Shown here: piece by piece, positions 1 to 64,000 of the stretch | Layout of the letters: every line of letters starts with the position of its first letter | How positions within the stretch are numbered: position 1 is the stretch's first letter | Source: Bacteroidia bacterium | GTDB lineage: Bacteria; Bacteroidota; Bacteroidia; Flavobacteriales; Flavobacteriaceae | DNA: 64,000 nt | Direction of reading: 5' to 3' | Assembly (NCBI GenBank): GCA_030430385.1 | Contig: JAUIFO010000010.1 | Span: forward strand, 62,001-126,000 | Made by a program: the position numbers and the translations under genes | Notes under the pieces: generated by a model | Databases searched by the model: none | Told to the model about the DNA's origin: nothing | The model's input: the letters and a program-made list of their open reading frames with translations, nothing else

Positions 1-917
1 CCACACTCATCGCTAATATTGTGAATATTGTGTTGAACTACCTGCTCATTTTTGGAAAATTCGGATGTCCTAAACTAGGGATTGTTGGCGCTGCTTATGG
101 TACATTGGTTTCAAGACTAATTATGCTGGCTTATCTTTGGTGGTTATTATCAAAAAAAGAGAAGTCTAGAGCATACGTCACTAATATTAAGCTTTTTGTA
201 CTCAGTAAAGTAAGACTTATAAAAGTATTTAATCTTGGATATCCAAGTGCAATGCAAATGTTTTTTGAAGTTGCAATCTTTACAGCTGCAATATGGTTGA
301 GTGGTTTGCTGGGTAAAAACCCTCAGGCTGCAAATCAAATTGCACTTAATTTGGCATCAATGACGTTTATGGTAGCCATGGGTTTAAGTGTTGCTGCTAT
401 GATTAGAGTAGGAAATCAAAAGGGTTTACAGCAATACTTTGAATTAAGACGCATTGCGTTTTCCATTTTTTTACTAGCAACACTTTTAGCAACAGTATTC
501 GGATTGGTATTTTACCTTTTCCATGATCAATTGCCTAAACTGTATGTTAATTATGGAGACGCTTTAAATTTAAAAGATAATATAGAGGTAGTGAAAATAG
601 CTTCTCAATTAATGCTTGCTGCAGCTGTTTTTCAGATTAGTGATAGTCTTCAGGTCGTTGTTTTAGGCGCTTTAAGAGGATTACAAGATGTCAAAATTCC
701 AACCTTAATCACTTTTTTAGCCTATTGGATAATTGGATTTCCAGTAAGTTATTATCTCGGAAAAGAGGAGGCTTACGGAAGCTTCGGAATATGGCTAGGA
801 TTGTTAGCAGGATTAACATCTGCTGCAATTTTATTGTTTATACGATTCAATTATCTCACGAAAAGATTAATTTTGAATTCAACTTCAGATAAAAAAACAA
901 ATTATGGAACTTCCTAA
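1..917 (+). CDS. MATE-family efflux transporter, 3' part (5' end outside window)
   Basis: The reading frame is already open at base 3, so this is the C-terminal ~300 residues of a longer protein and the GTG at 21 is not the real start. The visible part is highly hydrophobic with about six or seven membrane helices. The asparagine-rich segment NIVNIVLNYLLIFG and the later pattern AANQIALNLASM...MGLSVAAMIRVGN match the second half of MATE (NorM-type) Na+/H+-coupled drug exporters, which are usually 440-480 residues. It acts in the inner membrane and expels cationic compounds. The next gene begins inside its last codons (ATG at 904), so the two are probably cotranscribed. I considered a polysaccharide flippase (Wzx), but the sequence resembles MATE and it lies 20 kb from the glycan locus. 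Confidence 0.88.
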   Translation, partial: TLIANIVNIVLNYLLIFGKFGCPKLGIVGAAYGTLVSRLIMLAYLWWLLSKKEKSRAYVTNIKLFVLSKVRLIKVFNLGYPSAMQMFFEVAIFTAAIWLSGLLGKNPQAANQIALNLASMTFMVAMGLSVAAMIRVGNQKGLQQYFELRRIAFSIFLLATLLATVFGLVFYLFHDQLPKLYVNYGDALNLKDNIEVVKIASQLMLAAAVFQISDSLQVVVLGALRGLQDVKIPTLITFLAYWIIGFPVSYYLGKEEAYGSFGIWLGLLAGLTSAAILLFIRFNYLTKRLILNSTSDKKTNYGTS

Positions 918-1131
918 ATTTATTCTTGGTGATAATACCGATCATCCCAATGCTATTTTTGTGATTCATACCGAATTTCCAAGATTTATTATTAACCTTG
1001 AAGATGATGAGGTTGAATGGTTCGAAGAGTTTGATGAGCATGATCAGCGTGAAATTGAAAATGAAGCTGAAAACCTTATCCAAGCCGCAACAGATTTTTA
1101 CGATAGGGAAGTCGCTAGATACGAAGCATAA
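904..1131 (+). CDS. small acidic hypothetical protein
   Basis: This is a 75-residue soluble protein with a strongly acidic middle (LEDDEVEWFEEFDEHDQREIENEAENL) and no signal peptide or membrane segment. Its ATG lies 14 bases inside the upstream transporter gene, and its stop shares one base with the ATG of the following PAP2 gene (TAATG). This is tight coupling, typical of a real translated gene. I do not recognise a named family. Its position suggests a conserved small Flavobacteriaceae protein, but no function can be assigned. Confidence 0.7.
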   Translation: MELPKFILGDNTDHPNAIFVIHTEFPRFIINLEDDEVEWFEEFDEHDQREIENEAENLIQAATDFYDREVARYEA

Positions 1132-1712
1132 TGTTAGAACAATTAGTCCAATTAGATACAGAGCTTTTTGTATACCTCAATAGCTTAGGAACTGAAACTT
1201 GGGATGGCTTTTGGATGTTCTACACTACAAAATATAATTGGGCTCCTTTTTATGCGCTGTTGTTGTTTTTAATGTATAAGAAGTTAAATACTAAAGTGTT
1301 TTGGTATACGCTTATTGTCATTATTCTAATGATTGTCTTCACAGATCAGATTACTAATGTATTTAAAAAGGTATTGGTCATGCGATTGAGACCTTGCTAC
1401 AATACTGAAATAAATGATATAATCAGATTAGTAAAACGATCTTGTGGTGGTCAGTATGGTTATTTTTCTGGTCATTCTTCTAACTCAATGGCTGTGGCTA
1501 TTTTTATGGGTATGATGCTCAAATCTAAATTTAGATTTATCCCAATCCTCTTAATAATTTGGGCAATAGCTATGGGCTACAGTCGTATTTATATTGGTGT
1601 ACATTATCCACTTGATGTGTTAAGTGGAATGTTGTTTGGCGCATTCTCTGGCTATTTATTTTATCGGATCTTTTTAAAGGTGCAATCTAAAGTAGAATCC
1701 AATTCTCACTAA
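1131..1712 (+). CDS. PAP2-family membrane phosphatase
   Basis: This 193-residue integral membrane protein has about five helices and the three phosphatidic-acid-phosphatase motifs. They are K80-x6-R87-P88, S113-G114-H115 (preceded by Phe instead of the usual Pro) and S151-R-x5-H158-x3-D162. Members remove phosphate from lipid phosphates or diphosphates such as undecaprenyl diphosphate, phosphatidate or lipid A; the substrate cannot be told from the sequence. Its ATG overlaps the stop of the small acidic gene by one base. The stop overlaps, tail to tail, the stop of the glycosyltransferase on the other strand, so there is no room for a separate terminator. Confidence 0.88.
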   Translation: MLEQLVQLDTELFVYLNSLGTETWDGFWMFYTTKYNWAPFYALLLFLMYKKLNTKVFWYTLIVIILMIVFTDQITNVFKKVLVMRLRPCYNTEINDIIRLVKRSCGGQYGYFSGHSSNSMAVAIFMGMMLKSKFRFIPILLIIWAIAMGYSRIYIGVHYPLDVLSGMLFGAFSGYLFYRIFLKVQSKVESNSH

Positions 1713-2425
1713 AGATCTGTTTTAGTTATCGTGTAGTTTATGTAACGTTTTTTCATCCATAAATAGGCGAAGCAATCTAATAATGGACTTACCAACCTAT
1801 TTCGTAATCCAAATTTTGAACGACCAGCGATTCTTGGATAATGGGTTACTGGAACTTGCTTTACAGAACCTTTTTGTAATAAAATCATAGCGGCTAAAAA
1901 CCGATGCAATCCTCTAAACATATAAATTTGCTTGGCATTCTCAGTCTGAATAACTTTTAATGGACAACCCGTGTCTTCCATGCCATCTTTTGTAAATGCA
2001 CGTCGTATTGCATTTGCGATTTTTGAAGATAAAGATTTAATAATACTATCGTGTCTGTCAGTTCGTATTCCTGTCACCAAATTAAACTCTTTTGCATAAG
2101 GCAGTAATAAGTTAAAATCCATTGGAGAGGTTTGTAAATCGGCATCAATATATCCTAACAAAGTTGTATCTACATGATCAAAACCAGCTTTTAGTGCTGC
2201 ACTTAAACCGTTGTTTTTTGAGAATGAAATATAATGGAAGGCATCATTGCCTCTGCAAATACCTTCAATGATTTCTAAGCTGTTATCTGTAGAACCATCA
2301 TCAATAAAAAGTACTCTTGTATACAGGTTTGTAGTCTTTATAAATGTATTCAATTCTGTTTCTAGGCGCAGTAAATTATCTTGTTCGTTAAAAACAGGAA
2401 CCAGTATTGTAAAACCATCAGTCAT
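1709..2425 (-). CDS. GT2-family glycosyltransferase, DPM1/GtrB-like
   Basis: The 238-residue protein begins with the classic GT2 fold signature (TILVPVFNEQDNL) and carries IDDGSTDNS at about residues 41-49 and the nucleotide-binding DAD at 94-96. The arrangement and length resemble dolichol-phosphate-mannose-synthase or GtrB-type enzymes that transfer a sugar from a nucleotide donor to a polyprenyl phosphate, but the two C-terminal membrane helices of GtrB are absent. It probably works at the cytoplasmic face of the inner membrane. The stop overlaps that of the PAP2 gene on the opposite strand. A perfect TATTTTTG box (2430-2437, minus strand) ends only four bases before the ATG, so the mRNA could be nearly leaderless. 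Confidence 0.82.
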   Translation of the reverse strand: MTDGFTILVPVFNEQDNLLRLETELNTFIKTTNLYTRVLFIDDGSTDNSLEIIEGICRGNDAFHYISFSKNNGLSAALKAGFDHVDTTLLGYIDADLQTSPMDFNLLLPYAKEFNLVTGIRTDRHDSIIKSLSSKIANAIRRAFTKDGMEDTGCPLKVIQTENAKQIYMFRGLHRFLAAMILLQKGSVKQVPVTHYPRIAGRSKFGLRNRLVSPLLDCFAYLWMKKRYINYTITKTDL

Positions 2426-2460
2426 ATCACAAAAATATTCTTTTTATCTCTTTTTATTCA

Positions 2461-2490
2461 TTGGCTTTGTTTTTAAAAAGTAGTACTTTG
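2461..2490 (+). promoter_or_regulatory. candidate Bacteroidota promoter for the epimerase gene
   Basis: A TTG at 2461-2463 is followed after 19 bases by GTACTTTG at 2483-2490. This is close to the Bacteroidota -33 TTTG / -7 TAnnTTTG pattern but lacks the conserved TA in exact register. It lies 18 bases before the ATG at 2509. The assignment is by pattern only. Confidence 0.4.
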
Positions 2491-2508
2491 CCATTACAAA
2501 ATCTAAAC

Positions 2509-3453
2509 ATGAAAATACTAGTCACTGGAGCTGCAGGTTTTATAGGGTCTCATACTGCTGAAAGACTACAAAATCTTGGTCATCAAGTTGTTGCATTAGA
2601 TAGTTTTAACGACTATTATGATGTGAATTTAAAGTACTTGAATGCTAAAGCTCTTGAAAAGGCAGGTGTTTCTATTGTAGAGTGTAATCTATCTGAAGTT
2701 AATTTAGGCGATATATTATCGTCTGATTTTGATTATATTTTTCATTTTGCTGCACAACCAGGTATTTCTAAGCGATCTACATTTGAAGATTATTTGACAA
2801 ACAATGTGATTGCCACTAAGAATATTTTGGATTTTGGATTACAATGTCAGCATCTTAAATTGTTTGTAAATATTAGTACATCTTCAGTTTATGGTTTGGT
2901 TGCCACATTCACTGAAGATAAAGCACCACAACCAGCATCTTTTTATGGCGTGACTAAATTAGCTGGTGAGCAGTTAGCACTTCAGAAAAGTAGAGAAGAA
3001 GAAATAAAAGCTTGTTCTTTACGACTTTACTCGGTAATTGGACCTCGTGAACGTCCTGAAAAAATGTATACAAAGCTTATTGCTTGTGGTATTGAAAATA
3101 AACCCTTCCCATTATTTGAAGGAAGCGAAAATCATTTAAGAAGCTTTACCTATGTTGGAGATATTGTTGATGGTATTGTGAGTGTTATTGGTAAAGAAGA
3201 TGTGGTGAATGGTGAAGCCATTAATTTAGGAACCGAAATAGAACACACGACTCAAGAAGGTATCGAAGCTGTTGAAAGTGTACTCGGTAAATCCATTGCT
3301 ATCGAACGTGTTCCTAAGCGACCTGGAGATCAGTCTAGGACGAAAGCTAATATTGATAAGGCTCGGAAACTATTAGGATATAATCCGCAAACAACGTTGT
3401 TGGAAGCTGTTAAAAAACAAGTGGAATGGTACAAAGCTAACTTTGTAAACTAA
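2509..3453 (+). CDS. NAD-dependent epimerase/dehydratase (UDP-glucuronate 4-epimerase-like)
   Basis: This 314-residue extended short-chain dehydrogenase has a Rossmann glycine motif GAAGFIG at residues 7-13 and a catalytic Ser near 125 (STSSVYG). The Y146-x3-K150 pair lies in FYGVTK. The early DSFNDYYD segment is typical of the UDP-glucuronate 4-epimerase/CapI group. It would interconvert nucleotide sugars in the cytoplasm, feeding glycan synthesis. I place the start at ATG 2509, not at the TTG 16 codons upstream, because the nucleotide-binding strand MKILVTGAAG begins there and the upstream codons overlap the likely promoter. The gene end overlaps the end of meaB, on the opposite strand, by 17 bases. 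Confidence 0.85.
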   Translation: MKILVTGAAGFIGSHTAERLQNLGHQVVALDSFNDYYDVNLKYLNAKALEKAGVSIVECNLSEVNLGDILSSDFDYIFHFAAQPGISKRSTFEDYLTNNVIATKNILDFGLQCQHLKLFVNISTSSVYGLVATFTEDKAPQPASFYGVTKLAGEQLALQKSREEEIKACSLRLYSVIGPRERPEKMYTKLIACGIENKPFPLFEGSENHLRSFTYVGDIVDGIVSVIGKEDVVNGEAINLGTEIEHTTQEGIEAVESVLGKSIAIERVPKRPGDQSRTKANIDKARKLLGYNPQTTLLEAVKKQVEWYKANFVN

Positions 3454-4516
3454 GCAAATATTCTGCTGCTACAAAAGGTGTTGTTTTGTCATCTTCAATA
3501 AGTTGAAGTTGTGTTTCCAGTTCCTTTTTGATTTTAGGTTGATCAAAGAAATTAGATTTTAATCGGTCTTCTATGGTTTGCAATAACCAAAACTTACTTT
3601 GCGCTTTTCGATGATTTTCAAAGTGGTTATTGGCTTTGGTATGTGCTTCAAATGACTGAATTAATTCCCATAATTCAGAAATGCCTTCACGTTTTAATGC
3701 ACTACACAACATCACTTTTGGTTGCCATTCTGAAGACTTTTGCGGATACAAATGCAAAGCTCTATTAAATTCAACCTTCGCTAATTTTGCATTTTTTTGA
3801 TTTTCACCATCGGCTTTGTTTATAGCTATAGCATCAGCCATTTCAATAATGCCACGTTTAATACCTTGTAGTTCATCTCCAGCGCCAGCCAGTTTCAAAA
3901 GCAAGAAAAAATCTACCATGCTATGTACTGCAGTTTCACTCTGACCAACACCAACGGTTTCTATCAAAATAGTGTCAAATCCAGCAGCTTCACATAAAAT
4001 AATCGTTTCTCTAGTTTTTCTAGCCACACCACCTAAAGACGTTCCAGAAGGCGAAGGTCTAATAAAAGCATTATCATGTTTCACCAAATCCTCCATTCGA
4101 GTTTTATCACCTAAAATACTTCCTTTACTTAAACTACTACTTGGATCTACAGCAAGTACTGCGACTTTTTTTCCTAAGGATGTGAGATGCATTCCAAAAG
4201 CTTCAATAAATGTACTTTTTCCAACACCTGGAACACCAGTAATTCCAATTCTAATCGATTTGTTCGCGAAAGGAAGACAACCCTTAATAATGGCATTGGC
4301 TTGCTCTAAGTGTTTGGTGTTTGAACTTTCAACCAAAGTGATAGCTCGGCTGAGTGCGGTAATATTTCCATTTTTGATTTGCGAAATAAGAGCCTCAGGA
4401 GACAGCTTAGCCTTCCGTTTTGATTTAATATTGTCAATAGAAGCAGAGTTGGTTATTTCAGATTGCGAAACACCATCATTTTGTTTTAATGCTGAAGATT
4501 TTGTTGACTTGGCCAA
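3437..4516 (-). CDS. meaB: methylmalonyl-CoA mutase-associated GTPase MeaB
   Basis: The 359-residue G3E-type P-loop GTPase has Walker A GVPGVGKST at about 94-102, DPSSSLSKGSILGDKTRM, the switch segment ETVGVGQSE at 186-194 and the guanine-specific NKAD at 233-236. MeaB (formerly ArgK) chaperones adenosylcobalamin-dependent methylmalonyl-CoA mutase, controlling cofactor loading and protecting the enzyme from inactivation. The first ~40 residues are a polar, low-complexity extension ahead of the conserved helical region. It lies four bases behind the DUF2911 gene on the same strand and is probably cotranscribed with it. The mutase itself is not in the window, but the corrinoid adenosyltransferase at 16743 serves the same cofactor pathway. 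Confidence 0.93.
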   Translation of the reverse strand: MAKSTKSSALKQNDGVSQSEITNSASIDNIKSKRKAKLSPEALISQIKNGNITALSRAITLVESSNTKHLEQANAIIKGCLPFANKSIRIGITGVPGVGKSTFIEAFGMHLTSLGKKVAVLAVDPSSSLSKGSILGDKTRMEDLVKHDNAFIRPSPSGTSLGGVARKTRETIILCEAAGFDTILIETVGVGQSETAVHSMVDFFLLLKLAGAGDELQGIKRGIIEMADAIAINKADGENQKNAKLAKVEFNRALHLYPQKSSEWQPKVMLCSALKREGISELWELIQSFEAHTKANNHFENHRKAQSKFWLLQTIEDRLKSNFFDQPKIKKELETQLQLIEDDKTTPFVAAEYLLSLQS

Positions 4517-4520
4517 GTCT

Positions 4521-5096
4521 CTATTCCTTTTTGTCTTTTAATACAGTTAAAGGTACAGCAATTTTTGTTTTGTCCCAAGCCATAGTTAATTGAAGGTCAT
4601 CAGTAGAATTGTCAAAGGCAATTGTAAACTGTTCCACAACTTTGTCAAGTGTTTGCACAGGAACGTCAATTTCTAGTAAATCATAATTGGGATCCCAAAG
4701 CGGTTGCATTTGTTCGTCAACACCCCAAGGATATTGTTTGGTGTTAAGCATCACTTTCCAAATACTATCATTAGGAACAGTCCATACAGAATATTTTCCT
4801 TTAGGAACATAAATCCCATCAACCATTAAATCTTTATTGGTTTCAAAAGTTGTAGCTTCATTGGCTCCAGTACGCCATACTTTTCCGTAAGGTACTAAGG
4901 CGCCAAAAATTTCACGCTCTTTTTTTGAAGGTCGGTTGTAGAATACTTCTAATTGTAAATCGTTTAATTTAAATTCTACTGTATCTTTAGGACTCAAACG
5001 ATTTTCAAAAATATTTTCAACAAAATAGGAGTAAAGAAAAAGTCCAATAGCAACAATAGAGAGGGTTATGAGAAGGCGTTTCAGGAACGTATTCAT
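4521..5096 (-). CDS. DUF2911-family membrane-anchored protein
   Basis: This 191-residue protein has an N-terminal membrane anchor (about residues 8-26, LLITLSIVAIGLFLYSYF) followed by a mostly beta-strand domain. That domain has the DUF2911 hallmarks: VFYNRPSKKEREIFG, the segment VPYGKVWRTGANEATTFE, and YVPKGKYSVWTVPN. The family is common in Bacteroidota and of unknown function; the domain would sit in the periplasm. A short spacing to meaB suggests a two-gene transcript. A candidate promoter lies 30 bases upstream. Confidence 0.85.
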   Translation of the reverse strand: MNTFLKRLLITLSIVAIGLFLYSYFVENIFENRLSPKDTVEFKLNDLQLEVFYNRPSKKEREIFGALVPYGKVWRTGANEATTFETNKDLMVDGIYVPKGKYSVWTVPNDSIWKVMLNTKQYPWGVDEQMQPLWDPNYDLLEIDVPVQTLDKVVEQFTIAFDNSTDDLQLTMAWDKTKIAVPLTVLKDKKE

Positions 5097-5125
5097 ATCA
5101 ATTTTTTAATTTCTTAAATGCGTCA

Positions 5126-5156
5126 TAAAGATACTAGTAAATCCATTATCTACCAA
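5126..5156 (-). promoter_or_regulatory. candidate Bacteroidota promoter for the DUF2911-meaB unit
   Basis: Read on the minus strand, TTG (5156-5154) is followed after 20 bases by TATCTTTA (5133-5126). It matches TAnnTTTG at all but the last base and lies 30 bases upstream of the ATG at 5096. Confidence 0.4.
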
Positions 5157-5276
5157 TATAACTTAACGTACTTTTAGGAAATCTATTACATTTTGAAAAA
5201 AATGCAAATTTTTTGCAACACTCATTTTTTTGTGTCGTCTTTAAAGTGAACTCAACCAAACCAAAAGTAATTTTAG

Positions 5277-5828
5277 ATGTTACAATCTAACCTTATTGAA
5301 CAGTGTAAACAGAACAATCGTGTAGCGCAAATGCAATTGTACAAGCAATATTGCGATGGTATGTATGTGGTAGCCATGCGTTTTATGAAAGACGCAATGG
5401 AAGCCGAAGACATGGTTCAAGAAGCTTTTATCAAAGCCTTTTCAAGGTTAGATCAATTTAAAGCTGAAGTCACTTTTGGAGCTTGGTTAAAACGTATCGT
5501 GATTAATAAATGTATTGATACTTTAAAATCTAAAAAACAGCATTTGCAAGATTTAGATGAGGTGCACTTAAAAGTAGTCGATTCCAATTATGAAAACGAA
5601 TGGTTAGTAGAAGATACAATAACTGTAGATGAGGTTAAAGTTGCTATTCAAAAATTACCAGATAAGTATCGCTATGTTGTAATGCTGTACTTGATGGAAG
5701 GTTATGATCATCAAGAAATATCTGAAATTCTTAATATTTCTGAAATAGCATCTAGGACACAACTCTCCAGAGGAAAATCAAAATTGAAAACATTGTTAAT
5801 ACCTATTAAAAATGGCACAAGATCTTAG
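5277..5828 (+). CDS. RNA polymerase ECF sigma factor
   Basis: This 183-residue sigma-70 family protein of the extracytoplasmic-function class has region 2 near residues 25-90, including the core-binding segment EAEDMVQEAFIKAFSRL. Region 4, near residues 125-175, includes LPDKYRYVVMLYLMEGYDHQEISEILNIS and a recognition helix ending in ASRTQLSRGKSKLKTLL. There is no region 1.1 or 3. It starts a three-gene operon: the following gene overlaps it by 17 bases and encodes a single-pass membrane protein in the position of an anti-sigma factor, and a secreted charged protein follows. This suggests a cell-surface stress circuit. No clear promoter was found just upstream. Confidence 0.9.
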   Translation: MLQSNLIEQCKQNNRVAQMQLYKQYCDGMYVVAMRFMKDAMEAEDMVQEAFIKAFSRLDQFKAEVTFGAWLKRIVINKCIDTLKSKKQHLQDLDEVHLKVVDSNYENEWLVEDTITVDEVKVAIQKLPDKYRYVVMLYLMEGYDHQEISEILNISEIASRTQLSRGKSKLKTLLIPIKNGTRS

Positions 5829-6399
5829 ACATTTATTCGAAAAGGAAGACACACAATCACAATTAAAAATGAGTGAAGGTCATGAGGCGAGATTTCTTGA
5901 AAAATTAGATGATGCCTTTCCGCAAGAAGAACGATCAATCAAAAAACGATTCAGTGGCTTACAAATTGCAGCAAGTATTGTTGTATTGATTGGATTAGCA
6001 ATAGCAGCTTTTAAATATTTTGAAACCCCTAACGAAGTGACTCCTATTGTCGTTGATAATCCAAATGCTAAGGATCAAAATGAATTAAAATCCTTAAGTC
6101 AGATTTCACCAGATCTTGCTAAAGTTGAAAATTACTATTTGGCCAATATTAATTTAGAACTTTCTAAAGTGAAACAGACATCAGCAAATAAAGAATTATT
6201 TGATGGTTATATGGTGCGCTTAGCAGAATTGAATGAAGAATACAAGCGTTTATCAGTAGAGCTTACCAATAATGGACCTAATGAGTTAACCGTTAGTGCG
6301 CTTATTGATAATTTAAAACTTCGGCTGAATTTATTGTATCGTTTAAAAGAACAATTACACGAATTAAACACTTCAGAAACTTCTGAAGGAATATCGTAA
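5812..6399 (+). CDS. single-pass membrane protein, putative anti-sigma factor
   Basis: The 195-residue protein has a cytoplasmic N-terminus of about 48 residues, one membrane helix (about 49-70) and a periplasmic, helix-rich C-terminal part. The start overlaps the ECF sigma gene by 17 bases, which suggests translational coupling and a fixed stoichiometry. The layout is that of anti-sigma factors that hold an ECF sigma at the membrane. However, I cannot see a zinc-binding HxxxCxxC anti-sigma motif, so the role rests on position and topology. Confidence 0.65.
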   Translation: MAQDLRHLFEKEDTQSQLKMSEGHEARFLEKLDDAFPQEERSIKKRFSGLQIAASIVVLIGLAIAAFKYFETPNEVTPIVVDNPNAKDQNELKSLSQISPDLAKVENYYLANINLELSKVKQTSANKELFDGYMVRLAELNEEYKRLSVELTNNGPNELTVSALIDNLKLRLNLLYRLKEQLHELNTSETSEGIS

Positions 6400-6444
6400 A
6401 AAACGAAACCAAATTTGAATTTGTATTCAAAAAAAGACACAATT

Positions 6445-8031
6445 ATGAAAACAAAATATCCTATAGTATGGCTTATGTTGCTCAGTTTTTCTTTGGGTGT
6501 TTCGGCACAACAAAAGTTAACTAAAGCATCGCAAACTATAAATGTAAGTAAAGATGTAAATATCGATTTAAACACGAGTTATGTTGAGATTGAGATAGAC
6601 ACTTGGAACAAAAACACATTAGAAATTGAAGCCTATATTGAAGATGAAAAATTATCTAAAGAAGAGCTTCAAGAGGCTTTAAAGCATTGGGACCTAAAAA
6701 TTGAAGGTTCAGGTGATTATGTGAAAATTAGTTCTGAAGGTCATGGCCATCCAAGATGGGACAGATTACATTCTTTTAGTATTGATTTAGAAGACTTAGA
6801 TTTTGATCTAGAAGCCTTAAAGATTTTAGAAGATTTAAACCTAGCGGAAATGCCAGAAATGCCAGAAATTCCTGAGCTTCCTAAAATGCCAAAGCTACCT
6901 AAAATTGCTAACTTAAAAATGGAGAATATGCCAGATGTTCCTGAAATTCCTGAATTACCTGAAGGCGTGAGAAATGTTAGTTTTGATTCTGAAGCTTACG
7001 AAAAAGAAGGTGAGGCTTATCTAGAGCGATGGAGTAGTGAATATGCTAAAAAATATGGCAACGAGCATAAAGAAGCTATGAAAGAATGGGGACGAAAAAT
7101 GGCTAAAGTTGATTTCTCTTCATATGAAAAAGCTATGGAAACATGGAGCGAAAAATTTGGAAAAGAATATGAAGCCGAGATGGCAGATTGGAGTGAACAA
7201 TTTGATGCGTCATTTAATGAAGAATGGGCAAAAAAAATGCAAGCTTGGGGTGAGAAATATGGAAAGCAAATGGAAGAACGTGCACTTATCATTGAAAAGC
7301 GTATGGCTGAACGTGATAAGGATATGGAAAAGCGAGCTAAAGCAATGGAGAAACGTGCAGAGGAAAGAGCAAAAGCGCATGAGGAAAGAGTTAAAGCGCA
7401 TGAAGAAAGACGAAAAGGTTTGGTAAAACGATTAGAGTCACGTCACAAAAACACTGTGAAGAAGACCATAAAAATCAAAATGCCAAAGAAGGCTAAATTG
7501 AATATGAACGTTAGACATGGTGAATTGAAAATTGGCTCTGTGATTCATAATCTAAAAGGCGATATTTCACACTCTATATTATTGGCAAATCACATTGATG
7601 GAAGCGAGACTTCCATCAATGTGGCTTACTCACCAGTTGAAATTGCGACTTGGAATCTGGGTCAGTTAAATCTCAAGTATGTTAAAGATGCGCATATTGA
7701 AAATGTAAATCGATTGGTTTTAAATAGCAACTCATCTGATGTTATCTTAAGTCATTTAAATGACAATGCCATCATAGATGGGAGTTTTGGTGATTTGACC
7801 ATTGCCAACATTGCGAATACGTTTAGTAATTTGAATATTATTTTAGAAAATAGCGAAGCACTCATAACGCTTCCTGAATCTGATTATAGTGTATTCTTTA
7901 AAGGGAATCGTTCAAAATTAAATAATGAAATGACGTCTCAAAAGACCATAGAAAATCACGCTAGTGGTAAAAATCCGGGGAAAGCTATTGTTGTAAATGC
8001 TAAGTATAGTGACGTCATTCTTAAAAATTAA
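6445..8031 (+). CDS. secreted, highly charged helix-rich protein of the ECF operon (DUF4097-like C-terminus)
   Basis: The product is 528 residues from ATG 6445; an upstream in-frame TTG would put a hydrophilic tail before the signal peptide and is rejected. A cleavable signal ends at VSAQQ. The mature protein has three parts. First is a short beta region (VNIDLNTSYVEIEIDTWNK) of the kind seen in DUF4097 adhesin-like proteins. Then comes a proline-methionine-acid repeat stretch (EMPEMPEIPELPKMPKLP), then about 160 residues of charged helix with repeating KRAKAMEKRAEERAKAHEER-type units. A beta-helical C-terminal part follows. It is the third gene behind the ECF sigma factor and the likely effector of that circuit. 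I do not know a defined function. Confidence 0.75.
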   Translation: MKTKYPIVWLMLLSFSLGVSAQQKLTKASQTINVSKDVNIDLNTSYVEIEIDTWNKNTLEIEAYIEDEKLSKEELQEALKHWDLKIEGSGDYVKISSEGHGHPRWDRLHSFSIDLEDLDFDLEALKILEDLNLAEMPEMPEIPELPKMPKLPKIANLKMENMPDVPEIPELPEGVRNVSFDSEAYEKEGEAYLERWSSEYAKKYGNEHKEAMKEWGRKMAKVDFSSYEKAMETWSEKFGKEYEAEMADWSEQFDASFNEEWAKKMQAWGEKYGKQMEERALIIEKRMAERDKDMEKRAKAMEKRAEERAKAHEERVKAHEERRKGLVKRLESRHKNTVKKTIKIKMPKKAKLNMNVRHGELKIGSVIHNLKGDISHSILLANHIDGSETSINVAYSPVEIATWNLGQLNLKYVKDAHIENVNRLVLNSNSSDVILSHLNDNAIIDGSFGDLTIANIANTFSNLNIILENSEALITLPESDYSVFFKGNRSKLNNEMTSQKTIENHASGKNPGKAIVVNAKYSDVILKN

Positions 8032-8072
8032 AATAGTACTTTTATGAGGTAAAACTACATTTCTAACATATT

Positions 8073-9575
8073 ATGATATCATTAAGATCATTTTTACAAG
8101 TATGCCTTATTTTGGTGTGCTTTTTTTGTTGTAAATCGGAACCTAAGCAAGATCAAGTATCTTCAGAAATTAATAGCTATGAATCCTTTGTAAATGCTAT
8201 GAGATCCAAAGGAAATAGCACTGGAAATATTTTAGTTTATCAAGATGGAGAGGTTTCGTTTCAGAGTGCCAATGGTCTGAGAAGTATTAATCCAATAGAC
8301 TCTTTAGATTTGGATTCAAAGTTTCGATTAGCTTCGGTAAGTAAACAGTTTACAGGAATGGCAATTATGAAATTGAAGGAAGCTGGAAAACTAGATTATG
8401 ATCAGAGGGTCAATACCATACTTCCCGAATTTCCTTACGATGATATCACTGTAAGGCATTTATTGCATCACACTTCTGGATTGACAGATTATATGAGGCT
8501 GGTTGACGAAAACTTGCCAGAAGATTTTGACAAGGCTAATGTTATGCTAGGAAATGATGAAGTGATGGTGATGTTTTTTGAAATGAAACCAGAGTTAGAT
8601 TTCCAACCTGGCGAACGCTGGGAATATAGTAATTCAGGATATATGTTTTTAGCGTCTATAGTTGAAAAGATCTCAGGACAGCATTTTAGTGAGTTTTTAA
8701 AAAGCAATGTGTTCGAGCCTTTAAATATGAAAGATACTTCAGTATTCAAATATCAGAAAGATGAAAGCGCTGCGATGTCAAATCGTGTTTTCGGATATGG
8801 GAAGGCTTTAAATCAAGTAGACTTTGAGCCACGAGATTATCATTTTTTAAATGGAGTTAGAGGTGATGGAGGCATTTATTCCACATTAGACGACCTATAT
8901 AAATGGAATATGGCCTTAGCAAATTATACTATCATTCCGAAATCCTATTTGGATGAAGCTTGGACTTCAGGCAAAACCAATAATGGTGAAAATACGGGTT
9001 ACGGCTTTGGCTGGTTTCTAGATTATAATCCTGGAGAACCCAAAGTTGTAAACCATTCTGGAGGTTGGGTAGGATTTGTAACGTTTTTATATAATGCCGT
9101 TGATTCTAAAGATGGATTTATAATACTTACTAATGATTCTGGAGAACAATTTGAAACCATTATGAATGCGATGTTCGCCCTAAAAGATGGCAAAACGGTT
9201 GAAATGCCTAAGCCGAGTATTACAAATTCTATGGCTCAAATCATTTTTGAAGATGGTGTGTCTTCAGCAATAGCACACTATAAAACTTCTAAATCAGAAA
9301 AAGCAGACGCTTATTCTTTTGAAGAAGGTGAAATCAATATTCTGGGATATGAATTGATGAATGAAAAGATGAATAAGGCGGCACTACAGATATTTAAGCT
9401 AAATGTTGAGGAGTATCCCAAATCTGCCAATGTATACGATAGTTATGCTGATGCGCTTGTGATCAATGGTGACTCTTTGAAGGCACTCGAAAACTATAGA
9501 AAATGCTTTGCTATGGACAGTACACTTACTTATGCTAAAGACAAAGCTGAAAAATTAGCAACTTTGTTAGAGTAA
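8073..9575 (+). CDS. serine hydrolase, beta-lactamase class C/penicillin-binding family, lipoprotein
   Basis: The 500-residue protein has a lipoprotein-type signal ending in CFFCC (Cys 19 or 20 lipidated). The class C beta-lactamase fold follows: S88-V-S-K91 (SxxK nucleophile), YSNSGY near 186 (YxN) and the HSGG motif near 333 in place of KTG. A C-terminal tail of about 110 residues reads as two helical TPR-like repeats (MNKAALQIFKLNVEEYP, SLKALENYRKCF). Such proteins act as D-amino-acid or peptide esterases/amidases and are rarely true beta-lactamases. It would be anchored to a membrane facing the periplasm or surface. It follows the ECF operon after a 41-base gap and may be separately transcribed. 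Confidence 0.85.
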   Translation: MISLRSFLQVCLILVCFFCCKSEPKQDQVSSEINSYESFVNAMRSKGNSTGNILVYQDGEVSFQSANGLRSINPIDSLDLDSKFRLASVSKQFTGMAIMKLKEAGKLDYDQRVNTILPEFPYDDITVRHLLHHTSGLTDYMRLVDENLPEDFDKANVMLGNDEVMVMFFEMKPELDFQPGERWEYSNSGYMFLASIVEKISGQHFSEFLKSNVFEPLNMKDTSVFKYQKDESAAMSNRVFGYGKALNQVDFEPRDYHFLNGVRGDGGIYSTLDDLYKWNMALANYTIIPKSYLDEAWTSGKTNNGENTGYGFGWFLDYNPGEPKVVNHSGGWVGFVTFLYNAVDSKDGFIILTNDSGEQFETIMNAMFALKDGKTVEMPKPSITNSMAQIIFEDGVSSAIAHYKTSKSEKADAYSFEEGEINILGYELMNEKMNKAALQIFKLNVEEYPKSANVYDSYADALVINGDSLKALENYRKCFAMDSTLTYAKDKAEKLATLLE

Positions 9576-9581
9576 AAAAAT

Positions 9582-10265
9582 ATGTCTCTTGAAATTCTTC
9601 TTAGATCACTACCAAAGTCTTACGTCTTAGATAAAGCAACAAAGGAGTCTGACTTTGTGCCTTTAGATTTGTCTATTTACAACGAAGACTTAAAATTAGT
9701 AGATGTATCTTCTTCTGAAAAGCTATCACAATATGTGAATCAACAGATCGCATCTAAAAATGGAAAGGTTGCTTTTGGTGGCTTCTTAGAAACACGAGGA
9801 ATTTACAATAGAAGCAATTATTTCAATTCAGTAGACCCAGAAACTGAAAGAAACATTCATTTAGGTCTAGATTTATGGATCGAAGTCAATACTCCAATTT
9901 ATGCACCTTTAGATGGTGTTGTTCACAGCTTTAACAACAATACTAATTTTGGAGACTATGGTCCAACAATTATTTTAAAGCATACGATTGATCGTGTTTC
10001 ATTTTACACCTTGTATGGTCATTTAAGTTTGCCCTCGATTGCATCTTTAAGAGTAGGGCAAGAGTTTAAAAAAGGAGATCAGATAGCAACATTAGGTGAT
10101 GCTACGGTTAATGGCGATTATCCACCACATTTACACTTTCAAATTATAAAAGATATTCAAGATTATTATGGAGATTATCCTGGTGTGTCTTCTAAGCTGG
10201 ACTTGGAATTTTATAAAGCTAATTGTCCAGATCCAAATGTGTTGTTAAAGATTGATGTACGTTAA
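9582..10265 (+). CDS. M23-family metallopeptidase without signal peptide
   Basis: The 227-residue protein has an LytM/M23 domain at about 88-190: H93-x3-D97 (HLGLD), the GHLS segment at 146-149 and the H183-L-H185 motif (PPHLHF). These would bind the catalytic zinc and cut peptidoglycan cross-bridges. Oddly the N-terminus (MSLEILLRSLPKSYVLDK) is not a signal peptide or membrane anchor, so either export is unusual or the protein acts on another, cytoplasmic substrate. It begins six bases after the serine hydrolase stop, so the pair is probably one transcript. Confidence 0.82.
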   Translation: MSLEILLRSLPKSYVLDKATKESDFVPLDLSIYNEDLKLVDVSSSEKLSQYVNQQIASKNGKVAFGGFLETRGIYNRSNYFNSVDPETERNIHLGLDLWIEVNTPIYAPLDGVVHSFNNNTNFGDYGPTIILKHTIDRVSFYTLYGHLSLPSIASLRVGQEFKKGDQIATLGDATVNGDYPPHLHFQIIKDIQDYYGDYPGVSSKLDLEFYKANCPDPNVLLKIDVR

Positions 10266-10314
10266 TTCAAGTTTTAGCTTGATATTTTTTATCTTTAAAT
10301 CAAACCAATTTATA

Positions 10315-12165
10315 ATGAAATACGTTCTCGCAGTTTTTATCATTAGTTTATCTTTTTTTTATTCTGAAGCGCAGATCGTCAATATACCTGATCCTGATTT
10401 AAAATTAGTGCTGACTTCCTTTAACTGTGTTGATCTAGATAATAATGGTGTTCCTGATGCTGATGCTGACACGAATGATGATGGTGAGATTCAGGTATCC
10501 GAAGCTGAAGCTGTGGAGTATCTCATTTTAGGAGGTGTTATTTTAGATCTTACTGGACTTGAGGCGTTCGTTAATTTAAGAAGCTTTAATGCTGAGAATG
10601 CCGATTTTTATGATATTTCTTATGTTGGTGGTAATTATCAATATTCTGGCGTTGGAATACTAGACCTTACATTTATGCAGAATATTGAAAGGATTTTCTT
10701 GAGTGGCGAATCTTTAACTGGAGTTAATTTGTCTGGTTTAACAAACCTCGTAGAACTTCAATTGTTTAGTGTAGGTTATGCCGATGATCAAGGAGCAGGA
10801 GGTCAAGCGACTCCAGTAAATTTGCAAGGATGTACGAGTCTTTTAGACCTCAATATGATGAATGCTTTATTAGATATTGATTTTTGTCAAGTGCCTACTT
10901 TAGAAGAACTCAATAGCTTCGCGTTGGATCCTAGTGTTGGTCCGATAGATTTAGATCTCAATTGTTTGACAAATTTGAAAATTCTTGATGTAGGTGAAAA
11001 TCAATTCAATACGTTATATCTGAAAAATAATTCAGTCCTTGAAAGTTTTTATGGTGGTGCTGCTTATGGAAATGTTTTATGTATAGATGATAACCAAGCA
11101 GAGTTGGATAGTTTAGGTGATTTTGTAGATAGTTTCCAAACGGTTACTACGAGTTGTGGAAATTCAAGTGGTACCAATAGCATCTCTGGAGACATTATGA
11201 GAACCATATCGTTTACTTCTAATACCTGTACTGGAAATAATGATTTCATGAATCCTTTACGCTTTAATGTTTCTCAAAACAATGCAACGGTTACAAATTT
11301 TTTGGCTGTAAGTGCTAATTATTATGAAGTTCCTGAAGGCTTGGGTCAAGGTGAATATATTGTGACGCCAACAGTAAACTTTTCAGATGGTTATGTGGTG
11401 ACGCCAGAGCAATTCACTGTTAATTTTGCAGCTGATAATGGTGAGATTTTTGAACAAGATCTTTGTTTGAATCCTAGAGTTGAAACAACAGGCGCTATTG
11501 AAATTCGGTTTTTCCCATATTATTATCCAACAGAACTTGACGTTAACAGATTTGATGCCTATCTAGTTTTAAATAACACGTCTGATGACGATATGACTGT
11601 TGATCTTAGACTTAATTACGATGATAATTATACCTTTCCATTTGATTATAACGAATTTCCTAATAGTGAAGGTAATGGTGATACCATATGGAACAATCTA
11701 ACGGTTAATGCTAATAGCACCAGATCACTTTGGCTAAGAATAGGATACAATAGTGATACGCATCCCAATTATCCTGTAATGGATGGCGATCAATTGATTT
11801 ATGATGTTTACTTAACCATTCAAGGAAACCCATCTACACAAAGTAGTAATGGAGGAGGAACTACTCCAGATTTTAGATTGATACAAACCATCAATCCAGG
11901 TGAAGAAGTACTTTATACGCCTACTTTTGAAGAACTAGATACTGAAGTAAAAGTATATCCCAACCCAACAAAAGATCTCATCTTTTTGGATTATTCAAAT
12001 GATATTGAAACTTTGACTTTATACAATATTAATGGTCAGTTAGTGAAAACGATTACTAATTTTGAATCTGAACCGTTAGACCTGAGCGACCTCAAAAATG
12101 GGGTTTACTTCTTATCAATAAAAACTGAAAATTCAGTGGTTACCAAAAAAATCATCAAGCATTAG
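10315..12165 (+). CDS. type IX secretion cargo protein with leucine-rich-like repeats
   Basis: The 616-residue protein starts at ATG 10315, where a signal peptide begins (ending YSEAQ). The in-frame upstream start codon inside the preceding gene is rejected because it would bury the signal. The N-terminal half has degenerate repeats with LTGLEAFVNLRSF and LSGLTNLVELQLF patterns, resembling leucine-rich repeats. An acidic loop near residue 45 (DADADTNDDGEIQ) looks like a calcium-binding site. The last ~70 residues are a T9SS type A sorting domain (VKVYPNPTKD...LYNINGQLV...LKNGVYFLSI), so the protein is expected at the cell surface or outside. The ligand or activity is unknown. Confidence 0.85.
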   Translation: MKYVLAVFIISLSFFYSEAQIVNIPDPDLKLVLTSFNCVDLDNNGVPDADADTNDDGEIQVSEAEAVEYLILGGVILDLTGLEAFVNLRSFNAENADFYDISYVGGNYQYSGVGILDLTFMQNIERIFLSGESLTGVNLSGLTNLVELQLFSVGYADDQGAGGQATPVNLQGCTSLLDLNMMNALLDIDFCQVPTLEELNSFALDPSVGPIDLDLNCLTNLKILDVGENQFNTLYLKNNSVLESFYGGAAYGNVLCIDDNQAELDSLGDFVDSFQTVTTSCGNSSGTNSISGDIMRTISFTSNTCTGNNDFMNPLRFNVSQNNATVTNFLAVSANYYEVPEGLGQGEYIVTPTVNFSDGYVVTPEQFTVNFAADNGEIFEQDLCLNPRVETTGAIEIRFFPYYYPTELDVNRFDAYLVLNNTSDDDMTVDLRLNYDDNYTFPFDYNEFPNSEGNGDTIWNNLTVNANSTRSLWLRIGYNSDTHPNYPVMDGDQLIYDVYLTIQGNPSTQSSNGGGTTPDFRLIQTINPGEEVLYTPTFEELDTEVKVYPNPTKDLIFLDYSNDIETLTLYNINGQLVKTITNFESEPLDLSDLKNGVYFLSIKTENSVVTKKIIKH

Positions 12166-12571
12166 AAATTTGCTTTTTAGCTATTGATGTTCCTAGTAAA
12201 AACCCAATAAAAGTTAAAGCTCCATCTGAGATTGTAAACCATAATTCCTTAGGAAGCATCACAATATTAGCAAATGTTGCAATTATCATAATAGCGCCAA
12301 CAATATAAGCTGGTATCATACTGGTTTTTGAGATTTTAGCAGCAATAAACATACCTATCACAATACCAATAAAGTGTGCAATAACGACACATACTTTTGC
12401 TCCAGCTGGGATTTTGTCCATATTGTTTTTAATCCATTCCATATTCATTGGATCTGCACCTTCAGGGAGCGGAAATAGGTTATGACCAATAACAGATTCA
12501 ATTAAATAAACAGAGACTGATGCAGCTAAAAAGCCAACAATAACAGCGAGGATATTAGTTAATACTTTCAT
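12155..12571 (-). CDS. four-helix membrane protein of unknown function
   Basis: This 138-residue integral membrane protein has four predicted helices: residues ~5-27, 60-82, 85-108 and 113-132. A short outward loop with NLFPLPEGADPMNMEWIK lies between helices one and two. I do not recognise the family; similar small proteins are common in Bacteroidota. Its stop overlaps the end of the T9SS cargo gene on the opposite strand by 11 bases. The terminator of secA lies 38 bases upstream of its start, so it likely has its own promoter, but I see no good match to the Bacteroidota consensus there. Confidence 0.7.
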   Translation of the reverse strand: MKVLTNILAVIVGFLAASVSVYLIESVIGHNLFPLPEGADPMNMEWIKNNMDKIPAGAKVCVVIAHFIGIVIGMFIAAKISKTSMIPAYIVGAIMIIATFANIVMLPKELWFTISDGALTFIGFLLGTSIAKKQISNA

Positions 12572-12608
12572 GATATGAATTGTTTAGTTAGTTGGCTTAA
12601 GGTAATAA

Positions 12609-12640
12609 AAAAATCCTGATCGATTAAGATCAGGATTTTT
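12609..12640 (-). terminator. rho-independent terminator of secA
   Basis: A perfect 13-bp hairpin (arms 12609-12621 and 12628-12640, loop GATTAA), with core ATCCTGATC/GATCAGGAT, is followed on the minus strand by a run of Ts. It lies about 120 bases downstream of the secA stop codon and before the next minus-strand gene. Confidence 0.85.
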
Positions 12641-12654
12641 AAAATTTAATATTC

Positions 12655-12684
12655 GTGAGATTCTGAAACAAGTTCAGAATGACG
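12655..12684. repeat. short palindromic intergenic repeat, copy 1
   Basis: A 30-base element begins GTGAGATTCTGAA and ends TTCAGAATGACG; its core is the inverted repeat TTCTGAA-ACAAG-TTCAGAA. It shares both ends with copy 2 and is the reverse complement, with a few changes, of the first part of the element at 16155. It lies in the 3' untranslated region of secA. Confidence 0.8.
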
Positions 12685-12697
12685 CATTAAACTATCT

Positions 12698-12751
12698 GTG
12701 AGATTCTGAAACATACTTCGATTATGCTCAGTACAAGAGTTCAGAATGACG
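12698..12751. repeat. short palindromic intergenic repeat, copy 2 (expanded form)
   Basis: This 54-base element shares the GTGAGATTCTGAAAC left end and the AGTTCAGAATGACG right end with copy 1. It carries about 24 extra central bases (ATACTTCGATTATGCTCAGTACA). Copies 1 and 2 are 13 bases apart, between the secA stop and its terminator. Confidence 0.75.
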
Positions 12752-12761
12752 AAAGACGATA

Positions 12762-15700
12762 TTAATCCACCAAAACCCATTCACCTTTAGCAATTAATGG
12801 TTCGGCTTGTTTGTATTTTACAACTTTATTTTCGCCACTCATAACGTGCTTGATTGTCACACGATCGTTGCGTCCAATTTTTGGTTTATCACGAACAATA
12901 GTTTCTACAACTTGTTGTTGTGCTTGTGTGTTTCCAGCAGCTCTACTTTGCGCTGCACGCTCATCCATATTTGGAATTTCCTCTTTTTGAGTTTCTAGTT
13001 TTTCGCGTTTACGAGCCTTAGCTTCACGAATGGTGTTTTGTGTTTCAGTTGGTAATTCACCTTTAAATAAGAAGGAGATCACATCTTTATTCACTTGATC
13101 GATCATGCTCTTAAATAATTCAAAAGCTTCAAATTTATAGATGAGTAGTGGATCTTTTTGTTCGTGAACAGCCAGCTGTACCGATTGTTTCAATTCATCC
13201 ATTTTACGCAAATGGGTTTTCCAAGCATCGTCAACAATAGCCAAAGTGATGTTCTTTTCAAAATCGTTTATTAACTGTGTTCCTTTAGTTTCATAAGCTT
13301 TCTGTAAGTCGGTTACAACTTGAAGATTTTTAACACCATCTGTAAAAGGTACTACAATACGTTTGAATTTATCACTCTGATTCAAATATACATTTTCAAT
13401 AACAGGGTAAGCTAAATCGGCATTGCGTTGCATCTTGTCTTTGTAATGCTCAAAAGCTGCTTTATAGATTTTACCAGCAATATCTTGTACAGAACCTTTT
13501 TCAAATTCGGCTTCAGAGATTGGTGAACTCATAGAGAAGTAACGAATTAATTCAAACTCAAAGTTTTTAAAATCGTTAGCTGCTTTGTTTGATTCAGTAA
13601 TGCCTTCAGAAGTATCATAGATCATATTGGCAAGATCTACACGTAGACGTTCGCCTTCTAAAGCATGACGACGACGTTTGTAAACGACTTCACGTTGCGC
13701 ATTCATAACATCATCATATTCTAATAAACGCTTACGAACACCAAATTGGTTTTCTTCAACCTTTTTCTGAGCTCGTTCAATAGATTTAGAGATCATAGAA
13801 TGCTGAATTACTTCACCTTCTTTCAATCCCATTTTATCCATCATTTTAGCAATACGTTCACTTCCGAAGAGACGCATTAAATTATCTTCAAGCGACACAT
13901 AAAATTGAGAACTACCAACATCTCCTTGACGACCAGCACGACCACGTAACTGCCTGTCTACACGACGAGAATCATGACGCTCTGTACCAACAATGGCTAA
14001 ACCTCCAGCATCTTTTACCTCATCGGTTAGCTTGATATCTGTACCACGACCAGCCATATTGGTTGCAATCGTTACCTGACCAGGAATACCAGCTTCGGCA
14101 ACAATATCGGCTTCTTTTTTGTGCAATTTCGCATTCAGGACATTGTGAGGAACTTTTCTAATACTTAGCATTTTTCCTAATAACTCCGAAATTTCAACAG
14201 ATGTAGTACCAATCAAAACTGGTCGTCCAGCTTGTGATAATTTGGTCACTTCATCAATAACAGCATTATATTTTTCACGTTTAGTTTTATAAACTAAATC
14301 TTCTCTATCATCACGAGCAATAGGTTTATTGGTTGGAATTTCAACCACATCTAATTTATAGATTTCCCAAAATTCACCAGCTTCTGTGACAGCTGTACCA
14401 GTCATTCCAGATAGTTTACGATACATTCTGAAATAATTCTGTAGTGTAATTGTCGCAAAGGTTTGTGTAGCATCTTCGATCTTTACATTTTCTTTAGCTT
14501 CAATCGCTTGGTGAAGTCCGTCACTGTAACGACGACCATCCATAATACGACCAGTTTGCTCATCGACGATCATTACTTTATTATCCATTACAACATATTG
14601 AATGTCTTTTTCAAATAAAGCGTAAGCTTTCAATAATTGGTTAAGGGTATGGATGCGTTCAGATTTGACACCGAAATCTCTGAATAGGTCTTCTTTCTCG
14701 TTAGCTTCTTCTTCTTTAGAAAGGCCTTTAGCTTCAATCTTTGCAATTTCAAGACCTATTTCAGGCATCACAAAGAAATCAGGATTTTCTTTTCCAGATA
14801 AAAATTCGACACCTTTATCAGACAATTCTACTTGGTTATTTTTTTCTTCAATCACATAATAGAGCTCTGCATCAACTTTTGGCATTTCTCTATTATTATC
14901 TTGCATGTAGAAGTTTTCAGTTTTTTGAAGGAGTTGTTTCACACCTTCTTCACTAAGAAACTTGATCAATGCCTTATTTTTTGGCATTCCACGATAGACG
15001 CGAAGCAATTGAAAACCACCTTCTTTAGTGTCACCAGCAGCAATCAATTTTTTAGCTTCAGCAAGTACACCAGTTAAATATTTGCGTTGTACACTTACAA
15101 TACTTTCAACTTTAGGTTTTAGTTCTGTGAATTCATGACGATCACCTTCAGGAATTGGACCAGAAATAATTAAAGGAGTTCTCGCATCATCGATCAATAC
15201 AGAATCGACCTCATCTACAATCGCATAGTGGTGAGGACGTTGCACAAGGTCACCAGGTGAATGTGCCATATTATCTCTTAGGTAATCAAAACCAAATTCA
15301 TTATTGGTTCCGTAAGTAATGTCTGCTCTGTAAGCTTTACGACGCGCTTCAGAGTTTGGTTGGTGATAATCTATACAGTCCACACTCATACCATGGAACT
15401 CAAAAATAGGAGCCATCCATGCGCTATCACGTTTTGCAAGATAGTCGTTAACGGTTACCAAATGTACACCACGTTCGGTTAAGGCATTCAAATATACTGG
15501 AAGTGTTGCTACTAAGGTTTTACCTTCACCAGTTTGCATTTCGGCAATCTTACCTTGATGAAGTGCAGCACCACCAATTAATTGCACATCGTAGTGAATC
15601 ATGTCCCAAGTGATTGGTTTTCCAGCAGCATCCCAAGAATTTGACCAGACTGCTTGTTCACCATTAAGCGTAACGTAGTCCTTATCTCCTGAAACAACAC

Positions 15701-16112
15701 GATCAAACTCATTAGCTTTTACTGAGATTTCTGTGTTGTGAACAAAACGTTTAGCAGTTTCTTTAACTACAGCAAAAGCTTCAGCCATAATGTCGTTAAG
15801 AACTGTTTCAGTCACCTCGTAAATATCGTCTTCTATCTTGTCGATTTCAACATAGATATCTTCTCTTTCGTCAATATCATCTGTGGCGTCAGCGTCTTTT
15901 AAGAGCTGATCAATTTTATCTTGAAGTGGTTTGCGAGCTTCTGCAATTTTGGCTTTGAACTCTGTAGTTTTTGCTCTAAGCTCATCATGAGATAATTGCT
16001 CAAGTGCGCTTTCAAATGATTTTACTTTCTCTACTATAGGGCTAAGCGCTTTTACATCTTGTTTGGCTTTGTCTCCTACAAATACTTTTAATACTGAATT
16101 TAAAAAACTCAT
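12762..16112 (-). CDS. secA: preprotein translocase subunit SecA
   Basis: The 1116-residue protein has the long Bacteroidota SecA layout. Walker A lies in MQTGEGKT at about 192-199, DEVDSVLIDDARTPLIISG marks the DEAD-type Walker B, and TNMAGRGTDIKL and GTERHDSRRVDRQLRGRAGRQGD mark the second nucleotide-binding fold. The helical scaffold and wing domains follow. It couples ATP hydrolysis to Sec-dependent export through SecYEG. Two charged insertions, one near residues 60-100, account for much of the length over the ~900-residue E. coli form. The C-terminus (KIGRNDRVTIKHVMSGENK) aligns with the place where many SecAs carry the zinc-binding CxCxSGxxxxxCC tail, but no cysteines are present. It is flanked by palindromic repeats and a strong terminator, and is transcribed alone. 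Confidence 0.98.
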   Translation of the reverse strand: MSFLNSVLKVFVGDKAKQDVKALSPIVEKVKSFESALEQLSHDELRAKTTEFKAKIAEARKPLQDKIDQLLKDADATDDIDEREDIYVEIDKIEDDIYEVTETVLNDIMAEAFAVVKETAKRFVHNTEISVKANEFDRVVSGDKDYVTLNGEQAVWSNSWDAAGKPITWDMIHYDVQLIGGAALHQGKIAEMQTGEGKTLVATLPVYLNALTERGVHLVTVNDYLAKRDSAWMAPIFEFHGMSVDCIDYHQPNSEARRKAYRADITYGTNNEFGFDYLRDNMAHSPGDLVQRPHHYAIVDEVDSVLIDDARTPLIISGPIPEGDRHEFTELKPKVESIVSVQRKYLTGVLAEAKKLIAAGDTKEGGFQLLRVYRGMPKNKALIKFLSEEGVKQLLQKTENFYMQDNNREMPKVDAELYYVIEEKNNQVELSDKGVEFLSGKENPDFFVMPEIGLEIAKIEAKGLSKEEEANEKEDLFRDFGVKSERIHTLNQLLKAYALFEKDIQYVVMDNKVMIVDEQTGRIMDGRRYSDGLHQAIEAKENVKIEDATQTFATITLQNYFRMYRKLSGMTGTAVTEAGEFWEIYKLDVVEIPTNKPIARDDREDLVYKTKREKYNAVIDEVTKLSQAGRPVLIGTTSVEISELLGKMLSIRKVPHNVLNAKLHKKEADIVAEAGIPGQVTIATNMAGRGTDIKLTDEVKDAGGLAIVGTERHDSRRVDRQLRGRAGRQGDVGSSQFYVSLEDNLMRLFGSERIAKMMDKMGLKEGEVIQHSMISKSIERAQKKVEENQFGVRKRLLEYDDVMNAQREVVYKRRRHALEGERLRVDLANMIYDTSEGITESNKAANDFKNFEFELIRYFSMSSPISEAEFEKGSVQDIAGKIYKAAFEHYKDKMQRNADLAYPVIENVYLNQSDKFKRIVVPFTDGVKNLQVVTDLQKAYETKGTQLINDFEKNITLAIVDDAWKTHLRKMDELKQSVQLAVHEQKDPLLIYKFEAFELFKSMIDQVNKDVISFLFKGELPTETQNTIREAKARKREKLETQKEEIPNMDERAAQSRAAGNTQAQQQVVETIVRDKPKIGRNDRVTIKHVMSGENKVVKYKQAEPLIAKGEWVLVD

Positions 16113-16154
16113 GTGTGTTTATTTATTTAATGAAATCATCTAAGTTTTTAGTTT

Positions 16155-16229
16155 CGTCATTCTGAAATTGATTCAGAATCGCATTATTAGTGTTTTTTAA
16201 TGCGACACTAAAACGGATTCAATGTGACG
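16155..16229. repeat. palindromic repeat element in the secA leader
   Basis: This 75-base element starts with CGTCATTCTGAAATTGATTCAGAATCGCA, nearly the reverse complement of the 30-base repeat at 12655. It ends GGATTCAATGTGACG, and its ends share the inverted CGTCAnnnTGAA pattern. Inside are TTCTGAA/TTCAGAA, TCGCATTA (16179-16186)/TAATGCGA (16198-16205) and TTAGTGT (16187-16193)/ACACTAA (16205-16211). The last two are interleaved, so both hairpins cannot form fully together. It lies between the secA promoter and its ATG. Confidence 0.7.
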
Positions 16230-16274
16230 TTACTTAGTATTTTAGATGATTTATATCTTCAAAATTTAGAATTT

Positions 16275-16282
16275 CAAAGATA
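16275..16282 (-). promoter_or_regulatory. -7 box of the likely secA promoter
   Basis: On the minus strand this reads TATCTTTG, an exact TAnnTTTG. The -33 region at the expected distance reads only TTCAG, a weak match to TTTG. It would start a transcript with a leader of about 155 bases that includes the palindromic repeat element. Confidence 0.5.
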
Positions 16283-16319
16283 TGATTTGTCTCTGTTATA
16301 CTGAAAAATTAAGGCACAA

Positions 16320-16344
16320 AAAAAGTCTCATTTAGAGACTTTTT
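16320..16344 (-). terminator. rho-independent terminator of the DUF2795-like gene
   Basis: A perfect 10-bp stem (AAAAAGTCTC / GAGACTTTTT, loop ATTTA) is followed on the minus strand by Ts. It lies 28 bases after the stop of the small gene and separates it from secA. Confidence 0.85.
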
Positions 16345-16371
16345 AACTTATACTATATCTTTATTGAAATT

Positions 16372-16593
16372 CTAGTATTCATCTTCATTCCAAAGGTAAT
16401 CTTCATCAGTTGGATAGTCTGACCAGATTTCTTCAATGGAATCATAAGAGTCGCCTTCATCTTCTATCGCTTGTAGATTTTCAACCACCTCTAAAGGTGC
16501 TCCTGTTCTAATAGCGTAGTCAATTAATTCGTCTTTTGTTGCTGGCCAAGGCGCATCACTTAAATAGGATGCTAATTCTAATGTCCAATACAT
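16372..16593 (-). CDS. DUF2795-family small acidic protein
   Basis: This is a 73-residue soluble protein. The N-terminal half (MYWTLELASYLSDAPWPATK..LIDYAIRTGAPLEVVENLQ) matches the DUF2795 pattern of a short helical domain. The C-terminal half is very acidic (DEGDSYDSIEEIWSDYPTDEDYLWNEDE). The function is unknown. A strong terminator behind it and a good promoter in front (16617-16646) indicate a single-gene transcript, although it sits just upstream of secA, an arrangement I associate with Flavobacteriaceae. Confidence 0.82.
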   Translation of the reverse strand: MYWTLELASYLSDAPWPATKDELIDYAIRTGAPLEVVENLQAIEDEGDSYDSIEEIWSDYPTDEDYLWNEDEY

Positions 16594-16616
16594 TCTTGTA
16601 CGTTTTTAATTTTCTG

Positions 16617-16646
16617 CAAAAATAAAATTATAGTTCAAAAAGTCAA
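16617..16646 (-). promoter_or_regulatory. promoter of the DUF2795-like gene
   Basis: Minus strand: TTG (16646-16644, within CTTGAC), a 19-base spacer, then TATTTTTG (16624-16617). It is an exact TAnnTTTG -7 box with good spacing, 23 bases before the ATG. Confidence 0.65.
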
Positions 16647-16742
16647 GAAAAATCTGAATTAATTAAATAATAATTTAAAAGAACTTATATTTTCAATCGT
16701 TTAAGCCTATAGAACTCATCATTTATTCTGCAAGTAGTTATT

Positions 16743-17318
16743 CTAAGATTCTTTTTTAGGAATCCATTTTACTTCATCGGCTTGCAAGTCATAGGACAAC
16801 TTTCGTGCCAATACAAATAGGTAGTCAGAAAGTCGGTTTAAGTACATTAAACTTTCTGGTTGAAATGGTTCAAGGTCATTAAGTGCACTAGCTAAACGTT
16901 CGGCTCTACGACAAACACAACGTGCAATGTGACAGAATGACACAGTTTGATGACCACCAGGAAGTACAAAGTGCGTCATAGGTGGAAGTGTTTCATTCAT
17001 AATGTCCATTTCCTTCTCGAGTTGATTGATATCTTCTTCAGAAATCTTAGGAATATTTAAGCGTTCTTTTCCACTTTTTAAAATTGCTTTTTCAGGATCA
17101 GTGGCGAGAATAGCACCAACCGTAAATAATTTGTCTTGAATATCAATCAAAACATCTTTGTAATGATTGTTTATATCTTGATCTCTAATTAATCCTAAAT
17201 GCGAATTGAGTTCGTCTACAGTGCCATAGCTGTCAATCCTAATATGATGCTTTGGAACTCGTGTGCCTCCAAATAGCGCAGTAGTTCCTTTATCTCCAGT
17301 TTTCGTGTATATTTTCAT
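16743..17318 (-). CDS. cob(I)yrinic acid a,c-diamide adenosyltransferase, PduO type
   Basis: The 191-residue protein has the full PduO-type ATP:corrinoid adenosyltransferase pattern. These are the ATP-binding N-terminus IYTKTGDKGTTALFGG, the segment RIDSYGTVDELNSHLG, then FVLPGGHQTVSFCHIARCVCRRAER and a C-terminal LNRLSDYLFVLAR. It adds the 5'-deoxyadenosyl group of ATP to cob(I)alamin to make adenosylcobalamin in the cytoplasm. With MeaB in the same window, this points to an adenosylcobalamin-dependent methylmalonyl-CoA mutase in this organism. It is in the same direction as, and 37 bases behind, the 42-residue ORF and ABC ATPase gene. No cobalamin riboswitch is visible upstream. Confidence 0.93.
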   Translation of the reverse strand: MKIYTKTGDKGTTALFGGTRVPKHHIRIDSYGTVDELNSHLGLIRDQDINNHYKDVLIDIQDKLFTVGAILATDPEKAILKSGKERLNIPKISEEDINQLEKEMDIMNETLPPMTHFVLPGGHQTVSFCHIARCVCRRAERLASALNDLEPFQPESLMYLNRLSDYLFVLARKLSYDLQADEVKWIPKKES

Positions 17319-17355
17319 ATACGCAAGTTAAAAATATATGCTGAAAGTAAAACGT

Positions 17356-17484
17356 TTAACGCTTAAATCGTCGTTTGTGAAACATTGAATCTTTATGACG
17401 TCGTTCTCTGAGGCGTTCATTATTCTTGAAAATAATTTTCATAAAAATAAAGGCACCTGCGAGTATGAGTATTATAAAAAGCAT
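17356..17484 (-). CDS. 42-residue single-pass membrane mini-protein (unannotated small ORF)
   Basis: An ATG lies two bases after the stop of the ABC ATPase gene and opens a 42-codon frame. The product has one hydrophobic helix (LFIILILAGAFIFM, residues 2-15) and a strongly basic tail rich in Arg, Lys and His (NNERLRERRHKD...HKRRFKR). Topology by the positive-inside rule would put the tail in the cytoplasm. The tight spacing, the sensible membrane-plus-basic composition and the lack of any other content in this gap support translation. I do not recognise a family. It could be an accessory peptide of the ABC transporter. Confidence 0.55.
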   Translation of the reverse strand: MLFIILILAGAFIFMKIIFKNNERLRERRHKDSMFHKRRFKR

Positions 17485-17486
17485 AA

Positions 17487-18170
17487 TTAATTTCTAGTGT
17501 CACTTTCAATGACGCCATCGCGTAATCGAATCACACGTTTTGCATGCGCAGCGATATCTTCTTCATGCGTCACCATAATTACAGTATTACCAGCTTGATG
17601 AATTTCATCAAAAAGATTCATGATCTCGTAACCAGTTTTAGAATCGAGATTACCTGTTGGTTCATCGGCTAAAATTATAGAAGGTTTGTTCACTAAAGCA
17701 CGACCAACAGCAACACGTTGGCGTTGACCACCAGATAATTGATTAGGTTTGTGATCCATACGATCTGCCAATCCAACATCAGTTAAAACTTCTTCAGCAC
17801 GTTTAATGCGATCTGCTTTTGAAGCACCAGCATAAACCATTGGTAATGCCACATTATCTAATGCTGTGGTTCTGGGAAGTAAATTAAAGGTTTGAAACAC
17901 GAAACCAATTTCGGTGTTTCTAATATCAGCAAGTTCGTCATCACTCATTTTACTTACATCTTTACCATTGAGAACATAGCTTCCAGCAGTTGGTGTGTCT
18001 AAGCAACCTAAAAGATTCATTAGTGTCGATTTTCCAGAGCCTGAAGGTCCCATAATCGCTACGTAATCACCAAGTTCAATATCTAAATCGATGCCTTTTA
18101 AAACATGAACGGTTTCTTGACCAAGTTGAAAATCGCGAATAATGTTTCTAATCTCAATGACGTTGCTCAT
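17487..18170 (-). CDS. ABC transporter ATP-binding protein, LolD/MacB-type
   Basis: The 227-residue ATPase is complete: Walker A GPSGSGKS at 41-48, Q-loop VFQTFNLLP near 91-99, signature LSGGQ at 145-149, Walker B ILADE at 166-170 with PTGNLDS, and switch histidine VTHEED. The sequence and length belong to the LolD/MacB/FtsE group that works with FtsX-like permeases on lipoproteins, antibiotics or cell-wall regulation. No permease gene is adjacent, which is common in Bacteroidota. The nearest partner candidate is the mini-protein two bases downstream. Confidence 0.92.
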
Positions 18171-18198
18171 TGTAAAATGGGTTTAATTGCATTTAATG

Positions 18199-18229
18199 CA
18201 AGATACAGATTTCAGGATATATGACGCAA
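18199..18229 (-). promoter_or_regulatory. weak candidate promoter of the ABC ATPase gene
   Basis: Minus strand: TTG (18229-18227), a 21-base spacer, then TATCTTG (18205-18199), which ends 28 bases before the ATG. The -7 box is one base short of the TAnnTTTG consensus. Confidence 0.3.
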
Positions 18230-18243
18230 CAGCATTTGTCTTG

Positions 18244-19014
18244 TTACAATCTGATGGTAAAATTTTCTTTGGCTTGCTCTTTTCTAAAAAAAACAAATCC
18301 CCAAAAAAAGGTATCAATAGTCACTGTTACTTTTGGATGCTCTTTTATGATGTTCCATGCTGAGCGCATTCCTTTAGACCAATGGATGTCATCAAAAATA
18401 AAAACAGAATCATTATGAGCCTTATTTACAAGACTATTAAAATAGCTTAAAGTCGCTTCTTTATTATGGTTAGCATCAAAAAAAATAAAGTCAAAAACAT
18501 CTGATTTTAAATTTGATATTGTGTTTGAAATATCTCCAGTTACAATAGACACATTTTTGATGCTGTGTTGTTTGAGGTGTTGTATGGTAAATTCAGAAAG
18601 GTTAGGACAGCCTTCAAGTGAAGTGATATTGTTTTCAGAGTGCCCAAGAGCAAGTGCATGAGTGGCAACTCCTAATGAAGTGCCTAATTCAAGACTTTGC
18701 TTGAATCTAAAATACTGAGCTAATCTAAATAGAATTCGACTTCTTTTTTTTGTACTACCAGAAGTTTTTACGATGGCTTTTATAGATCGCTTATTTGAAT
18801 TGAAAACTCTTGATCCAGAACCTAAATCGGTAATTTCGATGCTTTGGTTATTCTTTAAAAGCGATGCTCGGTAGGATGTTATTTTAGAATACGCGTCATA
18901 TTGGTTTGAATCGTAAAAACATTTTGTTACCAAATCATAAATAAATGGAGAATGCACACCATGTTGATTGGTTGATTTAAGTAAGAATTTTATATACTCA
19001 ATAATTTGAAACAT
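18244..19014 (-). CDS. class I SAM-dependent O-methyltransferase-like protein
   Basis: The 256-residue protein has a Rossmann methyltransferase core: motif I SLELGTSLGVATHALALG (near 115-130), a motif II-like region NITSLEGCP, and the acidic segment DFIFFDANHNKEATLSYF that resembles the metal-site region of catechol O-methyltransferase-type enzymes. The N-terminus HGVHSPFIYDLV is a conserved feature of this Bacteroidota group. The substrate is unknown. The start is three bases behind the stop of the ABC-F gene on the same strand, so the two are likely cotranscribed. Confidence 0.8.
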   Translation of the reverse strand: MFQIIEYIKFLLKSTNQHGVHSPFIYDLVTKCFYDSNQYDAYSKITSYRASLLKNNQSIEITDLGSGSRVFNSNKRSIKAIVKTSGSTKKRSRILFRLAQYFRFKQSLELGTSLGVATHALALGHSENNITSLEGCPNLSEFTIQHLKQHSIKNVSIVTGDISNTISNLKSDVFDFIFFDANHNKEATLSYFNSLVNKAHNDSVFIFDDIHWSKGMRSAWNIIKEHPKVTVTIDTFFWGFVFFRKEQAKENFTIRL

Positions 19015-19017
19015 AAA

Positions 19018-20880
19018 TCAAGACTCAAATTTTTCAGCCAATTCAAACCATCGCAATTCTTTAGTTTCAATGTCATTTATTAGTTCTTGTAATTGCATTG
19101 ATAATGTATTGATATCTTCTTGTGAAAGCGAAGTATCATTGAACTTGTCTTCAAGGGCTTTTTTGTCTAACTCTAAAGCTCTAATCTTACTTTCAAGGTT
19201 CTTGTATTCTTTCTGCTCATTATAACTTAGCTTTTGCGCTTTATTTTGGTCTGTTTTTTCATCTGAAGGTTGAACTTTTTCAGATTTAGGTGTATTGGGT
19301 TGAGACGATTCGTAAACTCTATAATCTGTGTAATTACCCGGAAAATCTTGAATGTCACCATTGCCTTTAAACACAAACAGATGATCTACAATTTTATCCA
19401 TAAAATACCTGTCGTGAGAAACCACTAGTAAACAACCTGGGAAATCAAGGAGAAAGTCTTCTAAAATATTAAGTGTAACAATATCGAGATCATTTGTTGG
19501 CTCATCTAAAATTAAAAAGTTTGGATTTTGAATTAAAACGGTACATAAATACAGTCGTTTTTGTTCGCCACCACTTAGCTTTTCTACAAAATCATGTTGC
19601 TTTTTACCATCAAATAGAAAACGTTCAAGAAGCTGTTTTGCACTAATAATTTTTCCTTTGGCTAACGGAATAAATTCACCATAGGCTTTAATTACATCAA
19701 TGACCTTCTGTTCAGGTTTTACTTCAATTCCACCTTGTGTATAGTAACCGAATTTTACAGTGTCACCAACAATTATTTTACCAGAATCTGGAGTAATAGT
19801 TTTAGTTAACAAGTTTAAGAATGTCGATTTTCCAGTACCATTTTTTCCGATAATACCTATACGCTCACCACGTTTGAAAACATATTCAAAACCTTTTAAA
19901 ATGGGTTTGTCTTTAAAAGATTTGACAACCTTGTGGAACTCAACAATCTTGCTTCCAAGTCGCTCCATATTGATTTCTAATTGAATCTTATGGTCTTTAC
20001 GTCTTTTATGTGCACGTTTTTTAATTTCAGAAAAATCATCAATCCTAGATTTCGACTTTGTAGTTCTAGCTTTAGGCTGACGTCGCATCCATTCGAGTTC
20101 TTTCTTGAACAGCTGCTTCGCTTTGCCTGTTTCAACTTGCTCTAGTTGAATTCTGGCTTCTTTCTGTTCGAGATAATAGGAGTAATTTCCTTTGTAAGTG
20201 TAGAGTTTTCCATGATCTAACTCAATGATTTGACTACAAACACGCTCTAAGAAATACCTATCATGCGTCACCATAAAAATGGTTAGTTGCGATTTTGAAA
20301 AATACTGTTCAAGCCATTCGATCATTTCTAAATCAAGATGGTTGGTAGGTTCGTCTAGAACTAAAACATCTGGATTACTAATAAGTGCTTGCGCAAGGGC
20401 AAGTCGCTTTTTTTGACCACCAGACATCGTACTTATCTTTTGATTGAGGTCATCAAGTTTAAGCTGAGATAGAATCTGTTTGAATTGTAATTCAAACTCC
20501 CAAGCATTATGAATATCCATTTGCTCAAATGCTTTTTGATAAGCTTCAGCGTCATCTGGATTTTGAAGTGCTTTTTCGTAGGCCTCAATAATTTTCAGTT
20601 GTGGCGAATCAGAATTAAAAATGGTATCGTTAATAGTAACACTTCCTTTAAATTGTGGTGACTGCGATAAAAATGATACCCTTAATCCGTTTCTCATTAC
20701 AACTTGTCCGCTGTCAGGAGTATCTTCACCAGACAATATATTAAGAATAGATGTTTTACCACTTCCGTTTTTAGCTACAAAAGCAATTTTATCATCTTTA
20801 TGAATGCTAAAAGAGAGATCAGAAAAGAGTTCTAATTCTCCATAAGACTTTGAGATATTTTCAACTGTAATTAAATTCAA
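19018..20880 (-). CDS. ABC-F family ATPase (Uup-like)
   Basis: The 620-residue protein has two ABC cassettes without membrane segments. The first has AKNGSGKT at ~37-44 and MSGGQKKRLALAQAL; the second has GKNGTGKST and LSGGEQKRLYL. They are joined by a basic linker (RRQPKARTTKSKSRIDDF) and followed by a C-terminal coiled coil (about 535-620) as in Uup. ABC-F proteins act on ribosomes or on DNA metabolism, not in transport. The gene is divergent from the polysaccharide locus; the ~100-base gap must hold both promoters. Its own -7 region reads TTTCTTTG (20894-20901, minus strand). Confidence 0.92.
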   Translation of the reverse strand: MNLITVENISKSYGELELFSDLSFSIHKDDKIAFVAKNGSGKTSILNILSGEDTPDSGQVVMRNGLRVSFLSQSPQFKGSVTINDTIFNSDSPQLKIIEAYEKALQNPDDAEAYQKAFEQMDIHNAWEFELQFKQILSQLKLDDLNQKISTMSGGQKKRLALAQALISNPDVLVLDEPTNHLDLEMIEWLEQYFSKSQLTIFMVTHDRYFLERVCSQIIELDHGKLYTYKGNYSYYLEQKEARIQLEQVETGKAKQLFKKELEWMRRQPKARTTKSKSRIDDFSEIKKRAHKRRKDHKIQLEINMERLGSKIVEFHKVVKSFKDKPILKGFEYVFKRGERIGIIGKNGTGKSTFLNLLTKTITPDSGKIIVGDTVKFGYYTQGGIEVKPEQKVIDVIKAYGEFIPLAKGKIISAKQLLERFLFDGKKQHDFVEKLSGGEQKRLYLCTVLIQNPNFLILDEPTNDLDIVTLNILEDFLLDFPGCLLVVSHDRYFMDKIVDHLFVFKGNGDIQDFPGNYTDYRVYESSQPNTPKSEKVQPSDEKTDQNKAQKLSYNEQKEYKNLESKIRALELDKKALEDKFNDTSLSQEDINTLSMQLQELINDIETKELRWFELAEKFES

Positions 20881-20931
20881 ATACTTTTTTTTACAAAGAA
20901 AGCGATATTACTATAAAAAACAGTTAATAGT

Positions 20932-20961
20932 TTTGTTATTAATAGTGATAAGTTATATTTG
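20932..20961 (+). promoter_or_regulatory. promoter of the polysaccharide locus
   Basis: TTTG (20932-20935), an 18-base spacer, then TATATTTG (20954-20961): an exact match to the Bacteroidota -33/-7 consensus with correct spacing. It lies 22 bases upstream of the ATG of the Wza-like gene and is the best promoter in the window. No obvious regulatory hairpin lies in the short leader. Confidence 0.75.
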
Positions 20962-20983
20962 TGAAGTTACATTTTTCGTTTAA

Positions 20984-21781
20984 ATGAATAGACTATTTTT
21001 TATTGGATTACTCTTTTGTGTCTTGTCTACATCATGTATTCCGCACAAAGATATTGTTTACTTACAAGACAAAGATATTTCTTTAGATTCTACACAAGTT
21101 ATGGTTGAACAACCTAAACCGTATAGAGTCCAGATCAATGATATTTTGAATGTAAGAGTTAAAGCATTAGATCAGAATACAGTTTCAATTTTAAATCCCG
21201 CAGGAGAAGAAAATTTAAATGCTAGTAGTGCTGAACGCGCCTATTTTGATGGTTTTACTGTTGACACTCATGGGAATATAAGGATTCCAACTTTGGGAAA
21301 AATTAATGTTCTGGGATACACAGTAGAAGAGATTGAACAAATGCTTGAGAAGAAACTTTTGGATGAACAATTTAAAGAAACCGCCAATATATTTGTTACT
21401 GTTAAGCTTGCTGGATTGCGATATACAGCTAATGGTGAAGTAGGAAATCCTGGTACTCAAATCATTTTTCAAGACAGAGTCAATATTTTCGAAGCTATCG
21501 CTAATGTTGGTGAAATACCTGTTACAGGTAACAGAAAAGAAGTTCAAATTATTAGACAATATCCTCAAGGGCAAAAGATACATACTATAGATATGACAGA
21601 TAAAAATGTTATGAGTTCTCCGTATTATTACATACAACCAAACGACATCATTTATGTTAAGCCAATAAAACAAAAAACTTGGGGAACTGGAACTACAGGT
21701 AGAGAAACATTAACGACGATTATTTCAGTTGTGTCGTTGCTTACCACTACCTTATTATTAATTGATAGAACTACAAATTAG
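20984..21781 (+). CDS. Wza-like outer-membrane polysaccharide export lipoprotein
   Basis: The 265-residue protein has a lipoprotein signal with C18 as the lipid site (LSTSCIP). A Poly_export domain (PYRVQINDILNVRV, residues ~45-130) and one SLBB beta-grasp domain (VNIFEAIANVGEIPVTGNRKEV) follow. A C-terminal hydrophobic segment (TIISVVSLLTTTLLLI) probably replaces the Wza amphipathic helix. It would form the outer-membrane exit channel for capsular or exopolysaccharide. It is the first gene of the locus, directly behind the promoter, and two bases ahead of the kinase gene. Confidence 0.88.
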   Translation: MNRLFFIGLLFCVLSTSCIPHKDIVYLQDKDISLDSTQVMVEQPKPYRVQINDILNVRVKALDQNTVSILNPAGEENLNASSAERAYFDGFTVDTHGNIRIPTLGKINVLGYTVEEIEQMLEKKLLDEQFKETANIFVTVKLAGLRYTANGEVGNPGTQIIFQDRVNIFEAIANVGEIPVTGNRKEVQIIRQYPQGQKIHTIDMTDKNVMSSPYYYIQPNDIIYVKPIKQKTWGTGTTGRETLTTIISVVSLLTTTLLLIDRTTN

Positions 21782-21782
21782 T

Positions 21783-24257
21783 ATGTCAAATCAAGAACAT
21801 ATAGATCATAGCGAACCGACCAGAGTAAGTTTTGATTTTAAAGGCTATCTCTTTAAAGCACTTAACCTATGGAAGTTTGTAGTGTTATCCATAGGATTAG
21901 CATTTTTAATCGCCTACTTTATTAATGTAAGAAAGCAAAATGTTTATAAACTACATTCATTAGTATCGGTTGAAAACGATCAAAACCCTTTCTTCACTGC
22001 TAACACAAGTATTTCATTTAATTGGGGAGGTGTATCTGGAAAAGTTGGAAAAATTATAACAGCGATTAAGACAAGAAGTCATAATGAGAAAGTTGTAGAT
22101 TCTTTACAATTTTATATGGCTTATTTGCAACAAGGAAAGTACCGAAAAATTGATATTTACAAACAAGCTCCTTTTGAATTTATTCTAGATGATTCAAAAC
22201 CACAAGGACTCAATACTCCAATAGGGATTAGGTTTTTAAGTGCTAACACGTTTGAGGTGTTTACAAATTATGAAAGGTCAAGAATTCAAGCGCAGCAGTA
22301 TAATAACAAGTCTATTTACCCTGTTGATGTACCGCTCAATGAGTTTAAAAAAACGTACTCAAATGATGAAGTCATCGAACTCCCTTTTTTAAATGGTAAG
22401 ATTAAAATAAAATCATTGGCGAATGTCAAACCTGGCGACGAGTATTTTTTACTTTTTAAAAGCTTTGATGCCATTGTTGAAGGGTATAAGAATCGTATTA
22501 TTATTGGGCCTTTTTCTAAAGATGCGTCTTCTGTTTTAAAACTTCAATTGTCAGGTACTAACAAGTCTAAAATTGTTGATTACCTAAATGCAACCTCTGC
22601 TATATTAAGTCGTACAGAATTAGAACGCAAAAACCTTTACGCAACAAATACGATAAAGTTCATTGATAGTAGTCTAGCTGAAGTTAATGCGAAACTGAAA
22701 GATGTTACAGATGAAATGAACGATTTTCGAAAAAGGAACAAAGTTTTTGATGTGTCTGACGAAATATCTGATATATCCGAAAAGTTACGAACCTATGATC
22801 TTGCTCGAGAACGCGAACAATTGAAATTGGATTATTTAGATAATCTTGAAAATTATCTAAACACAAAAACAGATTATACTAAAATTGCTGCACCTACATC
22901 TGTTGGAATTGAAGAAGCTAACATTTTAGGAAGCGTTACTAGAATTATCGCTCTTGCTGCAGAACGACAAAATTTAGAATACATTACTAAAGAAGGGTCA
23001 ATTCTTTTTAAAGAACTCGATAGTAAAATTGATTCTGAAAAGAACGTCCTTCTTGAAACTATAGATGCTACAAAGCGAACCATCGGAATTCAATTATCTA
23101 CAATAAGTAGAAATATTGCGATTTTTGAATCAAAACTTTCTGATCTACCTGAAGATCAACAGGAGTTTCTAAAGCTTCAAAGACGACGTGATATTAGTCA
23201 GGATGCATTCAACATCTATATGTCTAAACGAAGTGAAGCTGCGATTGTTAAGGCTGCAAATATTTCAGATATCACAGTAATAGACGAAGCTAAAGATATT
23301 GGTGGCGGACTTATTGGACCTAACAAGTCGCTTAATTATATGATGGCCTTAATGATGGGATTCTTTATTCCTATGTTTTTGATCTTCATCATATTTCTTC
23401 TTGATAATACGATTCATGGATCTGATGAAATTGAACAACTTTCAAACATTCCAATTTTAGGACTAATTGGTAAATACAACTATAAGAATAACCTAATTGT
23501 TTTTGAAAAACCTAAATCAGCAGTTTCTGAATCGTTTAGAGCTATTCGATCTAGTTTACAATTCATCTATAAAAAACAAGGTAAAGATACAGGTAAAACT
23601 CTTATGATTACCTCATCTGTGAGTGGTGAAGGTAAAACCTTTTGCTCTATCAATATAGCTACGGTTTATGCCTTGTCTGGAAAAAAAACAATCCTTCTAG
23701 GTTTAGATTTACGTAAACCAAAAATATTTGGTGATTTTAATATTGAAAATGATTTGGGTATCGTAAATTATATTATTGGAGAACAAACGTTTGAAGAAGT
23801 AAAGTATAGCACGCATATTGAAAATCTTGATATTATTCCATCAGGTCCTGTGCCACCAAACCCTTCTGAACTCTTAATGTCTAGTAATATGAAAGACCTT
23901 ATGGTAAGGTTGAGGAAAGAATATGACATGATCGTTCTTGATACACCACCTTTAGGTTTGGTAACTGATGCATTAGAGCTTACGCAATATGCTGATGCAA
24001 CCATCTTTATGATTAGGTTAGATTACACCAAAAAAGGAATGTTATCTCTCATTAATGCTAAATATAGAACAGGAGAAGTGAATAATATTAGTTTTGTATT
24101 AAACTTCTACAAGCATAAAACGAATCATAATTATGGCTATGGCTATGGATACGGTTATGGCTATGGCTATGGATACGGTGTTTATGGAAATGCGTACCAC
24201 GAAAAAGACAAACAGTCATGGTGGAGTAGAGTTAAAAACTTTTTAAGACGATTTTAG
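21783..24257 (+). CDS. wzc: Wzc-like polysaccharide co-polymerase and tyrosine autokinase
   Basis: This is 824 residues from ATG 21783, two bases after the Wza-like stop (the in-frame TTG upstream lies inside that gene). It has TM1 at ~29-48, a periplasmic Wzz region with long coiled coils, the GNVR-like RRRDISQDAFNIYMSKR, TM2 near 515-540, and a cytoplasmic BY-kinase with Walker A SGEGKT, Walker A' LGLDLRKP and Walker B MIVLDTPP. The C-terminus is a Tyr-Gly repeat (about ten YG units) that supplies the autophosphorylated tyrosines. It controls chain length and export with the Wza-like protein. No cognate low-molecular-weight phosphatase gene (Wzb) is in the window. Confidence 0.93.
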   Translation: MSNQEHIDHSEPTRVSFDFKGYLFKALNLWKFVVLSIGLAFLIAYFINVRKQNVYKLHSLVSVENDQNPFFTANTSISFNWGGVSGKVGKIITAIKTRSHNEKVVDSLQFYMAYLQQGKYRKIDIYKQAPFEFILDDSKPQGLNTPIGIRFLSANTFEVFTNYERSRIQAQQYNNKSIYPVDVPLNEFKKTYSNDEVIELPFLNGKIKIKSLANVKPGDEYFLLFKSFDAIVEGYKNRIIIGPFSKDASSVLKLQLSGTNKSKIVDYLNATSAILSRTELERKNLYATNTIKFIDSSLAEVNAKLKDVTDEMNDFRKRNKVFDVSDEISDISEKLRTYDLAREREQLKLDYLDNLENYLNTKTDYTKIAAPTSVGIEEANILGSVTRIIALAAERQNLEYITKEGSILFKELDSKIDSEKNVLLETIDATKRTIGIQLSTISRNIAIFESKLSDLPEDQQEFLKLQRRRDISQDAFNIYMSKRSEAAIVKAANISDITVIDEAKDIGGGLIGPNKSLNYMMALMMGFFIPMFLIFIIFLLDNTIHGSDEIEQLSNIPILGLIGKYNYKNNLIVFEKPKSAVSESFRAIRSSLQFIYKKQGKDTGKTLMITSSVSGEGKTFCSINIATVYALSGKKTILLGLDLRKPKIFGDFNIENDLGIVNYIIGEQTFEEVKYSTHIENLDIIPSGPVPPNPSELLMSSNMKDLMVRLRKEYDMIVLDTPPLGLVTDALELTQYADATIFMIRLDYTKKGMLSLINAKYRTGEVNNISFVLNFYKHKTNHNYGYGYGYGYGYGYGYGVYGNAYHEKDKQSWWSRVKNFLRRF
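24132..24179 (+). repeat. perfect 24-base tandem duplication inside the kinase tail
   Basis: Two identical 24-base units (TATGGCTATGGCTATGGATACGGT) abut at 24132-24155 and 24156-24179. Each unit encodes (Tyr-Gly)x4 and is itself built of six-base sub-repeats. The copies are identical even at third codon positions, so the duplication is probably recent and could change length by slippage. Confidence 0.9.
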
Positions 24258-24259
24258 TC

Positions 24260-24847
24260 GTGATTACTAAACATCAGCTTAGAGTAAAACGTGCTTTTGA
24301 TATAGTTTTATCTGTTGTTTTAGTTCCGATCTTATTGCTTCCTATTATCATATTTGTTTGCATCGCTACAATAGATACTAGACAATTTGGAATGTTTTTT
24401 CAAACTAGAATCGGACAATATGGGAAACCGTTTCAGATCTTTAAAATTAGAACGCTTAAACAGGAAGAACACAGATTAGGTCATTTAGATTTAAGTGCTA
24501 CGGCTTTTGGGAAATTTCTGAGACGCTTCAAGCTTGACGAATTGCCTCAAATTTTTAATGTGCTATTCGGACAGATGAGTTTTGTGGGACCAAGACCAGA
24601 TGTACCAGGTTTTGCTGATGTGTTGGAAGGAGACGATAGAATCATACTTAAATTGAAACCAGGAATTACTGGACCAGCAACACTTAAATATAAGGATGAA
24701 GAGCATCTATTAGCAAAGCAAGTTGACCCTGAAAATTACAATAGAACGATTATTTGGCCTGATAAGGTCGAAATCAATAAAAAATACATTCATAATTATA
24801 GTTTTTATTTAGATTTGAACTTTATTTTGAAATCCATATTAAAATAA
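24260..24847 (+). CDS. small sugar phosphotransferase initiating glycan synthesis (PglC-like)
   Basis: The 195-residue monotopic phosphoglycosyltransferase has one N-terminal re-entrant helix (FDIVLSVVLVPILLLPIIIF). The PF02397 catalytic motifs follow: QIFKIRTL, RRFKLDELPQIFNVLFGQMS, FVGPRPD and LKPGITGPATL. It moves a sugar-1-phosphate, commonly an N-acetylated or diamino sugar, onto undecaprenyl phosphate. GTG 24260 is two bases behind the kinase stop and is the only plausible start. A second, long-form initiating enzyme lies at the far end of the locus (60925). Confidence 0.88.
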   Translation: MITKHQLRVKRAFDIVLSVVLVPILLLPIIIFVCIATIDTRQFGMFFQTRIGQYGKPFQIFKIRTLKQEEHRLGHLDLSATAFGKFLRRFKLDELPQIFNVLFGQMSFVGPRPDVPGFADVLEGDDRIILKLKPGITGPATLKYKDEEHLLAKQVDPENYNRTIIWPDKVEINKKYIHNYSFYLDLNFILKSILK

Positions 24848-24848
24848 C

Positions 24849-26141
24849 ATGAATACAGATCATAAAATTACAATACTCGGACTTGGATATGTTGGGTTAC
24901 CATTGGCAGTAGAATTTGCAAAAAAATTCCCAGTTGTAGGTTTTGATATTAATGAAAAGCGTATAGGCGAACTTAGAGATGGCGTAGATAAAACGCTTGA
25001 AGTTGAAGATGAGCACCTACAATCTGTTTTAACTTCTAGTAATGGTGCAAATAATGGATTGTTTATTACTAACGACATCAACGACATAAAAGACTCTAAT
25101 ATTTATATTGTTACAGTACCTACACCAACCGATGAATTAAAGCGACCAGTTTTTACACCGTTAGAAAAAGCAAGTGAAAGTGTTGGTAAAGTTTTAAAAC
25201 AAAATGATATTGTGATATATGAATCTACAGTGTATCCTGGCGTTACCGAAGACATATGTGTGCCTATTTTAGAAAAGGAATCTGGTTTAACGTTTAACAA
25301 GGATTTCTTTGCAGGCTATTCTCCTGAACGTATTAACCCAGGTGATAAAAAACATACTGTTACAAAGATTCTTAAAGTAACTTCTGGTTCAACTCCTGAG
25401 ATAGCTAAAATTGTTGATAATCTTTATAAAAGTGTTATTACTGCTGGAACGCACTGTGCACCAAGCATAAAAGTTGCCGAAGCTGCAAAAGTTATTGAAA
25501 ACTCGCAGCGAGATATCAATATTGCATTTGTGAATGAACTCTCGAAAATATTCAGACTATTAGATATTGATACCAAAGCGGTTTTAGAAGCAGCTGGGAC
25601 AAAATGGAATTTTATTAAATTTAGTCCAGGATTAGTTGGAGGTCATTGTATAGGTGTTGATCCTTATTACTTGGCTCAAAAAGCCATTGAGTCTGGCTAT
25701 AACCCTGAAATTATCCTTGCTGGTCGTAAAATGAACGATAGTATGGGCGCTTATGTAGCACAGGAAACAGTTAAGATGATGATTCAGAAAGGTGCAACGA
25801 TTAAAGGGTCTAATGTTTTAGTTTTGGGAATCACTTTTAAAGAGAACTGTCCAGATATTAGAAATTCAAGAGTTATTGACATCATCGAAGAATTTGAAAC
25901 CTATAGCATTAATGTTGATGTTTATGATCCTTGGGCTTCTAAGGAGGAAGTCAAACACGAATACGGATTTGCTTTGTTAAGTGATGCTTCACAACTAGGT
26001 TCTAATTACAATGCTATTGTTCTTGCAGTGTCGCATAACGAATTTTTAGAGCTAGATTTAAACGCATTAAAATCTGATATTGGTGTGATTTTCGATGTCA
26101 AATCGTTATTACCAAAAGATAGTGTAGATTCAAGATTATAA
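24849..26141 (+). CDS. UDP-N-acetylhexosamine 6-dehydrogenase, TviB/WbpA-type
   Basis: The 430-residue nucleotide-sugar dehydrogenase has an N-terminal NAD-binding GLGYVGLP (11-18), a middle domain with catalytic Cys267 in GGHCIGVDPYYLAQ, and the C-terminal UDP-binding domain. The opening (VGFDINEKRIGELRDG.D.TLEV) places it with TviB/WbpA/VipA enzymes, which oxidise UDP-GlcNAc to UDP-GlcNAcA, and apart from UDP-glucose dehydrogenases. The next gene, one base downstream, encodes a TviC-like 4-epimerase. Together they would yield UDP-GalNAcA, an acidic sugar for the glycan. Confidence 0.9.
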   Translation: MNTDHKITILGLGYVGLPLAVEFAKKFPVVGFDINEKRIGELRDGVDKTLEVEDEHLQSVLTSSNGANNGLFITNDINDIKDSNIYIVTVPTPTDELKRPVFTPLEKASESVGKVLKQNDIVIYESTVYPGVTEDICVPILEKESGLTFNKDFFAGYSPERINPGDKKHTVTKILKVTSGSTPEIAKIVDNLYKSVITAGTHCAPSIKVAEAAKVIENSQRDINIAFVNELSKIFRLLDIDTKAVLEAAGTKWNFIKFSPGLVGGHCIGVDPYYLAQKAIESGYNPEIILAGRKMNDSMGAYVAQETVKMMIQKGATIKGSNVLVLGITFKENCPDIRNSRVIDIIEEFETYSINVDVYDPWASKEEVKHEYGFALLSDASQLGSNYNAIVLAVSHNEFLELDLNALKSDIGVIFDVKSLLPKDSVDSRL

Positions 26142-26142
26142 T

Positions 26143-27123
26143 ATGTACGAACACAAATACCATTCCGAAGATTTAAGCAAACTTTCTTTTCTGGTAACAG
26201 GAGGAGGAGGATTTATAGGATCTAATATTGTAGAGTACCTCCTTAAATATGGTGCGAAAAAAGTTAGAGTTCTTGACAATTTTTCTAATGGGTATCGTGA
26301 GAATTTATCTGAATTTGTATCTAATCCAGCTTTTGAATTAATGGAAGGCGATATCAGAGATTTACAAACCTGTATTGATGCCATGGATGGGATGGATTAT
26401 GTAACGCATCAAGCTGCGCTTGGTTCTGTACCTCGTTCAATTAATGATCCTGCAACTTCAAATGCGGTTAATATTTCAGGCTTTTTAAATATGATGATTG
26501 CCTTGAAAGATTCTAAAACGGTCAAGCGAATGGTCTATGCGGCCTCCAGCTCTACATATGGTGATAGTAAAACCTTACCAAAAGTAGAAGAGCAAATAGG
26601 AAAACCATTATCACCTTATGCAGTTACTAAATATGTGAACGAATTGTACGCAGATGTTTTTGGAAAAACCTATGATACAGATGTTCTTGGCCTACGCTAT
26701 TTTAATGTGTTTGGACCTAAGCAAAGTCCTAATGGCGCTTATGCAGCAGTGATTCCATTATTTATGCAGGCACTTAAAGATAATGCCTCTCCTAAAATAA
26801 ATGGTGATGGTGAGCAAACTAGAGATTTTACTTTTGTTGACAATGCAGTTCAAGCTAACATCAAAGGCTTTTTTGCTTCTGAAAAAGCTAAAAATCAAGT
26901 GATTAATGTTGCTTGTGGTGAACGCATAAGTGTGAATTATCTTTGGGATTCCTTAAAAAATGCTGCAGACAGCACTGTTGAAGCTATTTACGGACCACCA
27001 CGTCAAGGTGATGTAAGAGATTCTTTGGCCAATATTTCTAAAGCTGAAACGCTTATAGGTTATGAGCCTAAATACACAGTAAGAGAAGGACTTAAAATTA
27101 CTTGGGATTATTTTAAAGATTAA
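26143..27123 (+). CDS. UDP-N-acetyl-sugar 4-epimerase, TviC/WbpP-type
   Basis: The 326-residue extended SDR has glycine motif GGGGFIG at ~20-26, SSSTYGD near 135-141 and Y159-x3-K163. The segment KVEEQIGKPLSPYAVTKYVNELYADVF is characteristic of the WbpP/TviC UDP-GlcNAc(A) 4-epimerase group. Its pairing with a TviB-type dehydrogenase recalls the Vi-antigen pathway to UDP-GalNAcA. It begins one base after the dehydrogenase stop. A 74-base gap follows before the ABC transporter pair. Confidence 0.9.
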   Translation: MYEHKYHSEDLSKLSFLVTGGGGFIGSNIVEYLLKYGAKKVRVLDNFSNGYRENLSEFVSNPAFELMEGDIRDLQTCIDAMDGMDYVTHQAALGSVPRSINDPATSNAVNISGFLNMMIALKDSKTVKRMVYAASSSTYGDSKTLPKVEEQIGKPLSPYAVTKYVNELYADVFGKTYDTDVLGLRYFNVFGPKQSPNGAYAAVIPLFMQALKDNASPKINGDGEQTRDFTFVDNAVQANIKGFFASEKAKNQVINVACGERISVNYLWDSLKNAADSTVEAIYGPPRQGDVRDSLANISKAETLIGYEPKYTVREGLKITWDYFKD

Positions 27124-27197
27124 ATTCAATTTTAGAGTTCTAAATTTTCTACTCGTTGTGTATTTATTATCTTAGCCAAAACTAATTCTATTTTCTA

Positions 27198-28064
27198 TTG
27201 AATTCCAACACAAAAGATCAGTGGCTCTACACTATTTCTTCAAAAAAGAAATTAATTGACCTTAATTTAAATGAGATTTGGCACTACAGAGATCTGCTGT
27301 TTTTGTTTGTAAAACGAGATGTTATAACGGTTTATAAACAAACTGTGCTTGGGCCTCTATGGTATTTAATACAACCCTTATTTACATCAGTTATATTTAC
27401 ATTAGTGTTTAATAATTTGGGTAATATAAACACTGGAGGAGTACCTCCATTTTTATTCAATTTAGCTGGAATTACTGCTTGGAATTATTTTAAAGAGTGT
27501 TTAACAAAAACATCTAACACTTTCGTGGCTAACAAGAATATTTTTGGGAAGGTTTATTTTCCTAGAGCTATAATGCCACTTTCTATTACGATATCTAATT
27601 TATTGAAATTTGGAATACAGCTTGCTATCTTCTTGTTTTTTTATGGGTATTATGCGTTCCAAGGCATGGAAGTAAGTTTTAGTAATTATTGGTTTTTATT
27701 TCCTTTTTATGTCTTAATTATGGCGTTATTAGGATTAGGTCTTGGGATGATTATTTCATCAATGACTACTAAATATAGAGATTTAACCGTTATGATTAAT
27801 TTTGCGATTCAACTTCTAATGTATCTCTCGGCTGTTCCTTATCCCTTAGCAGAAGCGAAATCTAAATTTCCACCAACAGTAGCCCTTATAGTTGAATACA
27901 ATCCTTTAACGCAGGTTATTGAAGGTTTTAGAAATATAGTCCTTAATTCTGGAACATTTTCTTGGTATGGGTTTTTATACACATTGATTATTAGCATATT
28001 GCTTTTTTTAATCGGATTAATTATATTCAATAAAACAGAGAAATCTTTTATAGATACAGTTTGA
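27198..28064 (+). CDS. polysaccharide ABC transporter permease (Wzm-like)
   Basis: The 288-residue ABC-2 family permease has an N-terminal amphipathic stretch (NEIWHYRDLLFLFVKRDV) and six membrane helices, with the conserved YKQTVLGPLWYLIQPL. It moves a complete lipid-linked glycan from the cytoplasm to the periplasm with the Wzt-like ATPase. The only start in the open frame is TTG 27198; an in-frame stop precedes it at 27183 and no ATG occurs before the conserved region. Its TGA overlaps the ATPase start (TGATG). Confidence 0.9.
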   Translation: MNSNTKDQWLYTISSKKKLIDLNLNEIWHYRDLLFLFVKRDVITVYKQTVLGPLWYLIQPLFTSVIFTLVFNNLGNINTGGVPPFLFNLAGITAWNYFKECLTKTSNTFVANKNIFGKVYFPRAIMPLSITISNLLKFGIQLAIFLFFYGYYAFQGMEVSFSNYWFLFPFYVLIMALLGLGLGMIISSMTTKYRDLTVMINFAIQLLMYLSAVPYPLAEAKSKFPPTVALIVEYNPLTQVIEGFRNIVLNSGTFSWYGFLYTLIISILLFLIGLIIFNKTEKSFIDTV

Positions 28065-29347
28065 TGTCTGATACCATTTTAAAAGTAGAACATATTAGCA
28101 AACAGTATAGACTTGGTCTGGTAGGAACTGGAACGTTGAGTCATGACCTTAATAGGTGGTGGCATAAAGTGAGAGGTAAAGATGACCCTTACTTAAAAGT
28201 TGGAGCTGTTAATGATAGAAGCACTGTTTCTAATAGTAATTATGTTTGGGCACTTAGAGATATAAATTTTTCAGTTCAAAAAGGAGAAGTTTTAGGAATA
28301 ATTGGTAAGAATGGTGCAGGTAAGTCTACGTTGTTAAAAATACTCTCTAGAGTAACAAGCCCAACTGTAGGTGAGATTAAAACTAAAGGTAGAATAGCCT
28401 CACTTTTGGAGGTTGGTACTGGATTTCATCCAGAGTTAACTGGAAAGGAAAATATTTACCTAAATGGTGCAATCCTTGGAATGACCAAAAGCGAAATTAA
28501 AAAGAAGGAGAAAGAAATTATTGACTTTTCAGGATGTTTACGCTACATTAATACACCTGTTAAGCGTTATAGTAGTGGAATGCGTGTACGCTTGGCTTTT
28601 GCAGTAGCTGCTTTTTTAGAGCCAGATATTTTAGTGGTAGATGAGGTCTTGGCTGTTGGAGATGCTGAGTTTCAGAAAAAAGCTATCGGCAAAATGCAAG
28701 ACATATCTAAAGGCGATGGTCGTACTGTACTATTTGTAAGTCATAACATGGCTGCTGTTCAAGATTTGTGTACGAGAGTTATAATTTTAGAGCATGGCAT
28801 AAAAACATTTGAAGGTGACGTTTCTAAAGGAATTAATACATACTTGAGTAATAATAATACCTACGATGCTTTTGTAGATTTTGAAGTTAAAGATGAGCTA
28901 GAAACTTCAAGATTTTCACGCTTTGAAATTAGAAATTCAAAGGATGAATTATCATCTGGTTTTCACTCAGGTGAACCTATCACGTTTTCAATTTCAATTA
29001 AGGTGAAAAATACCTTAAGAAATCCTGTGTTTAGTTTAAGAATAAGTGATCTTAATCATGTCAACATCATTACTTGGAGAAGTAATGATTATATTGAAGA
29101 ACCACTTCGTAAAAACCAATCTGAAGACTTTCAAATAAACCTCACTACCAAAGATTTATATTTACTAAATGGTGTTTATTCTGTGTCTATTGGATTGGCT
29201 GATGGAACTGAAATGCTCCAAGCAGAAATTAAATTTATAGAATTTGAAGTGCATCCTTCTAAGCCTAACAACGATTTTCATTCTATTACCAAAGAAAAAT
29301 CTACCAATAGTTTAATATATTCAATTGCAAATTGGGATGTTTCTTAA
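28064..29347 (+). CDS. polysaccharide ABC transporter ATPase with C-terminal glycan-binding domain (Wzt-like)
   Basis: From ATG 28064 the protein is 427 residues. The ABC domain covers about residues 1-260, with Walker A GKNGAGKS at 81-88, signature YSSGMRVRLAFAVA and Walker B ILVVDEVLAVGD. A beta-rich C-terminal domain (~275-427, FSRFEIRNSKDELSSGFHSGEPITF) matches the O-antigen-binding domain of Wzt proteins that recognise the non-reducing end of the finished chain. An N-terminal insertion of about 35 residues (HDLNRWWHKVRGKDDPYLK) is common in this Bacteroidota subgroup. Such a domain implies export of a complete, end-marked polymer. Confidence 0.92.
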   Translation: MSDTILKVEHISKQYRLGLVGTGTLSHDLNRWWHKVRGKDDPYLKVGAVNDRSTVSNSNYVWALRDINFSVQKGEVLGIIGKNGAGKSTLLKILSRVTSPTVGEIKTKGRIASLLEVGTGFHPELTGKENIYLNGAILGMTKSEIKKKEKEIIDFSGCLRYINTPVKRYSSGMRVRLAFAVAAFLEPDILVVDEVLAVGDAEFQKKAIGKMQDISKGDGRTVLFVSHNMAAVQDLCTRVIILEHGIKTFEGDVSKGINTYLSNNNTYDAFVDFEVKDELETSRFSRFEIRNSKDELSSGFHSGEPITFSISIKVKNTLRNPVFSLRISDLNHVNIITWRSNDYIEEPLRKNQSEDFQINLTTKDLYLLNGVYSVSIGLADGTEMLQAEIKFIEFEVHPSKPNNDFHSITKEKSTNSLIYSIANWDVS

Positions 29348-30440
29348 GACTATCATAGCTAAATTAACGACTCGTTTTGGTCTTAATACTGCGCAAAACA
29401 CTATTAATGGGCCAATTGAAAATGTTATTGTTATAGTCGATTCTAAAAATAGAAATGAGAACCAGATTACAGACCTAAAAGAAGCATCACGTTTTATTGA
29501 AGAAGATTATAAGTTTTCGTTTTTTGAATTAGATAGCGATGAAATAACTTTAAATTTTTTAAAGAATTTTGATTTCATAATTAATGCAACTTTTTCAAGT
29601 GAGAGCAAGTACTTAGAAAGTATCTTAAATCAAGTGAAGTTATCAAAAGGCTTAATTTTAAGTTCTAAGTTTGATGTTAAAAGTCAAAAATTGTACTCTA
29701 GATATGATGTTTTGTGGTTTTTTGACTTTGAATTTTTAAATCGCGTAAAACATTCAAGAAAGTTTCACGCCTACAGTTACATCAAAGAAGAAGACCAACA
29801 ACCAAATTGGAATATTCCGTACTATGGTAACCAAATAAAAAAAGGATTAATGTCTGTTATTAAAGATAATACAAGAACCTCAAACAGATTATATTCTCAA
29901 CAACAACTTAAGGTTGGGAAAGATTCTTTCTATAACAGTAGGTTTCAAATTATTGGAAAAGCTTCTTATGTTGAAATTGGATCATATTGCTCTATAGGTA
30001 ATAATGTGAAGCTCTACACAACAAACCATGACGTAAATTATCCCACAACTCAAGGTTATTTATATAGAAAGTATTTTAAAACGAACCATCCTGGAGAAGA
30101 TATGCAAACTCCATCCTCATCAAGAACAAAAGGACCTATAATTATAAAGAATGATGTTTGGATTGGAGATGATGTTAAAATAATGTCAGGAGTTTCAATT
30201 GGAAATGGCGCTTGTATTGCTGCTGGAAGTGTTGTTACTAAAGATGTTGGTGATTTTGAGATAGTAGGAGGTGTTCCAGCTCAGTTTTTAAAACACCGAT
30301 TTTCAAAACAAGTTATAACATTTTTAAACGATATTAAATGGTGGGAGTGGTCTGATAAAAAAATACAGAGGAATAAAGATTTTTTTAGATTGAACTTGAA
30401 CGAAGTAGAACACACAGAATCACTTAAAATTAACCCTTAA
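29337..30440 (+). CDS. two-domain protein: unknown N-terminal domain fused to hexapeptide acyltransferase
   Basis: From ATG 29337, inside the end of the Wzt gene, the protein is 367 residues. Residues ~200-310 form a left-handed beta-helix acyltransferase (SYVEIGSYCSIGNNVKLYTTNHDV, IIIKNDVWIGDDVKIMSGVSIGNGACIAAGSVV) of the CatB/Vat (xenobiotic or sugar O-acetyltransferase) type. The catalytic His is in TTNHDVNYP, and the Trp-rich tail is typical of the group. The first ~180 residues do not look like any domain I know: alternating strands and helices (VIVIVDSKNRNENQITDLK, FDFIINATFSSES) suggest an alpha/beta fold. It probably acetylates a sugar of the glycan. Confidence 0.75.
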   Translation: MFLKTIIAKLTTRFGLNTAQNTINGPIENVIVIVDSKNRNENQITDLKEASRFIEEDYKFSFFELDSDEITLNFLKNFDFIINATFSSESKYLESILNQVKLSKGLILSSKFDVKSQKLYSRYDVLWFFDFEFLNRVKHSRKFHAYSYIKEEDQQPNWNIPYYGNQIKKGLMSVIKDNTRTSNRLYSQQQLKVGKDSFYNSRFQIIGKASYVEIGSYCSIGNNVKLYTTNHDVNYPTTQGYLYRKYFKTNHPGEDMQTPSSSRTKGPIIIKNDVWIGDDVKIMSGVSIGNGACIAAGSVVTKDVGDFEIVGGVPAQFLKHRFSKQVITFLNDIKWWEWSDKKIQRNKDFFRLNLNEVEHTESLKINP

Positions 30441-30454
30441 ACACCTGTTTTTTA

Positions 30455-31228
30455 GTGCAAAAGTCTATTTGTATAATATCTGGACGTTACCCTACAACAG
30501 TTTTTCAATCTCCTGTAAATCATAGGATATATGCTGATAGTCATAAATATAGCTACATACATTGCAATTGGCCTACAGGTCTTGATAATGTCTACCTAAA
30601 TAAAATTGCATACATCCTCCAATATATTGATCACTATGACTACATTATTTGGATTGATGATGATGCTTTTTTTATGGATTTTGAAAAAGATATCATGGAT
30701 TATGCTCCCAAAGACGATTGTTTTATTTCTTTTTGTAAAAGCCCAGAGCATAAAGCCTTGAAAACATATTTGAGTTCTGGCCAGTTTATTGTAAAATGTA
30801 ATGCCTTAGCTAAGCAGTTTTTTAATGATGTTTTAAAAACCAATCTAAATGAAGTAAAAGCCTGGTGGACTGATGATTTAGGGTATTTTACGAATGGAGA
30901 TCAAGATGTAATGGTTTATTTGCTTCATCAGAACGAAGCTTACATTAATAGAGTTAAACGTTATGATTATAAATGCTTTAATAGTAGATGGGAAAATCTT
31001 ATAGACGAGGATGTTCATCAACCGTTAATTCTTCATTTTACAGGAAGAGGTGCTACTAAAAAGCAAAACTACATACTAGCACAAAACACATTAAACTTGC
31101 ATCCCTCGTTGGTGCCAAATAGCTTGTTAAAACCTTATGGTATTGCCACACAAGATTCTTATCTGGTAGCGCATAAAACCCAAAACAAATCATTTCTAAA
31201 TCGTTTATTAAGAAGAGTTAGAGGATGA
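30455..31228 (+). CDS. glycosyltransferase, GMA12/MNN10 (GT34)-like
   Basis: The 257-residue soluble protein has a nucleotide-sugar-binding acidic motif DDDAFF at 68-73 inside YDYIIWIDDDAFFMDF. It also has WWTDDLGYFTNGDQDVMVYLL, the arrangement of GT34-type galactosyl/xylosyltransferases with a conserved GDQD. It would add a hexose in the cytoplasm. The start is GTG 30455; the next gene overlaps by four bases (ATGA), and the downstream beta-propeller protein is probably its functional neighbour. Confidence 0.72.
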   Translation: MQKSICIISGRYPTTVFQSPVNHRIYADSHKYSYIHCNWPTGLDNVYLNKIAYILQYIDHYDYIIWIDDDAFFMDFEKDIMDYAPKDDCFISFCKSPEHKALKTYLSSGQFIVKCNALAKQFFNDVLKTNLNEVKAWWTDDLGYFTNGDQDVMVYLLHQNEAYINRVKRYDYKCFNSRWENLIDEDVHQPLILHFTGRGATKKQNYILAQNTLNLHPSLVPNSLLKPYGIATQDSYLVAHKTQNKSFLNRLLRRVRG

Positions 31229-32118
31229 TACGGCAGATAAAACACAGTAAACCTTTTGTGCTTCCTAAAGCCTTATTAAATGAGCTCAGTTCTAAAGCAT
31301 TTGCTTTTAATCCAAGTTTGATTGTTCACAATAGTGTAACCTATATTGCTTTTAGAATCTATGATGCCACGACGAAGTCTATTTTAGCTTTAATTTATGT
31401 TTTAAAAGATGACGAGGTAATCAACCGTATTAATCTTTCTGAAACCTTTTTTGAAAAAGAAAATATCTCAAAAGTTGCAGATCCAAAACTGTTTGTTTTG
31501 AACAGTAAAGTGTATTGTACTTTTAATACTGGAGATGGAAACAAGATTAATGGAAATAATAAAATTTTTATTGCTACACTTGATGAAAAGGGGATTTTAG
31601 AGTACTACATTTGTGAGTATTCGCAACGACAAAGAACAGAAAAAAACTGGGCCTTTTACAGTATTGATAACACCTTGTATGCGCTCTATAGTTTAGAACC
31701 ATTAACCATATTGAAGGCTGCAGAAGTCAAGCCTCATGCAATAGTGTTTGAATCGCATTTTAGAGATACTAAACAGCATTTTAAAAACTATTCTATAGGA
31801 ACACCACTATGCGAACATGATGGTAAATTTATGTTCATTGCTCACAAAAAATATTATAGAAATAGAAAACGTCTTTATCTGGGTAAGCCTTGTGAATTAG
31901 ATATAACCAACACACCAAAACTCAAACGTAATACAACGACTTTGTTGCATTCCTTCAAATCAATTTTTGGCAATAAACATAAGTTTAATAAAAACCTTAT
32001 TTCGTGCACCTATTTTTCGGGAATTCAAAAATATGGTCATAACTTAGTCGTTAGTTACGGCATTAACGATGTAAACTGGAATATTGCGCTTGTTAAAACA
32101 AAACAATTATGGCCTTAA
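31225..32118 (+). CDS. five-bladed beta-propeller protein resembling a glycosidase
   Basis: The 297-residue protein without signal peptide has repeated blade signatures: FNPSLIVHNSVTYIAFR, DPKLFVLNSKVYCTFN, EKNWAFYSIDNTLYALYSL, FMFIAHKKY and ISCTYFSGI...LVVSYGIND. These recall GH43/GH130-like propellers and the stand-alone propeller-fold partners found beside glycosyltransferases in surface-glycan loci. A cytoplasmic glycoside hydrolase or phosphorylase role is unlikely to be ordinary degradation; it may bind, trim or transfer sugars. The catalytic acids cannot be assigned from sequence alone. It overlaps the genes on both sides (ATGA; 10 bases). Confidence 0.6.
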   Translation: MIRQIKHSKPFVLPKALLNELSSKAFAFNPSLIVHNSVTYIAFRIYDATTKSILALIYVLKDDEVINRINLSETFFEKENISKVADPKLFVLNSKVYCTFNTGDGNKINGNNKIFIATLDEKGILEYYICEYSQRQRTEKNWAFYSIDNTLYALYSLEPLTILKAAEVKPHAIVFESHFRDTKQHFKNYSIGTPLCEHDGKFMFIAHKKYYRNRKRLYLGKPCELDITNTPKLKRNTTTLLHSFKSIFGNKHKFNKNLISCTYFSGIQKYGHNLVVSYGINDVNWNIALVKTKQLWP

Positions 32119-32945
32119 GAACCTTTTATTGGCACAAAAGAAAAGTGTCTAAACTTAAATACTATAAATATAAGTATAGGTATCCTGAGCGTTTGGTTTT
32201 TAAACACGGAAATGCTGGAGATATTTTTAATGTAGACTTGATTAAATACATCTACGGAATCGATCCTTTAAATGTAAAAGATTCTGGAAATAGACTATTA
32301 TTAGTAGGTTCTATAATGAACGAAGTCAAACATAGTGATATTATCAATGGTATTGGTTGGAAGGGAAACGACATAGATTTTGATGCAGATCTAATTGCGT
32401 CTTTACAGGTTAATGGCGTTAGAGGTCCTTTAACCAGATCCTTCTTTGAAAAGCACAATGCTGATATGTCTCATCTAAAATTTGAATATGATCCTGGACT
32501 TTTAATTAAAGAGGTCTATGATATTAACCTCAATAAGAGTAGAGAAAAACAAGTTATGTTTTTACCTCATTTTAGGGACCTCAATGTGTATAAAAAGAAT
32601 TTTCCGAAAGGATTTAAAGTTGTAAACATAGATAACCAACCCATTACAATCATCAAGGAAATTTTAAAATCTAAAGTGGTATATACTTCATCTCTTCACG
32701 GAATCATCTTTGCTCATGCTTTAAAAAAACCATGTGTATTTGTAAAGCCGCAAAGCAATGAACCCTTATTTAAATACAAAGATTACTTTTTATCTGTTGG
32801 TCTCGATCTTCCAGAAGGGATAAAAGATATTTATGCAGCTAACTTTACTTTGGATAAGCCAACTGAATTGGAAAAAGATATTGGTTTAAACGATTTTTAC
32901 TTTCCAGAAGTAAATGACTTAAAACAAAGAAATTTCATAGTTTAG
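32109..32945 (+). CDS. polysaccharide pyruvyltransferase family protein
   Basis: The 278-residue protein matches the pyruvyltransferase (CsaB/WcaK-like, GT-B fold) family. Supporting segments are NAGDIFNVDLIKYIYG near the N-terminus, VNGVRGPLTRSFFEK in the middle, and the conserved SSLHGIIFAHAL with the catalytic-region His. It would transfer pyruvate from phosphoenolpyruvate to a sugar as a ketal, adding a negative charge to the glycan. It overlaps the propeller gene by 10 bases. It is somewhat shorter than the usual ~300-400 residues but has both halves. Confidence 0.8.
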   Translation: MALRTFYWHKRKVSKLKYYKYKYRYPERLVFKHGNAGDIFNVDLIKYIYGIDPLNVKDSGNRLLLVGSIMNEVKHSDIINGIGWKGNDIDFDADLIASLQVNGVRGPLTRSFFEKHNADMSHLKFEYDPGLLIKEVYDINLNKSREKQVMFLPHFRDLNVYKKNFPKGFKVVNIDNQPITIIKEILKSKVVYTSSLHGIIFAHALKKPCVFVKPQSNEPLFKYKDYFLSVGLDLPEGIKDIYAANFTLDKPTELEKDIGLNDFYFPEVNDLKQRNFIV

Positions 32946-32969
32946 CGCTTATCATTCTACAGATAGTTC

Positions 32970-33986
32970 ATGAGTAATTCTGGAAACAAGACCATATACT
33001 ATATCAATAGATTCGACTTGTATAAACGTCGAAAAAAAAGAAAGCATTCTGGATATGAACGAATCACAATGTATCATCCCAGTTTTAAAAGGGTTGATGT
33101 AGGTAAATTTATCTCTAAGGTCATTGCTAAGTGCCATCGTAAGTATCCTAAAAATTATCTTCCTCTAAATTTTAGTAAGGAGCTTCTTATAGCTGCTAAA
33201 GCCTTAGTTACGGGTCAGCCAGTTTTTTATTTGTATGCCGATAAGGACGCGTATTTCATTCCGAAGCTAAAGCGAAAGTTCAAATTAAAACGACTCAAAA
33301 TCTATGGAACTCTACATTGGCCTATTTCAGAAAGTCAAGAGTTCTCGTTCTATAAACATAATTTGTCTCAACAGTTTAATGGCATCATTGGTTTGTCTAA
33401 TTCAATTCTAGAATTAAAACATCCTAATACCAAAATCATACAACATGGTATTGACCTTGAGTACTGGAGCAGCATTAAAAATATAACCATACAAAACACG
33501 TATTTGTTAGTAGGAATTAGCAATAGAAACCATGCAAAGCAATTAGATATCATCAACAAAATTAGTCGTAGAGATCCTAACGCAAAGTTTGTAATTTTAT
33601 GTAGAGATAAAGCGATGAAGGAGTTCTATTCTGAAAACAAACAGGTCACGTTTTTAGGTGATTTTATTGAAGATGATAAACTAAAAGAGCTATATAGCAC
33701 TTCGAAGGCTGTTATTTTATTTCAGAATTACTGTTTGGCATCTAATGTTGTTTTAGAATCCATAGCAATGTCTGTGCCTTTAATAGCAAATAACGTTGGT
33801 GATATTTCAGAGTATTTAGGTGCTGATTATCCATTGTTTATTGATGATGCTTCGGAAGCTTCTAAGCTTGACGACATTTGTTTTTCTGAAGCCTTTCACC
33901 GTGAAGTTCAGTCGTATTTAAATACTAAAAGAAATGATTTCGGCTGGAATAAGTTAGTCAATGAAACTATAGATTTTATTGTTTAA
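32970..33986 (+). CDS. GT-B glycosyltransferase (GT4-like)
   Basis: This is a 338-residue cytoplasmic protein. The C-terminal half has the GT4 pattern: NTKIIQHGIDLEYW, a nucleotide-sugar fold with KFVILCRD, VTFLGDF.EDDKLKELYSTSKAVILFQNYCLASNVVLESIAMSVPLI, and a final NDFGWNKLV. The conserved E-x7-E-like pair is degenerate. The N-terminal acceptor domain starts very basic (KRRKKRKHSGYERI), typical for membrane-surface contact. The sugar donor is unknown. Confidence 0.75.
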   Translation: MSNSGNKTIYYINRFDLYKRRKKRKHSGYERITMYHPSFKRVDVGKFISKVIAKCHRKYPKNYLPLNFSKELLIAAKALVTGQPVFYLYADKDAYFIPKLKRKFKLKRLKIYGTLHWPISESQEFSFYKHNLSQQFNGIIGLSNSILELKHPNTKIIQHGIDLEYWSSIKNITIQNTYLLVGISNRNHAKQLDIINKISRRDPNAKFVILCRDKAMKEFYSENKQVTFLGDFIEDDKLKELYSTSKAVILFQNYCLASNVVLESIAMSVPLIANNVGDISEYLGADYPLFIDDASEASKLDDICFSEAFHREVQSYLNTKRNDFGWNKLVNETIDFIV

Positions 33987-33990
33987 TCAA

Positions 33991-34018
33991 TTTGAAATTA
34001 TTTAAAAATAGTATTTTG
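33991..34018 (+). promoter_or_regulatory. candidate internal promoter before the first sulfotransferase
   Basis: TTTG (33991-33994), a 17-base spacer, then TATTTTG (34012-34018), eight bases before the ATG at 34027. The -7 box is one base short of consensus. If used, the transcript would be almost leaderless. Confidence 0.4.
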
Positions 34019-34026
34019 CAAAGACA

Positions 34027-34707
34027 ATGATATCTCACAAGAACAAGTTCATTTTTATACATATTCCTAAGTGTGCTGGATCAAGTATTAAGGACTACTA
34101 TTTTGATGGTGTAAAGCTCAATTGGAAAGTCCCTAATTATGAAATGCTTTACGGTTGGTGCCCAGAACGTAAAATTCATTTACAGCACGCTACACCTAAG
34201 CAACTCATAGAAACCAATTTGATCTCTGAAGCGCATTGGAATTCGTATTTTAAATTTGCTATTGTGAGAAATCCTTGGGATAGAGCTTATTCAGATTACT
34301 TATGGATTCAGAAAGATAGAAGAGTAAGCGGTAGTTTTAAATCATATATCAATAAAAATGGTGTTTTTGATGCCTTGTTTAATGATCGAAGTACAATGAA
34401 TTATAGAGGCGATCACCTTACAACGCAAAGTGAATTTGCTAACGATCCTAATTATCCTTTAGATTTTATTGGTAGATTTGAATCCTTAGAAACGAGTATC
34501 AAGCACATTAATCAAAAATTACAGTTTGATACAGAATTTAAGAATCACTCCAAGCGAAATTCAAATAGATTAACTCATTATTCTAAGTTTTACACAAATT
34601 CTAATTTGAAACGTGTTGAAGCTAAATATGGTGAGGATATTGAACAGTTTAATTATTCATTTGAAGACCAAAGAACAGGACTTTATCAGATTAAAAAGAT
34701 GTTATGA
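34027..34707 (+). CDS. sulfotransferase family protein (Sulfotransfer_2-like)
   Basis: The 226-residue protein starts with the PAPS 5'-phosphate loop FIFIHIPKCAGSSIKDYYF and has the 3'-phosphate motif FAIVRNPWDRAYSDYLW. Both are diagnostic for carbohydrate/heparan-type sulfotransferases. It would place sulfate on a sugar hydroxyl, using 3'-phosphoadenylyl sulfate. It is the first of three distinct sulfotransferases in the locus; no PAPS synthesis genes are nearby. Its TGA overlaps an ATG that opens a 42-residue frame. Confidence 0.85.
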   Translation: MISHKNKFIFIHIPKCAGSSIKDYYFDGVKLNWKVPNYEMLYGWCPERKIHLQHATPKQLIETNLISEAHWNSYFKFAIVRNPWDRAYSDYLWIQKDRRVSGSFKSYINKNGVFDALFNDRSTMNYRGDHLTTQSEFANDPNYPLDFIGRFESLETSIKHINQKLQFDTEFKNHSKRNSNRLTHYSKFYTNSNLKRVEAKYGEDIEQFNYSFEDQRTGLYQIKKML

Positions 34708-34832
34708 GACCAGTATTCAGAAAAGAGAATCCTAATCAAGTGTACACAGATTTAGAAAGTCAATACTTGCCACTTGATAAAGGTAAAATGCTAAGCATAA
34801 ATAATCTGAATCATAGGTATACTGGAAATTAG
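34704..34832 (+). CDS. 42-residue ORF behind the sulfotransferase, possibly a gene remnant
   Basis: ATG 34704 overlaps the sulfotransferase TGA (ATGA) and opens a frame of 42 codons, MRPVFRKENPNQVYTDLESQ...LNHRYTGN, ending at TAG 34832. It is polar and has no membrane segment. Coupled start and protein-like composition argue for translation. The 50-base gap that follows, and the lack of a recognisable fold, fit equally well with the first codons of a truncated gene. I do not recognise it. Confidence 0.35.
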   Translation: MRPVFRKENPNQVYTDLESQYLPLDKGKMLSINNLNHRYTGN

Positions 34833-34885
34833 AAGAAGCATCTTAATTTTATTTTGAAGATGTAATTGTAATTACTAAAATTAAA

Positions 34886-35803
34886 ATGAACGTATATATA
34901 ATCATTGTCACTTATAATGGTATGAAATGGCTGGAGCGATGCCTTAATAGTTGTTCTGGCTATAATGTGGTGGTGATAGATAATGCTTCAACAGATCACA
35001 CAGTTACTTACATAAAAGAACATCATCCTAATGTGCATCTCATTCAATCTGATGAGAATTTAGGTTTTGGTAAAGCTAATAATATAGGTATGTCTTATGC
35101 GCTTTCAAAAAATGCTGATGCTGTGTTTTTATTAAATCAAGATGCCTATTTAGTAGATAATGTTTTGGAAACATTGTTTACATTTCAAAGTGAACATAAA
35201 GAATATGGTATTTTAAGTCCGATACATCTAAATGGAACCGAAACAGCGATGGACTTTTATTTTTCTAACTATGTATCGAATACCAAAAACGCAGATTTCT
35301 ATTCAGATCATGTCACTGGGCAACCATTAAAACCTGTTTATGAAGTGCCTTTTGTTAATGCTGCGGCATGGTTAATTTCTAAAACGTGTTTGGAAAAAGT
35401 TGGAGGGTTTGACCCTTTATTTTTTCATTATAGTGAGGACAATAATTATTGTCAGCGTGTGCGTTTTCATAATTTTAAAATTGGAGTAGTGCCTAAGGTG
35501 TTTGTTATTCACGATAGAAAACAAGTGAAGCAAAAAAAAATGAAGCCTTATAGTTCTCAATATTTCACTTGGAAAGAACGTATATACAAAACAACATTTG
35601 CTGATGTAAATAGTAAGGATCCAAAATTTCAGATCAATAAAGAGTTGCGTGTGATTAAAAAGAATATTGCTAAAGCATTATTCAGCCTTAATTTTAAAGT
35701 GGTGAAAGGGCAGTTAATTCAACAAAAGAATTTAAAACAACTAATTCCAGAAATACTAAAAAGTTATAATAACAATAAAGTAGAAGGCGCACATTACTTG
35801 TAA
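34886..35803 (+). CDS. GT2-family glycosyltransferase (rhamnosyltransferase-like)
   Basis: The 305-residue protein is a GT-A fold enzyme: YIIIVTYNGMKWLERCLNS, VVIDNASTDHT, DENLGFGKANNIG, the acceptor-side motif LLNQDAY, and the catalytic-base region FDPLFFHYSEDNNYCQRVRF. This matches WbbL/RfbN-like enzymes that often add rhamnose or related deoxysugars. It works at the cytoplasmic membrane face. About 80 basic residues follow the catalytic domain. Confidence 0.85.
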   Translation: MNVYIIIVTYNGMKWLERCLNSCSGYNVVVIDNASTDHTVTYIKEHHPNVHLIQSDENLGFGKANNIGMSYALSKNADAVFLLNQDAYLVDNVLETLFTFQSEHKEYGILSPIHLNGTETAMDFYFSNYVSNTKNADFYSDHVTGQPLKPVYEVPFVNAAAWLISKTCLEKVGGFDPLFFHYSEDNNYCQRVRFHNFKIGVVPKVFVIHDRKQVKQKKMKPYSSQYFTWKERIYKTTFADVNSKDPKFQINKELRVIKKNIAKALFSLNFKVVKGQLIQQKNLKQLIPEILKSYNNNKVEGAHYL

Positions 35804-35866
35804 AAAGTAGTTTCGTAAAGTGTCGTTTAAATTGTCTAATTTTAGGCATTCTTTTTCGAATAAACC

Positions 35867-36616
35867 ATGTCAGATAAACTAACAACACAACAATACTGGG
35901 AATCTTATTATACCAACAAGCATATCAATAAGAAGCGTATTGAGAGTGTCTGTTCTTATTATGATGAATTCTGGAATCAATTTATCGATCCGAATAAGCA
36001 ATCCAAAGAATTGATTGAAATTGGAGGTTTTCCTGGAAGGTATTTGGCATATCTATCAGCAAAATATCAAGTCAGTCCAACGTGTTTAGATTATAATTCT
36101 GACAAAACAGTTATTGAAGCAGTCTTTAAGGTAATGGGAGTTGATCAATACGATATTATTCAAGAAGATTTCACCTTATTTGAAACACCAAAGCAATATG
36201 ATTATGTCATTTCTAATGGTTTTGTTGAGCACTTTGAAGACTTCAATACCATATTAGATTTGCACGTCAATTATATGAAAGATCAATCAAAGCTTATGGT
36301 AATGATACCTAATATGCGAGGCTATATTAGATTTTATAAGTATTTGGTAGACTACAAAAATTTGAAGATTCATAATTTAAAATGCATGCATCTTAGTGTG
36401 TTTAAGGCATTTGCAAAACGTCATAACCTTGAAACTAAACACCTCAATTATCATGGAGGTTTTCCTATTGGTGTGCATCAAAAAATAAACCTAGCGCAAA
36501 AGCTGATTTATAAAATACACAGGTTGTTTTTTAAGTTTGTTTTTAATCCTTATTTAATGAAACATCCTTCGCGTTTTTTTTCGTCTTCAATTATTGCAAT
36601 TTTTGAAAAGAAGTAG
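35867..36616 (+). CDS. class I SAM-dependent methyltransferase
   Basis: The 249-residue protein has the methyltransferase motif LIEIGGFPGRYLAYLSAKY (motif I) and YDYVISNGFVEHFEDF (motif III-like), as in UbiE/COQ5-type or Methyltransf_11/12 proteins. The C-terminal half has the hydrophobic stretch KFVFNPYLMKHPSRFFSSS. It probably methylates a sugar or the non-reducing end of the chain. It lies two bases ahead of the asparagine synthase gene. Confidence 0.82.
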   Translation: MSDKLTTQQYWESYYTNKHINKKRIESVCSYYDEFWNQFIDPNKQSKELIEIGGFPGRYLAYLSAKYQVSPTCLDYNSDKTVIEAVFKVMGVDQYDIIQEDFTLFETPKQYDYVISNGFVEHFEDFNTILDLHVNYMKDQSKLMVMIPNMRGYIRFYKYLVDYKNLKIHNLKCMHLSVFKAFAKRHNLETKHLNYHGGFPIGVHQKINLAQKLIYKIHRLFFKFVFNPYLMKHPSRFFSSSIIAIFEKK

Positions 36617-36618
36617 GT

Positions 36619-38436
36619 ATGTGTGGATTTCTAGCTGAATTTTCATTTGAGAATCACAGGCCAACAAGTGCTGAAACGTTCAAGAATTTGCTGTCTCTTT
36701 CGGCACATCGAGGTCCTGATAGTACACGCATTGAATCTGCTAACAATTTTCAACTTGGTTTTAACCGTTTGGCTATTTTAGATATTTCTGAAAATGGAAA
36801 TCAACCAAAATGCAGTCCAACAGGTCGCTATCATGTTGTCTTTAATGGTGAAATTTATAACTACAAACACTTAGCTGAAATTCATCATCTTGATAACCTA
36901 AAGTCAACTTCAGATACTGAGGTTATTATGCATTTACTCGACAAAGAAGGTGTTGAAAATACCGTTGCATTGTTAAACGGAATGTTTGCTTTAACCATAA
37001 TAGACACCCAAACCAATTCTTGTTTCCTTACTAGGGATTTTGCAGGAATAAAACCCTTGTTTTATGGTATAAATGCTTATGGTGTGGTCTCAGCATCGCA
37101 GTTCGATCAAGTGTTTAAACATGATTGGTTTAAAACGCAATTGCAATTACGAGCTGAGGTTGTCAAAGAATATTTCGGATTTGGTTATATGCAAGCGCCA
37201 AATACGATTTACGATACCATCTTTCAAGTGAATCCTGGTGAATTAGTTCATGTTAATTACACTGGAGCAATCACTAAAACAACGATAAAAAGCTTTCCAA
37301 AAGCGCAAAGTAAAGAGGCAACTGATTCAACCTTAAAAAGTGTTTTACAAGATACTGTTGAACGACAATTAGTGAGTGATGTTTCTGTAGCTACTTTTTT
37401 GAGTGGTGGTATTGATAGTCCGCTTATTAGTGCCTACGCCAAACACGCAAAACCAGATATTGAAGCGTTTACATTAAAGGTTAATGATCCAAAACTCAAT
37501 GAAAGTGAAATTGCTAAAGCTTATGCTGAACAATTAAACCTGAAGCTCGATATCGTATCTGTAGATGATACTCAGCTTCTAGAAAGTATCGATAAACACT
37601 TCGAAGGATTTTCAGAACCTTTTGGTGACTACTCAAGTATTCCAACTTATGTCATCACTAGAGAGGCTAAAAAAAGACATACGGTTATGCTTTCAGGTGA
37701 TGGAGGTGACGAGTTGTTTTTTGGCTACCCAAGAATGCGAGATGTCTTAAATAAAAGACTATGGTTTAAATTGCCTTTTCCATTGAGAAAATTAATTGCA
37801 AAACTCACAAATACTTTAGGGATTACTAAAACTTGGGCACCATATTTTAAATCATTTAATGCCTTTGTTGCCAACAAACATCTGTATTTATCTCAAGCTA
37901 TATTAGATAAGGCATTTTCGAAGGTGTCTTTTTCTAAAGAAATGAATGCTTTGTACCAATTTAAAAACACGTCTCGAAAAGATGTATTGCAACAACTGCG
38001 ATGGAATGAGTTTTATGCGCATTTACAACGTGTGTTAGTAAAAGTTGATCGCGCTAGTATGCATCATAGTTTAGAGGTTAGAGTTCCATTTTTAGATAAA
38101 GCAGCTATCGAAAAAGCCTGGGAGTTGTCGTCTGAATTAAAAGATAGATCCGATTTGAAATTACCGTTAAAGTCGCTTCTGAAAAATGAATTACCTGAAC
38201 AACTTATTAATACCAAAAAGATGGGATTTGCTGTGCCACTATACGATTGGTTGCACAACGAATTAAAATCTGATGTACAATCGTTTGTGTTTGACAAACC
38301 ATTTTATGGCGATTCTATTATGGATGTTTCTGTATTACGACAGTATGTTGAAGATTTCTTCAATAAAAAGCATCATAATTCTTGGGGTGTTTGGCATATT
38401 TATGCTTGGCAAAAATGGTCAAATATTCACCAATAA
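36619..38436 (+). CDS. asnB: asparagine synthase-type glutamine amidotransferase, full length
   Basis: The 605-residue protein has an N-terminal Ntn glutaminase domain with nucleophile Cys2 (MCGFLAEF), RGPD near 31-34 and FNGEIYNY at 75-82. The C-terminal ATP-pyrophosphatase domain has the PP-loop SGGIDS at 262-267 and SGDGGDELFFGYPR. Classical AsnB makes asparagine. In surface-polysaccharide loci, homologues such as WbpS amidate uronic-acid sugars. Because a UDP-GalNAcA pathway is encoded 10 kb upstream, I infer the carboxyl of a uronic acid, but asparagine synthesis cannot be excluded. Confidence 0.85.
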   Translation: MCGFLAEFSFENHRPTSAETFKNLLSLSAHRGPDSTRIESANNFQLGFNRLAILDISENGNQPKCSPTGRYHVVFNGEIYNYKHLAEIHHLDNLKSTSDTEVIMHLLDKEGVENTVALLNGMFALTIIDTQTNSCFLTRDFAGIKPLFYGINAYGVVSASQFDQVFKHDWFKTQLQLRAEVVKEYFGFGYMQAPNTIYDTIFQVNPGELVHVNYTGAITKTTIKSFPKAQSKEATDSTLKSVLQDTVERQLVSDVSVATFLSGGIDSPLISAYAKHAKPDIEAFTLKVNDPKLNESEIAKAYAEQLNLKLDIVSVDDTQLLESIDKHFEGFSEPFGDYSSIPTYVITREAKKRHTVMLSGDGGDELFFGYPRMRDVLNKRLWFKLPFPLRKLIAKLTNTLGITKTWAPYFKSFNAFVANKHLYLSQAILDKAFSKVSFSKEMNALYQFKNTSRKDVLQQLRWNEFYAHLQRVLVKVDRASMHHSLEVRVPFLDKAAIEKAWELSSELKDRSDLKLPLKSLLKNELPEQLINTKKMGFAVPLYDWLHNELKSDVQSFVFDKPFYGDSIMDVSVLRQYVEDFFNKKHHNSWGVWHIYAWQKWSNIHQ

Positions 38437-38517
38437 GACTGAAAAGATTTTAGTGTATTCTTCCTCAGATTTAAGGAGCATTCTGGAAATAAAATTACTA
38501 TATTCGTACTGCTTTTT

Positions 38518-39906
38518 ATGAACCACATTCAAACAGAAATATTACCTTCTAAGCAGCGTTTTGCTAAAATTAAAGGACCTCATGAACTTCATAAGAAGGC
38601 AATAGCAATCTATGTTGCTACAGGTTTTTTTTTAGAAGCAGATACGTTTTTTAAAGATGAAGTGTGTTTACTGCCTGCTCATAATCATACCATTGATGAT
38701 GACGGATTTCTAGTTGAAAGTAAGCCTTGGTTTGAATGGTATTATGAACCGAGAGCGTTGTCATTTTCACAAGCCTTGGATGAATACCAATCTCTTTTAA
38801 AACAGATTATAGCTGAGCAATCAGGTAATTCTAAAGTGATTTTACCTTTATCTGGAGGTTTAGACAGTAGGAGTCAAGCCTTGATTTTAAAAGATTTAGA
38901 CAACGACGTTAGTGCTTATAGCTATTCTTTTAAAAATGGATTTCCCGAACATAAAATAAGTGAAAAGGTGGCTAAGGTATGCGGATTTGACTTTCAAAAG
39001 TTTGTAATTCCTGAAGGCTATTTATGGGATAAAATTGAAACGCTGGGTGAAATTAACGGCTGCTATTCTGAATTTACACATCCAAGACAAATGGCAGTGC
39101 TAGATGATTTTAAAGCTATGGAAGGTGAGTTTTCTCTTGGGCATTGGGGAGATGTATTGTTTGATAGAGGTGTGCCTGAAGGAACCAATCATGCAGATGT
39201 GATTCCGCTTTTGTATAAAAAAATGATTAAAAAAGATGGTTTAGAACTGGCGAAACAACTTTGGACCCATTGGGAGTTGGAAGGCGATTTTGAGTCATAT
39301 TTAACCCAACGCTTAAAAGATTTGCTTTCAAAAATCAAGATCGATAATATTAGTGCTAAGGTAAGGGCTTTTAAAACAACACATTGGGCGCATCGATGGA
39401 CTTCTACTAACTTATCTGTTTTTGAAAATGCACATCCAATTCATTTGCCTTTTTATGATAACCGAATGTGTGAGTTTATTTGTACTATTCCTGAAGACTA
39501 TCTGGCAGATCGAAAATTACAGCTCGCACATTTAAAATCTAATGATGAATTGGCATCCATTATGTGGCACGAACAAAAACCGTTTAATTTAAAAACCTAT
39601 AGATTTAATAAAGTGCCATATAACCTACCATATCGAATCGTCAATAAACTTAAAAGAGAGTTCAATGGTGTTTTTGGTAGTCCGTACATTCAAAGAAATT
39701 TTGAGTTACAGTTTTTAGGAGCTGAAAATGATGCGCAATTAAAAGCGTATTTGTTTAGAGAGGCTTATTTTGACTTTATTCCTGAAGCACTAGTCAAAGC
39801 AACTTACAATAAATTTAAGGACGACGATTATGTGAAATACTCACATGCAGTAAGTATGTTACTTACACTCTCTGTTTGGCATAAATTGTTTTACAAAACC
39901 AATTGA
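38518..39906 (+). CDS. asparagine synthase-like protein lacking the glutaminase nucleophile
   Basis: The 462-residue protein has the ATP-pyrophosphatase domain (LPLSGGLDSRSQALIL, PP-loop SGGLDS at 112-117) and the later catalytic region SLGHWGDVLFDRG and ENAHPIHLPFYDNRMCEFICTIPEDY. The first ~100 residues correspond only to the end of the glutaminase domain, without Cys2, RGPD or NGEIYN. It cannot use glutamine by itself, so it must use free ammonia, another acceptor such as an amine, or get ammonia from the full-length paralogue ~80 bases upstream. The downstream gene overlaps it (TGATG). Confidence 0.75.
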   Translation: MNHIQTEILPSKQRFAKIKGPHELHKKAIAIYVATGFFLEADTFFKDEVCLLPAHNHTIDDDGFLVESKPWFEWYYEPRALSFSQALDEYQSLLKQIIAEQSGNSKVILPLSGGLDSRSQALILKDLDNDVSAYSYSFKNGFPEHKISEKVAKVCGFDFQKFVIPEGYLWDKIETLGEINGCYSEFTHPRQMAVLDDFKAMEGEFSLGHWGDVLFDRGVPEGTNHADVIPLLYKKMIKKDGLELAKQLWTHWELEGDFESYLTQRLKDLLSKIKIDNISAKVRAFKTTHWAHRWTSTNLSVFENAHPIHLPFYDNRMCEFICTIPEDYLADRKLQLAHLKSNDELASIMWHEQKPFNLKTYRFNKVPYNLPYRIVNKLKREFNGVFGSPYIQRNFELQFLGAENDAQLKAYLFREAYFDFIPEALVKATYNKFKDDDYVKYSHAVSMLLTLSVWHKLFYKTN

Positions 39907-40883
39907 TGAAATTATCTGTTATCATACCAGCGTATAATGCTGAACGCTTTATTTCCAAGTCGTATCAGAGCATATTGGATCAAAACATAAATGATTTTGA
40001 GATCATTTATGTTGATAACAATTCATCTGATGGTACGCTAGAAGAAATTAAGAAGCTAAGTCTAACTGACAATCGTGTGCAATGGTTTACTCAAAAGGAG
40101 CAAGGCGCTGGTCCTACAAGAAATATGGGTTTAGCCAATGCTAAAGGTGATTATCTGTATTTCTTTGATGTTGATGATGAGATTTTTCCGAATGCTCTAC
40201 ACAAAATGATAAGTGTCTTAGATTCAAATCCTGAAGTAGAATCCGTTTTTGGCAAAATGTTGAAATCTGACAAAGGCATTTCTGAAACAAAAATTCCTAA
40301 CGATGAAACCAATGAATTGATATTAAAACCCAGACCATATTGGGGTTTGCATTGGTTTTCAAGTTTAAAACACGTGGTTGGTCCTCCAGCTTTTTTATAC
40401 AGAAAAGACGTTTTTAATAAAATTGGAGGTTACAATGGCGCACTTCGAATCGGACAAGACACTGCTTTAGATATCAAATTAGGGATGCTGTGTAATGTTG
40501 CCTTTTTAGACAGTTATATTTACTTATACTTCAAGCATACCACATCAACCATAGAGCAGTTTAAGGATGTGACATCAAGAGCAGTATTACAATGGCCAAG
40601 GTTTGTTAAAGAACATCTTCCGTTTTACTTAGCACATCAACAGGAAGTAGAATTTGGTAAAAAGTTTAAACTACAGCTCTACAATTTAATGGCAAAGCAA
40701 ATCTATCACACAAAAGGGTTTTCTAAACGACATTCTGTTAAACAGCAATTGCTTTCAGACGTAAAAGACATAGATCTACCATTTCTAATCAAGTTGTTTT
40801 TAAATTTATTAGTGCTTTTTCCATTTTCTTATGTACTTAAGTTTTACAGTTATTATATAGTGCCTTATATTGTGAAAAAATAA
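39906..40883 (+). CDS. GT2-family glycosyltransferase
   Basis: The 325-residue protein (ATG 39906, overlapping the upstream TGA) has the GT-A signatures SVIIPAYNAERFI, FEIIYVDNNSSDGT, GAGPTRNMGLANAKGDYLYFFDVDDEI, the DVDD metal site and GGYNGALRIGQDTAL. The last ~45 residues form a membrane-associated hydrophobic segment (FLNLLVLFPFSYVLKFYSYYIV). The sugar is unknown. Confidence 0.85.
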   Translation: MKLSVIIPAYNAERFISKSYQSILDQNINDFEIIYVDNNSSDGTLEEIKKLSLTDNRVQWFTQKEQGAGPTRNMGLANAKGDYLYFFDVDDEIFPNALHKMISVLDSNPEVESVFGKMLKSDKGISETKIPNDETNELILKPRPYWGLHWFSSLKHVVGPPAFLYRKDVFNKIGGYNGALRIGQDTALDIKLGMLCNVAFLDSYIYLYFKHTTSTIEQFKDVTSRAVLQWPRFVKEHLPFYLAHQQEVEFGKKFKLQLYNLMAKQIYHTKGFSKRHSVKQQLLSDVKDIDLPFLIKLFLNLLVLFPFSYVLKFYSYYIVPYIVKK

Positions 40884-40901
40884 AAGACAGTACACAGTTT
40901 T

Positions 40902-41483
40902 ATGATGCATCTTTTAAAATATGCGCGAAAGAAGTTTCTTATTTCGAGATTATATGTCAAGCATGTAAAAGATAATCCTATTATTCAACAAGATATAGAA
41001 CAGACTGTTTTGGTTAGAGGTTGTAAGGTAAACCCTAATACCATAGAAAAGAAGTTTCACCACTTAATGCATTACTATCCCGAATATGCGCACATTTTCT
41101 TTTGGAGAATAAACGGAAGACTTCATCCTTGGAAACCTTACTTTGTTGGTGATTTTGGTTGTAAAATCTTCGGAAGCACTAAAATTGATGGAGGTCTAAT
41201 GTGTTACCATCCATTTGCTGCTGTGATCAACGCGAAATCAATTGGTAAGAATTTTCAGTTTAGAAATAGTTTGACCATTGGCAATAAAGCAAACGATAAC
41301 ACTAAAATACCAACCATTGGTGCAAATGTTATTGTAGGTGCTAATGTTGTCATTATTGGAGATATTACCATTGGCGATAATGTGATTGTAGGTGCTGGTT
41401 CTGTTGTGGTAAAAGATGTACCTTCTAATGTTGTGATAGCTGGTAATCCTGCAAAAATAATTAGATCACTTAATGATGAATAA
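40902..41483 (+). CDS. hexapeptide-repeat acyltransferase (serine acetyltransferase-like)
   Basis: The 193-residue left-handed beta-helix protein has the hexad series [41 protein letters not shown], ending in [10 protein letters not shown], as in serine O-acetyltransferase-like and WbbJ-like enzymes. An N-terminal ~90-residue helical region precedes it. The candidate catalytic His is in [10 protein letters not shown]. It would O-acetylate a sugar on the glycan. The reading frame begins with two adjacent ATG codons (40902 and 40905); either could be used. Confidence 0.78.
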
Positions 41484-42561
41484 ACCCATCAAAATCCTTT
41501 TTACAATTTCAAATTTTAATACTGCTGGAAGTGGTAAAGTGGTGTATGATCTTGTGAACGGATTGGATAAATCTAAATTTGATGTCCACATTGCCTGTGG
41601 CGATAATAAAGGTGCTTTTTTTAAAGAAGTTGAGGCGCTCGGATTACCCATTCATATTTTTGAAACCAAAACACATTATAGACCTTATTATTCATTAATG
41701 TCTAGAATTCGTCCAATTTCAAAGTTTTATAAGTCTCATGGATTTGAAATTGTGCATTCTTGGCAATGGAGTAACGATTGGACAGAAGCTTTGGCAGCAC
41801 GATTAATTGGAATTAAATGGCTGTATACCAAAAAAGCAATGGGTTTCAACAAGCATTGGAAGATAAAAAGCTTTTTAGCCAATTTTATCGTGACCATTAA
41901 TGAAGAAATGTCACAATATTTTCCAAATAAGAAGGCTCAACAATTAATTCCAATTGGAATTGATACCGATTATTATAGTCCTACTCATTTTGAAAGAAAA
42001 GAATCGAAGTCCTTTAAAATCATAACGGTTGCTAATCTCGTTCCTGTAAAGGGAATTGAAGTGTTATTGCATGCGGTTCATCAACTAAATGATCCTGAAA
42101 TATCTCTTGATATTCTTGGAAATAATGCTAATGAGTATGGTGAAGCAATGCAAAGTTTAACGGAAACTTTAGGGATAGCGCATCAGGTTCGGTTTTTAGG
42201 AAAACAATTAGATGTTAGACCCTATATTGCGGCTTCAGACATGTATGTGATACCAACTTTAAATCAAGGTCGAAAAGAAGGCATGCCAATGGCTTTAGTT
42301 GAAGCCATGTGTATGGGAATTCCGCTTTTAGGATCTGATATTACGGGAATCAATTTTGTTCTTAAAGACTTTCAAAATTTGTTGTTTGAAGCAGGAAATT
42401 CAAATGCGCTTGCTGATAAAATCACACATTTAAAATCGCTGAGTCATAATGATAGATTTCAAATAGGACAAGACCTACGACAATATTGTATAGATCATTT
42501 TTCAATGGAACAATTCATAACACAGCACGAAGAATTGTATACCAAACTTGTAAGGTCTTAA
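41473..42561 (+). CDS. GT4-family glycosyltransferase
   Basis: The 362-residue GT-B enzyme has an N-terminal acceptor domain ([24 protein letters not shown]), the hinge [11 protein letters not shown], and a donor domain with [42 protein letters not shown] and the E-x7-E motif [11 protein letters not shown]. It lacks a signal and acts in the cytoplasm. The gene overlaps the acyltransferase by 11 bases. Confidence 0.88.
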
Positions 42562-42562
42562 G

Positions 42563-43411
42563 ATGCCAAAATTCAATAAGCATATCGTTATTGTTGGAAC
42601 TGCTAGAAGCGGGACAAGTTGGCTTTCTGAAACTTTGGCAGCACAACATCGTTATCGTTTACTCTTTGAACCTGAGCATGAAACGCAAACCAAAAAAGGA
42701 CATTTGTTGTGTGATAAATGGATCACTTCAGATAATGCTTCAGCTGAAGTGAAGCGTTATTTAAGACTAATATTTTATAATCGCGTCGATAGCAATTGGA
42801 TTGCACAAAATAGTAACCGAACCTTCAAAAGGCATCTTTGGCCTTTCATCCCTAAGAAGTTTATTGTAAAATTTGTAAGAGGGAATTTATTAGCCGAATT
42901 TTTGAGTCAGCACTATAGTATTCCTGTCGTGCATCTCATACGAAATCCTTATGATGTGATTGCTTCTCAACAAAAAGTTAAATTTCCTTGGCTTTATGAT
43001 TTGTCGCATTTTCAGAATCAAAAGAAGCTAGTTGACGTATTGTCTGAAAATTACAATATTGATGTTTCCTCATGGAACACACTTTCTGAAGTTGAAACCT
43101 TAACAATGCGATGGTGTATAGAAAATGTTATTCCTATTGAAAGCTCTAATTCGTATACGACTTATGTTAATGTGATGCGATATGAAGATTTGTTTTCAGA
43201 TATAGCTCATTTTTACAGATTATGTGAAGCATATGATTTAGAACCAGTAGCGAATTTAGAGCAACGTTATAAAAGTCCGTCGTCTAAAACGAATTTCAAA
43301 AGTAATAGTTTAGAGAATCAAACTAATCAGCAGTTATTTTCTAAAGATGACCTGAATAAGATCAATGATATTTTAGATAAATTTAAAACATCACTATATC
43401 CAAGACAATAA
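42563..43411 (+). CDS. sulfotransferase family protein
   Basis: The 282-residue protein has the P-loop-like PAPS site IVIVGTARSGTSWLSETLA near the N-terminus and the second motif VVHLIRNPYDVIASQQ, as in sugar and tyrosyl-type sulfotransferases. It does not resemble the sulfotransferases at 34027 or 51331 closely, so it probably sulfates a different position. It starts one base after the GT4 stop and 14 bases before the acyltransferase (MBOAT) gene. Confidence 0.85.
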   Translation: MPKFNKHIVIVGTARSGTSWLSETLAAQHRYRLLFEPEHETQTKKGHLLCDKWITSDNASAEVKRYLRLIFYNRVDSNWIAQNSNRTFKRHLWPFIPKKFIVKFVRGNLLAEFLSQHYSIPVVHLIRNPYDVIASQQKVKFPWLYDLSHFQNQKKLVDVLSENYNIDVSSWNTLSEVETLTMRWCIENVIPIESSNSYTTYVNVMRYEDLFSDIAHFYRLCEAYDLEPVANLEQRYKSPSSKTNFKSNSLENQTNQQLFSKDDLNKINDILDKFKTSLYPRQ

Positions 43412-43425
43412 TTAATATGTAGTTT

Positions 43426-44862
43426 ATGCTCTTTAATTCCATAGATTTTGCATTGTTTTTACCAATTGTATTTATACTTTATTGGCTTGTCTTTCAGCGT
43501 CATTTAAAGTTGCAAAATGCTTTTTTGGTCGTCGTGAGTTACTTCTTTTATGGCTGTTGGGATTGGCGTTTTTTATCACTGATATTATTTAGCACTATTG
43601 TAGATTACACAATTGGATTATACCTTAATAAAACTTCAGGCAATCGAGAACGGAAAGTGTTACTGTGGACAAGCGTTACAGTGAATATTGGACTTTTGAT
43701 GTTCTTTAAATATTTTAATTTCTTCGTAGATAGCTTTGTAGACGTGTTTACTTTTTTTGGATATGAAATTCAACCCACAAGTCTCAATATCATATTACCT
43801 GTAGGTATAAGTTTTTATACCTTTCAAACGCTTAGTTACACCATAGATGTATACAACAGAAAACTTGATCCAACTAAAGACTTTTTGAAATTTGCTGCGT
43901 TTGTTTCATTTTTTCCTCAACTAGTAGCGGGACCAATTGAACGTGCTAAACGGTTTTTACCACAATTTGATGTAAAACGAAAGTTTGATATCAATGAAGC
44001 TACAGATGGAATGCGTCAGATTTTATGGGGTTTGTTCAAAAAAGTGATCATTGCCGATAATTGTGCTGGTTATGTGACAACCATTTTTGATAACTATGAT
44101 ACAATGCCTGCGAGTTCGTTGTGGTTGGCTTTGGTGTTGTTTTCTTTTCAAATTTATGGTGATTTTTCTGGGTATAGTGATATAGGTATTGGTGTGTCAC
44201 GATTACTAGGATTTAAGCTTATGCAAAACTTTGCGTTTCCTTTTTTCTCAAGAGATATTGCTGAGTTTTGGAGACGCTGGCATATTTCTTTAACAACGTG
44301 GTTTAGAGACTACATTTATATTCCTCTTGGTGGATCGAGAGGATCAAAATTGTTACAAATTCGAAATGTATTCATAATATTTTTAGTGAGTGGCTTTTGG
44401 CATGGTGCAAATTGGACCTTTATTATATGGGGACTTTTCTACGCCTTGCTTTTTTTACCCTTGCTACTCAGTAAAAAAAACAGAGAACATACAGAAATAG
44501 TTGCGATTGATAAAGCCTTACCTAGCTTTAGAGATTTTCTTAAAATAGGATTAACATTTTTTTATACTTGCATAGCTTGGGTGTTTTTTAGATCCAATAC
44601 AGTTACTGATTCCTATATGTATTTTAAACGCTTAGTAAATAGCTCTATATTAGAAGCTCCACTTAAAGTTGATACAAGTTTATATGTGTTTTTGGTACTG
44701 TTTATTATAATGGAGTGGATGGGAAGACGACAACAATATGCTATAGAGACGATGTTTAACAACTATCCTTTAGTAGTAAGATGGGGATGCTATTATATTA
44801 TTGCGATGATTATATTTTTATATGGAGGTGAAGCGCAAACATTTATTTATTTTCAGTTTTAG
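43426..44862 (+). CDS. MBOAT-family O-acyltransferase (AlgI-like), copy 1
   Basis: The 478-residue polytopic inner-membrane protein belongs to the AlgI/DltB group of the MBOAT family. It has the conserved WDWRFLSLILFSTIVDYTIGL, PQLVAGPIERAKRFLPQF, EFWRRWHISLTTWFRDYIYIPLGGSRG and the catalytic His in SGFWHGANWTF. It passes acetyl or similar groups across the membrane to the periplasmic glycan. Two bases behind it is an SGNH-like partner gene. A second MBOAT at 45801 is highly similar, especially in the first 60 residues. Confidence 0.93.
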   Translation: MLFNSIDFALFLPIVFILYWLVFQRHLKLQNAFLVVVSYFFYGCWDWRFLSLILFSTIVDYTIGLYLNKTSGNRERKVLLWTSVTVNIGLLMFFKYFNFFVDSFVDVFTFFGYEIQPTSLNIILPVGISFYTFQTLSYTIDVYNRKLDPTKDFLKFAAFVSFFPQLVAGPIERAKRFLPQFDVKRKFDINEATDGMRQILWGLFKKVIIADNCAGYVTTIFDNYDTMPASSLWLALVLFSFQIYGDFSGYSDIGIGVSRLLGFKLMQNFAFPFFSRDIAEFWRRWHISLTTWFRDYIYIPLGGSRGSKLLQIRNVFIIFLVSGFWHGANWTFIIWGLFYALLFLPLLLSKKNREHTEIVAIDKALPSFRDFLKIGLTFFYTCIAWVFFRSNTVTDSYMYFKRLVNSSILEAPLKVDTSLYVFLVLFIIMEWMGRRQQYAIETMFNNYPLVVRWGCYYIIAMIIFLYGGEAQTFIYFQF

Positions 44863-44864
44863 TT

Positions 44865-45764
44865 ATGAAACAATTCATACTTAAAATAGTCTTGTTTTCA
44901 GGTTTAATCCTTATATCGTTTATGTATCTACATTCAAAGCGAGCAAATTTGTTTGTTGAGAAGTTCACATCGTTAAATAAAAATTATGATATTATAAATC
45001 TTGGAAATTCTCATGGCGGAAATATTCTTTACGATAGTCTAAATGGCAAGTCGTTTCAAAGAGCTGGGAATACAATTTATTACGATCTTCAGAATTACAA
45101 GTTCTTAGCTCCGAATTTAAATGAAAATGCTGTTGTTATTTTACCAGTATCCTACAATTCTTTCGGTCTTGATGAAAACAGAACAGATTACGCCAATCCA
45201 GATGCTTTTGTAAATAGTTTCTATATGTACTTACCCAAATCTGATATTTATAATTACTCATTCAAAAAGCATATAGGAGTGTATCTAAATACCGTTAAAG
45301 TTAATTTCGAAAGTGTTATTGATGAACGTTTTTTTCATGAGGCTATTCCTATTGATAGTACAGTAACAATAGCAGAAAAAATGGAACACCATTCTATTGG
45401 ACGTGCAAAAACTCATATGAAAATGGCGAGCTATTCTGATCCCGAAAAGAATATTAAATATTTAGGGGAACTTATAGAAAAAATAATAGAGAATAACCAT
45501 AAACCAGTAATTGTTACGATGCCATTTACAGATAACTATAACGAAAAGTTTAGCGAATCTTGGTTAAATACCTATTACTACAATCATGTAAGAGAAGTTG
45601 TGGAGAAATATGATGTTACTTATCTTGACTATTCAAATGATTTGCGATTTAGCTTAAACGATTCCTTGTTTGCAAATTCAGATCATTTAAATTTAAAAGG
45701 AAAGAAGATTTTTAGTAAAATTCTCTTTGAAGATTTAAGGAAATATAAGCTCTTGAAACAATGA
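44865..45764 (+). CDS. membrane-anchored SGNH-like acyltransferase partner, copy 1
   Basis: The 299-residue protein has an N-terminal anchor (LKIVLFSGLILISFMYL) and a periplasmic domain resembling the DltD/AlgX/AlgJ partners of MBOAT proteins. Block I reads NLGNSHGGN (Ser in GNS instead of GDS) and the C-terminal block reads ANSDHLNLKGKKIF, where the usual DxxH is NSDH. It would complete transfer of an acyl group to the polysaccharide. It is paired with the MBOAT gene two bases upstream. Confidence 0.72.
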   Translation: MKQFILKIVLFSGLILISFMYLHSKRANLFVEKFTSLNKNYDIINLGNSHGGNILYDSLNGKSFQRAGNTIYYDLQNYKFLAPNLNENAVVILPVSYNSFGLDENRTDYANPDAFVNSFYMYLPKSDIYNYSFKKHIGVYLNTVKVNFESVIDERFFHEAIPIDSTVTIAEKMEHHSIGRAKTHMKMASYSDPEKNIKYLGELIEKIIENNHKPVIVTMPFTDNYNEKFSESWLNTYYYNHVREVVEKYDVTYLDYSNDLRFSLNDSLFANSDHLNLKGKKIFSKILFEDLRKYKLLKQ

Positions 45765-45800
45765 ATATTGTAATTTTAGATTCAAAATTAGATTAGATCT

Positions 45801-47225
45801 ATGCTCTTTAACTCCATAGACTTTGCAGTATTTTTACCCTTAGTATTTTTGGTTTATTGGTGTCTTCAGCGTCATTTAAAATCTCAAAACACCTTTCTTG
45901 TACTTGCAAGTTATATCTTTTATGGTTGGTGGGATTGGCGATTTTTATCTCTTATTTTATTTAGTACTGTTGTTGATTATACGATTGGGTTAAGACTTAA
46001 AAGTCAAGACGGTTTAAAACAACGTAAAGCATTGCTTTGGACGAGTATTATTGTGAATATTGGTCTGTTGATGTTTTTTAAATACTTCAATTTTTTTGTA
46101 GATAGTTTTGTAACAGCCTTTACATTTTTTGGTGTAGACATTCAAGCAAGAACCTTAGACATTATTTTGCCTGTAGGCATTAGCTTTTATACGTTTCAAA
46201 CGTTGAGTTATACCATTGATGTCTATAAAGGAAAGTTGAAACCTACTACAGATTTTATACAATTTGCTGCATTTGTTTCATTTTTTCCTCAATTGGTAGC
46301 AGGTCCAATTGAACGAGCTAAACACTTATTGCCTCAGTTTGAAATTAAGCGTCAATTTGATAGTACATACGCTATGAGTGGTATCTATCTTATTATTTGG
46401 GGTTTGTTTAAAAAAATGGTCATTGCTGATAATTGCGCTTTTTTTGTCAATCAAATTTTTGAGAATTCAGCTCATTTCTCATCTTTAGAATTGTTTTTAG
46501 GCGCAGTGCTCTTCGGATTACAAATTTATGGTGACTTTTCTGGGTATTCTGATATCGCTATTGGTGTAGCACGATTATTTGGATTTTCATTAATGGTCAA
46601 TTTCTCGTTTCCTTACTTTTCAAGAAATATTGCAGAATTTTGGCGACGTTGGCATATCTCTTTATCGACATGGTTTCGGGATTATATTTATATTCCACTT
46701 GGTGGCTCAAGAGGAAAACGCGCTTATCAAATTAGAAACGTTTTAATTGTTTTTTTAGTTAGCGGATTCTGGCATGGTGCTAATTGGACTTTCATAGCTT
46801 GGGGAGCTATACATGCATTATTGTTTTTGCCATTATTGATTTTTAAACGAAATCGAACCTATGTCGAAACATTCAAAATTAATATGTCACAAGTGCCGCG
46901 AATTCTATTAACCTTTGTTGTTGTGACCATTGCTTGGGTATTCTTTAGAGCCGATTCCATTCAGCATGCATCAAACTTTATTTTAGATATGTTGTCTTTC
47001 AATGGAATCACTATAGATGTATTTTATAAAACAGCTAAATCGCAATTGTTTGCGTTAATGATTCTAACAAGTGTTTTGGTGATGTTTTGGTTGGAATGGT
47101 CTTCAGTTCAAAAGGAAAATAAAGAAGTGATATTATCGCCATACAAAGCCATTTTTATTGCAATACTTATTACTTTTATGGGCGTTTTCAAAAACCCATC
47201 CGATTTTATTTATTTTCAGTTTTAA
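45801..47225 (+). CDS. MBOAT-family O-acyltransferase (AlgI-like), copy 2
   Basis: The 474-residue paralogue of the MBOAT at 43426 has the same blocks: MLFNSIDFAVFLPLVF, WDWRFLSLILFST, ERAKHLLPQFEIKRQF, EFWRRWHISLSTWFRDYIYIPLGGSRG and SGFWHGANWTFIAWG with the catalytic His. Overall similarity is strong through the catalytic core and drops in the last ~110 residues, where the membrane helices diverge. It is followed, with a one-base overlap, by its own SGNH-like partner. It arose probably by tandem duplication of the pair. Confidence 0.93.
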   Translation: MLFNSIDFAVFLPLVFLVYWCLQRHLKSQNTFLVLASYIFYGWWDWRFLSLILFSTVVDYTIGLRLKSQDGLKQRKALLWTSIIVNIGLLMFFKYFNFFVDSFVTAFTFFGVDIQARTLDIILPVGISFYTFQTLSYTIDVYKGKLKPTTDFIQFAAFVSFFPQLVAGPIERAKHLLPQFEIKRQFDSTYAMSGIYLIIWGLFKKMVIADNCAFFVNQIFENSAHFSSLELFLGAVLFGLQIYGDFSGYSDIAIGVARLFGFSLMVNFSFPYFSRNIAEFWRRWHISLSTWFRDYIYIPLGGSRGKRAYQIRNVLIVFLVSGFWHGANWTFIAWGAIHALLFLPLLIFKRNRTYVETFKINMSQVPRILLTFVVVTIAWVFFRADSIQHASNFILDMLSFNGITIDVFYKTAKSQLFALMILTSVLVMFWLEWSSVQKENKEVILSPYKAIFIAILITFMGVFKNPSDFIYFQF

Positions 47226-48133
47226 TGATGAAGGTATTTTTAAAAAAACTTAGTGTATTAGGCTTACTCTTTTTAGGGCTTACCTGTATACTGTCTTTTG
47301 CTAGTCTTCATGTTTTAAGAGGTTCTGGGTTTTATAAATCTTCGTTTTTAGTCAATCAAGTGCCTGAAGATCGTTTTGATTATATTGTCATTGGAGCTTC
47401 AGATGCTTTAACCACACTAAACACTAAAACAATTGATTCAATGTTGTCTGTTGAAGGTGTGAATTTAGCAATGGATGACACGTCTTTTCCCAGTCATTAT
47501 TTGATGCTACAACATTTTTTATCTGAAGGCAAACAAACTAAATATTGTGTTTTGGCAGCGTCGTATTCGGCTTTTGATTTTGAAGGAGCACCACTTAGCA
47601 ATAACGATTACAGGTTTTTAATGTATGGTAATAGAGCTTATGTTTCAGACTACTACAAGCAGTTTTCTGGAAAGACAGCCAATATTTTGTATTATTCAAA
47701 ATGGTTGCCAGTTTTAGGTGTGTCATATTACAATACAGAAATATTTTATCCATCTTTGATTAGCATAGTGAATTCTAATAAAAGGAATCGCTTTGATGAT
47801 AAAGGAAATTATACGTATCCTGTAATCAATAAGCCTAGTCGAATGATCGATTTCAAAACGGCTGAAGTCGCATTTAAGAATGCCTATGTTCAAAAAATAA
47901 AGGCCTTATGTGACAAGAATAACATTAAATTGCTATGCTATATTACGCCAAGTGACTCAAAAAATGCGATTCCAAAATCAGTTGATTTTGACATAATTAA
48001 TCACAGTAATGCAGTTAATGATCATAAATACTTTTATGATGAAACACATGTAAATAGCATAGGTAGAGAGATTTGTAGTATTGCATTTGCTAAAAATATC
48101 GTACAACAAGGCATTGATTTGAAGAACAGATAG
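47225..48133 (+). CDS. membrane-anchored SGNH-like acyltransferase partner, copy 2
   Basis: The 302-residue protein has an N-terminal hydrophobic anchor (SVLGLLFLGLTCILSFASL). Its block I-like segment is YIVIGASDALTTLN and its C-terminal block YDETHVNSIGREIC has a canonical D-x2-H. It is only distantly similar to the copy-1 partner at 44865, unlike the two MBOATs, so acyl donor or target may differ. It starts at ATG 47225 (or 47228), overlapping the MBOAT stop by one base. Confidence 0.72.
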   Translation: MMKVFLKKLSVLGLLFLGLTCILSFASLHVLRGSGFYKSSFLVNQVPEDRFDYIVIGASDALTTLNTKTIDSMLSVEGVNLAMDDTSFPSHYLMLQHFLSEGKQTKYCVLAASYSAFDFEGAPLSNNDYRFLMYGNRAYVSDYYKQFSGKTANILYYSKWLPVLGVSYYNTEIFYPSLISIVNSNKRNRFDDKGNYTYPVINKPSRMIDFKTAEVAFKNAYVQKIKALCDKNNIKLLCYITPSDSKNAIPKSVDFDIINHSNAVNDHKYFYDETHVNSIGREICSIAFAKNIVQQGIDLKNR

Positions 48134-49302
48134 TGAACAAAACATTAAAAATAGCAATCTACTCTGGTGAGATTCCTAGTACGACGTTTATCGAGCGTCT
48201 TATTAAGGGGTTGTCTGAGAAGAACTGTCAAATTATACTTTTTGGCGGATTGAAAAAACGCACTGCCTATGCTTCAAAAAACATCTTAGTAAAAGGATAC
48301 AAACGCAATAAAATAAGTAAAGGAATTTACCTGCTGTATTATACACTATTACTAACCTTGTTTAAACACAAAGACAAGAAGCAACTTGACAACATATTAA
48401 AAGCACAATCTAAAAATGATTTGTATGACAAGGTTAAGTACTATCCAGTACTTTGGCATAAACCAGATGTGTTTCATATACAATGGGCTAAAGGTGTAAA
48501 TGAATGGTTATGGGTACAATCATTTGGTATTAAACTAGTTCTTAGTTTAAGAGGTGCTCATATCAATTATTCTCCAATTGCCAATCAAGATTTAGCGAAC
48601 ACTTACAAAGCAAGTTTTCCTAAAGTTGATGCTTTTCATGCAGTTTCTAAAGCGATTGCAAAAGAAGCAACAAAGTATGGTGCAGACATCAATAAAATAG
48701 ACGTCGTGTATAGTGGATTGGACCTTGATCTTTTTAAAAACGCCAATGATAATTTACCAGAAAATGAGGTGCTGCAAGTGATTTCTGTAGGAAGACCTCA
48801 CTGGAAAAAAGGATATGCCTATGCGTTGGATGCATTTAAATTGCTATTAGATCAGAACTTTCAATTTAAATATACCATTGTAGGAGGTGTTAATCTCGAA
48901 CTCCAATATCAAATTGAAGAATTAGGACTCAAGCCTTATGTGAATGTTATTAATCATGTGTCTTTTGATGAAGTGCAGCGTCTTATAAAATCTTCAGATT
49001 TATTATTGCTGCCAAGCACAGAAGAAGGAATTGCTAATGTTGTCTTAGAAGCTATGGCGAATGGTAAATTGGTTTTAACAACGAATTGTGGTGGAATGGA
49101 AGAAACCGTTATTGATGGTGAAAACGGATTTGTAATACCTATTCGAAACACCACAGAAATGGCCTCTAAAATTATTAAGGTTAGTAATCTGTCAAATCAA
49201 GAAAAACAACAGATCATTACCAATGCAAGAGAAATCATTCACAAGCAACATACTAATGATTTGATGGTAGAGGGAATGCTTCAATTATATCAAAGTATAT
49301 GA
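48133..49302 (+). CDS. GT4-family glycosyltransferase
   Basis: The 389-residue protein starts at GTG 48133, which shares a base with the TAG of the SGNH-like gene. GT4 features are HIQWAKGVNEWLW, VVYSGLDLDLFK, VISVGRPHWKKGYAYALDAF, VNVINHVSFDEVQRLIKSSDLLLLPSTEEGIANVVLEAMANGKL (E-x7-E) and a final helix. It acts in the cytoplasm. The next gene overlaps by four bases. Confidence 0.87.
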   Translation: MNKTLKIAIYSGEIPSTTFIERLIKGLSEKNCQIILFGGLKKRTAYASKNILVKGYKRNKISKGIYLLYYTLLLTLFKHKDKKQLDNILKAQSKNDLYDKVKYYPVLWHKPDVFHIQWAKGVNEWLWVQSFGIKLVLSLRGAHINYSPIANQDLANTYKASFPKVDAFHAVSKAIAKEATKYGADINKIDVVYSGLDLDLFKNANDNLPENEVLQVISVGRPHWKKGYAYALDAFKLLLDQNFQFKYTIVGGVNLELQYQIEELGLKPYVNVINHVSFDEVQRLIKSSDLLLLPSTEEGIANVVLEAMANGKLVLTTNCGGMEETVIDGENGFVIPIRNTTEMASKIIKVSNLSNQEKQQIITNAREIIHKQHTNDLMVEGMLQLYQSI

Positions 49303-50495
49303 CAAAGTCTAACACATATACGCAAACAGTTGGTTTGGTGTTGTCTGCAGCGCCTGGTTATTCTGAAACTTTTTTTAGAAATAAAATTAGAGGTTTACAA
49401 GCTAATGGAATTAAAGTGATTTTGTTTGTAGATTATCCTTCAAATGACAGTAATGATTTAAATTGTAATATTGTAGTTGCGCCTAAGTTCGATGGTTTTA
49501 TAAATCAGTTCCTTAATAGTATAATAGCAATTCTTAAAGCTGTTTTTATGACGCCTAAAGCTTCTCTAATTCATTTAAAGTTAGATAAAGCCGATGGTTT
49601 ATCATTCAAGCAACGTATCATAAACCTGACGCGTAATCAATACTTTCTAAATCATGATTTAGATTGGTTACACTTTGGTTATGGTATGCTCGCTTCAAAT
49701 AGAGAAAATGTTGCACAAACCATTAAGGCTAAAATGGGAGTAAGTTTTAGAGGTTATGATTTGTATCTGTCTCCTTTAAAACATATAAACTGCTACATGC
49801 GTTTATTCTCAAAGACTATACAATATCATGTGTTGTCTCATAAAATGAAAGAAAAACTAATGACCCAACATATTTCAGAAGATGATATTAAAGTCATTAC
49901 ACCAGCCATTAATACAAGTACATTTTCTAATTCGCAACGTAAAGAAATACCTAATGATACACTTCAGATATTATGTGTTTCAAGATTGCATTGGGTTAAG
50001 GGTATTCACTATTTGTTAGAAGCTTTAGCATTTCTTAAAAGGGATAATATCGATTTTAAATTGACCATTATTGGTGATGGTGAAGAAAAAGAACGCTTAA
50101 TTTTTGCTGCGCATCAATATCAAATTTTAGATCAAGTCACTTTTACAGGAAAATTACCGCAAAGTCAAGTGATTGATTATTATAAATCGTCAAATTTATA
50201 TGTACAATACAGCATTCAAGAAGGTTTTGGAAATGCTGTTCTAGAAGCGCAAGCTATGGGATTACTTTGCGTAGTATCTGATGCTGATGGGTTGCAACAA
50301 AATATTTTGCACGACAAAACAGGTTGGATTGTACCTAAGCGGAATCCAAAAGCGCTTGCTGAAAAAATCGTAGAAGTACATCGTTTGTCGTCAGAAAAAA
50401 AGCATGCAATTACCGAAGCTGCAGTGCATCGCGTGAACACCGATTTTAGCCTTGAAGTCCAAAACAAATTATTTTTAGAATTTTATAAGGGCTAA
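49299..50495 (+). CDS. GT4-family glycosyltransferase (colanic-acid WcaL-like)
   Basis: The 398-residue protein starts with TVGLVLSAAPGYSETFFRNKIRGLQ, the pattern of WcaL/AmsK-like transferases. It continues with LHFGYGMLA, GVSFRGYDLY, VSRLHWVKGIHYLLEALAFL, YYKSSNLYVQYSIQEGFGNAVLEAQAMGLL (E-x7-E) and a C-terminal helix. It shares the ATGA overlap with the preceding transferase, which suggests the two act in sequence. Confidence 0.87.
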   Translation: MTKSNTYTQTVGLVLSAAPGYSETFFRNKIRGLQANGIKVILFVDYPSNDSNDLNCNIVVAPKFDGFINQFLNSIIAILKAVFMTPKASLIHLKLDKADGLSFKQRIINLTRNQYFLNHDLDWLHFGYGMLASNRENVAQTIKAKMGVSFRGYDLYLSPLKHINCYMRLFSKTIQYHVLSHKMKEKLMTQHISEDDIKVITPAINTSTFSNSQRKEIPNDTLQILCVSRLHWVKGIHYLLEALAFLKRDNIDFKLTIIGDGEEKERLIFAAHQYQILDQVTFTGKLPQSQVIDYYKSSNLYVQYSIQEGFGNAVLEAQAMGLLCVVSDADGLQQNILHDKTGWIVPKRNPKALAEKIVEVHRLSSEKKHAITEAAVHRVNTDFSLEVQNKLFLEFYKG

Positions 50496-50584
50496 TCCTA
50501 TGAATTATGCTTTGAAAATGTAATTTTGAAGTTCAGTTAGATGTTTTGTGTTAAAAACAAAAATCTAAGCTTAAATATGTTGCA

Positions 50585-51319
50585 ATGACAAAATATGAAT
50601 TCATGCGTTGGTTAACCTTTCCTGTAATGCCAACTCATTTAGTAACGGTTAGAAACGATATTAAACAACTTCTAAAGTTACACTCTAACACATCTCGACC
50701 ATCTGTTTTAGATGTTGGAGGTCGCAAATCTCCATACACAGTTAATCTTCCAGTTGACATTACCTTGCTAGATGTTCCGCAGGAAGAAGGAACACGTGAA
50801 GCACTTAATTTAGGGTTTACAGATCATATTTTATCATCAATACAAAAGAAAAGGTCTAACATTTCAGATGTTGTTATTCAGGATATGACTAAATCTCAGT
50901 TAGACGATGAGTCTTATGATGCTGTAATTTGTATTGAAGTTATTGAACATGTGGTGGAAGATGATGTGTTTGTTAAAAACATTTCAAAGGTTATAAAAAA
51001 AGGAGGTTGGGCCTACTTTACAACGCCTAATGGTGATTATATAAAGAATGAAGGACCAAATAAAAATCCTGATCACGTTAGGCATTACACCAAAGATGAA
51101 TTAGAACGCCTATTAAAAAAATATTTTACTAAAGTTGATGTGCATTACGCTGTCAAAACAGGTAAATACAGAGTACAAGGATTAAAGAGTTATAAGCATA
51201 GTAATCCAATTGGTATTATTAAAACGATGGTGTCTAATGTTATAAACAGAGCGCAATCAAGCGATGTCAAGACATCATCGCAAAACACAGCCCATTTGAT
51301 CGCTATTGGTTACAGATAA
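50585..51319 (+). CDS. class I SAM-dependent methyltransferase
   Basis: The 244-residue protein has motif I VLDVGGRKSPYTVNL, the acidic loop DITLLDVPQ, and YDAVICIEVIEHVVEDDVFVKNISKVIKKGGWAYFTTPNG, the Methyltransf_11 signature. The likely target is a sugar or glycan. An exact TAATTTTG (50521-50528) lies 56 bases upstream, but no -33 box fits it. Confidence 0.85.
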   Translation: MTKYEFMRWLTFPVMPTHLVTVRNDIKQLLKLHSNTSRPSVLDVGGRKSPYTVNLPVDITLLDVPQEEGTREALNLGFTDHILSSIQKKRSNISDVVIQDMTKSQLDDESYDAVICIEVIEHVVEDDVFVKNISKVIKKGGWAYFTTPNGDYIKNEGPNKNPDHVRHYTKDELERLLKKYFTKVDVHYAVKTGKYRVQGLKSYKHSNPIGIIKTMVSNVINRAQSSDVKTSSQNTAHLIAIGYR

Positions 51320-51330
51320 GATATATTCTT

Positions 51331-51999
51331 TTGACAAATAAAGCACATAAGGTTATTGTCGTAGGATTACCTAAAACAGGTACTTCAACGTTAGCTGTGA
51401 TGCTCAGGATGCTAAACTACAAGGTTACAGGTCCAAATATTAATTATTCTAAAGGTGATGAAGCTGTTTTAAATGAATTATATGAAACTAATAATGGCTT
51501 TCAGGATTATCCATGGTGTTTTGAATGGGAACGATTTTTAAGCGATTCTAAAGTCAAATTTATTGTTTTGAAACGTGATAAAGCTTCTTGGTATAAGAGC
51601 TTTTATGAATCTTATGGAGGAAAAGACGATCGTTATTTGTCATTCCCGTTTATGAATATTTTAAAACGTACAGAACATCAATCTGATTTTTTAGACTATT
51701 TTGATACGTATTATCATCATGCAAATGCTGTTTTACAGCAACATCCAGATCGTTATATTGAAACATCTATTGATAGCTTACAATGGCCAGAGCTTTGTGA
51801 TTTTTTAGATGAAGCACTACCAAAAAATATATTCGGAAAGACTTTAAAGAAGCCACATGTTAACAAAAAGCATTCAAAGGCAGTTAAATCTTTTAAATAT
51901 AAAATAACATACGCTCTAAAGTCTAAGATGATGTGGTTGATAGGTGAAGAAAAATGGGTGAGACTTGTTATTTTTTTAAGAAAAAATAATGTAATTTAA
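51331..51999 (+). CDS. sulfotransferase family protein (P-loop, PF17784-like)
   Basis: The 222-residue protein opens with KVIVVGLPKTGTSTLAVMLRML (PAPS 5'-phosphate loop) and contains VKFIVLKRDKASWYKSFYES at the 3'-phosphate site, as in the short Sulfotransfer_4 proteins. It is the third and shortest sulfotransferase of the locus. The start is TTG 51331, since no ATG lies before the P-loop. It would sulfate a sugar of the glycan in the cytoplasm. Confidence 0.78.
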   Translation: MTNKAHKVIVVGLPKTGTSTLAVMLRMLNYKVTGPNINYSKGDEAVLNELYETNNGFQDYPWCFEWERFLSDSKVKFIVLKRDKASWYKSFYESYGGKDDRYLSFPFMNILKRTEHQSDFLDYFDTYYHHANAVLQQHPDRYIETSIDSLQWPELCDFLDEALPKNIFGKTLKKPHVNKKHSKAVKSFKYKITYALKSKMMWLIGEEKWVRLVIFLRKNNVI

Positions 52000-52071
52000 A
52001 GCACTTATATGAGAGATGCTATGGTCTTTTCTAATAGAAACTATGATACCAAAAACCAGGATTAGGATACT

Positions 52072-53166
52072 ATGAAAATTTTAATTTTTTATACATACAA
52101 TCTTGGTCCTTTGTCTAGTTTTTTCCATGAGCTCTCTGTGAAGTTGTCTGAAAGGGGTCATGAAGTGACTAATTTTTTTTTAAAGCATAGAAAAGAACAT
52201 TTTCATAAAAAGGGCATTCACATTTATGGGGAGAAAAGACGTCATATTTTATCCAATTACTACGCAACTTATAAAATTATTAAGCAGATCAAGCCTGATG
52301 TTATAGTGTCAAATTTTAGCTATGTTAATCCAGCCTTGTTATTTGGTTACCTCTCTAGATCTCAACGAAATATTTGTTGGTTTCATACTGTTTATGGACA
52401 TTCAAGACCGAATTGGTTAAAGGTCATGAATAAACGTATGTATTTAAAACTTGCTGATGCGGTTATTGCCAATTCTAAGATTTTAAAAGGTGAGCTCAAT
52501 TCGATTTATAAATTTGATCTAGATAAAATCTATGCCATCCCATTTTGGACAAATATTGGAGAATGCGCAGATGAAGAAGTGACATTATCTATAGAAGAAT
52601 GTAAGGAAAGTATATACATTGGTTGTCCTGGACGTTTGGTAAAAGATAAAAACCATAGTTTGGTGATTGATGCACTAGCCGAATTGAAGAAGACATCTAC
52701 TAAACCTATAAAATTATTCATTGCTGGAAATGGACCTTACGAAAAGGACTTAAAAAGATTTGCTGAAGATAAAGGCCTTGTTGATGAGGTCGTCTTTTTA
52801 GGGTTGCTCACGCTTCCAGAAATGCGAACGTTTTACAAACGTATGAATGTGGTTGTTTTACCAAGTTTGAATGAAGCTTTTGGCTTGGTTTTTATTGAAG
52901 CAATTTCATTAGGAACTCCAGTAATTGTATCTTCACAGTTTGGTTCGTTAGCGTTCTTGGATGCTTCAGAGTTTAATCCTGAACAATTCACCTTTGACCC
53001 AAAGTCTAAAGAAAGTTTAATTAAAAAACTAGAACCGTATATTGATCATACAAATCTTCAGCCCAATTATTTTAAGAAGATGTATGATAAGACATTTGAT
53101 AAAGAAAAGATTTTTGAAGCTATAGCTTCAGTAATTATTAATGACACGGAATCAATTAAGAACTAA
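52072..53166 (+). CDS. GT4-family glycosyltransferase
   Basis: The 364-residue protein has the GT-B layout: ILIFYTYNLGPLSSFFHELSVKL, NICWFHTVYGHSRPNWLK, a nucleotide-binding half with YIGCPGRLVKDKNHSLVIDALAEL, VVFLGLLTLPEMRTFYKRMNVVVLPSLNEAFGLVFIEAISLGTP (E-x7-E) and a C-terminal helix. It is cytoplasmic. The sugar donor is unknown. Confidence 0.88.
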   Translation: MKILIFYTYNLGPLSSFFHELSVKLSERGHEVTNFFLKHRKEHFHKKGIHIYGEKRRHILSNYYATYKIIKQIKPDVIVSNFSYVNPALLFGYLSRSQRNICWFHTVYGHSRPNWLKVMNKRMYLKLADAVIANSKILKGELNSIYKFDLDKIYAIPFWTNIGECADEEVTLSIEECKESIYIGCPGRLVKDKNHSLVIDALAELKKTSTKPIKLFIAGNGPYEKDLKRFAEDKGLVDEVVFLGLLTLPEMRTFYKRMNVVVLPSLNEAFGLVFIEAISLGTPVIVSSQFGSLAFLDASEFNPEQFTFDPKSKESLIKKLEPYIDHTNLQPNYFKKMYDKTFDKEKIFEAIASVIINDTESIKN

Positions 53167-53176
53167 AACGTTTTAA

Positions 53177-54004
53177 ATGAATTTAAAAGGAATACTAAAA
53201 AGAATAGCAGGTAAAAACAATAACACATCTTATGTTGACCGCACCTTATGTGGTGTAAATTTAAGAGTGCTTCCTAATACAACCAGAGTAAAAGAAGATC
53301 AGGATGACTGTTGGTGGTTTTACTTAACAAAGCATCATCAAACTATTTATGATGTAGGTTGTAATGCTGGTTATTCTGCTATAATTGCACTAATTCAAGA
53401 TCCTCAAAAAAAGGTGATTCTTGTTGATCCAAATCCTAATGCATTAAAAAAAGCAGCTCAAAATTTAATTGAGAACGGACTTGGAAATAATGCGCAATAT
53501 GTAGCTGCATTTGTGAGTAATGAATTAGATAACAAAATAAAGTTCTATACCATTGGAGCAGGAGCTGCAGGAAGTATGCACGCATCTCATGCCAAAACTG
53601 CTGCTGATGTGAATTCATTCATGGAAGTGCAAACCATTACCTTAGACTATATGTATGCCTTTTATAAGGTTAAACCAGATTTGGTTAAGATTGATGTGGA
53701 AGGTGCTGAAACCTTAGTGATGCAATCTGCCAAAACGCTTGCCAATGAAACAAAATGCACGTTCTTTATTGAAATGCATAATGTTGAAGGCATAGGAATG
53801 GAAGCTGCTGCGCAATCAATGTTAGATTGGTGTGACGAAATGGGTTATAAAACATGGTATCCAACTACAGGAAAGGCTTTGACGTCTGCCGAAGAGATTA
53901 AAAATAGAGGTAAATGTCATTTACTTTTACTACCAAAAGATAAAGCGTATCCTAGTTATCTTGAAGGCATTGCGTCACATGCACCTTTACCAAACCATGT
54001 GTAA
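53177..54004 (+). CDS. FkbM-family methyltransferase
   Basis: The 275-residue protein has the FkbM signature: motif I IYDVGCNAGYSAIIAL and VILVDPNPNALKKAAQNL, then KIDVEGAETLVMQSA and FFIEMHN. FkbM-type enzymes O-methylate sugars or polyketides. The stop overlaps the ATG of the GT2 gene by one base (TAATG). Together with the two other methyltransferases it suggests that several sites of the glycan are methylated. Confidence 0.86.
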   Translation: MNLKGILKRIAGKNNNTSYVDRTLCGVNLRVLPNTTRVKEDQDDCWWFYLTKHHQTIYDVGCNAGYSAIIALIQDPQKKVILVDPNPNALKKAAQNLIENGLGNNAQYVAAFVSNELDNKIKFYTIGAGAAGSMHASHAKTAADVNSFMEVQTITLDYMYAFYKVKPDLVKIDVEGAETLVMQSAKTLANETKCTFFIEMHNVEGIGMEAAAQSMLDWCDEMGYKTWYPTTGKALTSAEEIKNRGKCHLLLLPKDKAYPSYLEGIASHAPLPNHV

Positions 54005-55332
54005 TGCCATTTGTATTTTTAAAATATTTACAATCCACTCATTATTTTCAACGCTTTACCAAAGCAGGTTACTCCATATTTCCTAGAATTGAAGAATTAC
54101 CTGATTCAATTTTAGAGCAACTTGAAATTGATAAACAGTACAAGTCTCAGGATGCTATCGATTATGATAGGTCTTGGCAAGCTATTCAAAAAGGTTACAT
54201 TGGTGAGGCTAACACCTATCAAGGTTTCAATACAGTTACTGTAGAAGATAACTATAGATTTATTCGAAAGAACTTTCACAGTGCTTGGGTTTTTTATGTT
54301 TTGATTTTGCGATTGCTATCATTTAAAAATCCAATTAAGGAGATTTCAGGATGGCTTAAAACACGTCAAACGAAGCGTCAGCATTTTGGTAAAACGACTT
54401 TGTTTGATGACGATTTTAATAAGTTTCAGTCAAAACTTGTTGCATCAAATCCCAGAGTTAGTGTCGTTATTCCAACCTTAAATCGCTATGATTTTTTGAA
54501 AGATGTTTTACATGATTTGGAGGCTCAGGATTATAAAAATTTTGAAGTGATTGTCGTTGATCAATCTGAACCTTTTGATAAAGCCTTTTATCAGGATTTT
54601 AATTTGGATTTTAAAATAGTACAGCAAGAAGAAAAAGCCCTATGGCTTGCTAGAAATACAGCTGTTAAAAAGTCGGAAGGCACTTTTATTGCATTGTCTG
54701 AAGATGATGTTAGAATCGAACCAGATTGGGTCAGCACACATCTTAAGTGCTTAGATTTTTTTAATGCTGAAGTGTCTGCTGGTGTGTTTTATCCTGAAGG
54801 AAAACAGATTCCAGAAGACCGTTCTTTTTTTAGTCTTGCCTCACAATTTGCTACTGGAAATGCAATGCTGTATAAAGACGTATTTAAAAAAGTAGGCTTA
54901 TTTGATAGACAGTTTGAAAAGCAACGTATGGGAGATGGCGAATTCGGAATGCGAGTTTATCTCAACAATATTAGAAGTATCTCCAATCCTCTCGCATCTT
55001 GTATTGATGTTAAAGCGCATACAGGAGGACTTCGTGAAATGGGAAGTTGGGATGCTTTCAGACCTTCTAATTTTTTTGCACCTAGACCAATTCCTAGTGT
55101 ATTGTACTTTTTTAGACGTTACTTTGGTAGGAAAGCTTCAATTTTGGCGTTGTTAAGAACAGTCCCAATCTCAATGTTTCCTTATCAATTCAAAAAAAAC
55201 AAGCCTTTATTATTACTGGGTTCGGTTATTACCTTATTACTATTTCCAATTGTCTTTTGTCAAGTTGTTGTCTCTTGGAATAGAGCTTCAAAAAAAATAA
55301 AAGCTGGTCCGTTAATTGAAATTTTAGAGTGA
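54004..55332 (+). CDS. GT2-family glycosyltransferase with N-terminal extension and C-terminal membrane segments
   Basis: The 442-residue protein has the GT-A domain at about 150-350: VSVVIPTLNRYDFLKDVLHDL, FEVIVVDQSEP, WLARNTAVKKSEGTFIALSEDDVRIEPDW with the DD(V) metal site, and GLFDRQFEKQRMGDGEFGMRVYL. The first ~145 residues (IEELPDSILEQLEIDKQYKSQDAIDYDRSW) are unusual and not part of GT2. The last ~45 residues include a strong membrane segment (LLLGSVITLLLFPIVFCQVV). The downstream gene overlaps by four bases. Confidence 0.82.
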   Translation: MPFVFLKYLQSTHYFQRFTKAGYSIFPRIEELPDSILEQLEIDKQYKSQDAIDYDRSWQAIQKGYIGEANTYQGFNTVTVEDNYRFIRKNFHSAWVFYVLILRLLSFKNPIKEISGWLKTRQTKRQHFGKTTLFDDDFNKFQSKLVASNPRVSVVIPTLNRYDFLKDVLHDLEAQDYKNFEVIVVDQSEPFDKAFYQDFNLDFKIVQQEEKALWLARNTAVKKSEGTFIALSEDDVRIEPDWVSTHLKCLDFFNAEVSAGVFYPEGKQIPEDRSFFSLASQFATGNAMLYKDVFKKVGLFDRQFEKQRMGDGEFGMRVYLNNIRSISNPLASCIDVKAHTGGLREMGSWDAFRPSNFFAPRPIPSVLYFFRRYFGRKASILALLRTVPISMFPYQFKKNKPLLLLGSVITLLLFPIVFCQVVVSWNRASKKIKAGPLIEILE

Positions 55333-56432
55333 GCACAAAACAGAAACATATTGTCATAGTGTCTTCTGAATTTCCTCCGCAACCAGGAGGTATTGGAAAC
55401 CACGCATTTAATTTAGCCTCATATCTTTCTAAGGAACATTATCGTGTTAGTGTTATTGCAGATCAGCGATCAATTAATGGTGATGAAGAACGTGATTTTG
55501 ATGCAAAGCAAATGTTTAATGTGTTTAGGATTAAGCGATATAATATGCGTTTTATAATGTATGTTAAACGGATTTTGTTAACGCATAAAACCATAAAAAA
55601 GGCAGATTATGTGATTGCTACTGGCAAGTTTTCGCTTTGGAATATTGCTGCCTTGAGCTATGTGCATAAGATTAAAACTCTAGCTGTAATTCATGGTACC
55701 GAAGTTAATTTTAAATCAGTTCTTTTAAGAAGATCTATCGATTTTGCTTTAAAAAAAATACAGCATATTGTAGCAGTATCCAGCTATACGAAAGCATTAA
55801 TTTCACATTTAGATCTTGATACTACAGTAATTCCTAATGGAATTGATACCAATGAATGGAATGCTGAAGGCATTGCAAAAGCAGAATTAAAAGGAACTCC
55901 AATATTAACCACAGTAGGACGTGTTAGCTCGCGAAAAGGTCAGTTAAATGTGATTAAACAATTACCAGATCTAGTTAAAGTATTTCCTGAAATTCACTAC
56001 CATTGTGTTGGTATTCCAACTGAAGCAGACGATTTTATCAATATTGCAAAGCAACTTAATGTTGAACACCATATTACCTTTCATGGCAGTGTTGCTCAAA
56101 ATGAATTAAAAGCCATGCTTTTAGGAACCGATATTTTTGTGATGCTCAGTTCTGAAAGTAAAACTGGCGATGTTGAAGGTTTTGGTATTGCCATATTAGA
56201 AGCTAATGTTTTGGGGATTCCAAGTATTGGATCTAAAGGTTGCGGAATTGAAGATGCTATTGAAGATCAAAAATCAGGAATTTTAATTGATTTAAATAAC
56301 TCAGAAGCTTTTATTAATGCGATCAAGGTGATCAATAATAATCGTATCGCATTTCAAACTGAAGCTAAACAATGGGCAAAACAACACGATTGGTCAACCA
56401 TTATTAAACAATACATCAAGTTGTTAGACTAA
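55329..56432 (+). CDS. GT4-family glycosyltransferase
   Basis: The 367-residue GT-B protein starts at GTG 55329 (GTGA overlap). Motifs are VIVSSEFPPQPGGIGNHAFNLASYL, TTVIPNGIDTNEWN, TTVGRVSSRKGQLNVIKQLPDL, ITFHGSVAQNELKAMLLGTDIFVMLSSES, and DVEGFGIAILEANVLGIPSIG (E-x7-E). It acts in the cytoplasm and is transcribed with the transferases on both sides. Confidence 0.88.
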   Translation: MSTKQKHIVIVSSEFPPQPGGIGNHAFNLASYLSKEHYRVSVIADQRSINGDEERDFDAKQMFNVFRIKRYNMRFIMYVKRILLTHKTIKKADYVIATGKFSLWNIAALSYVHKIKTLAVIHGTEVNFKSVLLRRSIDFALKKIQHIVAVSSYTKALISHLDLDTTVIPNGIDTNEWNAEGIAKAELKGTPILTTVGRVSSRKGQLNVIKQLPDLVKVFPEIHYHCVGIPTEADDFINIAKQLNVEHHITFHGSVAQNELKAMLLGTDIFVMLSSESKTGDVEGFGIAILEANVLGIPSIGSKGCGIEDAIEDQKSGILIDLNNSEAFINAIKVINNNRIAFQTEAKQWAKQHDWSTIIKQYIKLLD

Positions 56433-56433
56433 A

Positions 56434-57564
56434 ATGAGAACACTTACAATTATTTCACATACTGAACATTATACCAATCCAGACGGCACAATTGTAGGAT
56501 TGGGTTCTACAGTAACTGAAATTAATCATTTACTCGACGTGTTTGATGAGATCATCCATGTTGCCATGCTTCACAAATCAGCACCACCTTCTGGAAGTAT
56601 AGGCTATATATCTAACAAGATCACTTTTGTGGCTATACCAGCATTGGGTGGTCAAACACTCGGTAGTAAGTTGTCTATCATCTGGAAAATGCCTTCAGTA
56701 TTAAGTACTGTTAAAAGGGAAGTCGCAAAGAGCGATTATTTTCAATTTAGAGCTCCTACAGGAATAGGAGTATTTGTGATTCCATACTTAATGCTATTTT
56801 CTTCTAAAAAAGGATGGTTTAAATATGCTGGAAATTGGAAGCAAGCATACGCACCTTTAGCGTATAGGTTTCAGAAATGGATGCTCTTAAAACAAAAACG
56901 AAAGGTTACTATAAATGGGTTTTGGGATGATCAACCTGCACATTGCTTGTCGTTTGAAAATCCTTGTTTAACTACTCAAGAATTAGAACAAGGGAAGTCC
57001 ATAATTGAAAAGAAAACAATTACACCTCAAGGTGTTAGTTTTTGTTTTGTTGGTCGTGTAGAAGAGGCCAAAGGCATCGGTTTGTTAATTGAGGCCTTTA
57101 AATCGCTATCTGAAGTTGAACAATCTAAAGTTGAAGCCATTCATATTGTAGGCGATGGTAAGCATATTGCAGATTATAAAACAAAGACTGAAGCAAGCCA
57201 ACTTAATTTTGTCTTTCATGGATTTCTGTCTCGTGAACAAGTCCATCATATTTACAAACAGTCTCATGCAATTGTATTGCCTTCAGCTTCAGAAGGATTT
57301 CCGAAAGTCATATCAGAAGCTATGAACTATGGATGTGTTCCAATAGTTTCAGATATTTCTTCTATATCGCACTATATTGAAGATGAGGTTAATGGATTTT
57401 TGGTTTATCCTATTACCACTGAAAATCTAAAAGCAAACATTAAAAAAATGATTCAGATGGAAAATTCAAAATATAAAACAATGATTAATTCAAAACAGCA
57501 GTCGATTTCAAAGTTTAGTTATGCCTATTACAATAGTAGAATTAAAGATGATATTTTATCGTAA
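56434..57564 (+). CDS. GT4-family glycosyltransferase
   Basis: The 376-residue protein begins with an unusual N-terminal acceptor domain (RTLTIISHTEHYTNPDGTIVGLGSTVTEINHL). Its donor half has FCFVGRVEEAKGIGLLIEAFKSL, IHIVGDG, HGFLSREQVHHIYKQSHAIVLPSASEGFPKVISEAMNYGCVPIV (E-x7-E), and ends in a basic tail. It lies one base after the preceding transferase. A 130-base AT-rich gap follows, with a 12-A run at 57643-57654 and no clear promoter or terminator. Confidence 0.84.
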   Translation: MRTLTIISHTEHYTNPDGTIVGLGSTVTEINHLLDVFDEIIHVAMLHKSAPPSGSIGYISNKITFVAIPALGGQTLGSKLSIIWKMPSVLSTVKREVAKSDYFQFRAPTGIGVFVIPYLMLFSSKKGWFKYAGNWKQAYAPLAYRFQKWMLLKQKRKVTINGFWDDQPAHCLSFENPCLTTQELEQGKSIIEKKTITPQGVSFCFVGRVEEAKGIGLLIEAFKSLSEVEQSKVEAIHIVGDGKHIADYKTKTEASQLNFVFHGFLSREQVHHIYKQSHAIVLPSASEGFPKVISEAMNYGCVPIVSDISSISHYIEDEVNGFLVYPITTENLKANIKKMIQMENSKYKTMINSKQQSISKFSYAYYNSRIKDDILS

Positions 57565-57694
57565 TCTATCATTTTTCAGACCATAGAAATATACTGAAAT
57601 AGCTTCGAATATTTTGCAAATCAATATTTTATTAGGTCGTACAAAAAAAAAAAATTACATTTAACGCCTCGTGCTATTAAACACTGTTTTTTGA

Positions 57695-58498
57695 ATGATT
57701 TTTAAGAAAATTTCTTGGTTTTTTAAACGCCATCCTTTTTTGTATGTGGCTCGATTTAAATTACTGTCTAAAAACTCCAGTGTTAGTGATATAGAATCCT
57801 TTTCATACAATACTGTAAATAAGAAAAAAGACATTCCTAAGTATTTTTACACAGTAAATGATACCATTTTTAAAGGAAATCCTTTCACGTCATCATTAGA
57901 GAATGTTAAACATCTTAGTGTATGGCTTCAAAATAATATCAAAGGCGGACCAGGTTTGAGTGAATCTTCAGAGAACGCTCTTAAAATCATGCTGTCAGGT
58001 AAAGGTGGTGTATGCAGTGATATGGCACAGATTTTCAATAATTTTTGTGTGATTAATGATGTTAAAGTTCGTGAATGGGGAAATACAAGAGCTCCTTTTG
58101 ATAGAGCATATGGCGGCCATTCCTTTAATGAAGTTTTTATAGATAAGCTTAATAAGTGGGTTTTAATTGATGTGTCGAGTAGTTTGGTTTTTTATCATAA
58201 TGAAACATTACTGTCTGTGGTGGAGTTGTATGAGCTTTTACGAAGTGGTGAAAAAATATCATTCAAAACATTCAATTCTACTAAAGACTTAGATGAGAAA
58301 AATGTTGAAAAGAACTACCTTAATCCAGATACTATTCCGTTTTTAATATGTAACTATTCAAACAAATTTTATGATTCGTGTTTGAAATTTTTCAGACCAT
58401 ATGTCCCAGTTTTTTTAGTTCATTTTGTTATTTTCGTCTTAGGTAAAAGTTATCATTACAAGTTTCCTTTAGATAATTATAAGAAAATATTTACTTAG
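57695..58498 (+). CDS. transglutaminase-like protein inside the polysaccharide locus
   Basis: The 267-residue protein has a transglutaminase/protease-like core. C107 lies in GKGGVCSDMAQIFNNF, H142 in YGGHSFNEVFI and D159 in WVLIDVSSS, the Cys-His-Asp triad with normal spacing (35 and 17 residues). There is no signal peptide (N-terminus MIFKKISWFFKRHPFLYV). A C-terminal hydrophobic segment (YVPVFLVHFVIFVLGKSYHY) may anchor it in the membrane. Members cut, cross-link or acyl-transfer at amide bonds. The substrate here is unknown, and such a gene is rare in glycan loci. Confidence 0.75.
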   Translation: MIFKKISWFFKRHPFLYVARFKLLSKNSSVSDIESFSYNTVNKKKDIPKYFYTVNDTIFKGNPFTSSLENVKHLSVWLQNNIKGGPGLSESSENALKIMLSGKGGVCSDMAQIFNNFCVINDVKVREWGNTRAPFDRAYGGHSFNEVFIDKLNKWVLIDVSSSLVFYHNETLLSVVELYELLRSGEKISFKTFNSTKDLDEKNVEKNYLNPDTIPFLICNYSNKFYDSCLKFFRPYVPVFLVHFVIFVLGKSYHYKFPLDNYKKIFT

Positions 58499-58544
58499 AC
58501 CTCTGCTTTACAATTAAAGCATTTTTAATCAAATTATTACCTAG

Positions 58545-59909
58545 TTGAAAACAAATCTAACCTATATAAGTGCTGTTGTATTACATATTTTTATAGGTAT
58601 AATTGTTTATTACAATGAAGCGCTAGCTAAGGTCTATTTTGGTGTTATTATAGTGTATTTTCTCTCTAGAATTGTACTTAGTTCAGCCGATTCAAAAACC
58701 TTTGAAGTATTAAAAGCAGCTTCCTATATTGTTGGTGCTGAGGTGTTTCTTAGGATGACCAGAGGATCAATTTCTTATGAGGCAGGTAAATATTTTGTAA
58801 TTATCTTCATCTTAATAGGAATGTTTTATAAAGGCATTTCAGGAAAAGCATATCCTTACTTCTTGTATTTAATGTTGCTTGTGCCTTCAATATTTGTGGC
58901 CTCTACGACCTTAAGTTTTGATGCCAACTTTAGAACTAATATTGCCTTTGTACTTAGTGGTCCACTATGCTTAGGTGTCGCTGCTTTGTTTTGTTATGAT
59001 AAGAAGGTGACCAAAGACCAAATCAATAAGTTTTTATTGTTTATGTTGTTGCCACTTATATCACATACAGCATATATTTTTTTTTATAATCCTTCAGTTC
59101 GCGATGTATTATCAGGAACAGGATCAAATCGATCAGCATCTGGAGGATGGGGAGCAAATCAAGTGTCTACAGTATTAGGTCTTGGCATGTTTATTGTCGC
59201 TGTCAGATTATTTACTAAATCACCATCAATAGGTCATAAAATTATAAATTTTGTGATTTTTTCTGCTATTGGCTACAGAGCCATTGTAACATTTAGTAGA
59301 GGTGGTGTTATTACTGCCTTAATGTCAATAGTTGCTTTTTTGATTTTGTATTATGCAACAGCTACTAAAAAGAAACGATCAGAAATCTTATCCATTTTTA
59401 TGATTTTTTGTTTTTGTTTGAGTGTAACTTGGATTATAAGTTCTACGCAAACTGATGGCTATATTGATTTGAGGTACACAAATAAAGATCATTTAGGTCG
59501 AGAAAAAACCGATATTACAACTGGTAGAGGAGATTTGTTTAAAGAAGAACTTGAAGGTTTTATATCTAATCCTTTTTTTGGGATTGGTTCTAGTCGTGCA
59601 AAAGATCAAAGAATTGAAGTTGAAGGCCAAGGTGTAACCTCTCACAGTGAAGTGAGTCGACTCTTAGCCGAACATGGTATGTTTGGAGTTACCATTCTCG
59701 TTATTTTATTATTCAAACCGTTTGATTTCAGATCAAGAAACCGAAAGAATTATTTTTTCTATGCCTTTTTAGTATTTTGGTTTGCGACCATCAATCACTC
59801 ATCAATGCGAATTGCTGCACCAGCATTCATTTATGCCTTGGCGCTTTTAAATGTAAAACATGAAGAACATCCTGTACATAGGAAACAACTTAAGCAACAA
59901 GACGTCTAA
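58545..59909 (+). CDS. O-antigen ligase/polymerase family membrane protein (WaaL/Wzy-like)
   Basis: The 454-residue protein has about 11-12 membrane helices and a periplasmic loop with the family hallmark FGIGSSRAKDQRIEVEGQGVTSHSEVSRLLAEHGMFG, the H-S-E-like region of PF04932 (Wzy_C). It either ligates finished glycan to a lipid acceptor or polymerises repeat units in the periplasm; the sequence does not separate the two. The start is TTG 58545, the first plausible codon before MKTNLTYISAV. The next gene begins 50 bases inside its end. Confidence 0.85.
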   Translation: MKTNLTYISAVVLHIFIGIIVYYNEALAKVYFGVIIVYFLSRIVLSSADSKTFEVLKAASYIVGAEVFLRMTRGSISYEAGKYFVIIFILIGMFYKGISGKAYPYFLYLMLLVPSIFVASTTLSFDANFRTNIAFVLSGPLCLGVAALFCYDKKVTKDQINKFLLFMLLPLISHTAYIFFYNPSVRDVLSGTGSNRSASGGWGANQVSTVLGLGMFIVAVRLFTKSPSIGHKIINFVIFSAIGYRAIVTFSRGGVITALMSIVAFLILYYATATKKKRSEILSIFMIFCFCLSVTWIISSTQTDGYIDLRYTNKDHLGREKTDITTGRGDLFKEELEGFISNPFFGIGSSRAKDQRIEVEGQGVTSHSEVSRLLAEHGMFGVTILVILLFKPFDFRSRNRKNYFFYAFLVFWFATINHSSMRIAAPAFIYALALLNVKHEEHPVHRKQLKQQDV

Positions 59910-60873
59910 TATTTCTGGAATTAAAGTTTTAAGTGCGTTATTAAAACAAGAAGGGTTTACTATCTATACATCGTCTTCAAAAAACAATAAAGTTTTAAGA
60001 CTTATAGATATGGTATTTACCTGTTTTACAACCTGTAAAAAGGTAGATTACGTGCTCATCGATACCTACAGCACTCAAAATTTTTATTATGCTTTAGTTG
60101 TAAGTCAAATATGTAGATGGTTTAAAACAGATTATATCCCAATTTTACATGGTGGAAAATTGCCTGAACGATTAAAACAAAATCCTCAACTCTGTCATAA
60201 ACTTTTTGCTAATGCCAAGTCGTGTGTAGCGCCTTCCAACTTTTTAAAAAAGGCTTTTGAAAGCTATGGTTATAGTAACATCATTCATATACCTAATACC
60301 ATTCAAATTGAAAATTATAATTTTAAAGAAAGAGATTATGAAAGTTTAAATATACTTTGGGTGAGATCTTTTTCAAAAATTTATAATCCTGAAATGGCTG
60401 TTAGAGTGGTCTATAAATTAAAGCGAAGCTACCCTGAAGTAACTTTGTGTATGGTTGGTCCAGATGCCGATAATAGTAGAGTTCAAGTTGAAGAGTTGGC
60501 TCGCGATTTAGATGTTAATGTGACGTTTACAGGAAAACTTAAAAAAGCAGAATGGATCCGACTTTCCGAAGATTATAATGTATTCATTAATACAACTAAT
60601 TTTGACAATACACCACTTAGTCTTATTGAAGCGATGGCTTTAGGTCTACCTGTGGTTTCTACAAATGTTGGTGGAATTCCTTATTTAATTGAGGATAAAA
60701 AACACGGACTTCTAGTTGCACAAAATGATGTAGATGCAATGGCGAATGCTATTACACATCTAATGGTAAATAAGACCGAAAGACAATTATTAGTTTCTAA
60801 CGCGAGACAAAAGGTTGAGTCTTTTGATTGGAATTCTGTAAAAGATGTTTGGCTTAAATTATTAAGTAGCTAA
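59860..60873 (+). CDS. GT4-family glycosyltransferase
   Basis: The 337-residue protein opens NILYIGNNLSNKTSNISGIKVLSALLK, typical of a Bacteroidota GT4 group, which supports ATG 59860 despite a 50-base overlap with the ligase gene. It then has IIHIPNTIQIENY, ILWVRSFSKIYNPEMAVRVV, VTFTGKLKKAEWIRLSEDYNVFINTTNFDNTPLSLIEAMALGLPVVST (the E-x7-E motif is degenerate at its first Glu) and a final LIEDKKHGLLV. It is cytoplasmic. Confidence 0.87.
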   Translation: MKNILYIGNNLSNKTSNISGIKVLSALLKQEGFTIYTSSSKNNKVLRLIDMVFTCFTTCKKVDYVLIDTYSTQNFYYALVVSQICRWFKTDYIPILHGGKLPERLKQNPQLCHKLFANAKSCVAPSNFLKKAFESYGYSNIIHIPNTIQIENYNFKERDYESLNILWVRSFSKIYNPEMAVRVVYKLKRSYPEVTLCMVGPDADNSRVQVEELARDLDVNVTFTGKLKKAEWIRLSEDYNVFINTTNFDNTPLSLIEAMALGLPVVSTNVGGIPYLIEDKKHGLLVAQNDVDAMANAITHLMVNKTERQLLVSNARQKVESFDWNSVKDVWLKLLSS

Positions 60874-60924
60874 TTTATCTAGTTGATTTTAAGTTAGTAT
60901 ATTTATCACTTATTTAATTTTTAA

Positions 60925-62319
60925 ATGGGTAAGAAAAAGGACATACATTTTGAAATATCCGAAAGAAAAGTACTTCTGAGAATATTCGATATTTTATTTG
61001 TATTTATGGGTCTTTATCTTCTTGAACTTGCCTTTTCATTTGATTATTTAACGGTAAATAGTACAAATGGTACAGCATTATTTGTCCTGATTTTATACAT
61101 ATCCATCTTTGGAACCATTTTTGAAATTTACGACCTTCAAAAGTCAAATAAATTAGAAGTCACGTTCAGGAATATTGTTTTTACAGCATCTACAACAGTT
61201 TTGTTTTATTTACTAACACCATTTTTCACACCTTTTTTACCCGAAAACAGACTTCAAATAGTATATTTCTATTTAACGATCATTGTGATGTTGTTCCTTT
61301 GGCGATTAGCCTACACAACGTTTATATCATCGCCTCGTTTTTACAAAAAAGTACTGCTTGTTGGTGAAATCTCTAACGTAGAGAATATCATAAAACCGTT
61401 ACGTGAAACAGATCCAAACTATAAGATTATAGGGTTTATTAATTGCGAACAAGAATCTGATGCACCAATTAAGTTTAAAGGATTAAAAGAGTTTCAACCT
61501 TCAGAGTTAATGAGTGTTATTGAAAAACATAAAATTTCTGAAGTATTAGTAGCAAGTTACGATTCGGAAACCATTACTCCTGAAATTTATCACGATTTGA
61601 TCAATCTGTTAGAGCACGGATTTACAATTCGTGAATATACTCAGGTTTATGAAGAATTAACCTATCGTGTGCCAATTCAATTTGTTGGTAAAGACTTTTA
61701 TAAATATTTTCCCTTTAGTAGAAGCAATCAAAATAAATTATACCTGTTTTTTCACAGACTCATTGATATCTTATTTTCTATAATTGGCCTGGTTGCTGGA
61801 ATATTATTGCTTCCGTTTATTATCATCGGAAACTTAATTGCTAATAGAGGACCATTATTTTATACACAAGAGCGTGTTGGGAAAAATGGAAACACATTCA
61901 ACATTCTCAAACTGCGAAGCATGATTGTTAATGCTGAAAAAGATGGTGTAAAATGGGCTGAAAAAAATGATAAACGTATCACTACTTTTGGAAAATTCTT
62001 GAGAAGAACACGATTGGATGAAATCCCGCAATTCTTCAATGTATTAAAAGGTGATATGAGTATCATTGGTCCACGACCTGAACGACCATTTTTTGTAAAC
62101 GAATTATCACGTGTTATTCCTTTTTATGAAACTAGACATATCATTAAACCAGGATTAACAGGATGGGCTCAGGTAAAAACAAGATATGGTGCTTCAGTAG
62201 ATGATAGTCTTATAAAGCTTCAATATGATCTGTATTACATTAAACACAGAAGTATCTTTCTAGATTTAAATATTATAGTAAAAACCTTAAGTACAATTCT
62301 GTATTATCGTGGTCAGTAG
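60925..62319 (+). CDS. undecaprenyl-phosphate glycosylphosphotransferase, long form (WcaJ-like)
   Basis: The 464-residue protein has four N-terminal membrane helices (~15-120), a central Rossmann-like CoA-binding-type region (VLLVGEISNVENIIKPL), a re-entrant helix (LIDILFSIIGLVAGILLLPFIIIG) and the PF02397 catalytic domain: FYTQERVGKNGNTFNILKLRSM, RLDEIPQFFNVLKGDMSIIGPRPERP and KPGLTGWAQV. It transfers a hexose-1-phosphate, usually glucose or galactose, to undecaprenyl phosphate to start each chain. It closes the locus, seven bases before lnt on the other strand, and is the second initiating enzyme after the short one at 24260. Confidence 0.92.
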   Translation: MGKKKDIHFEISERKVLLRIFDILFVFMGLYLLELAFSFDYLTVNSTNGTALFVLILYISIFGTIFEIYDLQKSNKLEVTFRNIVFTASTTVLFYLLTPFFTPFLPENRLQIVYFYLTIIVMLFLWRLAYTTFISSPRFYKKVLLVGEISNVENIIKPLRETDPNYKIIGFINCEQESDAPIKFKGLKEFQPSELMSVIEKHKISEVLVASYDSETITPEIYHDLINLLEHGFTIREYTQVYEELTYRVPIQFVGKDFYKYFPFSRSNQNKLYLFFHRLIDILFSIIGLVAGILLLPFIIIGNLIANRGPLFYTQERVGKNGNTFNILKLRSMIVNAEKDGVKWAEKNDKRITTFGKFLRRTRLDEIPQFFNVLKGDMSIIGPRPERPFFVNELSRVIPFYETRHIIKPGLTGWAQVKTRYGASVDDSLIKLQYDLYYIKHRSIFLDLNIIVKTLSTILYYRGQ

Positions 62320-62325
62320 AAAGAC

Positions 62326-63918
62326 TCACAGAATTTGACGTTTCTTTCTGAAAAAACCAATTAAGAAGATAAAAATCAAGATAAAAAAACAGATTCTAGC
62401 AATGTAATCGCCAGCCATAGTGTAAAAGGTTAGCGCTTCATTGGTAACAACTTGACCTTCTAAAGCACCTTGTTTATTGTAGCCTAATTTTGAAGTGACA
62501 TCACCTCGTGCATTGATGATTGCAGATATTCCTGTATTAGCACTTCTGGCAATATCTCTGCGTGTTTCAATAGCTCTAAGTCTTGCCAGACTTAAATGTT
62601 GTTTGTGGCCTTGCGTGTCATTCCACCAAGCATCGTTTGTGATAATGGTTAGAAAATTAGCTTCATTTCTAATATAGCCTGTGACAAATTCACCATAAAC
62701 AGATTCATAACAAATAATTGGAGCCGCTTTAAACTTACCATTAGAAGCGGTAAACACACTTCTGTCTTCTTGTGTAGTCTTCATGGCAACAGTTCCTCCA
62801 AGATCTATCATAGCATCACCAATAATTGGTTTTAAGATACTTTGATACGGAAAGTTTTCAATGCCAACCACTAACTTCGATTTATGATAAAACTGAACTT
62901 GATCAATTGAATTCAATAACACAGCCGAATTGTAATCGTCATACCAAGTAGTCTCGTTATACTGATTGGTTTCTTTTCTTACTTGAGATTCATCTTTGAT
63001 CACATCAATAAAAGACATTCCTGTTAAAAAATTAACCCTTGGATTTTTAGTAATGTATTGATTCAGCTGAGATTTAAGTAGTGAATTTTCAAATTGTCTG
63101 ATCTTCACATTTTGAGCAAACACCGTTTCAGGAGCAATAATGAAATCTGTTTCTTCTGTGACCTTTGTATCTGAAAGCTCCGTTAATAACGTAACCATCT
63201 TAAAGTTTGTAGTGTTATATTTTTCAGAATATGGATCAATATTAGGCTGAAGCAACACTACATTTACCTGATCTCCATCATGCTCATAATTCCAATAGAT
63301 AAACACCGAAATGAGTATTGGAATGACAATTAAACTTAGAAGCTTTAAGCCTTGAGTTTTTAAAAGGGCTTTTGATTTCGATTTTTGATAACTCAAAACA
63401 GATTTGAAAACAAGGACATTTGCTAACAATACCCAAAGTGTGCCACCAAAAGTTCCCGTGTATTCATACCATTGAATCCAAGTAACATGTTCTGAAAATC
63501 CATTTCCTAAATTCAGCCAAGGCCAGGAGAATTCCCATATAAGATGAAGCTTCTCAAAACTAATCCATAAAGTTACCAAGAACAGTAAGGCTCTGTTTTG
63601 TGAAGAACGCTTAGCGTATTTATGATAGATTAAAATGAGCGTTGCCATTAATGCCGAATTCACAAAAACCGCAAAGCAAGCTCCAAAAACACTAGCATAA
63701 ACAAGCCAGCTGGTTGTAATGACATTCCAAATGAAAAAGGTGATGTACGCTAATCCGAATACTTTTAATCCTTTACGTTTGGTATTAGATTGTCTCAATT
63801 GAAATTCCGCAAGGAGTATCGGAACAAATGCAAAAAACAAGAATAATGGAAATCCGTAAGTTGGCCAACCAAAGGCAAACAACAATCCTGAAAATATGGC
63901 GAGTAGTATTCGATTCAC
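62326..63918 (-). CDS. lnt: apolipoprotein N-acyltransferase
   Basis: The 530-residue protein has about six N-terminal membrane helices and a periplasmic nitrilase-fold domain. The catalytic triad is E264 (APETVF), K346 (FYHKSKLVVG) and C403 (IICYESVYGEFV). It adds the third acyl chain to the lipidated N-terminal cysteine of lipoproteins in the inner membrane. Start GTG 63918 shares one base with the stop codon (TAGTG) of a gene running in from the right, so the two are translationally coupled. It is a housekeeping boundary of the glycan locus. Confidence 0.95.
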   Translation of the reverse strand: MNRILLAIFSGLLFAFGWPTYGFPLFLFFAFVPILLAEFQLRQSNTKRKGLKVFGLAYITFFIWNVITTSWLVYASVFGACFAVFVNSALMATLILIYHKYAKRSSQNRALLFLVTLWISFEKLHLIWEFSWPWLNLGNGFSEHVTWIQWYEYTGTFGGTLWVLLANVLVFKSVLSYQKSKSKALLKTQGLKLLSLIVIPILISVFIYWNYEHDGDQVNVVLLQPNIDPYSEKYNTTNFKMVTLLTELSDTKVTEETDFIIAPETVFAQNVKIRQFENSLLKSQLNQYITKNPRVNFLTGMSFIDVIKDESQVRKETNQYNETTWYDDYNSAVLLNSIDQVQFYHKSKLVVGIENFPYQSILKPIIGDAMIDLGGTVAMKTTQEDRSVFTASNGKFKAAPIICYESVYGEFVTGYIRNEANFLTIITNDAWWNDTQGHKQHLSLARLRAIETRRDIARSANTGISAIINARGDVTSKLGYNKQGALEGQVVTNEALTFYTMAGDYIARICFFILIFIFLIGFFRKKRQIL

Positions 63919-64000
63919 TATCTAAAGATACTAAAATCGAGTTTCAACGAAAAGACATTACTGTACAAGGCCACACTTTGATCTCCAATATCAGTAAAGG
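63918..64000 (-). CDS. partial CDS, 3' end only (26 codons and stop)
   Basis: A minus-strand frame, open from the window edge, ends in ...SLKLDFSIFR and a TAG at 63918-63920, which overlaps the GTG of lnt. The coupling suggests a real gene upstream of lnt. The visible residues do not identify it; the alternating hydrophobic pattern could be a final beta strand. The reverse-complement frame on the plus strand is also open, so the call is uncertain. Confidence 0.4.
   Translation of the reverse strand, partial: FTDIGDQSVALYSNVFSLKLDFSIFR

Follow-up and report, generated by a model that had tools for sequence, protein, structure and literature searches.

A transglutaminase-fold gene co-inherited with an O-antigen ligase/polymerase gene in surface-glycan loci of Flavobacteriaceae

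We show that a gene encoding a transglutaminase-fold protein (hereafter TG) is co-inherited with the O-antigen ligase/polymerase (Wzy_C) gene that it adjoins and with the two GT4 glycosyltransferase genes upstream of it, and not with the glycosyltransferase (GT4b) and sugar phosphotransferase (PGT) genes downstream. The gene was found in the window, i.e., the whole 64,000-nucleotide stretch of a Flavobacteriaceae genome that was analyzed here, within a cassette ordered GT2-GT4-GT4-TG-WaaL/Wzy-GT4-PGT (Table 1). Given its inheritance with the ligase, TG probably edits a surface sugar rather than carrying out an unrelated job.

Table 1 Position of TG, its cassette, and sugar-related genes of the wider locus in the window.
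Feature	Position	Strand	Remarks
TG, transglutaminase-fold protein	57695-58498	+	ORF, ATG start, 267 aa
In-frame TGA	57692-57694	+	Codon immediately 5' of the TG ATG
TG triad codon C107	58013-58015	+	Alignment A1
TG triad codon H142	58118-58120	+	Alignment A1
TG triad codon D159	58169-58171	+	Alignment A1
GT2 glycosyltransferase	54004-55332	+	Cassette; profile match
GT4x, GT4 glycosyltransferase	55329-56432	+	Cassette; profile match
GT4a, GT4 glycosyltransferase	56434-57564	+	Directly upstream of TG; profile match
Wzy_C (O-antigen ligase/polymerase) protein	58545-59909	+	Pfam Wzy_C; co-inheritance partner of TG
GT4b, GT4 glycosyltransferase	59860-60873	+	Position conserved
PGT, polyprenyl-phosphate sugar phosphotransferase	60925-62319	+	TIGR03025; position conserved
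Asparagine-synthase-like protein	38518-39906	+	Glutaminase domain not recognised
Full asparagine synthase/amidotransferase	36619-38436	+	TIGR01536 above cut-off; TIGR03108 359.3, cut-off 816.9
Nucleotide-sugar dehydrogenase	24849-26141	+	TIGR03026; best model TviB (UDP-GlcNAc 6-dehydrogenase)
NDP-sugar epimerase	26143-27123	+	Best model TviC, 319.5 bits, far below cut-off 760

The initial annotation had described a transglutaminase-like enzyme with an intact Cys-His-Asp triad, and this description held: TG matches PF01841 (Transglut_core) at 27.8 bits for a cut-off of 23 (E 3.3e-6, residues 65-159), its sole Pfam family at E ≤ 0.5, and C107, H142, and D159 are invariant in 45/45 sequences of an alignment that includes the window protein (A1), 44 of which match PF01841 individually (E ≤ 0.01). 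Both the invariance of the triad and the family matches are far beyond chance, which rules out a chance open reading frame. The whole genome holds eight PF01841 matches, the other seven in longer frames (337-894 aa). TG matched no NCBIfam family at E ≤ 0.5 and no PDB sequence at E ≤ 1, and no NAT family was among its Pfam or NCBIfam matches (E ≤ 0.5). PF06035, which we take to be the BTLCP (HvyA/LapG-type) profile, was likewise not matched in Pfam at E ≤ 0.5, where PF01841 stood alone. Across these profile searches (Pfam, NCBIfam, PDB), TG thus fell into no housekeeping peptidase family. Candidate roles as a mobile or phage gene and as a known defence gene were rejected, with zero matches in plasmid and phage collections and zero PADLOC matches at E ≤ 1, respectively. 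A generic PF01841-like protein was also seen in genome G014 (L028:1132-1986); the expected catalytic Cys and His are both Ser in the alignment, and it is probably a non-catalytic paralogue.

An AlphaFold2 model of TG built from A1 reached a mean pLDDT of 91.4 and a pTM of 0.89. Foldseek returned five solved chains at E ≤ 0.001, namely 3isr (three chains), Streptococcus TglA, and yeast PNGase, while a pseudomurein endoisopeptidase and NATs came just above this threshold. TM-scores were low throughout, at about 0.28-0.35, including for the best match (3isr: E 7.9e-5, TM about 0.35, 14% identity). In VIA-align, where a Z under 8 may reflect merely a common arrangement, eukaryotic transglutaminases ranked top (TG3: Z 10.0, rmsd 4.5, 177 aligned), ahead of PNGase (Z about 9) and NATs (about 8). 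These comparisons establish a fold of the transglutaminase/papain-like type but not the reaction: transglutaminases, PNGase, NAT, and proteases are generic matches, and at such low TM-scores they do not fix the chemistry of TG.

TG had also been described as lacking a signal peptide and carrying a hydrophobic C-terminal segment. The first point stands, as no signal-like hydrophobic core is visible by inspection in the N-terminus (MIFKKISWFFKRHPFLYVARF), and the in-frame TGA directly before the ATG leaves no room for an upstream extension carrying an overlooked signal peptide. This N-terminus is conserved as KRHPFLY..RF, with a basic, partly amphipathic character (moment 0.61 and net charge +3 over residues 2-11). 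The second point stands in part: a hydrophobic stretch is present in the window protein at about residues 232-250 (best 19-residue Kyte-Doolittle mean 1.8), but does not clearly qualify as a transmembrane anchor. A C-terminal membrane anchor was rejected since some relatives show lower hydrophobicity there (L004, 1.1; L032, best stretch 1.0 and located elsewhere) and residues 239-248 are modelled as a short helix. We infer that TG is cytoplasmic and membrane-associated.

As first described, TG lies between a glycosyltransferase (GT4a) and the ligase/polymerase. The intergenic sequence separating these two genes, GT4a and TG, contains about a dozen consecutive A (approximately 57644-57655). The best solved fold for the Wzy_C protein is the O-antigen ligase WaaL (7tpg; Foldseek E 1.7e-3, probability 1.00, TM about 0.4), obtained with a model that is merely fair (pLDDT 82), and this partner may either ligate or polymerise. 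The amidotransferases that had been called neighbouring do exist (36619 and 38518), but lie about 18-21 kb upstream of TG rather than adjacent to it. The TviB model matches the nucleotide-sugar dehydrogenase at 557.7 bits, just below the cut-off of 592. With TviB-like, TviC-like, and amidotransferase genes all in the locus, amino-uronic acids and uronamides are plausible constituents of its glycan.

The locus also encodes a membrane protein of the ABC-2 type and an ABC ATPase that carries a Wzt C-terminal domain (ABC exporter, 27198-29347). Two initiating sugar-phosphate transferases, one short (24260-24847) and one long (60925-62319), are present in this single locus together with one Wzy_C protein. 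No PF01943 flippase was found on the contig of the window, the nine matches of the genome (seven above cut-off) all being on other contigs, and a MatE-type protein lies at the window start (3-917), far from the cassette. Two MBOAT O-acyltransferases (43426 and 45801; PF03062) are each followed by a gene with no Pfam match (44865 and 47225) that resembles an SGNH-type partner; the span 43426-48133 probably holds two O-acylation systems.

Within Flavobacteriaceae, TG was matched in 28/397 genomes (E ≤ 1e-5), 22 of which carry a full-length TG at ≥50% identity, with Wzy_C adjoining in 22/22. A scan of genome contigs, which reaches close relatives alone, yielded 32 TG loci, and Wzy_C adjoins in each of them (32/32). 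In the genus of the window (23 genomes), 22 genomes have the ligase and 19 have TG, which adjoins the ligase in 19/19; these three sets of TG loci overlap. Most contig-scan loci are titled with genera that we take to be Flavobacteriaceae, and two are titled just Bacteroidia or Bacteroidota bacterium, and a MAG titled Algicola is identical in both TG and ligase to G938, a genome from the window's genus. In the 43 TG-positive loci compared, TG and the ligase are on the same strand and separated by 10-122 nt. The assignment of TG to a glycan locus is therefore upheld, since each close relative examined adjoins the ligase/polymerase and the presence of TG tracks the ligase lineage; the cross-linking, aminoacylation, and uronamide processing proposed initially are candidate activities. 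Wzy_C proteins are much more frequent than TG (193/397 genomes at E ≤ 1e-40).

More distant copies have other surroundings. Four genomes of the family sample hold five copies at 32-41% identity, and no cassette genes other than the copy itself were recognised in the 20 kb around each; two of these genomes (G148 and G331) have a ligase at another site, which in G148 is about 52 kb from the copy and on the same contig. The remaining two of the 28 genomes show a weak partial TG match alone (28-30%). The distant relatives at L064, L065, and L066, from two genera, have 30-33% identity to the window protein in A1; they branch separately and lie outside the cassette. By Pfam labels, the copy in L066 has as neighbours MurB, an aminotransferase, a GT2, an ECF-type sigma factor, and an anti-sigma-K-like protein, and an M20 peptidase adjoins another distant copy. 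Searches of 296 genomes from the order and 296 from the phylum returned two matches each, in the window's genome and in G154, which belongs to the same family; TG was thus not found outside the family in these samples, but since the two samples overlap and all rows shown are from the same family, they test other families poorly. The full cassette has so far been found in one family.

Next, we compared 85 loci with distinct ligases, 43 TG-positive and 42 TG-negative, after dropping six loci with identical ligases. TG-negative loci were the top of the ligase ranking and not a random draw, and each per-gene tree omits loci without a recognised ortholog of that gene. On the ligase tree, two changes of TG state were sufficient (n = 85), for a mean of 28.7 and a minimum of 21 in label shuffles. 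Three changes were needed on both the GT4a tree (n = 58; shuffled mean 13.6, minimum 10) and the GT4x tree (n = 52; 9.3 and 7), compared to 13 on the PGT tree (n = 79; 26.6 and 19) and 14 on the GT4b tree (n = 82; 27.7 and 16). The GT2 tree required eight (n = 54; mean 11.7, minimum 8), i.e., no better than the lowest shuffle. All cassette genes except GT2 thus clustered by TG state to some degree, as is expected from relatedness alone. When considering the 46 six-gene loci (37 TG-positive, 9 TG-negative), changes numbered two for the ligase, three for GT4a, four for GT4x, six for GT4b, seven for GT2, and eight for PGT (shuffled means 8.3-8.5, minima 5-6), and this set separates the cassette genes less sharply than the full gene sets do. 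Pairwise distances gave a similar order across 37 loci: the correlation with TG was 0.77 for GT4x, 0.74 for Wzy, 0.71 for GT4a, 0.62 for GT2, 0.52 for GT4b, and 0.42 for PGT, all above their shuffles. GT4b and PGT are thus exchanged freely between loci despite their conserved position.

TG-positive ligases form distinct lineages. In an IQ-TREE phylogeny of the 85 ligases, one clade was TG-positive in 39/39 loci (support 99) and another in 4/4 (support 100), the latter with the order Wzy>TG>GT4b. In the window's genus, TG was present in 17/17 genomes whose ligase is ≥63% identical to that of the window, and in 2/5 of those with a ligase at 54-57%. These two (G931 and G946) represent a third TG lineage, and were counted as one event because they are nearly identical in both TG and ligase. 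Among the 22 ligase-bearing genomes of the genus, three had been used before (G000, G045, and G267), three match contig loci of the set, and 16 are new; 19 ligases were added, three of them identical or nearly so to existing rows (L229/L030, L230/L059, and L233/L032). On the resulting tree of 104 rows (102 distinct), TG state requires three changes, at least two being forced by well-supported branches, and the main clade is TG-positive in 54/54. A TG tree (65 rows, five distant ones as outgroup), for which the program warned of long branches, recovered groups of 54, 4, and 2 that match the ligase clades with the fewest possible changes. No exchange is seen between the three TG clades and the three ligase clades, although one has the Wzy>TG order. 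Taken together, the matching clades and the exchange of GT4b and PGT indicate that TG and the ligase travel together in three lineages.

Linkage could account for part of this pattern, as GT4a and the ligase flank TG in two of the three lineages. GT4a is kept in 15/42 TG-negative loci, where it comes immediately before the ligase, the two genes overlapping by up to 11 nt or standing up to 100 nt apart. This clean absence of TG, along with the Wzy>TG arrangement, argues for a functional tie.

We also searched for genes associated with TG across 18 TG-positive and 20 TG-negative genomes, using about 33-44 kb of locus from each, some stretches overlapping. No gene in these 18 + 20 genomes separates the two sets as TG does (18 vs 0, by construction). 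A common backbone including the asparagine-synthase-like gene 38518 was found in 18/18 TG-positive and 12/20 TG-negative genomes, and 38518 is present in 2/2 genomes of the third TG lineage. Its presence in all TG-positive genomes of the test is weakly compatible with amide chemistry, and it does not distinguish the two sets, given its presence in the 12 TG-negative genomes. The amidotransferase gene 36619 was detected in 8/18 and 5/20 genomes, respectively. A methyltransferase (50585; 13/18 vs 1/20) and a sulfotransferase (42563; 11/18 vs 1/20) were more frequent alongside TG in raw counts uncorrected for relatedness and multiple tests. An insert of FemAB-like, GNAT-like, and 535-aa genes between GT4a and TG was seen in 5/43 TG-positive and 0/42 TG-negative loci (L033:4587-7737, L037, L039, L040, and L067), followed by a TylF-like methyltransferase gene in three of the five; the FemAB-like profile match was above cut-off, the GNAT-like one weak and below cut-off, and the 535-aa protein had no Pfam match.

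In the main TG-positive clade, the ligase displays five characteristic residues just before a conserved S-H-x-E (S349, A352, Q362, G363, and T365), found in ≥95% of its 39 ligases and ≤7% of the 42 TG-negative ones; a few of the added genus ligases deviate at 362 or 365. The signature scores 0/5 in the second TG-positive lineage, and the third has G363 alone, so that it is not a code for a "TG product". It marks a lineage, perhaps one with a common glycan, and may denote a glycan type across Flavobacteriaceae. Residues convergent between the main (39) and second (4) TG-positive ligase lineages numbered zero at a background of ≤15% and three at ≤30%, while eight TG-negative control clades of 3-4 rows shared 0-2 and 0-5 residues, respectively, i.e., there was no signal. 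The distribution of the five-residue signature counts against the simplest form of the reading favored below.

Based on these observations, we tentatively favor, at somewhat less than an even chance, a role for TG as a cytoplasmic thiol enzyme, associated with the membrane, by which an amide on a lipid-linked repeat unit is made, exchanged, or removed. TG would be a dedicated, non-secreted Cys-His-Asp enzyme of a surface-glycan assembly cassette. Its N-terminal helix, basic and amphipathic, and its hydrophobic C-terminal helix would keep it on the cytoplasmic side of the inner membrane. Its substrate would be the lipid-linked repeat unit built by the adjacent glycosyltransferases: Cys107 would take an acyl group as a thioester, for instance from a uronamide or an N-acyl/aminoacyl amide, and pass it to an amine or to water, after which the edited glycan would be joined by the neighbouring WaaL/Wzy-type enzyme. 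Here we infer the cytoplasmic side, a glycan rather than a protein as substrate, and the amide chemistry. A narrower version, in which TG is a glycan-directed cytoplasmic transamidase exchanging or building an amide on the lipid-linked O-antigen or capsule unit, in step with its matched ligase/polymerase, we regard as possible but doubtful. Against glycan editing by TG stand the chance that physical linkage by itself makes TG follow GT4a and the ligase, the lack of a common loop code among the three ligase lineages, the distant relatives located away from the cassette, and the loci with the same backbone and no TG; the 12/20 TG-negative genomes with these backbone genes, including 38518, indicate that the cassette works without TG.

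The latter two observations would also be expected if TG were a functional enzyme with an unrelated job, e.g., small-peptide hydrolysis, inherited with the flanking cassette genes through linkage; its physical place between GT4a and the ligase in two of the three lineages also speaks for this. We nevertheless consider such passive inheritance unlikely, because in all three lineages, including that with the Wzy>TG order, TG is next to a ligase from one and the same family, no close relative examined is located elsewhere, and GT4a directly precedes the ligase in all 15 (of 42) TG-negative loci that keep it. A rather improbable but slightly better candidate is a TG that acts on a protein, cleaving, deamidating, or cross-linking an assembly component (the ligase, Wzc, or a glycosyltransferase) and thereby controlling the amount or timing of the glycan. 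A protease or modifier of the ligase would also account for the TG-ligase co-inheritance, many proteases and transglutaminases share the fold of TG, and HvyA, the product of a gene in a capsule export locus, limits capsulation in a manner that depends on its Cys-His-Asp triad (PMC4241560). However, HvyA is exported while TG has no visible signal peptide, PF01841 is the only Pfam match of TG at E ≤ 0.5, and a regulator need not track GT4x and GT4a as closely as it tracks the ligase.

TG could also transfer an acyl group from CoA or a carrier thioester to an amino sugar, in the manner of NATs and amide synthases. NATs and geldanamycin amide synthase are among its fold matches, and the FemAB-like/GNAT-like/535-aa insert occurs in TG-positive loci exclusively; yet this insert is missing from 38/43 of them, classical transglutaminases score equal or higher than NATs (Z about 10 vs about 8), and no carrier protein was recognised near TG, making this activity very unlikely. 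If TG is instead the glycan-directed transamidase outlined above, it would represent a thiol-based route for decorating surface polysaccharides. More generally, if TG acts on a glycan, a fold associated with the cross-linking of proteins, proteolysis, and the acylation of small molecules would also serve in surface-polysaccharide building, and one marker gene could predict amide-bearing glycans of marine Flavobacteriaceae.

Among known systems, TG shares the triad and a family match above cut-off with the Transglut_core superfamily (PF01841), and its best Foldseek match is 3isr, a putative cysteine protease of Cytophaga hutchinsonii; the likeness is distant, and the N-terminal KRHPFLY..RF and the C-terminal parts of TG are outside the Pfam match. 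Its partner resembles WaaL O-antigen ligase and Wzy_C proteins in best solved fold and Pfam family. No description of a transglutaminase in a Bacteroidota glycan locus was recognised among the open-licence papers listed; PMC5491218, PMC9491580, PMC2883993, and PMC4551309 have no bearing on TG, nor does the LapG-like protease of PMC5646257. The Wbp/Vim pathway (WbpS, VimE, and VimA), which provides the A-LPS linking sugar of Porphyromonas and Tannerella, offers a likeness in amide/aminoacyl chemistry on amino-uronic sugars of Bacteroidota surface glycans and includes an asparagine-synthase-type amidotransferase, but the sections available describe no transglutaminase for that pathway (PMC7468200). 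The initial annotation had further held that no role is defined for such a gene in capsule loci, and HvyA of Caulobacter crescentus (CCNA_00166) qualifies this. HvyA is a 272-residue BTLCP-family protein with a transglutaminase-like Cys-His-Asp; its gene lies in a capsule locus that also has a polymerase/ligase gene, and its triad is required for its effect on the capsule (PMC4241560). HvyA is secreted and belongs to another transglutaminase-like family: it has a Sec signal and acts in the periplasm as a cell-cycle-controlled restriction factor (PMC4241560), whereas TG has no visible signal peptide, matches another Pfam family, and is placed inside a GT-ligase cassette. HvyA is the closest precedent for TG in a capsule locus.
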